This document shows positions 1 to 43,176 of a stretch of 43,176 bases of DNA, one piece after another. The stretch's first letter is position 1; every line of letters begins with the position of its first letter. The stretch spans positions 1-43,176 of the forward strand of contig NZ_JAHUZE010000008.1 in assembly GCF_019218265.1 (NCBI RefSeq), written 5' to 3'. The notes under the pieces were generated by a model, which was not told the origin of the DNA, searched no databases, and saw only the letters and a list, made by a program, of their open reading frames with translations. This stretch comes from Maritimibacter dapengensis (lineage in GTDB: Bacteria > Pseudomonadota > Alphaproteobacteria > Rhodobacterales > Rhodobacteraceae). A program made the translations under genes and the position numbers.

Positions 1-113
1 GCTAATAAAGGGTACAGTATGGCAATTAACGGTACAATATGAAAATTAAGGGTACATCGTGCCGCTGAAAACAAACGATAATTTTAAAGGCAATTCTGAT
101 TAATGAGGGTACA
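1..113. mobile_element. Transposon end with iterated ~20-bp repeats (element extends left of window)
   Basis: A unit reading TTAAGGGTACA recurs with its GGTACA part at 11-16, 31-36 and 51-56, exactly 20 bp apart. A related TTTAAAGGCAATT lies at 84-96 and a further GAGGGTACA ends at 113. Read on the minus strand the last copy begins TGTACCC at 113. This is where homology of the neighbouring gene to its intact paralogue at 26349-30746 stops. Ends that start TGT and carry several 19-22 bp transposase-binding sites are known from the Tn7/Tn5053 (TniA, Mu-type DDE) group. I infer such an element, with its transposase outside the window. The family is not proven. Confidence 0.6.
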
Positions 114-1504
114 GTGACACGGGTCATCCGGGACTGGTCTTCGTCGATCGTGAACCTGCCCGGCAGGTCGCGCCCGTGGGCGTCGTTTGCCATCAGGATG
201 GTCTCGAGCTGGGCCTCGGAAAGATGACCCCCCTCGATCAGATGGCCAGGCAGCCGCAGGTCCGAGGCGGCTTCATTCGACGGAACCGGGGGCGCGACCG
301 AGGCCATGGCAATACTCTCGACGAGCGGCGTGGGATGTTCCTGAGCCCCCGTGATCTCAATCCGCTGCGGGCGGTAGCGAGCGTAGATGTCCGAGACCGG
401 GGTGTTTTCGCGGGGTGTGTCGAGGCAGGTGAAGGCCAGCGGGATGGCGGCATGCGATTTGGGTTTGGCAGACGCCGCTTGGGCGATTGGGCGCTGACGT
501 GCAACAGGGACACCGACCCGGCGCGACCCAGTCCGAAACTGCGCACCGGTTTGGATCGAGGGAGTGGCAGTGCGGGTTGCGGCGATGTCATCGATGATTT
601 GGCGCGCCGCGTCCAGATCGTCGACCATGGCACGGACGATCTCGATCTCCTCCTGCACCTTGTCGAAGACCATGAGCTGGGTTTCCACCGTGGTGCCGAG
701 TTTGCGGTAAACGTGGACAGGGATCGTGAGCGCTAGGCGCGGCTTTGCGATGGCCGAGGCCCGTGACCAATGGGCCGCGTCCCGTTCCGGCGAAAATCCC
801 ATCGGCATGATTGCCACGAGACGCCCGCCCGGCGCGAGGCGCTTAGCCGCGGAGATCAGATGTTTCGCCGCGATGTGCCTGTCCCGCGAGCGATCGACCG
901 AAGAGGCGAAGGGTGGGTTCATCACGATGACACCGGGAAGGTCGGGCACCGTCAGGAGATCATCAATATGTTCCGCGTCGAAGCCGGTCACCTGCGTGTC
1001 AATGGTCGCCTCGAGAAGCGCCCTGCGGAAGGGATCGATCTCGTTCAGCATCGGTTTGCCACCCGCGCGCACGGCAAAACCAGCCAGCGCGCCGGTCCCG
1101 GCGGAAGGTTCGAGGACGGTTTCGCCGGGGCGAATGGCGGCTGCGCGTATTACCAGTGCCGCAAAGGGCAGCGGCGTCGAGAACTGTTGCAGACGGATTT
1201 GCTGCTCGGAGCGCCGGGTCTCCGTCAGGAGCCGTGAGGCGAGCAATCTGGCCGTCGCGAGCACGTCCGAACCGCTGTCCTGCATGATCGTCGTCACCGT
1301 GGCGGCCTGCATCAGGTCATAGGCCATGCGCCAGGACCACGCGCCGCCGGCATCGCTGCCACCGAAAGTCTCGCGCATGATCCGAGCGAGCGATGAGCTC
1401 TTGAGCGGTTGCTTCTCAATCTCGCTGCCGATCAGGCGAATGGCCTGCAGAAGGTGAGGTTTCGATGGGAAATCGCGTGCGAGTGCCAGGCTTCGGTTGT
1501 CCAT
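26..1504 (-). pseudogene. Truncated methyltransferase-helicase (strawberry-notch type), N-terminal part only
   Basis: The first ~464 residues match the N-terminal half of the intact 1465-aa protein at 26349-30746. Both have the RRSE..RLQQFSTPLP segment, methyltransferase motif I EPSAGTG (residues 132-138), motif IV NPPF (196-199), and the EHPT.LV.S.AMASV.PPVP linker. The open frame then leaves the family at nucleotide ~113, exactly at the transposon end, and runs on for 28 unrelated codons. The cut falls just before the point where the intact paralogue has its ATPase motif. A methyltransferase-like domain therefore remains but the helicase is gone. ATG at 1504 was chosen; a leader hairpin lies upstream (1549-1584). 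A residual methyltransferase function is possible, but a broken gene is more likely. Confidence 0.85.
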
Positions 1505-1530
1505 ATCGTCTGTCCTTTGAGTCAGGTTGT

Positions 1531-1600
1531 GGGTCCGACAGGACAGAAAGCCGCCTCTGCGCTTTCAAACGCGCGGAGGCGGCTCAAGGCCGGACAGATG
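1531..1600 (-). repeat. Repeated structured leader, copy 1
   Basis: Directly upstream of the methyltransferase fragment, on the minus strand. A perfect 9-bp stem (1549-1557 with 1576-1584, GC-rich) is followed by TTTCTGTCCTGTCGGACCC. The same plan, a GC-rich stem and then TTTC and a small CC-GG hairpin ending in TTC or CCC, recurs upstream of six other genes in this window. It may be an attenuator, a protein-binding leader or a processing signal. Confidence 0.5.
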
Positions 1601-1616
1601 ACGTCGCTGCCGGCGG

Positions 1617-2273
1617 TCAGGACCCCTTCCCGGCGAAAAATTCGGCCAGAACCGGACTCGCCGCACTCTTCGCCGAGCTGAGGAGTTCGGACCCGGCGAG
1701 CGAGGCTTTCGACAGACGCACGAGGTCGCCTGTCTCCTCGATGCGGTAGCAGCGACGCTTTTGCCCTCCGCGCCGGTAATGGGTGGCGGTCACGATCTGG
1801 CAGGTGCTGCCATCGGTCAGCGTTACCGGTGAGGCCAGTTTGATCTTGTCACCCTCGTCGTAGTCCGGGATTGCCGCCCAATCGCGGCAGCGCTGACGCC
1901 AAGCATGGGCATAGCTGTCGGGATCCTTCAACTCGGAGAGCAACACCAGAAGGCTGAGCGGCGCGCGGGACTCGACCGGGCCGACGCTCTCCTCCATGTC
2001 CTTGTAGCCCCAGCAGCCCTCGTCATAGCGGGTGAGGAAGACGGCGCCGAAGGTGATCGACCCGTCGGCATCGGTCACGTAGGTTCTGTCTTCAACCGGT
2101 CCGCCATCGATGTTGGTGAGCCTCAAAGCTGCATACCAGGTCGAGCCGACCTTGCAGGCCTTGAGCAACAATGTCTTGCGGGTATCCGTCTCGAAGGTGC
2201 AGAGCCGGGCGATTTCTGCCTTCTCCTCCGCGTAGGTTTTGACGCGGCGGTCGGTGTAGAAGAGCCAACCCAC
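1617..2273 (-). CDS. DUF6927-like hypothetical protein
   Basis: A 218-residue soluble protein that begins MGWLFYTDRRVKTY. It resembles plasmid-borne DUF6927-type proteins of alphaproteobacteria; the family name is from memory and was not searched. The sequence is rich in Trp, Tyr and Cys, with no signal peptide or membrane segment. It starts with GTG, which overlaps the TAG stop of the upstream 197-aa gene by one base, so the two are translationally coupled. It sits in a minus-strand run (ArdC, DUF3768, ParB-like, unknown, this gene, methyltransferase fragment). Function is unknown; the context suggests plasmid maintenance or anti-defence cargo. Confidence 0.75.
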   Translation of the reverse strand: MGWLFYTDRRVKTYAEEKAEIARLCTFETDTRKTLLLKACKVGSTWYAALRLTNIDGGPVEDRTYVTDADGSITFGAVFLTRYDEGCWGYKDMEESVGPVESRAPLSLLVLLSELKDPDSYAHAWRQRCRDWAAIPDYDEGDKIKLASPVTLTDGSTCQIVTATHYRRGGQKRRCYRIEETGDLVRLSKASLAGSELLSSAKSAASPVLAEFFAGKGS

Positions 2274-2866
2274 TATGCCGCCCTCCGGTCATCGATTTCG
2301 ATGAGCGCATCGAGCGGCACGCGGTAAGGCAGCATATCGTCGAAATCCTCGCAATTGCCGCTATTCTGCACGAGGGCGTGGGTGTCGGTGGCGTCCTTCA
2401 GGATCACCCGGAACGTCCCGCCGAGACCGGAGGGCACGTCGTAGGTGCCGCCGATCAGGTAGTCAGCGGCGCGGCGCAGGAAAACGCAGATCGTGTGGCC
2501 ATCGGTTGCCAGCCGGATAGTGTCGTGACCGCGGTCGATCAGCATCTGCACGTCATCGAGAATGTCGGTGTAGAACTGGCCCGTCAAATCGCGAAACGCC
2601 GCCTGCCGCGCCGCCATCCAATCCGGATCGCGGAACGGGTTGATGCCCTTGGCGAAGGCATATGTGGGATCGGCGCGTTCGGTGGTGACGATCCGCGTGG
2701 TCGAACCGTCGATGCCATTGGAGCGCAGATGCACACCAGTGCCGACGATCAGGATCAGGGCGGGTTTGCCCACCGGCCCGTTCCAGTTGGGAAGGAAGGT
2801 GGAGCAGCCGCGCGCATGCGCGATCTGCGCCGCGACGCTCGCGGCAGTGAAGCTAAGAAGGGACAT
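2273..2866 (-). CDS. Hypothetical plasmid protein, 197 aa
   Basis: I do not recognise a family. The reading frame is open further upstream, but the ATG at 2866 (MSLLSFTAASV) is preceded by an AGGT ribosome site about 8 bases away and is preferred. The protein is soluble, with a hydrophobic strand PALILIVGTGVHL near residue 35 and a helical region around the middle (TDILDDVQMLIDRG). There is no signal peptide. It lies 70 bp downstream of the ParB-like gene and its stop overlaps the next start by one base, so it belongs to the same operon. No catalytic motif is visible. Confidence 0.7.
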   Translation of the reverse strand: MSLLSFTAASVAAQIAHARGCSTFLPNWNGPVGKPALILIVGTGVHLRSNGIDGSTTRIVTTERADPTYAFAKGINPFRDPDWMAARQAAFRDLTGQFYTDILDDVQMLIDRGHDTIRLATDGHTICVFLRRAADYLIGGTYDVPSGLGGTFRVILKDATDTHALVQNSGNCEDFDDMLPYRVPLDALIEIDDRRAA

Positions 2867-2936
2867 GGGATTTACCTGTAAGATGGAGGGAAGGGTGCGA
2901 CCCGCGCCGGACATGCCGAGCGGGCCGCCTGCTCGA

Positions 2937-4910
2937 TCAGGCCGCTTTGGCGACCCCGGTTGCGTCTACGGGTGTCTCGGACTCGCCAGCATCAACCGGC
3001 TCGACACCTGCCGTCTGCATCATCGGAGGACACCAGGCCGCGACCGCCGCGCGCTGCGCCTCCGTCAGCGTGGCGAAAGGCTCCGCAAAGAGCTTTTCGC
3101 AGAATTCGACGACTTGCTTCTTGGTCGAAGAGGCCAATGTCACCGCCTCTTGTGCGAGCCCCAGCTCCTCGCCGAGAATCTTCAGAAGCCAGGCCTTCTT
3201 GAAGCGGTTGAAAAGCGCCGCATTCGGCGTCCAATGCGCCCGTATGTCCGGCATGATCTCGACTTCGAAGTCATGCATCAAGCTGTCGCGCTGCCTGTCC
3301 CGTGCGAAACAGGATTGCGTGGTCGCGGCCGTAGCGTAGGCGACGAGTTTCGCCTTCTCGCCCGCGTCAAGGGCCCGGAAGAGCGCAAACTGGTCGGCAG
3401 GGGACTTCGCGTCATCGGCCCAGGAGAGGTTGAGCGCGTCATGCGCTGCCGCCACCTGTTCGAGCGATGTGCCGTCGATCTCGTCCATCTTCGCGTGGGT
3501 GCGATACTCCTGTCGCGCGTCGACCTTGATCGCCTGGGTGACGCCCAAACCGCTGGTAAGCACATCCGTAACCAGCTTGAAGAGCGTGAGATCAAGCGTC
3601 GCCTCCGGGTGCTTGGCCATGGCCGCGCCGAGCGCCATTGCCCGTTCGGTCTTGAGATCCTCGGTGAGCGAGGCGGGATAGGTGATCTCATCGCCGTCTG
3701 CGGCGCCCTTGTCACTCGGTGCGCCGGTGCCTTTGCCAGACCGCTCTGTCTTGTCTTCAGGGCGCACCATCCCGACATGCAGGGAGATCTTGCCATGCGA
3801 CCAGGACGCGATCACGCCGGAGCTGGCAAGATCCTCGGTGCTATAGGCCTCCCGGAGGTCCCGCGCCTCGGCTTCCAGCGCGTCCACGCGTTCGTAGAGT
3901 TCATTGTACGCCTCGTCCTCGAGTTCTTCGTTCTCCATCTCGTGTTCGAGTTTCTCAAGCTCGGCGGTGATCTCGTCGACGCGCCTCGAACCCTTCTCGT
4001 CGGGCTCGACCGGACCCGGATAGACCCGACCATAATCCGCCATGGCGGCATAGTCGTACTGAATGACCGCGTCGGCCCAGGCAAAGCCGATCTCTGCCCG
4101 AGCCTCTTCGGCGGCGGCGGCGAGTTTTTCCAGCAGGATCGTTTCGACCAGCGCGGAATCCTCGAGCACGGAATGCTCGTCCAGCAGATCGGCCGCGATG
4201 GCACCGCCGCGCGCCTCGTAGTCTTTACGCACGAAGGCCCCGATATCGTCGCTGACCTGGACACCGCGGGACTTCAGCGCGTTCCGCACGGTGTAGGCCT
4301 GGACATGGTTGTCCTCCTTGGTGAGCGCCTCGAAGACCTCGCGTTGCACCTCCTGGCTGGGATGATCGGCGAAAGCCTTCATCGTATCGAGCGTGATCGA
4401 TTTGGCGCGGGCCGCGGCGCGGATGTCGGGATGGATGAGCCCATAGCGCAGACGGCCTTTGACAGCGGCGACCGTGGTACCGAAGGTCTTGGCGATGGTT
4501 TCCGGCGTCTGACCATCGACCTCCATCATCCGGGCGAAGGCCTCGAACTCGTCGATCGCGTTCATCGGGGCCTGGGTGATGTTTTCGGCGAGCGAGAGCG
4601 CGGTGGTCACATCACAATCTTCGGAGACCAGTCGGCAATCGATCTTCGTGCTGTTGGTGAAGCCCTTGGCGGCCTTGTCCGCAGCAAGTTCCAGCAGGGC
4701 CGCGTGTCGACGGCCACCGGCGAGCACCCCGAACTTGCCGTCGATCTTCTGGACGAGCAGCGGTTGCAGGAGGCCCAATACGGCGATGCTGGCCTTGAGA
4801 TGCGCGATATTCTCGGAGGCGTAGGTCTCGGGGGAATTGGTCCGTACGTTTGCGGGATGGGCGACAAGATCGCCGATGGCGACGGTGGTGGGTTTGAACG
4901 ACTGAGTCAT
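2937..4910 (-). CDS. Long ParB/RepB/Spo0J-like nuclease-domain protein, copy 1
   Basis: A 657-aa protein, about twice the size of a classical ParB. The N-terminal ParB domain shows GLLQPLLV (46-53), VLAGGRRHAA (62-71, the ParB-box arginines) and ENITQAPMNAIDEF (from 109). It is followed by a helix-turn-helix near 134-159 (TPETIAKTFGTTVAAVKGRL). A strongly acidic coiled coil lies around 313-358, and the remainder is helical and unassigned. ATG at 4910 was chosen because AGAAGGA lies ten bases upstream; the frame is open further. Modern ParB domains bind CTP; the GRR motif is compatible, but I cannot assign NTPase or nuclease activity. It is not the partition ParB, because repB serves that role. 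A paralogue lies at 34080-36257 with the same neighbour, DUF3768. Confidence 0.88.
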   Translation of the reverse strand: MTQSFKPTTVAIGDLVAHPANVRTNSPETYASENIAHLKASIAVLGLLQPLLVQKIDGKFGVLAGGRRHAALLELAADKAAKGFTNSTKIDCRLVSEDCDVTTALSLAENITQAPMNAIDEFEAFARMMEVDGQTPETIAKTFGTTVAAVKGRLRYGLIHPDIRAAARAKSITLDTMKAFADHPSQEVQREVFEALTKEDNHVQAYTVRNALKSRGVQVSDDIGAFVRKDYEARGGAIAADLLDEHSVLEDSALVETILLEKLAAAAEEARAEIGFAWADAVIQYDYAAMADYGRVYPGPVEPDEKGSRRVDEITAELEKLEHEMENEELEDEAYNELYERVDALEAEARDLREAYSTEDLASSGVIASWSHGKISLHVGMVRPEDKTERSGKGTGAPSDKGAADGDEITYPASLTEDLKTERAMALGAAMAKHPEATLDLTLFKLVTDVLTSGLGVTQAIKVDARQEYRTHAKMDEIDGTSLEQVAAAHDALNLSWADDAKSPADQFALFRALDAGEKAKLVAYATAATTQSCFARDRQRDSLMHDFEVEIMPDIRAHWTPNAALFNRFKKAWLLKILGEELGLAQEAVTLASSTKKQVVEFCEKLFAEPFATLTEAQRAAVAAWCPPMMQTAGVEPVDAGESETPVDATGVAKAA

Positions 4911-4974
4911 GGCATGTCCTTCTCGACGTGATTGAGAGGGCCGCGAGTTTCCGTGCGACCGATCCCCGGATCCG

Positions 4975-5030
4975 GGAACCAACAGGACAAGAGGCCCACT
5001 TTCCCTTTCGGAGGGTCAGCGGGCCTGTCG
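4975..5030 (-). repeat. Repeated structured leader, copy 2
   Basis: Upstream of the first ParB-like gene. On the minus strand AGGCCC and GGGCCT form a stem enclosing CCGAAAGGGAAAG, followed by CTTGTCCTGTTGG and TTCC. It shares GAAAGG-AAA and the GTCCTGTYGG tail with the other copies. Confidence 0.5.
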
Positions 5031-5058
5031 GTGATGTAAGGTTGGGGTGCGGCCTGCC

Positions 5059-5448
5059 CTACCAGTCGCGCGCCATCATGATGGTAAGAACGCGCATGGT
5101 GGTTTCTGGATTGTCGGGAGCCTCGGCGCCGTAGCGGAAGTCGGAACCGGCCTCGTAGAGGTCAATTTTCCAGAACACAGTCTCGCCGCGGATCGTCACC
5201 GCCCCGAAATCGTGCCAGCCGTCAGGGTCATTGTCGGGCTCGAATGTATCGAACGCACCGGTGGCCTTCACGGCTTCCGTCACGAAACCATCGCCGGCCT
5301 CGATCAGGGACTGGGTCACGACGAGGCGGCCCTGGATCGCCTGATCCGGGGCGATGCCCAGACAGGCAAACCTGCGGAAGGCATCGTTATGGGCGGCGAT
5401 GACGGTGGCGTTCGGTCGGGGATACTCTGCGGGTTCGGCATGGCTCAT
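5059..5448 (-). CDS. DUF3768 domain protein, copy 1
   Basis: 129 residues. Family hallmarks seen are NDAFRR near the N-terminus, the DNDPDGWHDFGAV segment, FWKIDLYE, and the C-terminal RVLTIMMARDW. The start at 5448 is supported by AAGGAC eight bases upstream; the longer open frame upstream is leader sequence. It lies between the ArdC and ParB-like genes in one minus-strand operon, and a paralogue (33573-33953) sits in the same position next to the second ParB-like gene. The biochemical role of DUF3768 is unknown; small acidic proteins of this kind are common in plasmid accessory blocks next to anti-restriction genes. Confidence 0.85.
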   Translation of the reverse strand: MSHAEPAEYPRPNATVIAAHNDAFRRFACLGIAPDQAIQGRLVVTQSLIEAGDGFVTEAVKATGAFDTFEPDNDPDGWHDFGAVTIRGETVFWKIDLYEAGSDFRYGAEAPDNPETTMRVLTIMMARDW

Positions 5449-5471
5449 GGGGCTGTCCTTTCGGGATGTGT

Positions 5472-5510
5472 TGAAACCACCAGACCCAAAGCCAGCTTTT
5501 CCTTTCACAC
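5472..5510 (-). repeat. Repeated structured leader, copy 3
   Basis: Upstream of DUF3768 copy 1. The minus strand reads GTGTGAAAGGAAAAGC, then GGCTTTGGGTCTGGTGG and TTTC. The GAAAGGAAA box, the GCTTT run and the GGTCTGGTGG tail match copies 2, 4 and 7. Confidence 0.5.
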
Positions 5511-5538
5511 GCCCTACCAGCCCGGACAGCCTCGGACG

Positions 5539-6462
5539 TCATGCGGCCTGTTCCCCCTGCCCCGCCTCCGACACGGCGACGAGATAGTCGCAGGCGCGCT
5601 GCGCGTCCGCCGCATGTTTGAAGATCGCCCGCTTGTCTGAGCGGAGCACCCGGACCCAGTTGCTGAGATAGGCCGCATTCAGCTCCAGCGTATGCGCCGA
5701 AAACCCCAGCTTCTGACCCAAAAACACCGTACAGAGCTCGGCCACAATCTCTTCGCGGGCATATGCCGTGTTCCCGAACCGAGCGTCGCCATAGCTTCGG
5801 TTCAACCGATGCCGGGGTTTCGTCCAGTGACCCAGCTCATGACCCCAGACGGCGTAGAAATTCCGCGGGTTCTCGAAGAGCTCGATCGGGGGCATGTAAA
5901 TCTTGTCGAGGTTCGGGACATAACATGCTTCCCGACCAGAGAAGCTGACATTGGCACCGATTGCCTCGAAGAAGCTCTGCATATGCGGGATCGGTGCGCG
6001 TTCGGGATGAACTTCCGGTTCGGCCGCAGCGGGATGGAAGCGAGGGTCCAACCCCTCGATCTGATCGGCGTTGAAGACGCGGTAGGATTTCATGAAGGGG
6101 ATGGTTTTGGGGTCTTCGGTTTCCGCCTCCCCGCCGTGGGCGCTTTCGACCTGTTCGCGCTCGGCCGTTCCGTAGTAGACGACCACCGACGATTTCGAGC
6201 CCTTGATGACTTTCGCATCGAGCTCGTTCGCCTGCCTCAACGTCATCCAGTAAGGCGAGGCGTATCCGGCCATCATGGTGCGCATGGTCAGCAGGAAGTT
6301 GTTGACGCCCTGATAGGGTTCGCCGTTCTGACGGAGCGGCACGGAACTGCCGCCGACGGTCCAGGGCTTGCGCCAGGGCAGCACGCCCCGGTCGATGATC
6401 TTAATGAGTTCGTTGGTGATCGATGCCGCGGCGTCGAACTTTGGCTTGCTGGATTTGGCCAT
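5539..6462 (-). CDS. ArdC-type antirestriction protein: ssDNA-binding domain plus zinc metallopeptidase
   Basis: 307 residues from the ATG at 6462, which has GGAG 6-7 bases upstream. The N-terminal ArdC domain (about 10-130) shows GVLPWRKPW, YQGVNNFLL, YASPYWMTLRQA and KGSKSSVVVYY. The C-terminal zincin-like domain (about 165-300) has HELGH at 208-212, an H after WTKPR, and AREEIVAEL with a downstream Glu. ArdC proteins bind single-stranded DNA and protect incoming plasmids from restriction. The role of the peptidase part is less clear. It is the first gene of the minus-strand block and is preceded by a leader element at 6578-6615. All metal ligands expected for a gluzincin seem present. Confidence 0.92.
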   Translation of the reverse strand: MAKSSKPKFDAAASITNELIKIIDRGVLPWRKPWTVGGSSVPLRQNGEPYQGVNNFLLTMRTMMAGYASPYWMTLRQANELDAKVIKGSKSSVVVYYGTAEREQVESAHGGEAETEDPKTIPFMKSYRVFNADQIEGLDPRFHPAAAEPEVHPERAPIPHMQSFFEAIGANVSFSGREACYVPNLDKIYMPPIELFENPRNFYAVWGHELGHWTKPRHRLNRSYGDARFGNTAYAREEIVAELCTVFLGQKLGFSAHTLELNAAYLSNWVRVLRSDKRAIFKHAADAQRACDYLVAVSEAGQGEQAA

Positions 6463-6577
6463 GATGATCTCCGATGTCTGGTAAGTGTGCAGACCCGGAG
6501 GTACCGTTGGGGAAACACCCTTGGTGGGGACGGCAGGGTCCGTCCAGAACCCTGCCAGACCCCCACCCCGTGACTCT

Positions 6578-6615
6578 GGATCCGGCAAAACCCAAAGCTT
6601 GCTTTTACTTTTTTC
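6578..6615 (-). repeat. Repeated structured leader, copy 4
   Basis: Upstream of the ArdC gene. The minus strand reads AAAAGCAAGCTTTGGG, then TTTTGCCGGATCC. AAAGC and GCTTT form a short stem, and the tail matches copy 3. Confidence 0.45.
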
Positions 6616-6734
6616 ATATCACTGACACGAAGTGCCTTTCGGCATCCGTCCAGCGGAAGCCCAGAAATCTCGCCAAGCTGACGCTAAGACCCTTGAGCAA
6701 GACACCGAATTCGCTCATTCAGTGATCCCCACGT

Positions 6735-6810
6735 GCCTCGGTAGCTCAGCGGTTAGAGCTGACCGCTCATAACGGTTAGGTCGCAGGTTCGAATCCTGCC
6801 CGAGGCACCA
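6735..6810 (+). tRNA. tRNA with CAU anticodon (Ile2 or elongator Met)
   Basis: A full cloverleaf of 76 nt. The acceptor GCCTCGG pairs with CCGAGGC, the discriminator is A, and CCA is encoded. The D stem is GCTC/GAGC. The anticodon stem GACCG/CGGTT encloses CTCATAA, giving anticodon CAU. The T arm is GCAGG TTCGAAT CCTGC. The paired first base pair rules out initiator tRNA. The CTCATAA loop and GGTCGC stretch look more like tRNA-Ile2, whose C34 is modified to lysidine, than elongator Met, but this cannot be settled by eye. It is followed one base later by tRNA-Leu, so they form a tandem transcription unit. Confidence 0.92.
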
Positions 6811-6811
6811 C

Positions 6812-6897
6812 GCGGACATGGTGGAATGGTAGACACCGGAGACTTAAAATCTCCTGCACAATCGAGCGTGCGGGTTTGAGTCCCGCTGTCCGCACCA
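6812..6897 (+). tRNA. tRNA-Leu(UAA)
   Basis: 86 nt. The acceptor GCGGACA pairs with TGTCCGC, the discriminator is A, and CCA is encoded. The anticodon stem GGAGA/TCTCC carries loop CTTAAAA with anticodon UAA. A long variable arm precedes GCGGG TTTGAGT CCCGC, as expected for class II tRNA-Leu. Plasmid-borne tRNAs can supplement host codon use, or replace host tRNAs cut by defence nucleases. The 3' end could serve as an integration site, but I found no second copy of it in the window. Confidence 0.95.
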
Positions 6898-7060
6898 GAA
6901 TCGGCCCCGCAACGCTGCAGCACTTTTCGAACCCTCAAAAAGGCTGGCCAACAGGCGGCCTGCAAAGACGTTCAGGTCAATAGGAGGAGCCATTTTCGTT
7001 ACCGTGCTCGGAGTAGTCCACGAGCATTGAGACTAAGGAAAGCAAGTATCCGTCGGGCTC

Positions 7061-8569
7061 TCAGACGAAGTAGCGAAATGAGGTCTCGCCCGGCTCAGCG
7101 TCTCCGAACTCGTCAAGGATGCCGCCGACTCGACGCGCGAACGACAAAGTCACGGGCCACTTCCCACGAATATCAGCCGTATTCCAATTCATGCGAGTGA
7201 GATTCAATACGTCTTGAGCAGCCTCAGTCTTACTACCACCTGACTGCATTCGGATTTCAAACGGCTGCGGAACATGAGGGCCAGGATACGTACCCAACTC
7301 GGGCATGAAGCCTGACGTGAATAAGAAGGAGGTACCAGAATTGATAGTGCAAAGTGTTCCGACATTCGGAGGATAGACCCCCAGCCTCAACAGACGCAAA
7401 CTGCTCGGAACCAGCGTCACGAGATCAACAATGGGGATGTCAGTTAGTGCCGCCTTAATACCCGCAAGTTCGGCGGCATCGAAATATGTGGTCTTGTGCA
7501 TTACCACTCGTACCGGTGGACCACCCGCACGCGTTGCATATTCCGCCACGATATCTTTTGAGAGATCGTATGCTTGCTCTTCGGAAAGGTGAACATTGCG
7601 GCTCTGATCGGGTGTGGCTGGTACGCCATCACCCCGGATTGCAAATCCTTCTCCCTCGCTCGAAAAAGCCTGCGCCAAACTGGATTGAACAATGTGGCGC
7701 TTGGTTGTTCTCAGGTGATGGAAAGATATTCCAACAAAGCACGTCTCAGGCCCCGTTTGGGGCAATCGCCATGGAACTCCACCCGCTTTGTAGTAGACAC
7801 CAACTGAAAAGTTCCATGCTCTGGTTGCAGCATCTTGACCACGAGGCGTGTCCTCAAGAAGGTTCCGGGTGACCATTTGTATCGGAAGCTTGGCTCTGAG
7901 CGCACGCGCTTTAAGTGCATGGCGCAAGTCTCTCTTCAGAAAGTCCTCTTCCGTCTGCTCGACTTCTTCAAATAGATCAAACAAATCAAGTTGACCATTG
8001 GCCCGAGACTTTCGAATTATAGCTGCAGCTTTCTTTTCCTCGGTTGTCGCGCTTCGCTCTACAGAGTGGGACTTCTTAAGAACCTCGTCTGGCATCGCCA
8101 TTATGACCAAGTCAGGTCGATTGGAGTCGCGAGCGGCAAGGCTATCCAATGCATCAGCGTAAGCGTCCAGCACCTGCTCGAAGCGGCGGAATGGATCACT
8201 GATTGCGAGCGCAGTGCCGAGTTTGTCGCCTACCCCGCCCTCGTCTAGCCGAACAGTCCAACTGTCTTTAGTCACCAGTGCGCTGTGGAACGTCTCTTCG
8301 AAACCAGGAAACATCCGTCTCAGTTGTGTTTCGCCTTCCAAAACTGGGATCGGGTTCATGCAGCGCTCTAACCAAGCCCTAGTGAGATCGATCATCCATT
8401 GCGGGCCAATTATTCCGACGCCAATCTTCTGCTTCCTTGAAGCCGACCCAAAATGGAGGTCGAATGGCCCCGCCTGTGCCAGTCCTACCTTGGGATCCGA
8501 AACCGAAAGAGCACCACCAAATTGAAGGTTTGGGGGCGCCAACTCTTTGACTGACAGCTCTAGCGTCAT
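7061..8569 (-). CDS. Short prokaryotic Argonaute (MID-PIWI, catalytically inactive)
   Basis: 502 residues. It begins with the short-pAgo signature (NLQFGG...DPKVGL..AGPFD, residues 14-37). A MID-like region follows (KLPIQMVTRNLL, 227-238, with Q245 and K261). The PIWI part starts at CFVGISFHH (277-285) and ends with LTRMNWNTAD and PVTLSFARRVGGIL. Where active Argonautes have the first catalytic Asp, this protein reads GISF, so slicing is not expected. There are no N or PAZ domains. The ATG overlaps the stop of the SIR2-APAZ gene by 4 bp (ATGA), so the two are one operon. Known short pAgos bind guide RNA, form a heterodimer with the APAZ partner and switch on its effector when target DNA is found. 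The DNA is visibly less GC-rich than its flanks, which suggests recent transfer. Confidence 0.93.
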   Translation of the reverse strand: MTLELSVKELAPPNLQFGGALSVSDPKVGLAQAGPFDLHFGSASRKQKIGVGIIGPQWMIDLTRAWLERCMNPIPVLEGETQLRRMFPGFEETFHSALVTKDSWTVRLDEGGVGDKLGTALAISDPFRRFEQVLDAYADALDSLAARDSNRPDLVIMAMPDEVLKKSHSVERSATTEEKKAAAIIRKSRANGQLDLFDLFEEVEQTEEDFLKRDLRHALKARALRAKLPIQMVTRNLLEDTPRGQDAATRAWNFSVGVYYKAGGVPWRLPQTGPETCFVGISFHHLRTTKRHIVQSSLAQAFSSEGEGFAIRGDGVPATPDQSRNVHLSEEQAYDLSKDIVAEYATRAGGPPVRVVMHKTTYFDAAELAGIKAALTDIPIVDLVTLVPSSLRLLRLGVYPPNVGTLCTINSGTSFLFTSGFMPELGTYPGPHVPQPFEIRMQSGGSKTEAAQDVLNLTRMNWNTADIRGKWPVTLSFARRVGGILDEFGDAEPGETSFRYFV

Positions 8570-11355
8570 TGGCCATCGTCCCCACTATCATCATCGGGAA
8601 CATCTTGTGCTGCATCAACGTCGTCAATCGCTGCAAGATCTTCCAACTCTTGATCAGCCTCCAAAACCCTCCGTTCCAGTTCGTCCTCAAGGGTTCGACC
8701 ATCACCAAATGCTGTCGACTTATAAGCAATTCCGGGGAACGCACTGTTGAGTAGTACTGTTGGCGCATAATCCGAAAGCGTGTTCCTCGTATCAGGTTTC
8801 AAGGCAAACACACCTTCAGCCTCCTCGGACAAACATGCCATCCAGAAAGTCACATCGTGCATCACACTTGGATTAAAGTCTCGGGCAGCCCTTTTTGTCG
8901 AAAGAATATTTATTCTATCTCTTCCTAAGTACCGGCGATTGCCGTCGCGAGTGAAGACGTAACCCGGGTTGATAAAGAGACCCCAGTCAATCCCAAAGGC
9001 CATCAAGGAGTATGTGAAGGCCTTATGTTCGTAGTAGAGAAGATCGTCAGAATCTCGCCTTGTACGAGCCTTCACAATGGTTCTCGTAGCGCGCTTCACG
9101 CGTCCCTGATAAGTGATTTTTCTTTCAGGCTCGTCGGTTTTGGGGAAGTGCGCCCGGCGACGATCCTCGTCAACAACCAGGCCGATTGCCCTTAGGTGTT
9201 CGTTCAACAGCTCATGCAGTAGCCTACGCATGATGTTCAAACCATTTCCCTGCTCAAAGAGCTCTGGGATTGTCAGTTCTTCGATGTCTCCATCGTCAAA
9301 TGGCGTTACATAGTCACTTGTGATCCGCTCCAGATCGTAAAAACTAAAGAAGCGCCCATCTTGGACATATCCTGGAGGAACTGGAAGATCTCCGGCGCTT
9401 TTCCGAAGCCCTGATGCTGATCGCGCGGATGTACCGGCGTGCCAAATCTTTTCCGGCAAACCAACAAATTCCAAAAGATTTGTCGTGAACCGTACTGTTT
9501 CAGACTGATCTGCTACCGCCGTGCGAGTAATTTCATCTACTGCTTCTGGTCGGGCAAAAATCAGTACCTTAAACGCAGAATTCTGCTCCATCGGATAGAA
9601 ATGCACATCACCATTATTGTCGATTGTGTATTGAAGCATGTCGGCTAGGCCTGAGCCGCGCCTTTCCATTTCGTTGCTACCGTAAAAGAAACTCGAAATG
9701 ACTGGGTTTCGATAGCCCTTCAAAACACCCCGCGAACCTCCGCGTACAAGGCTCTCAATCGACTCTGCGCCGGTCCGTAGCGCGACTTCATCTATGAGAC
9801 CCCCTGGACTTACCGTTTCAATCTCAGTCGGTGAAATCCTGATTTCTATTGGCGCTTCAACCGCATAATCCCGATGCACTAGTGCATTCACAATCATTTC
9901 ATGGATAGCCAACGGATGATAGGGAGTTACTTGGCGGGATTTTCCATCTTTCAAGAGAAACGGCGAATTGAGGAGAGCGATCGTCTCCTCAAGTGTGTTT
10001 AGCTGGTTCCAAAGAGTACCACCAATTTCTCGCTCAACCCAAAAAACGTCAGCCTCGCCGGTGTCGATGAGATCAGCGTCATCGCCGAAGGCTCCGCGCA
10101 GCCATGATTCCGGACCTACAATGGTTAATTTGACCATTGCCTGGGCGAGGCGCTTGTTAGGAGTTCGAGCGAACATGACCCAAGCAGCGAGCGTAGGCGC
10201 CGAACTTTCCGGATCACCTTCAGTTTGATGCAGGAGCTTCTTAACAACCGCGCGTTCTTTGACCCAATCAGAGTTAAAGCGCTCAGGATAAGGTTCGTAG
10301 TGCTTGTCGGCGTACTGCTTCAACCGCTGGAAAAGAACCTGTTCATCCAGATCTTCGAACCGCCCGGATTGAAAAGGGCGCATGTCCAAAGGAAGAGAAC
10401 TCGGGGCGCTGACCGGCCCAAGTTGTTTCAAGGGAGTCTGCCGAGCAACGAGTTGCTCCAGCAGGTCCGTCTTCAATAGTTGATCGAAGCCATCAATTGG
10501 AACCCGATTGAAGTTTGAACCAATCTTGTCCGCAAAAGATTGTACCAGAGGCGAGAGGGATTCGCCTATGCTGCGCTTCATATCGCACCAGAAGACCCCG
10601 TTTTTGAACCCATTTGCATAGTCAATTTGGTTTTCAAGAAGGTCTTTCATGACCGATGGCTCCATTCCGCGATACCCAACTACAATCAATGGGTGATCAC
10701 GCAAAAGAGGCTTGATATGCTCGACGGTCTCTTGGTCCAACTTCAATACATCTTCGGCCAAATTCTTGTCGGAGTAGTGCTCAACCGATCCATGGATGTG
10801 GATTAACTGCGGGTTTGCTGGCGACGTTTTGAACTGGACCCAATCCGACGCAGTGCGGATCTTGACCAAGAAGGGCGGCACTGCTTCAAGAACGGCCGCT
10901 CGATCAATGCAATGATCAAAGTTTGTCGTTAGAACCGTTGCAACCCAACCGTTGTCTAAAATCCGTGCTAGCGCCCGATACCCCTGTCCGGGCTTCACAC
11001 CACGGCTGATAAGTTGCTCGAAGAACTCTCTTCGATCCTGTCCAATTCCCAAAAGGTTGTCGATCGCAACAGGGTATTGGTCGGGGAGACCAACCCCCCG
11101 TTTGAACCAAGACTGCTGTTCAAGCCAAGGTATCCAATCAGAATCAACGACGCCTGGGTCCATCGGAGACCGACCATGCGACTTACAGTATGCCCACTTC
11201 GCTGCGCGGTTCACTGTTTCACCGGCCGCTGGCACACCGGATGTAACGGAAGCCCCTGCTCCTAGCAACAGAACCGGCTGGCGGTGCTCGGCGAGCAGTG
11301 TTTGCAGGCGTCCAACCTCTGCATGTCTAATTGATGATAGAACCTTGCTGTCCAT
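8566..11355 (-). CDS. SIR2 / RecG-like ATPase / APAZ effector partner of the short Argonaute
   Basis: 929 residues, much longer than the roughly 450-600 aa usual for SIR2-APAZ proteins. The SIR2 domain (about 10-300) has GAGAS (32-36, NAD binding), TTNFD (143-147), HIHG (186-189, likely catalytic His) and VVGYRGMEPS (225-234). A middle region (about 340-600) resembles the AlbA/Schlafen-associated RecG-like GHKL ATPase: HEMIVNALVHRDY (485-497), SPGGL (516-520), FFYGSNEMERRGSGLADM (556-573). The APAZ-like region (about 660-895) has the FTYSLMAFGI...NPGYVFTRDG segment and is followed by an acidic tail. SIR2-APAZ/short-Ago (SPARSA) systems deplete NAD+ and abort infection; I infer the same here, with an added ATP-binding module of unknown role. 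Confidence 0.9.
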   Translation of the reverse strand: MDSKVLSSIRHAEVGRLQTLLAEHRQPVLLLGAGASVTSGVPAAGETVNRAAKWAYCKSHGRSPMDPGVVDSDWIPWLEQQSWFKRGVGLPDQYPVAIDNLLGIGQDRREFFEQLISRGVKPGQGYRALARILDNGWVATVLTTNFDHCIDRAAVLEAVPPFLVKIRTASDWVQFKTSPANPQLIHIHGSVEHYSDKNLAEDVLKLDQETVEHIKPLLRDHPLIVVGYRGMEPSVMKDLLENQIDYANGFKNGVFWCDMKRSIGESLSPLVQSFADKIGSNFNRVPIDGFDQLLKTDLLEQLVARQTPLKQLGPVSAPSSLPLDMRPFQSGRFEDLDEQVLFQRLKQYADKHYEPYPERFNSDWVKERAVVKKLLHQTEGDPESSAPTLAAWVMFARTPNKRLAQAMVKLTIVGPESWLRGAFGDDADLIDTGEADVFWVEREIGGTLWNQLNTLEETIALLNSPFLLKDGKSRQVTPYHPLAIHEMIVNALVHRDYAVEAPIEIRISPTEIETVSPGGLIDEVALRTGAESIESLVRGGSRGVLKGYRNPVISSFFYGSNEMERRGSGLADMLQYTIDNNGDVHFYPMEQNSAFKVLIFARPEAVDEITRTAVADQSETVRFTTNLLEFVGLPEKIWHAGTSARSASGLRKSAGDLPVPPGYVQDGRFFSFYDLERITSDYVTPFDDGDIEELTIPELFEQGNGLNIMRRLLHELLNEHLRAIGLVVDEDRRRAHFPKTDEPERKITYQGRVKRATRTIVKARTRRDSDDLLYYEHKAFTYSLMAFGIDWGLFINPGYVFTRDGNRRYLGRDRINILSTKRAARDFNPSVMHDVTFWMACLSEEAEGVFALKPDTRNTLSDYAPTVLLNSAFPGIAYKSTAFGDGRTLEDELERRVLEADQELEDLAAIDDVDAAQDVPDDDSGDDGQ

Positions 11356-11529
11356 CTGCTCGAATCGTGTTGTTTTGGTTTTGTTAGTTTATTATGCGGA
11401 ACAAATTCAGAACATGCTAGACTGTTCACTGTCGCAAACCATAGGGTCAGAATGTCTTAGTCACTTTCCTTTGAGTTCAGATTTTTTGCATTCGCGTCAT
11501 GCACATGACTTTCGGCGCCCAATGAGCGA
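11356..11529. promoter_or_regulatory. AT-rich upstream region of the Argonaute operon
   Basis: 174 bp between the SIR2-APAZ start and the GNAT stop. It is clearly AT-rich and holds a CATAATAAA stretch on the minus strand about 35 bases before the ATG, which could be a -10 box. I see no convincing -35 partner, operator or strong ribosome site. Confidence 0.3.
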
Positions 11530-12078
11530 TCAACCGGACAGCGCCCGCACTGTCTGGATCGGCATGAACAGGCGCAACGGCTGATCTGGCAACGGGGTAA
11601 AACCGAACGCCTCGTAGTATGCTTTTCGGCGCGCCACGATTTCGGGGTTTCCGCAGTCGAACACATCGAGAAGGACGGCACAGGTTCCAATTTCGTCTGA
11701 GACGCGCCCAATCCGGTTGAGCGCATCGGCAAGCAATGCGCTGCCCAAGCCCTTTACCTGCATCGTTTGATCGACGCCGATCATGGAAATGAATGCAGCT
11801 GGCAGCATGCCATGCCTTGGCGCCTTCCTGGCCAGCTCATCAGGCATGTCTTCCGCAACAACCGCATGCATGTTGATCCCGTAGAACCCAAGGGTTCTAC
11901 GGTCATCGTCTAGCACGACCCAGATCCGGACGACATCAGCCTTGGACCCCTTCTTGGCCGTCAACTTCAGGTAATTGTCGATCTGGGGGACACCACAGGA
12001 AAAAGCCGTTCGATCCTGGCTCTTGGCATCGAACGGCTCGATTGTGAACTTGGCGTCTACGGCGGCGTCAGTCGGCAT
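11530..12078 (-). CDS. GNAT acetyltransferase toxin (TacT/AtaT-like)
   Basis: 182 residues of one GCN5-related N-acetyltransferase domain. The acetyl-CoA loop reads Q-V-K-G-L-G followed by SALLADALNRI. A C-terminal YYEAFGF...P..LFMP segment is typical of toxins such as TacT that acetylate charged tRNA. The ATG at 12078 overlaps the upstream antitoxin reading frame by 11 bp, the usual arrangement for DUF1778-GNAT pairs. The predicted outcome is translation arrest when the antitoxin is lost, so it should stabilise the plasmid. The exact tRNA target cannot be read from sequence. Confidence 0.9.
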   Translation of the reverse strand: MPTDAAVDAKFTIEPFDAKSQDRTAFSCGVPQIDNYLKLTAKKGSKADVVRIWVVLDDDRRTLGFYGINMHAVVAEDMPDELARKAPRHGMLPAAFISMIGVDQTMQVKGLGSALLADALNRIGRVSDEIGTCAVLLDVFDCGNPEIVARRKAYYEAFGFTPLPDQPLRLFMPIQTVRALSG

Positions 12079-12382
12079 TCGCGATCAGCGTCTCGCGCAA
12101 TGCAAAAGCCTGCTTCAGCCGATTATTCGGCTTCGGAGGATTTTCGAGCGCGCCAAAGAACGCAGCACGATCCGCCTCGCTCTCCAACGCCGTCAACTTA
12201 TGAGCTTCAATCGTCGTCTGCGCGGCCTTGTATGCAGCGCTCACAACAAAGGAGCTTACCTCAACACCGCTCAAGGTTGCTGCGCGACTGATCGCATCCT
12301 TCACCGAAGGCTGTGTACGCGCTTCCAGCCGAGCGCTCTTGGGCTCGTCGACAGCGACAGTGCTATCCTCAAACGCCAACAT
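12068..12382 (-). CDS. DUF1778 antitoxin (TacA-like, ribbon-helix-helix)
   Basis: 104 residues. The N-terminal part carries a ribbon-helix-helix fold pattern (KSARLEARTQPSVKDAISRAA, then FVVSAAYKAA) followed by a toxin-neutralising tail (FFGALENPPKPNNRLKQAF). ATG at 12382 was chosen for the near-perfect AAGGAGG site six bases upstream, although the frame is open for 15 more codons. It is the first gene of the operon with the GNAT toxin. Two 19-bp palindromes in the promoter are its likely operators, with the protein alone or in complex with the toxin acting as autorepressor. Confidence 0.9.
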   Translation of the reverse strand: MLAFEDSTVAVDEPKSARLEARTQPSVKDAISRAATLSGVEVSSFVVSAAYKAAQTTIEAHKLTALESEADRAAFFGALENPPKPNNRLKQAFALRETLIANAD

Positions 12383-12438
12383 GGTTGCCTCCTTGATCCG
12401 AAACGACGTCAAGCGGCAAGATGCCACTCACACGCAGC

Positions 12439-12488
12439 TATGTACGGCATATCGTCGTACATGTCAAGTGTACGGCGAATTTCCGTAC
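12439..12488 (-). promoter_or_regulatory. Promoter and twin-palindrome operator of the GNAT-DUF1778 operon
   Basis: On the minus strand a -35 TTGACA (12462-12467) and a -10 TACATA (12439-12444) are 17 bp apart. Two 19-bp palindromes of the form GTACG-N9-CGTAC lie at 12442-12460 and 12470-12488, 28 bp centre to centre. The first covers the spacer and -10 region and the second lies upstream of the -35. This is ideal geometry for cooperative autorepression by an RHH antitoxin. Confidence 0.85.
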
Positions 12489-12534
12489 GCTAAAACAAAG
12501 CCTGACTAACACGTTCTCTGGGCGAGAGGCAAAC

Positions 12535-12750
12535 TCACTTTTCTCGAACGGTCGTACCCGGGTTCGCCTTGCCATGCTTTGCCGTCACGAAGCGCCCGGA
12601 AATTGCGCTCCGATAGCTGCCACCGGTAGAACCACTCTTGCCAGGCGCTTCTTTTACCGTCGTGCGCGGATGTGACTTCCCATAAGCCTTTGTCACGTAC
12701 CGCCCCGATTTCGCGCCGCGATAGCTCCCGCCGTTGCCTTTGCCTGCCAT
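12535..12750 (-). CDS. Small basic protein with an internal duplication
   Basis: 71 residues from the ATG at 12750, which has AAGGAG eight bases upstream. It contains two copies of a ~28-residue unit: GGSYRGAKSGRYVTK..GKSHP.TTVKE and GGSYRSAISGRFVTA.HGKANP.TTVRE. It is Gly-, Lys- and Ser-rich, with no membrane segment. Proteins made of one or two such units occur widely in proteobacteria, and I know of no established function. It starts 14 bp after the stop of the E2-like gene and its ribosome site begins right at that stop, so it is probably cotranscribed with it. Confidence 0.75.
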   Translation of the reverse strand: MAGKGNGGSYRGAKSGRYVTKAYGKSHPRTTVKEAPGKSGSTGGSYRSAISGRFVTAKHGKANPGTTVREK

Positions 12751-12764
12751 CTGAATTCTCCTTC

Positions 12765-13649
12765 TCAAGTCTGGCGTGTTATTGGGTCCCTCCGAGGCGG
12801 AGGGCTGGTTGGGTTCCAAACAAACCGAAGAACCTCCGCTGGAGGCCTGCGGGTCTTCATTGCAAAATCCAGTAGCTCAGAACCGGAGGTGTTCTTCTGG
12901 TCAGATGACCGACAGCACTGGGCGTATTTCCCGAATGGATGTTCACATCCGCAAAACTCATCGTCGCCGAGTTCGAGCAGTCTCTCAGCTGCAATCGGCA
13001 CAGATTGCCGGCCGGGCCATTTTCCGTATTTCTCGAGGTAGAGATGCCGCACGGCCCAGAGGCTATATAGGTCGAGCAGTCCGGTCACCGAACCGCCGGG
13101 AAGCCATGTCTTGTCTCGCGGCTCGAATGCGCAAATCGAGCCATCGGGAAAATTCGTATGCCTCGGCCCGATCCATGTTTTACTGACAGCAGTGGTCCAA
13201 AAGCCCCAGGCTTGAACCGGCCTTCTGGTGGTATAGGGAAGTTGAATGGCAAATGCGGCTCTTCTACCTAGGCCTTCGATCAGATCGCTCTCAGCGAAGA
13301 GCCACATCTGCCTTTCTTGAGGAAACGCGAGCAGACCCGGGTACGCGTCCCGGCATTCCCCTATGCCTTCCGCATAGCGAGACCGTAGTCCTGGCTGGAC
13401 GAACGGTGCTCCGGAATCGGGCGCCCGGGATTGTCCGGTCGTCCCTTGCCCTCCGGCGGTCCGTTCCCACGGTCGGGTTGCGGATCGTGTCGATTGGTGC
13501 CGTGCATCAGCTATCTCCTGGCCCGAAGGTTTCAAGACAACCGAGGAGCTGTCGGGCCGAATGACCCCCCGATTGAACACGGTCGGCAGGATGCCAGCGT
13601 CGAGGCCCAAGCCGATGGCCTTCAGGTCGTCCTCGATGCTCTTCCTCAT
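12765..13649 (-). CDS. E2 (UBC)-like protein with C-terminal Cys/His cluster
   Basis: 294 residues from the ATG at 13649; the ribosome site is weak, and ATG 13664 is an alternative. Residues 164-182 read H-T-N-F-P-D-G-S-I-C, nine residues and then W-L-P. This mirrors the E2 ubiquitin-conjugating core HPN....G.ICL......W.P, with C173 in the place of the active cysteine. The following LLDLYSLWAVRHLYLEKYGKWPG resembles the helix after the active site in bacterial E2-like proteins linked to CBASS or Bil-type operons. A C-terminal CGCEHPFGKYAQCC cluster (233-246) looks like a SEC-C-type zinc site. The N-terminal 110 residues are low-complexity and unassigned. No E1, deubiquitinase or nucleotidyltransferase neighbour is present. 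The fold call is mine from motifs; activity is unknown. Confidence 0.6.
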   Translation of the reverse strand: MRKSIEDDLKAIGLGLDAGILPTVFNRGVIRPDSSSVVLKPSGQEIADARHQSTRSATRPWERTAGGQGTTGQSRAPDSGAPFVQPGLRSRYAEGIGECRDAYPGLLAFPQERQMWLFAESDLIEGLGRRAAFAIQLPYTTRRPVQAWGFWTTAVSKTWIGPRHTNFPDGSICAFEPRDKTWLPGGSVTGLLDLYSLWAVRHLYLEKYGKWPGRQSVPIAAERLLELGDDEFCGCEHPFGKYAQCCRSSDQKNTSGSELLDFAMKTRRPPAEVLRFVWNPTSPPPRRDPITRQT

Positions 13650-13768
13650 ATTGAACCGCCCCATTTGCCGCAGTGTCTGTGCTTTACGGATTCGCAACAG
13701 CGTTGCTATAATGAAATCCTGAAACAACACATACGGGGCCAAAATGAAAATTGCAAGAGTCGAACACC

Positions 13769-14125
13769 ATGCCTAGTGTGCAATTCGACGGGAACGGCTT
13801 CTACGCCGCGTTGGACGCGGTACGGGAGGAACGGAAGCTCACCTGGAGAAAGGTTGCAGAACAGTCGGGGGTGAGCGCTTCATCGCTCACGCGGATCTCG
13901 CAAGGGAAGAGACCGGATGTAGACAGCCTAGCATCTCTGTGCTCATGGGCGAAACTGAGCGCCGACGATTTCATGCGCGCGCACGACAGCAGTCAGAATG
14001 GCGAGCCCTCGTCGTTGACCAAAGCACTGATGTTGTTCCGCGCAGACCCAAACTTAGGAAAAGAACAGGCAGACGCTCTCGAGCGCATCATTCAATCCGC
14101 ATATGAGGGCCTGAGGACGCACTGA
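13769..14125 (+). CDS. XRE-family helix-turn-helix regulator
   Basis: 118 residues. The HTH spans about 15-60: VREERKLTWRKVAEQSGVS, then SSLTRISQGKRPDVDSLASL. A helical C-terminal part follows. ATG at 13769 was chosen over an upstream TTG (13751). It is divergent from the E2-like gene across ~120 bp and its stop overlaps the ImmA/IrrE start by one base (TGATG), so the two are coupled. HTH-ImmA pairs typically control phage, ICE or defence modules: the peptidase cleaves the repressor on stress. It may control the divergent gene as well as itself. Confidence 0.9.
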   Translation: MPSVQFDGNGFYAALDAVREERKLTWRKVAEQSGVSASSLTRISQGKRPDVDSLASLCSWAKLSADDFMRAHDSSQNGEPSSLTKALMLFRADPNLGKEQADALERIIQSAYEGLRTH

Positions 14126-14688
14126 TGGCACTAAGGCGGGGCTTCAAGACCGATGCGGAATGGTACGCTCAGGATGTTCGACGCGAACTCGGCATCCCTG
14201 AAACCGGAAAACTGTGCCCATGGAGCCTCGCAAAACACCTTGAGCACATCGTTGTTGATCTTTCGTCATTCCAGAAAGAGCACCCACTCGACGTCGCACG
14301 CCTTCGGCAATGCACAGGCGCAAAGGGATTTTCTGCAGTCACCATTCACAAGGGTACTGCACGGCTTGTGATCTTGAACGATGGCCACGAGAAGCCACGT
14401 CAAACGGCGGATCTTGCTCACGAACTGGCACACGGACTCCTTCATCACGTCCCGCTGCCTTTGAGTGATGAAACTGGTGTACGCATGTTCAATGCCCGAG
14501 ATGAAGAGGAGGCGCATTGGCTGGGACCAACCCTGTTGGTTCCAGGTCCCTCCGCCCACGCGATTGCGAGACAACGCCTTTCGATTGAAATGGCGGCAGC
14601 GCAGTATGGTGTGAGTAAGGAGTTAATGCGTATGCGGTTGAACATATCTGGCGCGTTTAAGCGTGCTAAAGCGGCAGGCTGGCGTTGA
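14125..14688 (+). CDS. ImmA/IrrE-family metallo-endopeptidase
   Basis: 187 residues. The zinc motif HELAH (99-103) follows RQTADLAHELAHGLLHH, and a third ligand is likely in NARDEEEAHWLG. The C-terminal RLSIEMAAAQYGVSKELMRMRLNISG is the helix found at the end of this family. ImmA-type peptidases inactivate cognate XRE repressors by cleavage. The partner is the HTH gene immediately upstream (one-base overlap), so the pair should work as a stress-responsive switch. Confidence 0.9.
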   Translation: MALRRGFKTDAEWYAQDVRRELGIPETGKLCPWSLAKHLEHIVVDLSSFQKEHPLDVARLRQCTGAKGFSAVTIHKGTARLVILNDGHEKPRQTADLAHELAHGLLHHVPLPLSDETGVRMFNARDEEEAHWLGPTLLVPGPSAHAIARQRLSIEMAAAQYGVSKELMRMRLNISGAFKRAKAAGWR

Positions 14689-14719
14689 CGTCTTATCACG
14701 TCCTCGCATAAACCTCCGC

Positions 14720-15661
14720 CTAGCTCGAGCTGTCTCGATCGAGGCTTTCAAATGCCTCGTATAAGGATAGGGATCGCCTGGGCAGGGTAGCCAACATCTC
14801 ATCGACATCGAGCGCATATCGGTTCAGTAGGAAGGTGTCAGGTTTTCGGCGGATCTCGTAAAATTTCACCGTCGTGGGCCGATCTTCCAACGCCCTAACG
14901 ACAGCATATTTGACTGCCAGCGGGCACCTCATCCCGAAGACAACCTCCTCCAATTCGATCGGAGAGTCCTGTGCACCACGTCGACCGATAAGCCGCCATT
15001 CTTTCTCGTAGCGCCAGTCCTGAGCTTTCTTCAGAAGCACAGCGTCGTCGACGACCTGGCGGGCGCCGCGATCACCATCTAACATCGCGAGAACCATACT
15101 GGCCGCGACCATACTGCTGCCACCGTACTTGATCTTGAAGACCTTGTTGGCGGCTTGTTCGGGCAGCGAGTACCCTATGGCGAGGCCTCGGTGCTGATCG
15201 CCGTAGTGGCTCCACATCAATGGACAATTATTGCGTTCGGCAAGGGACACGATGCCACCATCGTATCGACGGAGCAGTTCTTGCTGGATGGCTTGACCGA
15301 GAAGGAAGGCAACCGGGTTCTCCAATCGCAGATCGGGATCTGTCGCGTTGTACCGGATATTAGAAATGATCTGCTCCGCCTGACGCCGGCTAAGCTTTAA
15401 GATGTGATCACGTGTCTTCGGCCCCCTGTATCGTATCGTCGAAGCTGCCGCACTCAACTCGCCGTGCACGCGATGCTCGATCAGTTTGATCAGCATGGTT
15501 TCCAACTGATCTTCAGCCAAATCGATCTCGATGCTTGGCTTCGTGTCCAAAGGATCGTTGAAGGTACTGGGGTCAGCGAAATAGAGTTGGTCTTCGACCA
15601 AGCCGCTGAGCGTTCTGTCCGAAAACGCCCGATACTTGTAGAGTCGACGGGGGGTTTTCAA
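14720..15661 (-). CDS. DUF2971 domain protein
   Basis: 313 residues. Family marks are LYKYRAF at the start, YFADPSTFNDPLD (from about residue 27), CPLMWSHYGDQHRGLAIGY in the middle and KKAQDWRYEKEWRL near the C-terminal third. It starts with TTG (15659-15661) behind a strong GGAGGTG site; that TTG overlaps the scpB TGA stop (TTGA), so it is the third gene of the DUF1403-scpB operon. DUF2971 proteins occur in many defence islands; the function is not established. The conserved His, Trp and Arg residues could suggest an enzymatic pocket, but I do not assign one. Confidence 0.85.
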   Translation of the reverse strand: MKTPRRLYKYRAFSDRTLSGLVEDQLYFADPSTFNDPLDTKPSIEIDLAEDQLETMLIKLIEHRVHGELSAAASTIRYRGPKTRDHILKLSRRQAEQIISNIRYNATDPDLRLENPVAFLLGQAIQQELLRRYDGGIVSLAERNNCPLMWSHYGDQHRGLAIGYSLPEQAANKVFKIKYGGSSMVAASMVLAMLDGDRGARQVVDDAVLLKKAQDWRYEKEWRLIGRRGAQDSPIELEEVVFGMRCPLAVKYAVVRALEDRPTTVKFYEIRRKPDTFLLNRYALDVDEMLATLPRRSLSLYEAFESLDRDSSS

Positions 15662-16263
15662 CTACTTTCACCTCCTAGTTCGAGCTCCGGCAGGTCCCGT
15701 AAACTCTGCAGGTCGAACGTCACCAGAAACGTTTCGGTCGTCACGAAGGTATGCGGCGCTCCGGGACGCGGCGACCTGGGTCCGCTCGTAATCAGATCCT
15801 TGTAGCGCAGCCGGGCCAGCAGATCGCGGCTCACCTCCTTGCCGAAGATATCCGCCAGGCCCGCCCGGTCGATCGGCTGGTGATAGGCGATGGCGCAGAG
15901 CACCCCCATTTCCATCTCGGTGAAGGCCAGCGACTGCTCGCCGAGATCGGCCGCCGCCTTGATCGCCTCGGCGAACTGCGGTCGCGTCCGGAACATCCAG
16001 CCACCGGCTACCTGCGTGAGTTCATAGGGGCGGCCTCCCAACTCGGCCTGAATATCCTCGATCAACAACTCGACCGAGGCCCCCTGCCCCACCACGCGCG
16101 CCAGATCCTCGCGCCCGACCGGCGACGCACTTGCGAACAGAACCGCCTCGATCCGCCCCATCCATTCGCGCCAGCGCAACTCCGGCGGCAAGTCGTCCAG
16201 CTCCCGGTCAAAGGCAGCGCCGCCCTCATCCGCCGGTTTCCGTTTCCTGGTCGCTGTCGTCAT
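15658..16263 (-). CDS. scpB: SMC-Scp complex subunit ScpB (plasmid copy)
   Basis: 201 residues with two winged-helix units. The ScpB pattern is clear: RIEAVLFASASPVGREDLARVV, GRPYELTQVAGGWMFRT, TEMEMGVLCAIAYHQPIDRAGLADIFGKEVSRDLLARL. The ATG overlaps the DUF1403 stop by 4 bp (ATGA), and its own stop overlaps the DUF2971 start. ScpB normally binds the kleisin ScpA and SMC in chromosome condensation. Neither is encoded here, so it must borrow host partners or use the neighbouring DUF1403 protein. Location close to repABC fits a role in plasmid compaction or segregation. Confidence 0.92.
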   Translation of the reverse strand: MTTATRKRKPADEGGAAFDRELDDLPPELRWREWMGRIEAVLFASASPVGREDLARVVGQGASVELLIEDIQAELGGRPYELTQVAGGWMFRTRPQFAEAIKAAADLGEQSLAFTEMEMGVLCAIAYHQPIDRAGLADIFGKEVSRDLLARLRYKDLITSGPRSPRPGAPHTFVTTETFLVTFDLQSLRDLPELELGGESS

Positions 16264-17213
16264 GATGCGATCCCGTAGAGTCGGAAACTCGGCCGTCCGG
16301 TCAATTCCCGGGCCACGCCCAGCTCGACCAGCCGGTCGCAAAACCGCCGCGCGGCGCGATCGGTCATCGGAATCGAGGTCCCGCGAATTCTTGGAGACAG
16401 CACCGACGCCGGGGCCACGGCATCCTCGGTCAGGAACAGGTCAACCGCTGCATCTGACCCTTTCGCCCGCAGCTTCGGCGCAACGGTGCGAAGCGTGTAC
16501 GCACGACGGGCAAGGTCCCGCGCCAACCGGATCGACTCTTCGATAGCCTCGAGGATTCGCACCTCGACTGCCAGATCGGCCCCCTGCCCTTCTGCAACTA
16601 GGTCTCGCAGCGCCGCCTTTGTCATCCGCTGCGCTAACACCGGCAGCAGGGTTCTCCGGTTTAGCGCCCGCGCCAGTACCAAATCCGACAGAAGGCAGGC
16701 GGTCCGTTCAGCCCGGTCGTCGACCTCGAGCACGGCGCGCAGAGTTGCGACGCAACCCGACAACGGACCATGGGTCCGTGCGCGTTCCAATCCCACGTCA
16801 AGCCATGCACCCACCTCGCCCGCGAAGTCCAGACCAACTAGGTCGACGATCTCACCAGTCCCGCTCACCCGAAGCCGCACGGCCTCGCGCCAGAAGGCCA
16901 GCAGATCGCCATCCGGGCCCCGCGCCTCGCCTGGCGGTGCTAGGTGATAGGCATCGCGGATGTCCGCCTCCCTCGCCAGCCGCCCTTCCAGTTTCGAGGT
17001 GACCGTCGCCGCACTCAGTGCCAGCCGGTTGGCGAGCAGTTTCACGGGCACACCATGCCTGGGATCACTGATCAGCTGATCGAGCACCGTCAGCGCCGCC
17101 CCCGACCGAAAGGCCACAGTTTCAAGGGTTTCGGCACGCCTGGAGGTGACCCAGCCCGGCAGCTGCGGTAGGGTGTTCAGGTCGTCAGAGATGGTGGCGG
17201 GCTGATATGTCAT
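16260..17213 (-). CDS. DUF1403 family protein
   Basis: 317 residues, mostly helical. The ATG is at 17213. The segment FRSGAALTVLDQLISDPRHGVPVKLLANRLALSAA near the N-terminus and a C-terminal winged-helix-like stretch (MTDRAARRFCDRLVELGVARELTGRPSFRLYGI) fit DUF1403 as I remember it from alphaproteobacterial plasmids, where it recurs next to scpB and an integrase. It is the first gene of the three-gene operon, divergent from the recombinase. Its length and C-terminal winged helix are what one would expect of a ScpA substitute, but that is speculation. Confidence 0.8.
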   Translation of the reverse strand: MTYQPATISDDLNTLPQLPGWVTSRRAETLETVAFRSGAALTVLDQLISDPRHGVPVKLLANRLALSAATVTSKLEGRLAREADIRDAYHLAPPGEARGPDGDLLAFWREAVRLRVSGTGEIVDLVGLDFAGEVGAWLDVGLERARTHGPLSGCVATLRAVLEVDDRAERTACLLSDLVLARALNRRTLLPVLAQRMTKAALRDLVAEGQGADLAVEVRILEAIEESIRLARDLARRAYTLRTVAPKLRAKGSDAAVDLFLTEDAVAPASVLSPRIRGTSIPMTDRAARRFCDRLVELGVARELTGRPSFRLYGIAS

Positions 17214-17290
17214 GCCACAACACTAGTCTCTCGCGGCGCTTTCGTCCACAATATGATGCGCAAACCGCCCCGCTATGTCGCGCGCAATTA

Positions 17291-17317
17291 CGTCCAATAA
17301 GTTTGCATTATCGGACC
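17291..17317. other. dif-like inverted repeat, candidate recombination site
   Basis: Arms CGTCCAATAA (17291-17300) and TTATCGGACC (17308-17317) match as inverted repeats at 8 of 10 positions around a 7-bp spacer GTTTGCA. The AATAA/TTAT inner ends resemble Xer core sites. It lies 10 bp in front of the start of the tyrosine recombinase, between it and DUF1403, and is the best candidate for that enzyme's substrate. It could also act as an operator for either gene. Confidence 0.5.
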
Positions 17318-17326
17318 TCAAAAGAT

Positions 17327-18436
17327 ATGCTCAGCGACATGTCAAAAATGAATGAGAAATCGATCTCAGACGCACCAATCGGGTCTTCCATCAACGAAGA
17401 CGACGCGAGAGACCCGACATCCAGCGAGGCTCTGACCCTGCCCTCCCATGTGGCCGGCTCAGGTACGCTGGATCGACTGGCCGAGAACGCACGTGATTAC
17501 GCCAAGGCCTCGACCGCCGAAAACACCAACAAGGCCTACGCCGCCGACTGGAAGCACTTTGCGCGTTGGTGCAGATTGAAAGGCGCGGAGCCCCTACCCC
17601 CGTCTCCAGAGATGATTGGTCTCTATCTGACGGACCTGGCCGCGCCGACCAATGGGTCCCCTGCCCTCTCGGTGAGCACCTTAGATCGCCGCCTTTCTGG
17701 GCTTGCCTGGAACTACGCGCAACGTGGGTTCGCGCTGGACCGCAAGGATCGCCACATCGCCACCGTCCTGGCCGGCATCAAGCGCAAACATGCGCGGCCA
17801 CCGGTACAGAAAGAAGCGATCCTGCCGGAAGACATCCTCGCAATGGTGGCCACCCTGCCCTACGACCTGCGCGGCCTGCGTGACCGAGCCATCCTGCTCT
17901 TGGGATATGCTGGCGGGTTGCGCCGTTCTGAAATCATCAGCCTCGATGTCGGTAAAGACGATACGCATGATTCAGGCGGTTGGATCGAGATCCTCGGTGA
18001 CGGTGCTGTGCTGACTCTGAATGCCAAAGCCGGTTGGCGCGAGGTGGAGATTGGCCGCGGTTCTTCGAACCAAACCTGCCCCGTTCATGCGCTGGAACAA
18101 TGGCTGCATTTCGCGAAGATCGACTTCGGACCGGTCTTCGTCCGCACATCCCGCGACGGAAAGAAGGCCTTGGAAAAACGCCTCAACGACAAGCATGTCG
18201 CCCGCCTCATCAAATCCACCGTCCTGAAATCCGGCATTCGCGCCGAGCTGCCGGAAAAAGACCGCTTAGCGCTGTTTTCAGGCCATTCCTTGCGCGCCGG
18301 TCTCGCCAGCAGCGCGGAAGTCGACGAACGCTATGTCCAGAAGCAGCTCGGACACGCATCGGCCGAGATGACCCGCCGGTATCAACGCCGTCGCGACAGA
18401 TTCCGGGTGAACCTGACCAAGGCCGCGGGGCTTTGA
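17327..18436 (+). CDS. Tyrosine recombinase (XerC/D-like, plasmid resolution type)
   Basis: 369 residues from the ATG at 17327; the frame is open further up, but the upstream stretch holds the dif-like repeat and overlaps DUF1403. An N-terminal SAM-like core-binding domain (TAENTNKAYAADWKHFARWC) is followed by the catalytic domain with Arg in AGGLRRSEII, the His-x-x-Arg box GHSLRAG, LGHAS and the nucleophile Tyr in TRRYQRRRDR. All catalytic residues are present. The likely job is resolving plasmid multimers or site-specific recombination at the adjacent dif-like site. It converges on repC, 12 bp from its stop. Confidence 0.9.
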   Translation: MLSDMSKMNEKSISDAPIGSSINEDDARDPTSSEALTLPSHVAGSGTLDRLAENARDYAKASTAENTNKAYAADWKHFARWCRLKGAEPLPPSPEMIGLYLTDLAAPTNGSPALSVSTLDRRLSGLAWNYAQRGFALDRKDRHIATVLAGIKRKHARPPVQKEAILPEDILAMVATLPYDLRGLRDRAILLLGYAGGLRRSEIISLDVGKDDTHDSGGWIEILGDGAVLTLNAKAGWREVEIGRGSSNQTCPVHALEQWLHFAKIDFGPVFVRTSRDGKKALEKRLNDKHVARLIKSTVLKSGIRAELPEKDRLALFSGHSLRAGLASSAEVDERYVQKQLGHASAEMTRRYQRRRDRFRVNLTKAAGL

Positions 18437-18448
18437 TCCGCTGCCCCA

Positions 18449-19732
18449 TTACGCCGCCTGCCCGCTGAGCCTACCGTAGAAGCTACGCTCGAGGTGCAAC
18501 TCCCCTGCCCCGGCCTTCTGGACAATACCACGGAGATAGCCGCCCGGAGACGCGACTTCGCCGGCGCAATGCTTATCGAAGGTCAGAACCAGCGCGGCGG
18601 TTGCAATTTGAGGCCCAAGACGAACCTGCGCGAGGTTCCAGGCATGCTCCGAGACGCCAATCATTGGCCTCAACTGGCCAGCAACCCGGTGCAGATCGCC
18701 CCAATCTTTGAGATACCCGCCCATATTGCGCGCCCAGGACGCGAATTCGGGACAAGCCTGCATCACAGTCGGCAAATCAAGCGCTGCTCCACGTTTTTTG
18801 CGGGTCTCAGCAACCCACTCTTCCAACTCCCTATCAACCTGCTCTTCCGGTGGCGCATTTGGCACCACGCCCGCCGCTTGCTCAGTTTCTGAGCGATTAC
18901 AGGTTACAGGATTTAGTTGGGTTGTAATTAGTATATGGGGGTCAGAAATGACCTCCCTGGGGTTCATTTTTTGAGTCTTTTCGAAGACTTGTGCCTTGGT
19001 TGCAGGCGTGTTTTCCACAGGTTGGACAGCCTCAGTTGCCTTAAGGTAAGCTGCCTCGACACGCTCCTGAAGCTCTTTGAACCAGGTCAAGAGCCGGACA
19101 AGCTGTTCGGAAGCTTCGTGGCGGCGCGGAAGCCGGTCCAAAAGCTCTTCGAAGAGCCCCGTGAACTGCGCCCAGGGCCCGCGCAGCGCGTTGCTGACGG
19201 CAGCCTCGATCCGCGCCCTGATCATCCGTCGTGCCACCGTGATCTGGCGCTTCAGGCGCTGACAGAGCTCACGTTCGGCCTGTAAATCGGCATGCAACTC
19301 CTCGAACTCCTCGACACGGGCCGACAGCGGCGACAGATCGAAGCCGTAGGCCTCGATAATGCGCCCATCGGCGTCCCTGCGCCCCCACCGCTTGCCGTTC
19401 GGGCTGTCCTGGAAGGAGATCACGCCGATCTCGGCCAGCCGTCGCGCATGGCGTTTGAGAGCCGAGAGCGAGAAGCCCGTCTGCTCCATCAGATAGGCGT
19501 TTGATGCCCAGACGATCGGGCGCTGCCCCTCCTCCCAGTCCTGGGCCTGAGTAAAGGCCCCGAGCGTGTCGAGGAGCATCATGTCTCCGGCCTTGAGGCC
19601 AATGTATGCACCGACCCGCTTTACGGCCACGAAGGCCCGCGTCTTGGGTACAGCTAACTGTTCACCGGCTTGGGCAAGCTGCTCTGCAATGCCAAGACCC
19701 GGTGTCGGCTTGCGCCAACCTGTATGTTTCAT
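18449..19732 (-). CDS. repC: Replication initiator RepC
   Basis: 427 residues with the RepC plan. An N-terminal winged-helix DNA-binding domain (GWRKPTPGL, KRVGAYIGLKAGDMMLLDTLGA, ASNAYLMEQTGFSLSALKRHARRLAEIG) leads into a long helical region, a variable linker rich in Thr and Pro, and a C-terminal domain with ASPGGYLRGIVQKAGAGELHLERSFYGRL. RepC binds the origin inside its own gene and is the only protein needed to start replication of repABC plasmids. It is the last gene of repABC and its translation is limited by the leader hairpin and the antisense RNA described separately. Confidence 0.95.
   Translation of the reverse strand: MKHTGWRKPTPGLGIAEQLAQAGEQLAVPKTRAFVAVKRVGAYIGLKAGDMMLLDTLGAFTQAQDWEEGQRPIVWASNAYLMEQTGFSLSALKRHARRLAEIGVISFQDSPNGKRWGRRDADGRIIEAYGFDLSPLSARVEEFEELHADLQAERELCQRLKRQITVARRMIRARIEAAVSNALRGPWAQFTGLFEELLDRLPRRHEASEQLVRLLTWFKELQERVEAAYLKATEAVQPVENTPATKAQVFEKTQKMNPREVISDPHILITTQLNPVTCNRSETEQAAGVVPNAPPEEQVDRELEEWVAETRKKRGAALDLPTVMQACPEFASWARNMGGYLKDWGDLHRVAGQLRPMIGVSEHAWNLAQVRLGPQIATAALVLTFDKHCAGEVASPGGYLRGIVQKAGAGELHLERSFYGRLSGQAA
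18885..18950. other. Candidate oriV inside repC
   Basis: A short AT-rich stretch in otherwise GC-rich repC, with a direct repeat TTACAGG-TTACAGG near 18897-18910 followed by GTTGTAATTAGTATATGG. Origins of repABC plasmids lie within the central AT-rich part of repC, so this is the expected site. It falls in the variable linker region of the protein. Confidence 0.45.
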
Positions 19733-19744
19733 GCCTGTTTCTCA

Positions 19745-19762
19745 CCTCCAGTTATGTGGAGG
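19745..19762 (-). promoter_or_regulatory. Hairpin sequestering the repC ribosome site
   Basis: On the minus strand CCTCCA, six bases, TGGAGG forms a perfect 6-bp stem. The 3' arm TGGAGG is the repC Shine-Dalgarno, about 12 bases before the ATG at 19732. In repABC plasmids such a hairpin, formed when the antisense RNA pairs upstream, lowers repC translation. Confidence 0.75.
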
Positions 19763-19796
19763 CAAAAGAAAGCCGTTCGCCGAAGTGGCGTTCTTG

Positions 19797-19887
19797 TTGA
19801 CAGTGATTCGCGGGAGAGATATCTTCTAAGCGACCAAACTTTTCAGATTAGCTCTCAGGCCACGCTGCTTGGGGGCTTTTCTTTTGC
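19797..19887 (+). ncRNA. Antisense ctRNA (incompatibility RNA) with promoter and terminator
   Basis: A textbook promoter on the plus strand, opposite to repABC: TTGACA (19797-19802), a 17-bp spacer, TATCTT (19820-19825). Transcription would start near 19832. A GC-rich GCC..C/GGGGC stretch followed by TTTTCTTTT (about 19858-19885) can serve as terminator, giving an RNA of about 50 nt. The position in the repB-repC gap and the orientation are those of the small RNA that controls copy number and incompatibility of repABC plasmids. Confidence 0.8.
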
Positions 19888-19892
19888 CTAGA

Positions 19893-20888
19893 TCATTGTT
19901 CTGACTGCTCCTCTTTCGTCGCGAGGAATTCACTGTACAGCTGATCAAGCCGGCCCGAGAGAAAATCCCCGAACTCGGTCGAGTCTTGCGCCGTGAGTGA
20001 AATGCTGAATGCCTTTCCGGATCGGCCGATGACGCCTTTGATGCGGCCTTTGCCGGCGGTCCAAGTACGTTTCTTGGGCGCGGCACGCGCTTTTCGGCTT
20101 TTCGGCGCCCTGCCCGCTTCTGCTAGCTTGCTGTGCAGGAACTCGAAGCGTGCATCGCTGTCGAGACCCTGAAAACCGTCGAACTCCAAAGCTCCTTTGA
20201 GGATCTTCTCATTCTTGGGCTCCGAGGCCAACTTCTTGAAATCCTCCCAACGATCGCGCCCGATCTGCTTGGCTGGGCCAATCTGTTCGATGACGTGCCG
20301 CGGGACGTTCTGCGCCACTGACAGCATGCGCGAAAGCAAAGTACCGTCAATGGTCAGGGCGGACTGGATCACGTCCTTTGCTTGCCCCATATCCAAAAGG
20401 CTCTTCGCAAATAGGGCCTTCTCAATAAATGAGAGATCTGCGCGCGCAGTGTTCTCCTGCCCTTGAGCAAGAATGTGGGCCACGTCGTCCATCGGCTTTA
20501 CAACTGCGCGAACCTTACGGCCGAGCGCCGATGCAACTCGCACACGGCGATGCCCGAAGACGATCATGTAACGACCATCTGCTTCTGGATGCGGTCGAAG
20601 TAAAACCGGTGTGTCCTGGCGACCGGCCGCGATCGATGCTTTCAGTTCGTTGAAAGCAACATCGTCATCACTAAGCCGATCCGAAACGAATGACACATCG
20701 ATCAATTGCGGATCAATCTCGACTATTGTTTCGCCTTCAAGGAGACGCTTCGAGTTCTCCGCAAGGCTATCAATCGAAACCTTCATCGACTTCGAAGCTC
20801 CGCGCATTGCGTATCCGGAGCGCCCGGAATCCTTGGGCTGCTCCGGCGAACCAGCCATGACGCTCTTCAGGAGGTCTTTGCGAGCCAT
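19893..20888 (-). CDS. repB: Partition protein RepB (ParB-type)
   Basis: 331 residues from the ATG at 20888, with GGAG about 8-10 bases upstream. ParB-domain marks are ELKASIAAGRQDTPVLLRPH, YMIVFGHRRVRVASALG and GQENTARADLSFIEKALFA, followed by an HTH-like region around LLSRMLSVAQNVPRHVIEQIG. The C-terminal basic stretch KSRKARAAPKKR precedes a dimerisation-type domain. RepB binds centromere sites and, with RepA, segregates the plasmid. It lies between repC and repA, and the repA-repB gap holds two candidate parS repeats. Confidence 0.93.
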   Translation of the reverse strand: MARKDLLKSVMAGSPEQPKDSGRSGYAMRGASKSMKVSIDSLAENSKRLLEGETIVEIDPQLIDVSFVSDRLSDDDVAFNELKASIAAGRQDTPVLLRPHPEADGRYMIVFGHRRVRVASALGRKVRAVVKPMDDVAHILAQGQENTARADLSFIEKALFAKSLLDMGQAKDVIQSALTIDGTLLSRMLSVAQNVPRHVIEQIGPAKQIGRDRWEDFKKLASEPKNEKILKGALEFDGFQGLDSDARFEFLHSKLAEAGRAPKSRKARAAPKKRTWTAGKGRIKGVIGRSGKAFSISLTAQDSTEFGDFLSGRLDQLYSEFLATKEEQSEQ

Positions 20889-20942
20889 CAAGTCATCTCC
20901 ACTTCGTTAGAATCCAACCGGCGCGCAGTCTGCATTTCGACA

Positions 20943-20985
20943 GTTGCACGGCTGTCAAAATTGGCGCTCTGCACGGCTGTCAAAA
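20943..20985. repeat. Two candidate parS sites between repA and repB
   Basis: The 16-mer TGCACGGCTGTCAAAA occurs at 20945-20960 and 20970-20985, a 25-bp period. With the preceding base, copy 1 is partly palindromic (TTG-N3-G-N-C-N3-CAA). A third exact copy is at 22474-22489, upstream of repA. Repeats placed on both sides of repA in a repABC cassette are most simply RepB-binding centromere sites. Confidence 0.65.
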
Positions 20986-20991
20986 CCACAG

Positions 20992-22203
20992 TCATTCTCG
21001 CCCCCAAGCCTTGTGGATCAATTCGGCGATTTCGTCGTTGACGTCGTTCAGGGAGGTCACTGCACGGTCATAAGTGGTTCGAACGAACTGAGAGCGCTCA
21101 ACTTCGTAAAGCGTCTGTTTGGTGATCCCAGCGTCGGAGATCGCCGTCGATTTCAGTACAGGAGCCGAAAGCATCTGGTTTGGAAACATCGCCTGGAGGA
21201 ACCCGACCATCTGCTTTTGAGGACCATCTGTTGGCTCAAACCGCGTTACGAGGTAGCGGAACCACTTCAGGCGCATGTTTGCTCCGGCGTCACGGATCGT
21301 CTTCATGATCCCGCCCAGCATCAAAAGAAACTGGCTCATCGACATGACGTCCAGCATCTGAGGATGGACCGTCACAATTACCGAGGAAGAAGCCGTCAGA
21401 GCAGTGAGCGTGAGGTAGCCCAGCTGAGGAGGGCAATCGATTACGACCACGTCATAGCGGTCATCAACTTCACTGAGCGCCTTGGATATCCGAGTGAAGA
21501 AGGTGCGGCCCTCATGGGGATCGCTGCTCGTCAAAGCAACCGGCGTATCGTATTCGTACTCCTGAAGTTCGAGGCTTGCCGGAACGATGTCTAGGTTTGG
21601 GAAGTTTGTCGGCCGGATTACTTCAGAGATGGGCTTGCGCTCATCGTCATACCGGAGCGTCTCATAAAGCGAGGGCACGTTGTCGAGCTCAGGCTGGATA
21701 CCGTGCAAAGCTGTTAGTGAGGCTTGAGGATCCAAGTCGATCGCAAGAACACGATGGCCCTTCAGCGCTAAATGCTGAGCGAGATGAGCTGCGGTAGTGG
21801 TCTTTCCGCTGCCCCCTTTGAAGTTTACGACAGAAACAACGTGCAGTTCTTCGCCAGGCTGTCGATAGGGGACATAACGGCGCCTTCCGGGACGGCCATG
21901 CTTGTCCAGATAGGCTCTCAATTCCAGCATTTGCTCAGCCGAGTAGCTGCGCCTGCCGGAAGACGACGTTTCGGGCTCGGGGCCTTTGCCCTCGAGGTGA
22001 AGCTTCTTGATCGTCGATTGGGTCACGCCGAGATAGTAGGCAACCTCTGCCAGAGAGAACTGACGTAGACCTTTCTGGGCGTCTGGAGGATACTGTTCCT
22101 GTCGCAACATGTTGAGACGGTCAGAAATCAGCTCTCCCTGCTGAAGGATGATCTCGTCGAAGGGTTGATCCTTCGTATCAGCCTCAAAAGACCGTTGTCG
22201 CAT
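20992..22203 (-). CDS. repA: Partition ATPase RepA (ParA-type)
   Basis: 403 residues. The N-terminal MerR-like DNA-binding part has SLAEVAYYLGVTQSTIKKL. The ParA ATPase domain carries the deviant Walker A motif KGGSGKTT (129-136), DLDPQAS, NLDIVPASLELQEYE and the Walker B stretch VVVIDCPPQLG. The ATG at 22203 has AGAGGG nine bases upstream. RepA drives plasmid segregation with RepB and, in this family, represses the repABC promoter. It is the first gene of the cassette; an inverted repeat and a possible promoter lie directly upstream. Confidence 0.95.
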   Translation of the reverse strand: MRQRSFEADTKDQPFDEIILQQGELISDRLNMLRQEQYPPDAQKGLRQFSLAEVAYYLGVTQSTIKKLHLEGKGPEPETSSSGRRSYSAEQMLELRAYLDKHGRPGRRRYVPYRQPGEELHVVSVVNFKGGSGKTTTAAHLAQHLALKGHRVLAIDLDPQASLTALHGIQPELDNVPSLYETLRYDDERKPISEVIRPTNFPNLDIVPASLELQEYEYDTPVALTSSDPHEGRTFFTRISKALSEVDDRYDVVVIDCPPQLGYLTLTALTASSSVIVTVHPQMLDVMSMSQFLLMLGGIMKTIRDAGANMRLKWFRYLVTRFEPTDGPQKQMVGFLQAMFPNQMLSAPVLKSTAISDAGITKQTLYEVERSQFVRTTYDRAVTSLNDVNDEIAELIHKAWGRE

Positions 22204-22220
22204 CTGACTGCCCTCTAAAT

Positions 22221-22283
22221 ATCGCTTTTTCAGCGATTTCGCTCATTAAAGTGTCATCTACACGGAAAAATGAGTCTTAACAA
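22221..22283 (-). promoter_or_regulatory. Upstream control region of repABC
   Basis: A perfect short inverted repeat ATCGCT-TTTTC-AGCGAT lies at 22221-22237, between promoter and start codon, and could be a RepA operator. Further upstream on the minus strand TTGTTA (22278-22283) and TAGATG (22255-22260) are 17 bp apart, a weak but plausible promoter. Confidence 0.4.
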
Positions 22284-22472
22284 TGATTTTCGCCCGGCGG
22301 CTCGACCCCACCCAATCTGCCAGCGGGCCTAGATGCCTCGACAAACTGTAGTGATCACGGATGGCTCCTACCCAATATCTTGGGATGACCTGTCGTAAGC
22401 TCTGACTTCCAGCCAATTAGCGCGTCACATGACCACGACCGCAACCTTATGTTATTATTTATTTTTCCTCCA
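22284..22472. other. Non-coding stretch upstream of repABC, no feature recognised
   Basis: No gene-like frame or tRNA seen. It becomes AT-rich towards 22450-22470, just before the third parS-like repeat. Confidence 0.4.
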
Positions 22473-22489
22473 TTGCACGGCTGTCAAAA
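22473..22489. repeat. Third candidate parS site, upstream of repA
   Basis: TTGCACGGCTGTCAAAA matches the copy at 20944-20960 over all 17 bases, same orientation. It lies about 270 bp upstream of the repA start, next to an AT-rich run. See the two sites in the repA-repB gap. Confidence 0.6.
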
Positions 22490-22699
22490 TGCAAGAGGTA
22501 CTAAGCCTTAAAGTGCGTGGGGGACGACGGAAAAGTCTTCTCCGAAACGGATTGCGTCATCATCTCCCTTATGCCCGATCAGCTTTCAGTTGCTTCCACC
22601 AAGCACACCAACCAGTGCGCGCCAACATGCAGGCAATGCATGTCAATGCGAAGGGACGCGGGGGGAAATCGGCTGGGTTGCCCCGGCCGATTCTTTGCG
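22490..22699. other. Non-coding stretch, no feature recognised
   Basis: Only short overlapping frames that look like shadows. No promoter or structured element stands out. Confidence 0.4.
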
Positions 22700-23038
22700 T
22701 CACGCGGCGTCTTTGGGGCCCCAGGGGATGACGGCCTGCAGGGACAGATCGTCCTGGTTCGCGGCCTTGCCGAGGTTGGCGTTGAAGCCGTGGTCGCGGA
22801 TGGTCAGCGTGTAGTAGTCGGCGCCGGTCTCCTTGCTCTGCTTTTTCCAGATACCGCCGCACTCGACCAGCTTGCCGCGCGGGGAACGGCCGAGGACGCG
22901 GTGCGTGGGGGCCATCGGGTTCGCGCTCGCGACGGGTTCGACCGTGATGTCGAGGTCGAAGGTCAGGGTCGAGATGGAGCCGACGCCCTTGGCGGTTTCG
23001 ATGTCGGCGCTGGTGAATTTGATGCAGTTCGTGGTCAT
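22700..23038 (-). CDS. DUF736 family protein
   Basis: 112 residues from the ATG at 23038, with AAGGAG nine bases upstream. Family pattern: short N-terminal CIKFTSADIETAKGVGSISTL (elsewhere often a SSGTI.TL segment), SANPMAPTHRVLGRSPRGKLVECGGIWKK, and a C-terminal strand-rich part ending SLQAVIPWGPKD. DUF736 proteins are small single-domain proteins typical of alphaproteobacterial plasmids and ICEs, near replication and ParB-like genes, as here. The biochemical function is unknown. Confidence 0.85.
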   Translation of the reverse strand: MTTNCIKFTSADIETAKGVGSISTLTFDLDITVEPVASANPMAPTHRVLGRSPRGKLVECGGIWKKQSKETGADYYTLTIRDHGFNANLGKAANQDDLSLQAVIPWGPKDAA

Positions 23039-23600
23039 TGCTCTTCTCCTTGTTTGCGTTGCAATGATGGTCACTTTGCAGCTGGCCAAGGCCCGGCCAC
23101 ACCGAAGGCGAAGCGTGAGCTGGAGAGGGGCAGGCGCCGGTCTTTTTGCTGCGCGAGGAAAGACCCGCAGGGTCAGGGGAAAAAGATCGGCGACAACCTT
23201 TGTGGACGGGACGACAGCTGCGACCAGCATGTCATGCAACTCAGACATTGGGAGAAGTGCGGTGGCCGCGAAGGAAGGTGGGTGAACTGCCGACAACTAA
23301 GAACGCCGAAACGATCCTTTCACAGTCACACCTGATCTTTCGATACATACCACGACCCGTCGCAACGCAACACCGGCCCGTCTTGAGGTCCTCGGTCGAG
23401 TTACCAATGGCCTAGAGCAGAAAGTGATCTCACAGGCTGGAGAAGTTGAAATGCCCAGGCGAGGACGCGCACATCTTTTCCCGACAGCTTCAATCCCGGC
23501 CGCGTTGCGAACTTCGAAGATGTCCCGTATGGCAGCGCAAAACTGAGCAAACGACGTGTGCGACTCGGAAGATCAGGCAAACGCCCGAGCCCGCTCCAAT
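23039..23600. other. 560-bp intergenic region with little visible content
   Basis: Contains the ribosome site of DUF736 and, on the minus strand, a small GACCCtgcGGGTC-TTTCC hairpin near 23160-23180 that might be a leader like those seen before other plasmid genes. The remaining open frames lack ribosome sites and family resemblance and look like shadows. Confidence 0.35.
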
Positions 23601-23616
23601 CCCGACACGTGTCGGG
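23601..23616. promoter_or_regulatory. Perfect 16-bp palindrome abutting a start codon
   Basis: CCCGACACGTGTCGGG is fully self-complementary, and its last base is directly followed by the ATG at 23617. In DNA it would be an ideal dimer-binding operator; in RNA it would hide the start region in an 8-bp hairpin. The motif was not noticed elsewhere in the window. Confidence 0.6.
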
Positions 23617-23973
23617 ATGAGTGAAGAGGATAAGCAGTTGGACGGCGCAACACAGAATGTGGTCACCGAGGATGGCCTGCGCGATCTGCTCTCAGATGGC
23701 TACCTCATCGAGGTGATCTGCAACCAGACTGCCGAGAAGCGCCATAACAGTTGGTATGGCGCGTGGATCGTGCACGCGGTGACGAAGGACGGCCAGGACG
23801 CGAAGATGCTTGTCACGAGCCGCAGCGTCTTCAAATTGCGCGAGTTCAAGACGATCGTCGGATTGGTCAGTTTCCTGGCCGAAATGGGGCGCCTTTCGGC
23901 GAACATCCCGCTGATCCCGGGACGACGTGAGCGTCACGAGGCTTTTGGAAGTCCCGCGACAGCGACAAACTAG
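23617..23973 (+). CDS. Small hypothetical protein behind a palindrome
   Basis: 118 residues, family not recognised. The frame is open from 23446, but the ATG at 23617 (MSEEDKQLDG) precedes the first protein-like sequence. The N-terminus is acidic, the middle is strand-rich (GYLIEVICN, SWYGAWIVHAV, AKMLVTSRSVFKLREFKTIVGLVSFLAEMG) and the tail is basic. No signal peptide. It is the only plus-strand gene between repA and the RHE_PE00001-like gene. Translation must cope with a palindrome directly in front of the ATG and no clear ribosome site, so initiation may be regulated. Confidence 0.55.
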   Translation: MSEEDKQLDGATQNVVTEDGLRDLLSDGYLIEVICNQTAEKRHNSWYGAWIVHAVTKDGQDAKMLVTSRSVFKLREFKTIVGLVSFLAEMGRLSANIPLIPGRRERHEAFGSPATATN

Positions 23974-24094
23974 AAATACTCATCCACACACTCAGCAGTC
24001 TGACAGACCAAATCCTGCAATACTGCGCACCTCCGCGAACTCAAAGTGCGAACCGCACTGGGCGCTCTGACTGATGTCATTGTAGAACCGGGGC

Positions 24095-25006
24095 CTAAGC
24101 CCCGATCCTCTTGATGCGGATCCCGAGCTTGCGGGCCTTGTCGACGATGTTCTCTGTGATACCCGAACCTGGGGTGGCGATCAGCCCTTGGGGCATGGTC
24201 TCCAGCATCTTGTCATTGCGCTTGAAGGGGGCGGCCTTCCCGTGGCTCTTCCAGTCGGGCCTGAAGACCACCTGGGTGACACCTCGGGTATCTGCCCAGC
24301 GGGCCGCGATCATCTCGGCGCCTTTGGGCGTGCCACCGTGCAAGAGCACCATGTCGGGGTATTTCGCAAGGGTGGCATCGAGGACGGACCAGATCAGGTC
24401 GTAGGCCTGATAGTCGCCGCCCGAAAAAGCGATCCGTGTGCCTTCGGGGCAGTGCACCTCGGTCTCCTTGCGGCGCTTGGCCGAGAGATAGGCCCGACTG
24501 TCCACCACGGCGGAGATCAGACCCCGATGCGAGACCTTGGATCCGGTGCGGGGCAGCCAGGGCGAACCGGTGGCGGCCGAGAAATGGTCCACGGCCAGAT
24601 CGCGCATCTGCTCGAAAGCGTCGCGATGGTCCCAGAGCTTCAGCCCGATCATCTGGAGGCGTTCCAGCTCGACCGAGGCGACCTCAGAGCCGTCCTGGAT
24701 CGCGAGGCTTTCCCGGACCTCGAATTCGTTGTCGTCGAGAAGCTTCTGGATATGGGTCAGCCGGCGATGGAAGATCGAGGTGAGGGACCAGAGCATCTCT
24801 TCAATATTGTCCTCCAACTGGCTGCCGGTGAGGAGGCCGATGGTGGTCTCAAAGAGGGTCGCCATGGCGAGTTCGACCTCGTCGGGTTGGGGCAGGGGGC
24901 GATGATCGGTCTCGCCGGGTCCCGGTGTTGCGCCGTGAAGTGCGAGGTGGTCGAGGATGGCGGAGGTCACGCCGGTCTCCTCTTGGATGTCTGTCTGATG
25001 GGGCAT
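24095..25006 (-). CDS. DUF2493 / YspA-like SLOG-family protein
   Basis: 303 residues from the ATG at 25006 with AGAGGAA upstream. The C-terminal ~120 residues form the SLOG (YspA, cpYpsA-related) domain: RIAFSGGDYQAYDLIWSVLD, VLLHGGTPKGAEMIAARWA, VFRPDWKSHGKAAPFKRNDKML and IATPGSGITENIVDKA. Such domains bind nucleotides or ligands derived from them. The N-terminal ~170 residues are helical and unassigned. It is the last gene of the long minus-strand plasmid block. Some SLOG families sense nucleotide signals in defence; a role here is not shown. Confidence 0.85.
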   Translation of the reverse strand: MPHQTDIQEETGVTSAILDHLALHGATPGPGETDHRPLPQPDEVELAMATLFETTIGLLTGSQLEDNIEEMLWSLTSIFHRRLTHIQKLLDDNEFEVRESLAIQDGSEVASVELERLQMIGLKLWDHRDAFEQMRDLAVDHFSAATGSPWLPRTGSKVSHRGLISAVVDSRAYLSAKRRKETEVHCPEGTRIAFSGGDYQAYDLIWSVLDATLAKYPDMVLLHGGTPKGAEMIAARWADTRGVTQVVFRPDWKSHGKAAPFKRNDKMLETMPQGLIATPGSGITENIVDKARKLGIRIKRIGA

Positions 25007-25117
25007 TGTCTGGTTCCTCTGTTTGATCTGACCCGATTTGGATGGGGCGATGTCAGGACCGGCGGCGACCGGGCCGCATCCGTCAGGATCGGAGCGAAGC
25101 GGAGAATGTGACCCGGA

Positions 25118-25170
25118 CCGGAAAATTGGTCCCGCGAGGAATGCCCTGAAAGGGGAGGGGAATTTTCCGG
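25118..25170. repeat. 10-bp inverted repeat in intergenic region
   Basis: CCGGAAAATT (25118-25127) and AATTTTCCGG (25161-25170) are perfect inverted copies separated by 33 bp that contain GGTCCCGCGAGG and GGGGAGGGG. The surrounding ~300-bp gap (25007-25305) between DUF2493 and toprim genes holds no other gene. It could be a transcript hairpin or a protein-binding site. Confidence 0.4.
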
Positions 25171-25305
25171 GTAGCGGGCGCATTGCTGCCCGGGCGAGGG
25201 GCACTCAGCCCCGACCCGCTGGTCCATCGCTCCCCTTGTCCAAACGGGATCAGATCGAACCGGCGGAACCTTTGCCCTGTCGGACATCAATGGGTAGGCA
25301 GGCGG

Positions 25306-26352
25306 TCATCCGCCCCCAATCTCCAGACCTTGCGCTTTCATGGCCTCTAAAAGGGACCGGCGCAGCGCATCCTTGCCAAGTGCCCGCAGATCGTCGTTGA
25401 AATCGCCCATTGCCGGCACGAGATCACCACAGGCAATTCCTCGCGATTCCAGTTGGTTACGCAATCTCTTTGATGCATTGCGTCCTGCTTCATCATTGTC
25501 CCGCGCGATCCAGATACGCTTGATCCCCGGCGGCGGGATGAAGAGGCCGAGATGGGTGGCGGTGAGACAAGACGCGAGGTCGAACTCAAGCAGAGCCGTG
25601 CCAACCGAAAGGGTGTTCTCGAGACCTTCGCCGACGATGAGATCAGTGCGCCCGGTGCCAGACCAGAAGCGGATGGCATGGCCATGAAGCTGCCCAAGGA
25701 TCCGCTTCGGGTTCTCGATCGCGGCCAGACCGCCGGTGGAGGGGTCGAGATAGGTGCGCGCGCAGCCAGTGATCTGGCCCCGATTGTCCGTGATCTTCGC
25801 CAGCAGGGCAGGGGCTCTGTGCGGCGGATCAGGCCCGTCCTCGCCGTGGCGCAGGAAGACCTGCGGGTGATAGCGGAGCGCTGGACCGAAGCGCGAGATC
25901 CCGCGCCCCTGCAAATAGGTGGCCGCCAGAGTGCCGAGGACCGGCTTGCCTGCGGCAAAGAGCTTCCGCGCCCGCGCGATGCGTTTGCTGGAGGCTGCAT
26001 CCGGGCGCTCAGCCTTTCGGGTTTCACGAGGTACGGCAGCGCAGGGGGCCTCGCCGAGAAAGGACTGCGCCTCCCTCAGCGTTTCCTTGAGCGTGACCGA
26101 ACCAAGCCGTTCCTGCAGCAGGTCTATCAGATCGCCATATTGCCCCGTCGCAAAGTCGGCCCAGGATCCGGCCTTGCGCCCACCTTGAGCTTGCAGCCGG
26201 ATGGCGAGGCTTTGACCTTTGGCCCCCGAGGTATCGCCAACCTGCCAATAGTTGCCCTGCTTGCGCCCCTCGGGGAAATACTGGCGGCAGAAGCTCTCGG
26301 CCCGATCTGCCAGATCGGCCGAGAGGTCTGCGATGCTGCGCCGCGCGTTCAT
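25306..26352 (-). CDS. Toprim-domain protein (plasmid primase-like)
   Basis: 348 residues. The Toprim signature is visible: DLIVGEGLENTLS (conserved Glu) and RIWIARDNDEAGRNASKRLRNQLESRG (DxD-type motif with a following basic helix). The N-terminal half has GNYWQVGDTSGAKGQSLAIRLQ, AGSWADFATGQYGDLIDLL and ATYLQGRGIS, as in DUF7146-toprim proteins of plasmids. The ATG overlaps the stop of the Sno-type gene by 4 bp, so the two are coupled. No zinc finger is apparent, so it may synthesise or process primers only with a partner. Confidence 0.88.
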   Translation of the reverse strand: MNARRSIADLSADLADRAESFCRQYFPEGRKQGNYWQVGDTSGAKGQSLAIRLQAQGGRKAGSWADFATGQYGDLIDLLQERLGSVTLKETLREAQSFLGEAPCAAVPRETRKAERPDAASSKRIARARKLFAAGKPVLGTLAATYLQGRGISRFGPALRYHPQVFLRHGEDGPDPPHRAPALLAKITDNRGQITGCARTYLDPSTGGLAAIENPKRILGQLHGHAIRFWSGTGRTDLIVGEGLENTLSVGTALLEFDLASCLTATHLGLFIPPPGIKRIWIARDNDEAGRNASKRLRNQLESRGIACGDLVPAMGDFNDDLRALGKDALRRSLLEAMKAQGLEIGGG

Positions 26353-29300
26353 GCGGCGGCATTCGCAGCGTTTGCGCCAACCGGATGCTCGCCGAGCACG
26401 CGCGCCAGCACGTCAATGCCGTCCACCGGGATGAACACCCGCGTCTTCCACTGGATCACCTCGGTGAAGCAGCCCAAAGCCTTCAAACCGGGCAGGGCCG
26501 CACCGGACGCGCCGATCAGCTCACATCTCGGCTGCCCCATCACGAGCGACCGGCGCAACTGGTAACCGCCGAGCAAGCTGAGGGTCGTCTTTGCGTCCAT
26601 CACCGCGCCGAACACCTCCTGCGGTGCCATCTCGATCTGACAATCGAGACCGAGGCGCGCGTAGACATTGAGAAGCTGATCCTGGCTGACCAGACGGCCG
26701 ATGGCGCGTTCCCCATCCTCGGTCTGCAGGCGATAGATGCGCATGTTGTCAGCGGGCAGCCGATCCCAGATCGGCAGGAGCAGCCCGCAGATCAGCGTGA
26801 TCTTCGAGGTGGTGAACTCCGGCACGGCGGCGACTTCGGTCTGCCAGAGATGTTCGAACATCGAGTCATCAATCTCCTCCCAATGCGAGGTCGAAAATTC
26901 GCTGGCCGCGAGGATCTCGGTTCCCATGGGCCGCAGCAGTTTCACCCGCAGGATCGGCACACCGTCTTCGTCCATGAAGGCGGGCGCCTTCACCATCAGC
27001 GCCGCGCGTTTGGAGGTCGTGTTCCAGCAGAGCGTCGCGCCCTCTGTGTTTGCGCAGATCGATTTGACCCGGGGCAGGGCGAGAGGATCGTTGCGGTCTG
27101 TGCGCTCCACGGTCAGCGCAGTGGCCGTCGCCCCCGTCGCCTCATGCTCGAAGATGACCTTGCGATCGACGATCTCGAACTTCTCCGCGCGCAGGGTCTC
27201 GAGGCCGACATCCAGCGTGCCCGCCTGCCGCGCGTCTTCGATGATCGCCGAGAGGAACCCGCCGAAGGCCTCGAAAATTGCGTCTTGCACGTCAATCCTC
27301 AGAGCAAGGCAGCGGTTCAGGAACTGCTGGATCGGCGGCAGGGTTTCCTTCATCGTGCCGTCCGCGTCATCGAGCGTCAGCCCGGTCATCTCCTGGAATT
27401 TGGCGTAGGAGCAGGCGTCAATCTTGCCCGCGCGCAGCTTGTAGAAGAACTGGCGCCGCGCCGCGCGTGCGTAAGGGCTTTCGAGGTTGTCCTCGGCGCG
27501 AAACATGTTCTGACCGCCGGTCTCGCGTTGCCCCTTGGTGATCGCCCCGAGCGTGTCGAGGCGGCGCGCGATGGTGGAGAGGAACCGCTTCTCGCCTTTC
27601 ACATTGGTGGCCACCGGCCGGAACAGCGGCGGCTGCACCTGATTGGTGCGATTGGTGCGCCCGAGCCCCTGGATGGCATTGTCGGCCTTCCAACCGGGCT
27701 CGAGCAGGTAATGCACCCGGAGGCGCTGGTTCTTTGCCCCAAGGTCGGCGTGATAGCTGCGCCCGGTGCCACCTGCATCTGAGAAGATCAGGATGCGTTT
27801 GGCGTCATCCATAAAGGCCTGAGTCTCGCCGAGGTTGGAGGAGGCGGGGCGGTTCTCGACCTTGAGCCGCCCTTCGCGCGTTTTCACGATGCGCCGCTTG
27901 CGCCCCGTGACCTCGGCCACCGCATCGCCGCCAAAATGCCAGAGGATCTGGTCGAGCGCGCCCTGCACCGGGGCGAGGGCACCCAAGTGCTCGATCAGAT
28001 CGTCCCGCCGCCGCTCCGCTTCGCGGCAGATGATGGGATTGCCGTCAGCATCGAGGGCGGGGCGCGACCGCAGATCGCCGTTCTCGTCGGTGTAGGGCTC
28101 GAAAAGCTGCGTCGGGAAGCTGTGCATCAGGTAGTCCATGATGTTTTCACGCGGTGTAAAATCGACCTGCAGATCGTCCCAGTCCGAGGCCGGAATCTCC
28201 TCGAGACGGCGTTCCATCACCGCTTCGCTGGTCGAGACGACCTGAATCACTGCAGAATGCCCCGCCGCCAGATCCGCCTCGATCGCGCGGATAAGCGAGG
28301 GGCATTTCATGGCGGTGATGAGATGGTTGAAGAAGCGCTGTTTGTTGCTCTCGAAGGCCGAACGCGCGGCGGATTTTGCCTGGGCGTTCAGCGTGCCGGT
28401 CTCGGAGGAGATGCCAGACGCCTGAAGCGCGGCCTCAAGATTGGTGTGGATGATCTGGTAGGCATCGGCATAGCTGTCGTAGATCGCGATCTGAGGGGGC
28501 GTCAGGTCGTGCACCAGCATCTCGTATTCGACCCCGGCGTAGGAGAGCGAGCGTGCCAGATATAGCCCGAGCGCCTTCAGGTCGCGCGAGATCATCTCCA
28601 TGGCGGCAATACCCCCGGCCTCCATCGCGGCGACAAACTCTGCACGTGTCACGAAGGGGAAATCGCCAGTGCCCCAGAGCCCGAGGCGGGAGGCATAGGC
28701 GAGATTGCCGACGACCGTGGCCCCGGTGGCCGAGACATAGAGGACGCGTGCATCAGGCACAGCGTTTTGCAGTGCGAGGCCAGCGAGGCCCTGCTGTGAG
28801 GCCTTCTTGTCGCCGCGGTCGGACTTTTCGCCAGCAGCATTGGCCATGGCGTGGCTTTCATCAAAAGCGATGACCCCGTCGAACCCTGCGCCGAGCCAGG
28901 ACGTCACCTGGTCGAGACGGGAGGCTTTGCCTTCCCGCTCGGCGGAGCGCAGCGTGGCGTAGGTGACGAAGAGGATGCCTTCGGGCAGGCGGATGTCGCT
29001 CCCTTGGCGGAATTTCGAGAGCGGCACGATATCGCTTTCACGCCCCCCGAGGGCCATCCAGTCGCGCCGCGCATCTTCGATGAGCTTGTCGCTCTTCGAG
29101 ACCCAAACGGCCCGGCGGCGCCCTTTGAGCCAGTTGTCGAGAATGATGCCCGCCACCTGCCGCCCCTTGCCGCAGCCGGTGCCATCGCCCAGGAACCAGC
29201 CCTTGCGCAGACGGAAGGCACCTTCGTCACCCTCCGCCGCGGCCATAAGCTGACCCTCGATCTCCCCGCGCTTGAACCAGCCTTTCAGGTGCGCCTCGTG

Positions 29301-30746
29301 TGCATTGCCCGCGTAGATCACGCTTTCGAGCTGCGGAGCGGAGAGGAGGCCGTCAGCGACAAGGGACTTCGGCAAGACTGGGCGATAGGTCGGCACGGGC
29401 GGCGGGACAGACGCCATGGCTGCGGATTGGACAAGTGCTGTCGGGTGCTCCGCTGCGCCGCCGATCCGCATCGCCTGAAGATTATAGGTCTCGTAAACCG
29501 TGTCCTGCAGCGCGACGCCCGGTACGCTCCAGGCTTTCGGCAGGTAGTCGAGCGGGGCCGTCACGACATCATCAAAGGGATGCCGGGCGCGCTCCTCGGC
29601 GCGGGCGCGGGTTTCCTTGCGGGCGGCGTTACGCAGAGCGTACAGGTTGGTGCGGGACTGGCGGTTCGGCACAGACAATGCCGCGCTGGTAGGGCAGGGC
29701 GGGGGGTTGCGGCGCGCGGGACAATGGGTGAGCACTGCGGAGAGAAGATCGCCCGTGGTTGCGCAGATGGGATGATAGACGGCCTCGATTTCGACAGGTG
29801 CGGTCTCGCGTTCGCCCGCCGCGCGCTTGTCGATTACCGTCAGCCGCGTGTCGATCGTGGTCCCATGCCGCGCGAAGACCTTGCCGTCGATCGCGGCGGA
29901 AAACACCACGTCTGCGCTCTGGCCTATGCGTTGAAACGTCGGCTGGAAACTCTTGGTGGAGGGCCGAAAGCTCTCGCCCGTGATGATGACAAGCCGCCCA
30001 CCCGGAGCAAGACGTGCCAGCGCGGACAGAACATGCTGACTGGTCGCCTGCCGAAACCGACCTTCGACATGGTTCGCAGCCGAAAACGGCGGGTTCATCA
30101 CGATGACCGAGGGCGTGATTGCGCGGTCGAGACGGTCGTCGATCGAGGCGGCATCGTGATCCGAGACAACAGCATCCGGAAACAATTGTTCCAGCAAGGC
30201 ACGGCGCGTTTCCGCAAGCTCATTGAGAACAAGCCGCGCGCCTGCAGTCCGGGCGAAGATCGCCAGCATGCCGGTGCCAGCGGATGGCTCGAGCACCAGG
30301 TCGCCCTCGCGAAACCCCGCCGCCTGCGCGACAATCGCCGCAAGGGGCAGGGGGGTCGAAAATTGTTGCAGGCGGACGCTATCTTCAGAACGCCGTGTGT
30401 GCGAGGGCGCCAGACTGGCCAGCCGCTCGATCATGGTGAGGAAGGCCTGCGGCGAGGCCGCCTGGCGCTGCATCAGCGCGCCATAGCGCGCGAGCATCAG
30501 GATTTGCGCAACCTCGACGGCCTCGTAGGCGTCCTTCCAAACCCAGGCGCCGCTCGTGTCGCTGGCACCGAAGGCCTCCTCCATCACGGCGCGAACAGCG
30601 GCGGCGTCAATGGGTTTGCCAGCCTCGAACAAAGGGACGAGGGCATTTGCAGCCTGCATCAGGTTTTGAGCAACGCCTGCAGCCTCGGGCAGGGCAGGGG
30701 CCTCTGAAAGACATGCAAGCGGGACGGAATGGGGGTGAGCGTTCAT
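26349..30746 (-). CDS. Strawberry-notch-type helicase fused to an N-terminal methyltransferase domain
   Basis: 1465 residues from the ATG at 30746 (GGAG upstream). Residues ~120-330 form an N6-adenine methyltransferase-like domain with EPSAGTG (153-159) and NPPF (218-221). A linker is followed by a superfamily 2 helicase core: GDGTGCGKGRQ (520-530, Walker A variant), VTYATLR, FDESH (628-632), VSATGATV, and the late motif GLGRTNRTNQ. The C-terminal ~350 residues match the Sno C-terminal domain (ETLPPIQQFLNRCLALR, VERTDRNDP). Such fusions are common on alphaproteobacterial plasmids and phages. A role in modifying or remodelling incoming DNA is usually proposed but not demonstrated. It is coupled to the toprim gene downstream, and a truncated paralogue is at 26-1504. 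Confidence 0.92.
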   Translation of the reverse strand: MNAHPHSVPLACLSEAPALPEAAGVAQNLMQAANALVPLFEAGKPIDAAAVRAVMEEAFGASDTSGAWVWKDAYEAVEVAQILMLARYGALMQRQAASPQAFLTMIERLASLAPSHTRRSEDSVRLQQFSTPLPLAAIVAQAAGFREGDLVLEPSAGTGMLAIFARTAGARLVLNELAETRRALLEQLFPDAVVSDHDAASIDDRLDRAITPSVIVMNPPFSAANHVEGRFRQATSQHVLSALARLAPGGRLVIITGESFRPSTKSFQPTFQRIGQSADVVFSAAIDGKVFARHGTTIDTRLTVIDKRAAGERETAPVEIEAVYHPICATTGDLLSAVLTHCPARRNPPPCPTSAALSVPNRQSRTNLYALRNAARKETRARAEERARHPFDDVVTAPLDYLPKAWSVPGVALQDTVYETYNLQAMRIGGAAEHPTALVQSAAMASVPPPVPTYRPVLPKSLVADGLLSAPQLESVIYAGNAHEAHLKGWFKRGEIEGQLMAAAEGDEGAFRLRKGWFLGDGTGCGKGRQVAGIILDNWLKGRRRAVWVSKSDKLIEDARRDWMALGGRESDIVPLSKFRQGSDIRLPEGILFVTYATLRSAEREGKASRLDQVTSWLGAGFDGVIAFDESHAMANAAGEKSDRGDKKASQQGLAGLALQNAVPDARVLYVSATGATVVGNLAYASRLGLWGTGDFPFVTRAEFVAAMEAGGIAAMEMISRDLKALGLYLARSLSYAGVEYEMLVHDLTPPQIAIYDSYADAYQIIHTNLEAALQASGISSETGTLNAQAKSAARSAFESNKQRFFNHLITAMKCPSLIRAIEADLAAGHSAVIQVVSTSEAVMERRLEEIPASDWDDLQVDFTPRENIMDYLMHSFPTQLFEPYTDENGDLRSRPALDADGNPIICREAERRRDDLIEHLGALAPVQGALDQILWHFGGDAVAEVTGRKRRIVKTREGRLKVENRPASSNLGETQAFMDDAKRILIFSDAGGTGRSYHADLGAKNQRLRVHYLLEPGWKADNAIQGLGRTNRTNQVQPPLFRPVATNVKGEKRFLSTIARRLDTLGAITKGQRETGGQNMFRAEDNLESPYARAARRQFFYKLRAGKIDACSYAKFQEMTGLTLDDADGTMKETLPPIQQFLNRCLALRIDVQDAIFEAFGGFLSAIIEDARQAGTLDVGLETLRAEKFEIVDRKVIFEHEATGATATALTVERTDRNDPLALPRVKSICANTEGATLCWNTTSKRAALMVKAPAFMDEDGVPILRVKLLRPMGTEILAASEFSTSHWEEIDDSMFEHLWQTEVAAVPEFTTSKITLICGLLLPIWDRLPADNMRIYRLQTEDGERAIGRLVSQDQLLNVYARLGLDCQIEMAPQEVFGAVMDAKTTLSLLGGYQLRRSLVMGQPRCELIGASGAALPGLKALGCFTEVIQWKTRVFIPVDGIDVLARVLGEHPVGANAANAAA

Positions 30747-30801
30747 CGGCAATCTCCGGAGTTGAGGGTTGGCCCCAGGCCCCGCGCGCACTCTCGCACC
30801 C

Positions 30802-30820
30802 GGGAGGGGTCACCCCTCCC
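30802..30820. repeat. Near-perfect 19-bp palindrome upstream of the methyltransferase-helicase
   Basis: GGGAGGGGTCACCCCTCCC has two 9-base arms around one central base, between parE and the Sno-type gene. It can form a strong stem in either transcript. It may be a terminator-like or leader structure comparable to those ahead of other genes of the block. Confidence 0.5.
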
Positions 30821-30872
30821 GCCCTGTCTCTCGCTCTTTCATGGCAAAGCCCTGGTGCGAATTTGCCCTGCG

Positions 30873-31172
30873 TCAGGACGGCCGCAGATGGCGAGGCACG
30901 TCCATCGATTGATGCAGGATCCGGATCACAAATATCCTGTCCGGGTCCACCTCATAGAACACGAGGTGCCGGCCCGTGATCAGTTTACGCGCACCCTGCA
31001 GGAGATCGGAGCAGTCCGACCCCATTTGAGGATTGGCGATCAGCCCCTTCAGGGCACGCTCGATGTCGTCGAGATAGCGGTCCGCCTGCGCCGCGCCCCA
31101 CTGTCGGTCTGTCTCGACCCAGATATCGACGAGATCGGATTTAGCCGCTTCAGAGAGATGGATGTCACGCAT
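30873..31172 (-). CDS. parE: ParE-type toxin
   Basis: 99 residues of the RelE/ParE fold: LSEAAKSDLVDIWVETDRQWG, QADRYLDDIERALKGLIANPQMG, GARKLITGRHLVFYEVDPDRIFVIRILHQSMDVPRHL. The ATG at 31172 overlaps the parD reading frame by 8 bp. ParE toxins poison DNA gyrase; with ParD they stabilise plasmids by killing plasmid-free cells. The C-terminal VIRILHQSMD is typical. Confidence 0.93.
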   Translation of the reverse strand: MRDIHLSEAAKSDLVDIWVETDRQWGAAQADRYLDDIERALKGLIANPQMGSDCSDLLQGARKLITGRHLVFYEVDPDRIFVIRILHQSMDVPRHLRPS

Positions 31173-31416
31173 CAGAAGCGCCGGAGCGGCTCCGCGCCTC
31201 GCGCTTGATCGCATCCATATCGAGCGGACCAGCGTCGCCGGATTGCTTGCCCTCCATCAACGCAACGCGAAGCCGCGCCCGCTGACCTTCCTGTTCTTCC
31301 ATCAGGCGCAAGGAGGCGCGGATCAACTCGCTGGTTGACCCGTAGCGCCCTTCCTTCAACATCAGGGCAATGAATTCGTCCCAATGGGGGCCCAGTGTGA
31401 CGCTTGTGCTTGCCAT
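31165..31416 (-). CDS. parD: ParD-type antitoxin
   Basis: 83 residues. The N-terminal ribbon-helix-helix reads TSVTLGPHWDEFIALMLKEGRYGSTSELIRASLRLMEEQE; the acidic/basic tail binds ParE. ATG at 31416 was chosen for CGGAGGTG seven bases upstream. First gene of the parDE operon, driven by a good promoter at 31442-31470; ParD is the expected autorepressor. Confidence 0.93.
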   Translation of the reverse strand: MASTSVTLGPHWDEFIALMLKEGRYGSTSELIRASLRLMEEQEGQRARLRVALMEGKQSGDAGPLDMDAIKREARSRSGASDA

Positions 31417-31441
31417 GTTCACCTCCGAAATACGCATGAAT

Positions 31442-31470
31442 AACATATATGAGTACTTCACGCATTTCAA
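31442..31470 (-). promoter_or_regulatory. parDE promoter
   Basis: On the minus strand TTGAAA (31465-31470) and TATGTT (31442-31447) are 17 bp apart. ATGCGT occurs as a direct repeat flanking the promoter and could be part of the ParD operator. The -35 box overlaps the stop codon of the upstream 215-aa gene. Confidence 0.7.
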
Positions 31471-32114
31471 CTCGGAGGTGGGCTTGCGCCCAGTTCTTCG
31501 GCGGCGACGGCTCTGGATCTCGCCTGTAAAACGAGATGGTCTACAAACGCTCGTGCCTCGGACAGGCAGTCCAGCTCATAGTCGCCGAAGAAGCCCCAGC
31601 AGGCGTCGAGCTCCTCGCCGTCACGCTCGATGACATAGCCATAGACCCGCCCGCCAAGATAGGCGTCGTAGCTGACGATTTCAGCGCGCAGGATGTCGGC
31701 TGCCTTTTCCCGCAGTGCCTTGGTGACGCGCTTCACATCGAACTCCTTCCGAACCGCCTCAAGCAACACATAGACGTAACCGGCCTGGCCGGAATCCCAC
31801 GGGCAGTGGAACCCGATGGTGTTCATCGCGAGGCCGGAATGGTCATAGAGAAACACCGGCAGAAGGATCGCCTTGCGCTCGGCGCGCTCGCGCAACTGGT
31901 CCATTGAGAGATCACACTGATCCGAGACACCCGCGAGATCGCGCAGAAACGACTCGGGGCTTGCGAAATGGTGGCTTTCGCCCAGCCGGTATCTCCGATG
32001 CCAGCAGATCAGCGTGCCGAGGTTCGACCACTCCCGTGGGCTTTCGGGATCGGGGTCATGGAAAATCTTGATGGTGTGGCCGTGATAGGCCTCCTCATAG
32101 ACAGGGTCGTGCAT
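31467..32114 (-). CDS. Conserved hypothetical plasmid/phage protein, 215 aa
   Basis: From the ATG at 32114 (AAAGGAC upstream). Recognisable segments are SPREWSNLGTLICWHRRYRLG, LLPVFLYDHSGLAMNTIGFHCPWDSGQAGYVYV, DAYLGGRVYGYVIERDGEELDACWGFFGDYE. Proteins with this pattern are widespread in phages and plasmids, but no function is known to me. No membrane or signal segment; strongly acidic. It lies between the parDE pair and the DUF6915 gene, preceded by an 11-bp perfect hairpin. Confidence 0.82.
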   Translation of the reverse strand: MHDPVYEEAYHGHTIKIFHDPDPESPREWSNLGTLICWHRRYRLGESHHFASPESFLRDLAGVSDQCDLSMDQLRERAERKAILLPVFLYDHSGLAMNTIGFHCPWDSGQAGYVYVLLEAVRKEFDVKRVTKALREKAADILRAEIVSYDAYLGGRVYGYVIERDGEELDACWGFFGDYELDCLSEARAFVDHLVLQARSRAVAAEELGASPPPS

Positions 32115-32138
32115 GTCGATGTCCTTTCTTGGAACGAA

Positions 32139-32176
32139 ATCGACTCGCCAGGCCGATTGGGCGCAGGCGAGTCGAT
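32139..32176 (-). terminator. 11-bp perfect hairpin upstream of the 215-aa gene
   Basis: ATCGACTCGCC (32139-32149) and GGCGAGTCGAT (32166-32176) pair perfectly over 11 bp with a 16-base loop, followed on the minus strand by TTCGTTCC. It lies between the DUF6915 stop and the next ribosome site, so it could terminate or attenuate the operon. Confidence 0.55.
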
Positions 32177-32218
32177 CTGGTTGTGATGAGTTGGTTGGTG
32201 AGGTTGCCGCCCGTCGGA

Positions 32219-32695
32219 TCAGGCGGCGGCGCGGTTCTGGCGGTGCTGAACGTGTTCGACCGAGACCTTCAGCAGCCATTCCTCGAAGCCGAGAATGGTC
32301 TGGTGATTTGCCACCGCGTGGCTCCAGACCGCGCGCGGATCGCTGCCGATCTGCGTCGGGTCGTTGTCGATCCGGCCGTTGGCCATCCACGGTTCCGGTT
32401 GGATGCGTCCAAGCCAGTCGGCCAGCGACGGGATGCGCCCTTGGCAGTCTTCGCGCACATGTTGTTCGCCGATCCAGCGGATCGGCACGACCCGGCCCGC
32501 GCTGTTGGTCAGGCTTCGCCCAAACAAACGCTCAGCTTCGAAGATCCCGAGCGTGTGGTGCCGATGTGCTCGGTGGGTGAAAAGTGCGAGGTGTTCCTTA
32601 GATGAGTCGAACCAATCGTGCACATATTGGTAATCATCTGGAACACCTCCGAACTTTCGGGCCGAGCTTTCGGCGTGGTGGAGGGGATGTGCCAT
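32219..32695 (-). CDS. DUF6915-like protein
   Basis: 158 residues beginning MAHPLHHAESSARKFGG, then DYQYVHDWFDSSKEHLALFTHRAHRHHTLGIFEAERLFG. This matches the DUF6915 pattern as I remember it from plasmids and phages. Many His and Trp residues (HHAES, HRAHRHH) could bind metal. The ATG lies one base after the TGA of the DUF6878-like gene, so translation is coupled. Function unknown. Confidence 0.8.
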   Translation of the reverse strand: MAHPLHHAESSARKFGGVPDDYQYVHDWFDSSKEHLALFTHRAHRHHTLGIFEAERLFGRSLTNSAGRVVPIRWIGEQHVREDCQGRIPSLADWLGRIQPEPWMANGRIDNDPTQIGSDPRAVWSHAVANHQTILGFEEWLLKVSVEHVQHRQNRAAA

Positions 32696-32696
32696 A

Positions 32697-33080
32697 TCAA
32701 AGCCCCTCATGTTCGGTGGTATTGGTCGCGATGTAGCGGTTCGAATGACTGACATCGATGTTGTCAGTCGCGAGCACCCAGGTCAGTTCGCCATAGCCAC
32801 CTTCGTTGTTCTCGAACCCGGGGCTGAGCGCATAGGCGAAGTCCCAGCCGAAATCTTCGACCCGGCGGCGCAACTCTTCTGAGAGAGAGATCGTGTCTGG
32901 CGTCACGACGACATCTTCGATATTGCCGGAATCGCCGTAGCCTTCGTATTGCACCTCGATCTTCGTCACGCCGACGGCACGCAGTTCGGAGAGAAGGGCC
33001 ACGCGGGTCACAACCCTCTGTTCGGCGGCGCGTTGCTGGGCTTCCAGCATCTGCGCGTAAAAATCATTCACTTGTGTCAT
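32697..33080 (-). CDS. DUF6878-like protein
   Basis: 127 residues from the ATG at 33080. Marks are LLSELRAVGVTKIEVQYEGYGDSGNIEDV, SPGFENNEGGYGELTWVLATD and a C-terminal HSNRYIATNTTEHEGL. Small acidic proteins of this type accompany ParB-like and DUF3768 genes on plasmids. A GC-rich hairpin (GGGCGA..TCGCCC) lies upstream in the leader. No catalytic motif recognised. Confidence 0.8.
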   Translation of the reverse strand: MTQVNDFYAQMLEAQQRAAEQRVVTRVALLSELRAVGVTKIEVQYEGYGDSGNIEDVVVTPDTISLSEELRRRVEDFGWDFAYALSPGFENNEGGYGELTWVLATDNIDVSHSNRYIATNTTEHEGL

Positions 33081-33159
33081 GTCTTCGATCCTTTGGAATT
33101 GAGGGAAGGGGAGGGCGACCTTTGCATCAGATCGCCCAGGAGGTTTCCTGCGGGGGGCT

Positions 33160-33456
33160 TCAAGCCGCGGCGTCGCCGCGTTCGTCACCCGTCCGGTCAA
33201 CCAGGTTGAAATACAGATTCTCAGTCGCGCGCTTGAACCCCGGCGGTTTGCGCGGGGCGAGGCAGCGCACTGAGGCACTGCAGCTCTCGCCATGCTCCAT
33301 CGCGAACTGCGTCACTTGGTCGATCAGGTCGTCCATGCCCGCGGCCTGGATGCGCTTTTCCGGGTAATTCGCCATCATCTGGAACTGTGTGACGACGAAG
33401 GCGCCGTCGCGGTGCGCGGGATAGAGGGTGATCTGATAGTCGAGTGTCTTGGCCAT
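33160..33456 (-). CDS. Small hypothetical protein, 98 aa
   Basis: From the ATG at 33456 with CAGGAGA upstream. The sequence is strand-rich at the start (MAKTLDYQITLYPAHRDG, FVVTQFQMMANYPEK) and ends with a charged tail. No family recognised. It lies between DUF6878 and DUF3768 in the plasmid block and carries its own copy of the repeated leader (33501-33550). Confidence 0.7.
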   Translation of the reverse strand: MAKTLDYQITLYPAHRDGAFVVTQFQMMANYPEKRIQAAGMDDLIDQVTQFAMEHGESCSASVRCLAPRKPPGFKRATENLYFNLVDRTGDERGDAAA

Positions 33457-33500
33457 CTCTGGTCTCCTGCGGCGGGCGGAACGCGACCATCGCGCCCCAT

Positions 33501-33550
33501 GGAAACCCGCCAGCGCGAAAGGACCGCCCTTTGTGCAAGGGCGATCCGAG
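33501..33550 (-). repeat. Repeated structured leader, copy 5
   Basis: On the minus strand a GGATCGCCCTT...AAGGGCGGTCC stem with loop GCACA is followed by TTTCGCGCTGGCGGGTTTC. Nearly identical in plan and tail to copy 6 (TTTCCCGCTGACGGGTTTC). Confidence 0.65.
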
Positions 33551-33572
33551 GTGATGTTGAAGAAGAGGGGCG

Positions 33573-33953
33573 TCAGTATTCTGACGGCAGAAGCAGGGTC
33601 AGGACGCGGCGGGTTTGCGCGGGATCGGATGGCTCGGGAGAGCCATATTGATAGTCGACGTCGTACAAATCGAGCTTGAACCAGGTCGTGGTCCCGTCGA
33701 AGTCGATGACCCCCATCTCGTGCCAACCATGGGGGTCACTGTCAGCGTTGAACGCGTCAAACGAAGCGACGCGGCGGGTGAGAGCGAGCTGGGCGTCCGG
33801 CCCTAGTGCTGCAACACCACGGGTCATGACAAACTGGCCCTGCGGCGCATCGGCGACGGGGGTGGTCCTGAGAATGGAGCGACGAAAGGCATCATTTTGC
33901 CCGGCGATCAATTCGGTTTCCTTGACGGGATCGATATCGAGTGTGGTGGTCAT
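33573..33953 (-). CDS. DUF3768 domain protein, copy 2
   Basis: 126 residues from the ATG at 33953 (GGAGAA upstream). Same plan as the copy at 5059-5448: NDAFRR, FDAFNADSDPHGWHEMGV, WFKLDLYDVDYQYGSPEPSDPAQTRRVLTLLLPSEY. It lies next to the second ParB-like gene, as copy 1 lies next to the first, so the pairing is conserved although the proteins have diverged. Confidence 0.87.
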   Translation of the reverse strand: MTTTLDIDPVKETELIAGQNDAFRRSILRTTPVADAPQGQFVMTRGVAALGPDAQLALTRRVASFDAFNADSDPHGWHEMGVIDFDGTTTWFKLDLYDVDYQYGSPEPSDPAQTRRVLTLLLPSEY

Positions 33954-33996
33954 GAGAATTCTCCGGGACGGGCCAGCCGATCAGACACCGGCTGCG

Positions 33997-34047
33997 TGAA
34001 ACCCGTCAGCGGGAAAGGGCCGCCCTCTGCGCGAGGACGGCCCAAGG
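33997..34047 (-). repeat. Repeated structured leader, copy 6
   Basis: On the minus strand GGGCCGTCC (34035-34043) and GGGCGGCCC (34017-34025) pair with one G-U, followed by TTTCCCGCTGACGGGTTTC, which itself folds CCCG-CTGA-CGGG. Upstream of DUF3768 copy 2. Confidence 0.65.
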
Positions 34048-34079
34048 CTTAGGTCATGATCGGATCGGTTTTCGCCGCG

Positions 34080-36257
34080 TCAGGCCGCATCCTCGCTCAG
34101 GAAGGCGGGCAAGGACGACGGTTCATTGCTCTCAGCGTCGCTCAGAGAATCTTCGGCGGACAGATCTCCCTCCTCGGTCTCCGGCGCAGCGCCTGCCGTG
34201 TCGGCACCAGCCTCCGTCGCACCGGCAAACACCATCCCGTCGGGCAGCCACCGCGTCGTCTTTGCAACCGTCGCGGCGTCGAAACCTTCCGTCTCGCTCG
34301 CCGCTTCTGCGAACGCCCGCTCCATCGCGGCCGCGATATCGCCCTTGCGTTCGCGATTGCGATCCTCGGCGTAGTCGTCACCGATCAGCTTGCGCGCCGT
34401 GGCCACCGCATGCCCCTTGTTGACCCGACCCCAGTAGTTTTGGGCAGTCGGGCGCCAGCAGGCAGCCACATCAACATCGAGCCGCGCGCCGATCTCCTCG
34501 ATGATCGGGGAAGGACGATTGTCGGAGGAAAGCTGGGGTTTGACCGCGAGACCCGTCGCCCAGGCGAAAAGCGCCTGCTTGTCCGCAATGGGCAACGCCG
34601 ACATCGTCCGGAAGTCCTCGGGTTTCTGAAGCTTCATCCAGTCCGTGGCGAGGTCTTGTTCCAGCGCCTCGAGCATTTTTTGGGCGACGGTGTCCGCGTG
34701 CAGCACTTCGCGGTCTTGCGCCTGGAAGGGCCGGATCGAGATGTCGAGTGCCTCGTTGCCGTAGGACCGCCCCAAAGCCTGTTCGCAGAGCGCGTAGAGC
34801 ATCGCATCGAAGGCCACCTCGAAATCAGCCGCCAGATGCGCCCTGAGGATGTGCTGGCGCGTGGCACGCAGATCATCCGCCAGGCTCGCCGAAATGCCGT
34901 CCGCCTTGCGCAACGTGGCCGCGGGGTCAGAGGTCGGCACTGGCGTGGAGGACGTCGGCGGCGTCACATGTGGGCGGGCGGGGGAGGAGGCATCACCCGC
35001 ATCAGCACTATCTTCGTCCGGCATGGCCGCAGCAGGGATATCTTCTGGCCGCACCAGGCCTTTCTCGACACGTAGCGCACCGTCATGACCGATGGTCAGA
35101 ACCACGCCCGCAATGGCGCGATCTGCGTCCGCGAAAGGTTGCCGCTCGCGCTGCAGGGCTTCGATCTCGCGCAAACGCGGCTCGATGGCGTAGTATTCTT
35201 CGGTCTCGGCGTCGGTCCAATCCTCGCCGTCATTCTGCGCCGCCAATTCCTCTTCGCGGGCGATGAGATGCTCTTCCTCGGCGAGCAGATCGGGATCGGG
35301 TTCGATATCCTGCGGATAGACACGCCCGAAACTGCGAAACGCCCCGTAATCCACAGAGAGATGCACCTCGACCCATTTCCATGTCCCTTCAAAGGGTTTG
35401 GCCGCGGCCTGCAGCTTCTCGATGGCGAGACGCTCGAGGAGCTCAGGGTTTTCCATATGGGCGCTGGCGCGATCGTCGAAGAGGTCGCGCAGCAGAACGC
35501 CTCCCGCCGCCTCATAGGCTTCGATGCCGACGAAACGCCCCAAGGCCGAGTTCGCAGAATGCGCGGTCTCGGTCAGTTGGCGTTTGATGCTTTGCGGGTG
35601 GATGTGATAGCCGCCCTTCACCGCGTTCCAGACCGCCAGTTGCCGATCGTGGTCGTCGGTCAGCGTAAACGCCATCACGCATTCGAGGGTCAGATCCCCC
35701 GCGCGAAATCGCTCGATGATTTCGGGCGCGACACGGGCGAGTTTCAGCCGACGGCGTACCAGGTCGACGGAGACACCGAATTTCAGCGCAATTTCGTCCT
35801 CGCTGCGCCCTTCGCCAATCATCTTGTCGAAAGCTTCGAACTGGTCCGCCGGATGCATGGCTGCGCGCTGAAGGTTTTCTGTGGCGGAGGTGAGGATGGC
35901 GTTGCGTTCGTCCTCGACGAGGCAGGGCACCGGGTGGTCTGCGGGGATCACACCGTCCTCGGCCAGCTGTTTCAGCGATTTGAGGCGACGGCCACCGGCG
36001 TCAACAGCAAAACGTGTCTCTGACAGCGCATGAACCACTAGGTTCTGTTTGATGCCTGTCTCGCGGATGCTGGCGAGGAGTTCGGCGTCGTCGCTAGCGC
36101 TCGCGGCGACTTTGCGGACGTTGAGTTGGCTCGGCTCCAGCTGGTCGAGCGGGATCATCCGGATGTCGGCGGCGCCGTCAGGCGCAGCCGATCCGGCGGT
36201 TTCGGTTTTCTTTGAGGTGGCGGGTTTCGAACGCGTCGTGGTTTTGGTCTTGGCCAT
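34080..36257 (-). CDS. Long ParB/RepB/Spo0J-like nuclease-domain protein, copy 2
   Basis: 725 residues from the ATG at 36257 (AAGGATCC upstream). A low-complexity basic N-terminus (TKTTTRSKPATSKK) is followed by the ParB domain: GIKQNLVV (68-75), VDAGGRRLKSL (85-95), ENLQRAAMHPADQFEAF (127-143), and an HTH at ~150-176 (SEDEIALKFGVSVDLVRRRLK). A long acidic middle, Pro/Ser/Thr linker and helical C-terminal part with an acidic tail follow. Same architecture as copy 1 (2937-4910), but well diverged. First gene of the large minus-strand block. Distinct from the partition RepB; the role is unknown. Confidence 0.88.
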   Translation of the reverse strand: MAKTKTTTRSKPATSKKTETAGSAAPDGAADIRMIPLDQLEPSQLNVRKVAASASDDAELLASIRETGIKQNLVVHALSETRFAVDAGGRRLKSLKQLAEDGVIPADHPVPCLVEDERNAILTSATENLQRAAMHPADQFEAFDKMIGEGRSEDEIALKFGVSVDLVRRRLKLARVAPEIIERFRAGDLTLECVMAFTLTDDHDRQLAVWNAVKGGYHIHPQSIKRQLTETAHSANSALGRFVGIEAYEAAGGVLLRDLFDDRASAHMENPELLERLAIEKLQAAAKPFEGTWKWVEVHLSVDYGAFRSFGRVYPQDIEPDPDLLAEEEHLIAREEELAAQNDGEDWTDAETEEYYAIEPRLREIEALQRERQPFADADRAIAGVVLTIGHDGALRVEKGLVRPEDIPAAAMPDEDSADAGDASSPARPHVTPPTSSTPVPTSDPAATLRKADGISASLADDLRATRQHILRAHLAADFEVAFDAMLYALCEQALGRSYGNEALDISIRPFQAQDREVLHADTVAQKMLEALEQDLATDWMKLQKPEDFRTMSALPIADKQALFAWATGLAVKPQLSSDNRPSPIIEEIGARLDVDVAACWRPTAQNYWGRVNKGHAVATARKLIGDDYAEDRNRERKGDIAAAMERAFAEAASETEGFDAATVAKTTRWLPDGMVFAGATEAGADTAGAAPETEEGDLSAEDSLSDAESNEPSSLPAFLSEDAA

Positions 36258-36270
36258 GGTCAGGATCCTT

Positions 36271-36341
36271 GTCGCGCCGGACCCGGAAGAGGCTCTCTCT
36301 TTCCTTTCAAGCCCGGCACACGGGCTTCCCTTTCTCTGGCT
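36271..36341 (-). repeat. Repeated structured leader, copy 7
   Basis: On the minus strand AAGCCCG-tgtgc-CGGGCTT, then GAAAGGAAAGAGAGAGCC and CTCTTCCGGGTCCGGCGCG. The GAAAGGAAA box and GGTCCGG tail match copies 2 and 3. Upstream of ParB-like copy 2. Confidence 0.5.
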
Positions 36342-36528
36342 CTTTGCAATTGCGAAACACGTCAGCAATCGACCGTTTGTAAACGAATGCAAGTAGGTGC
36401 TCTCTCGTCGCGTTCATCCTAAGACCCTTGGTTCCCTAGCGCTGAGCGCGATCTGAGAGGTTCCGCCGGCAGTCGCGCGAGCGTGCTATATAAAGGGCGT
36501 AGGCAACCGCCACAAAATCACTTGGGTA

Positions 36529-36556
36529 ATGTGCAAAAAATAAGTATTTTGCACAT
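36529..36556. promoter_or_regulatory. 10-bp inverted repeat directly before the RHE_PE00001-like start
   Basis: ATGTGCAAAA (36529-36538) and TTTTGCACAT (36547-36556) are perfect inverted copies around an 8-bp centre; the ATG follows at 36557. A TATATAA box lies ~40 bp upstream (36486-36492). The repeat replaces the usual ribosome site position, so it is probably the operator for autorepression by the HTH protein it precedes. Confidence 0.65.
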
Positions 36557-37627
36557 ATGAATACGAGAGCCTCTATTTTGACTGATGGTTACGACGACCC
36601 CCTCATCACTACCGAGGAGGATGCAGAGGCTCACGAAAAGGATCTCTGGTTTCTGCCGGGACCATTCGAAGAAGAACCAGATGATTTGCCTCCCGGGCCG
36701 CGTGCAGAACCGCCGGACACTGCCGTCATCGAAGACTGGGCAAAGGCAGAAGGCGTTCACGCTGCGCGGCTAGCAAAGGTGGCTGGACGCCTGGGAGCTC
36801 TGGATGACCGGCTGCTGCGCGGCCCGGAAGGCTGGCGGCATCGCCTCGCTCTTGTCGAGGCAGCGGCCCTCAGCTGGGTCGCAGGAGATCGGGTGAGTAC
36901 TGATCGTCTGGCGCTCTGGGTATCCATGCGGCTGTCAGGTGCACAGGATGACCCAAATGCCTTGGCACGCGTTGGATGGGCTGTTCGGCGCTTGACAGGC
37001 GGTCCCGGACCGATGGCTGACCTGGCCGCTTTTCTGGATCGCCGCGACCCCGAGAACATTGAAGACAGCGCTGAGCGTTTCGAGGATCGCGCGGGTGGGT
37101 GGCTGGACGTCATGGCAGCCGCAAAGGGTCTCCACCCGATCACGCGGGCGTGCATGGGGTATCACCTGTGGAGCTTGGCGGGCCTCGGACGCCACGGCGA
37201 CCAGATCGAAGCTGCCGTCACCGCGTCTAGGATCGCGACCAGCGATGGAAGCGGTGCCATCTTCGCGCCGCTCGCTATGGCCGGGGCCGGGGGGCTGCGC
37301 GTTTCGGGCTTGCCACCCGAGCGTTTGGCCCGCTGGTTGGATGGGATGAACAGCGCAATTCTAACGGCGATGCGAACACTTGATGATATTGAAGTGTGGA
37401 TCGGGCGGGCAGAAAACGTCATGGCGCAATTATCTGGCCGCACGCCGGTTGCCTTGCGAAAGGTTTTCACGGAATGGCCCTTGGTCTCCGCCCCGATGGC
37501 TGAGGCCATGACCGGAGCCAGCCGCGCCGCCGTTCAGCGCAATCTCGCATGGATGGAGGCAAGCGGTTTGATCCGCGAGGTGACGGGGAACGGGAGGTAT
37601 CGCATGTGGAAAGCTGACCTAATATAG
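36557..37627 (+). CDS. RHE_PE00001-like protein (DUF1612 plus helix-turn-helix)
   Basis: 356 residues. The middle (about 70-140) reads GRLGALDDRLLRGPEGWRHRLALVEAAALSWVAGDRV, then RVGWAVRRLTGGPGPM, typical of RHE_PE00001 family proteins of rhizobial and roseobacter plasmids as I remember them. The C-terminal ~60 residues form a winged helix: PLVSAPMAEAMTGASRAAVQRNLAWMEASGLIREVTGNGRYRMW. The N-terminus is acidic. It is a lone plus-strand gene divergent from the ParB-like gene, with a palindromic operator at its start. Probably a transcription regulator; target unknown. Confidence 0.8.
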   Translation: MNTRASILTDGYDDPLITTEEDAEAHEKDLWFLPGPFEEEPDDLPPGPRAEPPDTAVIEDWAKAEGVHAARLAKVAGRLGALDDRLLRGPEGWRHRLALVEAAALSWVAGDRVSTDRLALWVSMRLSGAQDDPNALARVGWAVRRLTGGPGPMADLAAFLDRRDPENIEDSAERFEDRAGGWLDVMAAAKGLHPITRACMGYHLWSLAGLGRHGDQIEAAVTASRIATSDGSGAIFAPLAMAGAGGLRVSGLPPERLARWLDGMNSAILTAMRTLDDIEVWIGRAENVMAQLSGRTPVALRKVFTEWPLVSAPMAEAMTGASRAAVQRNLAWMEASGLIREVTGNGRYRMWKADLI

Positions 37628-37689
37628 GTCATTTGTCGAGGCTGACACCGGCTTGACCTGGCACGCTTTAGTGCCGCCCCAGATGATCG

Positions 37690-37758
37690 TTTAAGCCACT
37701 TTCCGTTCGAATGCGACAAGGCTTTTCCAGCCCAAAGCGTTCGTTAGCCATTCGTCTC
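37690..37758 (-). pseudogene. Possible remnant of an IS3-type transposase C-terminus
   Basis: On the minus strand a short frame reads NALGWKSLVAFERKVA followed by TAA. This resembles the common IS3-family ending HSALGW.SPVAFER. Upstream the frame is closed within a few codons, so only the last ~20 codons remain. It lies at the border between the plasmid block and the metal-resistance module, where an old insertion event would be expected. The match is short, so the call is tentative. Confidence 0.35.
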
Positions 37759-37760
37759 AC

Positions 37761-38060
37761 GTTTTTGTGACAATTGATCGCTTGAAGCTCCAGTGGGTGA
37801 AGGTTGTAACGGGGCGAAATAACGGAATGAGAGCCGGAGCCAGAGATGGCATCGTAGCATTTGCGAGTGGCGCAAGTTCCCTGTGCCGTGACGTTCCCGA
37901 TCTCATGGTCGCGATATCGAAGCCGCTGTGCCTAAATTTCCAGACAATCTGCGACTTAACGAATTGTCGCTGCGCAACTTCGGACCAGGTATTGTGCGAG
38001 CAGTTTTCTCCTCCCTAGCAAACTGGAAACTGCAAGGATCGCATGTCTACTTACGAAAAT
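37761..38060. other. Non-coding stretch, no gene recognised
   Basis: Lower GC than neighbours, stop codons in all frames, no tRNA or clear repeat. It separates the IS remnant from the MerR-type promoter of the metal module. Confidence 0.4.
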
Positions 38061-38066
38061 TTGCCC

Positions 38067-38097
38067 TTGAACCTCTAGCCACTAGAAGTCCTATCTG
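38067..38097 (+). promoter_or_regulatory. MerR-type promoter upstream of the first L,D-transpeptidase
   Basis: TTGAAC (38067-38072), a 19-bp spacer and TATCTG (38092-38097). The spacer holds the dyad ACCTCTAG-CCA-CTAGAAGT (38071-38089). A 19-20 bp spacer with a central dyad is the hallmark of promoters activated by MerR-family metal sensors such as CadR, ZntR or CueR. It is very like the site at 39254-39284. Confidence 0.75.
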
Positions 38098-38158
38098 TTC
38101 AAGGAGAACACATACCGTTCTTGCCATCAATCGCCGGTGAGAACCGAAAGGGTACGAA

Positions 38159-38824
38159 ATGCTGACAAGACGACACTTCATTCAGACAACAACGGCGCTT
38201 TTTTCGGTGACCGGTCCCGGTATGGCTTTTGCCGACACTTGGCCCACCGAGGCTCAGAAGGCTGAATGGGACGCACAGGTGACGCCTCAGGGTTATGTTG
38301 CCGAGACTTCCAACCCATGGGGATTGCACCCGCGGTTCCTACCGCAACGTGTGGTCGCGAAGGCCGGTCTCGTGCCGGGAGATATCCATGTCGACGCGGT
38401 CGCACGATATCTTTACCACATTGAAGAGGGTGGAACCGCGATGCGCTACGGCGTGGCCATCGCGCGGGGGAACCTCTACGAGCCGGGTGTCTATACCATC
38501 AAGCGCAAGGTCAGGTGGCCGCACTGGCAACCGACACAGAGCATGATCAATCGCGACCCCGAACTTTATGCTGACATTGCCGATGGCATGGAACCGGGAC
38601 CGGAAAACGCGCTTGGATCGAGGGCGCTGTATCTCTACGTCGGGGATCGCGATACCCTTTTGCGCATCCATGGCACTCCGAGCCCACGGAGTATCGGTGG
38701 CCGCGCAAGTTCGGGCTGCGTACGGATGGTCATGGCTCATATCAATGATCTTTACCCGAACGTCGAGACCGGCTCTACCGCCTATCTTTACTCGGCGGAG
38801 GACAGCGTGACTGCCCGCAGCTAA
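38159..38824 (+). CDS. L,D-transpeptidase (YkuD), Tat-exported
   Basis: 221 residues. A twin-arginine-type signal (MLTRRHFIQ, hydrophobic stretch, AFA/D near 25-26) directs export. The YkuD catalytic block is HGT...SIG...SSGCVRM with His171 and Cys187. These enzymes make 3-3 cross-links in peptidoglycan or anchor proteins to it in the periplasm. Transcribed from a MerR-type promoter ~65 bp upstream, so expression is likely metal-induced together with the P-type ATPase. Similar enzymes recur in alphaproteobacterial metal islands. Confidence 0.92.
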   Translation: MLTRRHFIQTTTALFSVTGPGMAFADTWPTEAQKAEWDAQVTPQGYVAETSNPWGLHPRFLPQRVVAKAGLVPGDIHVDAVARYLYHIEEGGTAMRYGVAIARGNLYEPGVYTIKRKVRWPHWQPTQSMINRDPELYADIADGMEPGPENALGSRALYLYVGDRDTLLRIHGTPSPRSIGGRASSGCVRMVMAHINDLYPNVETGSTAYLYSAEDSVTARS

Positions 38825-38849
38825 GCCAAGCAGCGGACGGCAAACGCAA

Positions 38850-39134
38850 TTAAGTTTCGCGAGGGGTGCAGATACGATTGCCGTTCGCCGTGCGCAGCGG
38901 CAGCAAGGTTGTTTCTACGGGGCCGCTGTGTTTGTACCAGTAGCACCCGTCCTCGGGCACCAAGCGCGCGGTTGCAACATCCTGATCCGGGGCAGCCATT
39001 GCAATCACGGCTTCGGGAACTTTGCCCCGCCGGTCTGCCGAGTCGCCCGGTCCAGTCGGCTGGATTGCGCACCCGGCCGTAAGAGACAGCGCCACTGCAA
39101 CAATTATTTTTTGCTTCAGCATCAAAACCCGCAT
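38850..39134 (-). CDS. Small lipoprotein
   Basis: 94 residues from the ATG at 39134 (AAAGGA upstream). A signal peptide ends in a lipobox L-T-A-G-C (Cys22), then a mature part with GCYWYKHSGPVETTLLPLRTANGNRICTPRE, including three Cys. It is divergent from the P-type ATPase across ~180 bp and converges on the L,D-transpeptidase. Family not recognised; an outer- or inner-membrane anchored envelope protein of the metal module is likely. Confidence 0.8.
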   Translation of the reverse strand: MRVLMLKQKIIVAVALSLTAGCAIQPTGPGDSADRRGKVPEAVIAMAAPDQDVATARLVPEDGCYWYKHSGPVETTLLPLRTANGNRICTPRET

Positions 39135-39253
39135 CAAGCTTCCTTTCGTGTCTGTTTTTCTTTGCATCGGCTTTTCATGCCTCAAGGCGTGATGGAGCCG
39201 GTCGCCGCATCCTCTAGCAATAAAACAAACTGAAATACCACCGTATTTTGCTC

Positions 39254-39284
39254 TTGAAGCTCTAGCTACTGTAGGGGCTATGTC
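39254..39284 (+). promoter_or_regulatory. MerR-type promoter upstream of the P-type ATPase
   Basis: TTGAAG (39254-39259), a 19-bp spacer containing GCTCTAG-CTA-CTGTAGG, and TATGTC (39279-39284). It shares CTTGAA, CTCTAGC.ACT and CTAT with the promoter at 38067-38097. The ATPase starts 33 bp downstream of the -10. No merR-family gene is in the window. Confidence 0.78.
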
Positions 39285-39316
39285 ATGGTAAAGCACCCGA
39301 ATCCAGAGGTCCATTC

Positions 39317-41671
39317 ATGCCGCCCGACACCCATCGTCACGACCACGATCACGCCGAAGATGCCCAGACAAGCGGCGGCAGCTGCTGCGGGAGCGCCGGA
39401 ACGTGCGGCGACATCGTTCCGGCGACCCCCGCGCCAGCGGGCGGGCGCAGTTTTCAGGTGTCCGGCCTCGATTGCGCCGAGGAGGTAGCAATCCTGAACA
39501 AGGTGGTCGGCCCGAAGATCGGCGGGGCCGAGCATCTCGCGTTCGACGTGATCAATGGGCGGATGACTATTCTCGACAGCGCCAAGAGTTTATCGGACGG
39601 CGAAATTGCAGAACTGGTCGCAAGCACCGGCATGACCGCCAAGCCTTGGGATGCCGAGAACGCGTCGGTCGACCAGGCGGCCCATCTTGCAAGACAGCGG
39701 CTGTTTACGGCGCTCAGTGGAGGCTTCTGGGCCGCGGGATTTCTGTGGCACATCATCGAGACCGGCATGGGCGGGGCGCTCGGCCTCTTCGCGGGTCACG
39801 GCGAAGCGCCGATGCCACTGGTCGAGGCAGGGCTGTTCGCGGTTGCGATCCTGTTCGGTGTCTGGCTCGTGGCACCCAAGGCATGGTCGTCCGCTCGGCG
39901 GCTGTCGCCCGACATGAACCTGCTCATGGTGGTCGCCGTGGCCGGTGCCATCGGGCTTGGCGAATTTTTCGAGGCGGCGACAGTCGCGTTCTTCTTTTCG
40001 CTCTCGCTCTACCTCGAAAGCTGGAGCGTCGGGCGTGCGAGGAATGCGGTTTCAGCTCTGCTCGACCTCGCGCCGCCGACGGCAAGAGTTCTTCATGATG
40101 ACGGCTCGGAAGCGGACGTTCCGGCTTCTGCGGTTGCTATCAACGCACGTTTCATCGTGCGCGGCGGAGACCGCATCCCATTGGATGGTGAGGTTGTCGA
40201 TGGGGCAGGGGCCGTCGATCAGGCGCCGATCACCGGAGAGAGTGCGCTGGTCCCAAAGGAACGGGGCGACGAAGTCTATGCCGGTACGATCAACGGCGAA
40301 GGCACACTGACGGTGCGCGCCACGAAGGCCGCCTCGGACACCGTGTTGGCCAAGATTATCCGCATGGTCGGCGACGCCCATGCCCGCCGCGCGCCGGTGG
40401 AGCAGTGGGTGGCGAAATTCGCCCGCATCTATACGCCTATCGTCATGGCTCTCGCCATTGCAATTGCCCTGCTGCCGCCGCTCATTTTCGGGGGGGCCTG
40501 GGACTATTGGTTCTACAATGCACTCGTGCTGCTGGTGATCGCTTGCCCATGCGCTCTGGTCATCTCGACACCGGTCTCCATCGTCGCTGCACTCACCGCC
40601 TCAGCGCGGGCCGGGGTGCTGATCAAGGGCGGTGCATATGTTGAGGCACCGGGCAAGACCACTGCACTGGCCATGGACAAGACCGGCACGATCACCATGG
40701 GCGAGCCCGAGGTGGCGGCGGTGCATCCGCTGGGCAAAGCATCGGCGCAAGATCTGATGACCCTCGCCGCTGGGCTGGAGGCACGTTCCTCGCATCCCTT
40801 GGCGCGCGCCATTCTTGCGCGGGCAGAAGCCGACGGCATCAAGGTATCCGCCGCGGAAGATACCCGAACCGTTCCGGGCAGGGGACTTGAAGGACGCACA
40901 GACGGCCGGTCGATCTGGCTGGGGTCGGACCGGTTTGCCGAGGAGAAGGGTTTCGGCGACGCCATTCCGAAGGATTTGCGCGACCGCATCGAAGGGGCTG
41001 GCAGCACCCTTGTTGCCGTGGGCGACGACACCGGTGTCACCGGCATCTTGGAATTGCGCGACCGTATCCGCCCGGATGCCAAAGGCATCGTGGCGCAGCT
41101 TCACGCGCAGGGTGTGAAGACCATCGTCATGCTGACCGGTGATAACGAGCGGACAGCGCGCGCTGTTGCAGCCGAGGTCGGCATCGACGAGGTCCGTGCC
41201 GAGCTTCTGCCCGAAGACAAGGTGACTGCCATCGAAGAACTGGTCGAAACGCATGACATGGTGGCCATGATCGGCGACGGGGTCAACGACGCCCCGGCCA
41301 TGGCGCGCGCGCATTACGCCATCGCAATGGGTGCCGTTGGTTCGGACGCGGCAATCGAGACGGCGGATATAGCCCTGATGACCGACGATCTCGGCAAGGT
41401 GCCTTGGCTGATCGGTCATTCGCGCCGGACAATGTCGATCATTCATCAGAACATCGGTATTTCCTTGGCGACCAAGGGCGTTTTCGTTGTCGCTACCGCG
41501 TTCGGACTGGCATCGATGTGGGGCGCGATTGCAGCCGACGTAGGAGTGTCATTGCTGGTGGTGGCCAATGCCCTGCGCCTGTTGAACAGCCAAGAGGCCA
41601 AGGCGCCGCCGTCCGGCGGTGAGCAGGTTGGCCCACAGATGGCAAAGGCCGCGCTTGCCCACGGACATTGA
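39317..41671 (+). CDS. Heavy-metal P1B-type ATPase (Zn/Cd/Pb exporter type)
   Basis: 784 residues. A His- and Cys-rich N-terminus (HRHDHDHAED, SCCGSAGTC) precedes a metal-binding-like domain with GLDCAEE (50-56). Membrane helices around 135-235 and 370-420 frame TGES (306-309) and the CPC metal site (410-412). Catalytic motifs follow: DKTGT (454-458, phosphorylated Asp), SSHPLA (491-496) and GDGVNDAPAMA. The CPC motif plus the GLDCAEE domain points to a ZntA/CadA-like exporter of divalent soft metals rather than copper. Driven by the MerR-type promoter just upstream. AGAGGT precedes the ATG. Confidence 0.94.
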   Translation: MPPDTHRHDHDHAEDAQTSGGSCCGSAGTCGDIVPATPAPAGGRSFQVSGLDCAEEVAILNKVVGPKIGGAEHLAFDVINGRMTILDSAKSLSDGEIAELVASTGMTAKPWDAENASVDQAAHLARQRLFTALSGGFWAAGFLWHIIETGMGGALGLFAGHGEAPMPLVEAGLFAVAILFGVWLVAPKAWSSARRLSPDMNLLMVVAVAGAIGLGEFFEAATVAFFFSLSLYLESWSVGRARNAVSALLDLAPPTARVLHDDGSEADVPASAVAINARFIVRGGDRIPLDGEVVDGAGAVDQAPITGESALVPKERGDEVYAGTINGEGTLTVRATKAASDTVLAKIIRMVGDAHARRAPVEQWVAKFARIYTPIVMALAIAIALLPPLIFGGAWDYWFYNALVLLVIACPCALVISTPVSIVAALTASARAGVLIKGGAYVEAPGKTTALAMDKTGTITMGEPEVAAVHPLGKASAQDLMTLAAGLEARSSHPLARAILARAEADGIKVSAAEDTRTVPGRGLEGRTDGRSIWLGSDRFAEEKGFGDAIPKDLRDRIEGAGSTLVAVGDDTGVTGILELRDRIRPDAKGIVAQLHAQGVKTIVMLTGDNERTARAVAAEVGIDEVRAELLPEDKVTAIEELVETHDMVAMIGDGVNDAPAMARAHYAIAMGAVGSDAAIETADIALMTDDLGKVPWLIGHSRRTMSIIHQNIGISLATKGVFVVATAFGLASMWGAIAADVGVSLLVVANALRLLNSQEAKAPPSGGEQVGPQMAKAALAHGH

Positions 41672-41734
41672 TCACGCAGCATTTGCAAGGTAACGTAATG
41701 TCCATAACAGACCTCACGAAAGAGGCATCGAGCA

Positions 41735-42247
41735 GTGAAAACCATCCGATTTCCCCGCCGCGCCGTCCTGTTGGGCGGGCTGGTAGCGTTTCTGTCCGGG
41801 TGTGCCAGCAAGTTCCGCAGCTATGACGGACCCGAAGTCACCCGTGTTCGGCTTTACAAGGGACAGCGCTTGCTTGTTCTCGACGGAGCCGATCGCGTCT
41901 TGCAAACCTATCCGGTCGGGCTGGGTTTCGCTCCTGAGGGTCACAAACAATTCGAGGGGGATGGCCGGACTCCGGAAGGAGTTTACACAATCGACAGGCG
42001 AAACCCCAACAGCACCTACCATCTTTCGATTGGCATCTCTTATCCGAACGAGGCCGACATCGCCTTTGCCGAAGCGCAGGGCCTTTCCCCCGGCGGCGAC
42101 ATCTTCATCCATGGTGGCCCACGCCCCGGCATCGACCCGACAAATGTCCGCGACTGGACAGCTGGCTGCATCGCGGTCACGGATCGGGAGATCGAGGACA
42201 TCTATGCAATGGTGAAGGACGGGACACCTATCCACATCTTTGCATGA
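41735..42247 (+). CDS. L,D-transpeptidase lipoprotein (YkuD)
   Basis: 170 residues from a GTG at 41735 (AGAGG about 8 bases upstream). A signal with lipobox L-S-G-C (Cys23) is followed by a YkuD domain: LYKGQRLLVLDG, GDGRTPEGVYTI, HGGPRPG (His126) and DWTAGCIAV (Cys145). Unlike the enzyme at 38159-38824 it is membrane-anchored. It follows the ATPase by 63 bp on the same strand and is likely cotranscribed; cross-link remodelling under metal stress is a plausible role. Confidence 0.9.
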   Translation: MKTIRFPRRAVLLGGLVAFLSGCASKFRSYDGPEVTRVRLYKGQRLLVLDGADRVLQTYPVGLGFAPEGHKQFEGDGRTPEGVYTIDRRNPNSTYHLSIGISYPNEADIAFAEAQGLSPGGDIFIHGGPRPGIDPTNVRDWTAGCIAVTDREIEDIYAMVKDGTPIHIFA

Positions 42248-42256
42248 CGGTCTTTC

Positions 42257-43057
42257 TCATGCGGCGGTAGTGAGCCGTCGCATTGGCGCCATTGCCCAGC
42301 TCCACGAAGCCAAGATGAGCGCCAACAGCATCCAGTCCCCGAAGCTCGCGTAGAGTGTCGGCGGTCGCGCGGAGGGCAGGCTAGCGTCGATGATGCCCGT
42401 TTCGCCGGTATCGAGCCGCGCAACGATCTCTCCGCTCGCGTCGATGACCGCAGAGATGCCCGTATTCGCGGCTCGGATGACTGGAAGGCCTTCCTCTACG
42501 GCGCGCATACGTGCGGAAGCCAGATGCTGCTCGGGTCCGATGCTGGTGCCAAACCAGGCATCGTTTGTCGCGTTGAAAATCCAGTCCGGCCGGAACAGGT
42601 CGTCGACCACATGCCCTGGGAAGATGATCTCATAGCAGATCGCCACGGCGACCAGCGGCACACCCGGAAGCGCAAGCGTTCTCGGGCCCGGTCCGGGCGT
42701 AAAATCGCCCAGACCCGCCGTGAGCCGCTCGATGGGCAACCAGCCGCGGAATGGCACATATTCGCCGAAGGGCACGAGATGGTGTTTCGCGTATCCGGTC
42801 AGGATCTCGCCGGTCTCGTCAAATGCCTGGACCGTGTTGAAATATCGGGTGCCATCCTCGCTCGGTACACGGTCCGGCACACCGGTAAGCAGCACTCTGC
42901 CGTCTGGTAGCGCTGCGGCAATGCGGGCCCGTGCCTCCGTATCCTCATCGAGGAAACCCGGAAAGGCGGTTTCCGGCCAGAGAAGCACGTCGAAATCGCC
43001 GGGCCGGGTTGAAAGCTCAAGATAGCGCGCGAAGGTCGCCTCGCGGTTCTCGGGAGC
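42257..43057 (-). pseudogene. lnt: 5'-truncated apolipoprotein N-acyltransferase (catalytic part only)
   Basis: Reading from the break, the family sequence begins APENREATFARYLELSTRPGDFDV and continues LLWPETAFPGFLDE. The carbon-nitrogen hydrolase triad is intact: Glu in WPETA, Lys in YAKHHLVPFGEYVPF, Cys in ICYEI. A C-terminal hydrophobic segment (LLALILASWSWAM) is the last membrane helix. The N-terminal membrane domain (~200 residues of a ~500-residue enzyme) is missing because the transposon end at 43058 interrupts the frame. A GTG at 42988 could start a soluble fragment, but without its membrane part it should not acylate lipoproteins. Extra lnt copies are typical passengers of metal islands. 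Confidence 0.85.
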
Positions 43058-43176
43058 TGTCGCGTAGCCCTTAATTGTGAGATGAGAAATCCAACGAAAT
43101 CAACGGCCTTGCTTTGCCCTTAAATATGATATTTTGCCTTTAAATCCGATATTTTTGCCCTTAAACCTGAGACAGG
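43058..43176. mobile_element. Transposon end with iterated ~20-bp repeats (element extends right of window)
   Basis: Begins TGTCGCGTAGCCC at 43058, exactly where lnt homology ends. GCCCTTAA or GCCTTTAA occurs at 43067, 43116, 43136 and 43157, the last three 20-21 bp apart and each followed by an AT-rich ATATGAT or CCGATAT segment. In inverted orientation this is the same type of unit as at the left edge (TTAAGGG.A.A.ATAT). Both edges of the window are therefore ends of the same or a closely related element. Confidence 0.6.

Follow-up and report, generated by a model that had tools for sequence, protein, structure and literature searches.

Short prokaryotic Argonaute (pAgo) systems differ chiefly in the effector that is carried on APAZ. 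According to the accessible text of PMC12205087, it is assembly induced by the target that activates SPARDA, SPARTA and SPARSA; SPARTA and SPARSA tetramerise on target DNA, and NbaSPARDA passes through a monomer-dimer-monomer-filament series upon guide and target binding. In GsSPARSA (GsSir2-APAZ/GsAgo; PDB IDs: 8in8, 8jl0), the linker between SIR2 and APAZ consists of residues 309–331 only, and alanine mutants of N142/H186 lose the NADase activity (available text of PMC10781750). Other SIR2-containing partners have been listed in surveys, the accessible parts of which describe a short pAgo termed ‘double-effector’, in which SIR2 and a histidine kinase accompany APAZ (PMC10810196), og_40 ‘SIR2_1 fused with Schlafen’ among the APAZ proteins in 2018 together with 13 SIR2 proteins in APAZ group IIb (PMC6299218), and ‘DHS-like-APAZ’ of S2B, cited in PMC12205087.

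The window analysed here, a 43,176-nucleotide stretch of DNA from Maritimibacter dapengensis, carries on its minus strand a short pAgo of the MID-PIWI type (P0002; 502 aa; 7061–8569) and its partner (P0001; 929 aa; 8566–11355), which is composed of SIR2, a GHKL-type block, APAZ and an acidic tail. The ORF table agrees with an earlier note on this DNA about the coordinates of both genes and their 4-bp overlap (8566–8569, minus strand), and the motifs quoted there are present in the translation of P0001. Chance ORFs are ruled out by the strong PADLOC matches of both proteins. P0002 matches pAgo_I (8.2e-142) and gives no Pfam match at E<=1, while P0001 matches PDLC02402 ‘Aga_SIR2-PNTD1-PNTD2’ (E=0, 1162.6 bits, residues 14–917) and PDLC02418 ‘Aga_SIR2-Kinase-PNTD1-PNTD2’ (6.9e-291, residues 153–921). 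Pfam recognises SIR2_2 (residues 140–240, 1.3e-8) and HATPase_c_4 (residues 501–597, 9e-7) in P0001 and nothing else at E<=1. A MID-PIWI pAgo without PAZ, located beside an APAZ protein, marks a short-pAgo system, and this is the arrangement seen here; matches to short pAgos in the PDB and phylogenetic trees place P0002 likewise, and the SIR2 and pAgo similarities claimed in the earlier note are strong in both PADLOC and the PDB.

The two PADLOC models match P0001 nearly end to end, and the printed descriptions of the surveyed proteins, as far as the accessible parts of these sources go, fit the order of its parts. ‘DHS-like’ presumably stands for a SIR2 fold. We infer that the survey entries (PMC10810196, PMC6299218, PMC12205087) and PADLOC models all mean this protein group, so the earlier surmise that the architecture might be in surveys holds, the design being already listed in PMC10810196, PMC6299218 and the PADLOC models. 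Nothing was found that sets the present copy apart from the group, and its G1 box does not support the label ‘kinase’. In the open-access papers searched, which include no bioRxiv preprints and few subscription papers, we found no biochemical study of this architecture, no paper joining pAgo, SIR2 and GHKL, no ‘RecG’ in the APAZ papers listed and nothing related for HATPase_c_4, AlbA_2, Schlafen or ATP. The combination of SIR2, GHKL and APAZ with a short pAgo is a known and apparently uncharacterised kind; to this the present analysis adds where the middle block belongs by family, that the G1 Asp is missing, a probable mosaic origin and the limits of the cassette.

P0002 carries VGIS (residues 279–282) and HKTT at the positions of the catalytic Asp, so that, judged by eye, two motifs are without Asp. 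Active PIWI motifs, we assume, carry Asp at both positions, and the PIWI domain of P0002 is apparently inactive by sequence. The motifs were compared without an active reference, since the sole long pAgo obtained with PF02171 for comparison also looks inactive.

Scanning of genome contigs identified five related loci (L033–L037, in Shimia, Antarcticimicrobium, Pseudoruegeria, Pseudodonghicola and Thalassovita) which are 94–100% identical. PDLC02402 was found at E<=1e-60 in 4 of 390 genomes of the order, and PDLC02418 at E<=1e-30 in 5 of 385 genomes of the class, the own genome being included in both counts; in the phylum, PDLC02418 was found in one of 398 genomes, which is the own one. P0001 itself matched 71 of 398 phylum genomes at E<=1e-3; only the own copy was matched by more than one part of the protein. 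Among 30 plasmid records with any match, one holds a near-complete copy (Mesorhizobium L042; 27.9% identity, 87% covered). The viral collection yielded 42 loci, where L079 alone spans the whole protein (50% identity) and L080 matches residues 7–240 and ends at the contig edge; scanning the viral contigs with just P0001 gave no match, and doing so with the APAZ alignment gave the L079 contig only.

The pAgo gene directly follows the partner gene in all 12 complete loci (window, L033, L034, L035, L036, L042, L049–L053 and L079), the partner being frameshifted in L036. The two genes overlap by 4 bp in the window, L033, L034, L035, L036 and L045 (the short form of L052), by 11 bp in L079 and by 35 bp in L042. 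Partner proteins fall into two subfamilies, one of ~920–950 aa with an acidic tail and the other of ~850–880 aa. Two of the five copies in named genomes are broken, which could reflect a low value or a cost of the system and counts against the defence role proposed below. In L036 (6001–8789), the partner ORF is interrupted near codon 440 by a difference of a single base while the rest is 99.98% identical, and this is either a real loss or a sequencing error. In Thalassovita L037 (6001–7170), the identity is 100% as far as residue 388, beyond which the sequence is unrelated; the SIR2 end is kept and the remainder is gone from the stretch. The L079 copy (2–4594) adjoins terminase-like and serine-recombinase-like genes (ORFs read by eye), suggesting that it is carried by a prophage or integrated beside one.

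The SIR2 domain of P0001 comprises residues 1–312 (10420–11355, minus strand) and was assigned from Pfam SIR2_2, phmmer, orthologues and Foldseek. Its catalytic pair, N145 and H188, corresponds to N142/H186 of GsSPARSA in the phmmer alignment and is invariant in 9 of 9 aligned orthologues (P0001 included; the other eight are 28–98% identical to it). The NADase residues are intact as read from the sequence, and the SIR2 part is predicted to fold like defence NADases, its model matching SPARSA, KomC, ThsA and DSR2 in Foldseek. Among solved structures the SIR2 of SPARSA is closest. In a tree of 37 rows (without L004, L008 and L010, which duplicate L055, L056 and L058, and without L033 and L036), the ten SIR2 domains of the GHKL group form one group (100/100) outside SPARSA, whereas deeper branches are weak (60/74) and the tree carries long-branch warnings. 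Outside the GHKL group, the highest SIR2 profile scores (124–141 bits) belong to seven SIR2 proteins from viral contigs and genomes (L005, L081, L087, L089, L093, L098 and L110) which, unlike P0001, show no APAZ or pAgo in the fetched stretches. Larger SIR2 proteins score 102–123 bits, a SIR2-APAZ-pAgo fusion 99, SPARSA 87–98, and L012, L019 and L075 lie below SPARSA at 50–79 bits. Many viral contigs among L081–L115 encode SIR2 proteins of ~640–670 or 870–930 aa (a few shorter or cut), and in the three scanned by Pfam only SIR2_2 was recognised. SIR2 fragments in the mixed alignment A8 have short misplaced tails.

Between SIR2 and APAZ lies the middle block (residues 318–612; 9520–10404, minus strand), assigned from Pfam HATPase_c_4, profiles, AlphaFold, Foldseek and residue counts. 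The earlier note had proposed an extra domain at residues 340–600 of the partner; hhalign and Pfam support its presence, with a span of roughly 318–612 instead. It falls in none of the four standard alignments of APAZ partners (SPARSA, DUF4365, SMEK and TIR; hhalign), and the SPARSA partners compared have no GHKL-type block, as that note had stated for the ATPase-like middle. Profile search with the block matches AlbA_2/HATPase_c_4-type proteins, mostly starting near residue 150 or later, the matches in L021 and L031 starting earlier. Five such proteins were scanned, giving SLFN_AlbA_2 with HATPase_c_4 in four and HATPase_c_4 alone in one; SLFN_AlbA_2 has no Pfam match in P0001 at E<=1. The middle block corresponds to the C-terminal half of a SLFN_AlbA_2/HATPase_c_4 protein (PDB ID: 3lmm; DIP2311), from which P0001 differs in that AlbA_2 is absent and the block is fused between SIR2 and APAZ. 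AlphaFold2 predicted the block from a 37-row alignment with a pLDDT of 88.4 and a pTM of 0.88. Foldseek of this model placed 3lmm first (6.4e-10, TM 0.58 by query length), with GHKL domains from pyruvate dehydrogenase kinase and CpxA next (7e-4 at best), and the block profile found 3lmm only among PDB sequences (4e-32). The modelled block has the GHKL fold, and the GHKL half of the earlier description ‘GHKL/RecG-like’ is supported by HATPase_c_4 and Foldseek; the RecG half reflects merely the Pfam name of HATPase_c_4. A RecG helicase was rejected, as Pfam detected no helicase family. PDLC02394 ‘pAgo’ (PADLOC, 1121 positions) weakly matches the block in P0001 (residues 478–521, 1.4e-4) and in L042 (339–522, 1.4e-6), which hints that a block of this kind occurs in a further Argonaute family.

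The earlier note took the locus for a SPARSA-type system with an enlarged partner. The short pAgo, SIR2 and APAZ, with the GHKL block added, are all present; the SPARSA lineage is not upheld by the APAZ domain or by the side on which the pAgo falls. The APAZ-like C-terminus that the note had described (residues 613–885; 8701–9519, minus strand) matches HNH-APAZ and DUF4365-APAZ chains of the PDB in phmmer, and by hhalign it is of the DUF4365/SMEK/TIR-APAZ type. It matched the DUF4365 (4.6e-21), SMEK (2.5e-10) and TIR (1.7e-8) partner alignments and not that of SPARSA (0.46), these E-values, from alignments of eight, five, three and five rows, respectively, being single pairs usable for contrast only. 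If a canonical SIR2-APAZ/pAgo pair of the S1 lineage had simply gained a GHKL block, the match of the SIR2 part to SPARSA (hhalign 4.8e-25), with none to the DUF4365, SMEK or TIR partners, would be expected, but the APAZ contrast would not, and nor would the pAgo. Among 13 PDB matches of the pAgo, short pAgos of the HNH, DUF4365 and TIR types take the first nine places, and that of SPARSA is tenth (3.1e-21). HNH-APAZ/short pAgo (PDB ID: 9om4), the effector of which is named an HNH endonuclease where SIR2 stands here, gives the best match among PDB sequences to the pAgo (7.6e-61) as well as to the APAZ (5e-13). Trees were used in place of profile scores for the DUF4365-type pAgos since profile A2 includes the SPARDA pAgo of the own genome, which biases these scores. 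Eight GHKL-group pAgos form one group, supported by 95/93 in a tree of 31 rows (8 of the 12 complete loci; L033, L036, L034 and L079 left out) and by 97/95 in a tree of 29 rows (the long rows L077 and L078 also left out), and in both trees, which carry long-branch warnings, a branch with 100/100 support separates them, together with the DUF4365, SMEK and TIR pAgos, from SPARSA. The branch uniting them with the DUF4365 and SMEK pAgos has a support of just 74/65 (29-row tree), and constraining GHKL and SPARSA pAgos together costs 5.25 log units and is unrejected (p-AU 0.066). A SPARSA with an inserted domain is, taken together, unlikely, and P0001/P0002 are probably not of that origin. They are probably a mosaic on an S2B/SPARDA-type sensor, with a SIR2 recruited apart from SPARSA, and the APAZ result is the strongest leg of this reading. 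SPARDA (DUF4365/DREN-APAZ with short pAgo) has the same APAZ type and tree side as the present locus, whereas its effector is a DUF4365 nuclease in place of SIR2 and the GHKL block. The SIR2 domain and NADase residues are common to P0001 and SPARSA, which has no middle block, an unlike APAZ and a more distant pAgo.

Three further readings concern what the SIR2 domain and the middle block do. Residues E486, N490, H494–Y497 (HRDY), P517, R549, N550, R565, G567 and G569 are invariant in nine orthologues and L079. These ten copies all keep the N-box Glu and Asn, and all have Ser or Asn at the position of the G1-box Asp. In GHKL ATPases this Asp binds adenine. All 33 family rows taken from viral contigs show the same replacement, and of these 32 keep the N-box Glu and 33 the Asn. 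With the N-box kept and the G1 Asp replaced, the pocket is conserved and is no textbook ATP site. A kinase, as the block is labelled by PADLOC and in the accessible part of PMC10810196, would agree with the GHKL fold and the invariant N-box but not with the altered G1 box, and a phospho-acceptor (HisKA-type) domain is absent from P0001 (Pfam, E<=1); we consider it improbable, and a histidine kinase was rejected on these grounds. The block might instead be a rigid connector left from a fusion with a Schlafen-type regulator, its pocket having no role, which is doubtful. The missing AlbA_2 half fits a passive spacer, as does dN/dS against L034 and L035, which is higher in residues 386–612 (0.19 and 0.11) than in APAZ (0.12 and 0.05); against it, the pocket residues are invariant across two subfamilies at 28% identity. 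The corresponding values are 0.13 and 0.12 for residues 318–385, 0.17 and 0.03 for SIR2 and 0.13 and 0.03 for the pAgo (dS against L052 is saturated), and at 0.03–0.19 they indicate purifying selection on all domains at the sequence level. A nuclease role of SIR2, predicted for pAgo-linked SIR2 domains in PMC2743648 and assumed in PMC6299218 as far as the accessible texts go, is highly improbable given that SIR2-APAZ relatives are NADases (available text of PMC10781750) and that the Asn/His pair is intact.

We return to the mosaic on a SPARDA-type sensor and consider it fairly probable that P0001 and P0002 make up an anti-invader system which is complete in two genes, belongs to the S2B (SPARDA-like) lineage and uses a SIR2 effector, the GHKL block relaying or gating assembly. 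The MID-PIWI protein together with APAZ would act as a guide-loaded sensor, recognition of the target would let heterodimers assemble, assembly would switch on the SIR2 domain to destroy NAD+, and the loss of NAD+ would stop the cell (abortive infection). Domain make-up, NADase residues, SIR2 and middle-block folds, lineage signals, pairing and purifying selection come from the sequence or from models, and guide and target use, oligomerisation, NAD+ loss and cell arrest are proposed by analogy with NbaSPARDA, SPARTA and SPARSA. The GHKL-type block, located between sensor and effector, would relay or gate the assembly, perhaps with a bound nucleotide, and not as a kinase or helicase; this is its most likely role and the least supported part of the proposal. 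The full-length AlphaFold model of P0001 has a mean pLDDT of 61.4, with residues 615–890 below 50, and domain interfaces or inter-domain coupling cannot be read from it because the APAZ region is modelled without confidence. Gating by ATP, as suggested in the earlier note, is possible from the sequence. A tentative two-key version is that the GHKL block holds a nucleotide, not necessarily ATP because the G1 box is altered, and that the NADase fires only when assembly of the target-bound Argonaute coincides with the right state of the pocket; it includes an origin by transfer, onto a SPARDA-type sensor, of a SIR2 other than that of SPARSA and of the regulatory half of a Schlafen-family protein.

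If the mosaic reading is true, NADase SIR2 effectors have joined short pAgos at least twice, and the locus is a natural test of one sensor coupling to unrelated effectors. Nothing corresponding to the middle block occurs in the SPARSA, SPARDA, SMEK and TIR partners compared, and the locus could open the AlbA_2/HATPase_c_4 family, represented by one solved structure in the sequence search, to functional study.

By blastn, the window is 88.3% identical to Pseudoruegeria L035 over 4486 columns (7047–11518, minus strand), comprising the two genes and ~160 bp upstream, and no other part of L035 matches the window. Since the match ends at these positions and the fetched flanks are unmatched, the unit is a two-gene cassette. 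GC drops to 0.50–0.53 across it. Promoter- and terminator-like sites are no commoner than in shuffles (1 against 3.6 and 6 against 5.5, respectively). Synonymous divergence from L035 is uneven, with dS of 0.72 in SIR2, 0.36 in the GHKL part, 0.33 in APAZ and 0.70 in the pAgo, perhaps owing to recombination between copies. L033 (99.93% over 14.7 kb) and L036 (99.98% over 11.5 kb) are nearly identical to the window over longer stretches, which points to recent transfer of a larger element. The window is probably a plasmid, because it contains RepC-, RepB- and ParA-type genes (18449–22203) and ArdC (5539–6588).

Directly downstream of the pAgo gene are tRNA-Met(CAT) and tRNA-Leu(TAA) (6735–6897), which are also present in L033 and L036 and in none of ten other loci scanned, including L034, L035 and L037; this restriction makes the pair part of the larger element and not of the system. 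Upstream of the cassette are an acetyltransferase/TacA-like pair with the look of a toxin-antitoxin (11530–12427) and an HTH/IrrE-type peptidase pair (13751–14688). The own genome holds a second short-pAgo system of the SPARDA type on contig C7 (44022–45467; L002, L054), consisting of DUF4365-APAZ and a pAgo. Near-identical copies of this pAgo are found in L060 and on the conjugative Phaeobacter plasmid L067, where (1631–2965) the annotation divides the DUF4365 and APAZ parts between two neighbouring genes.
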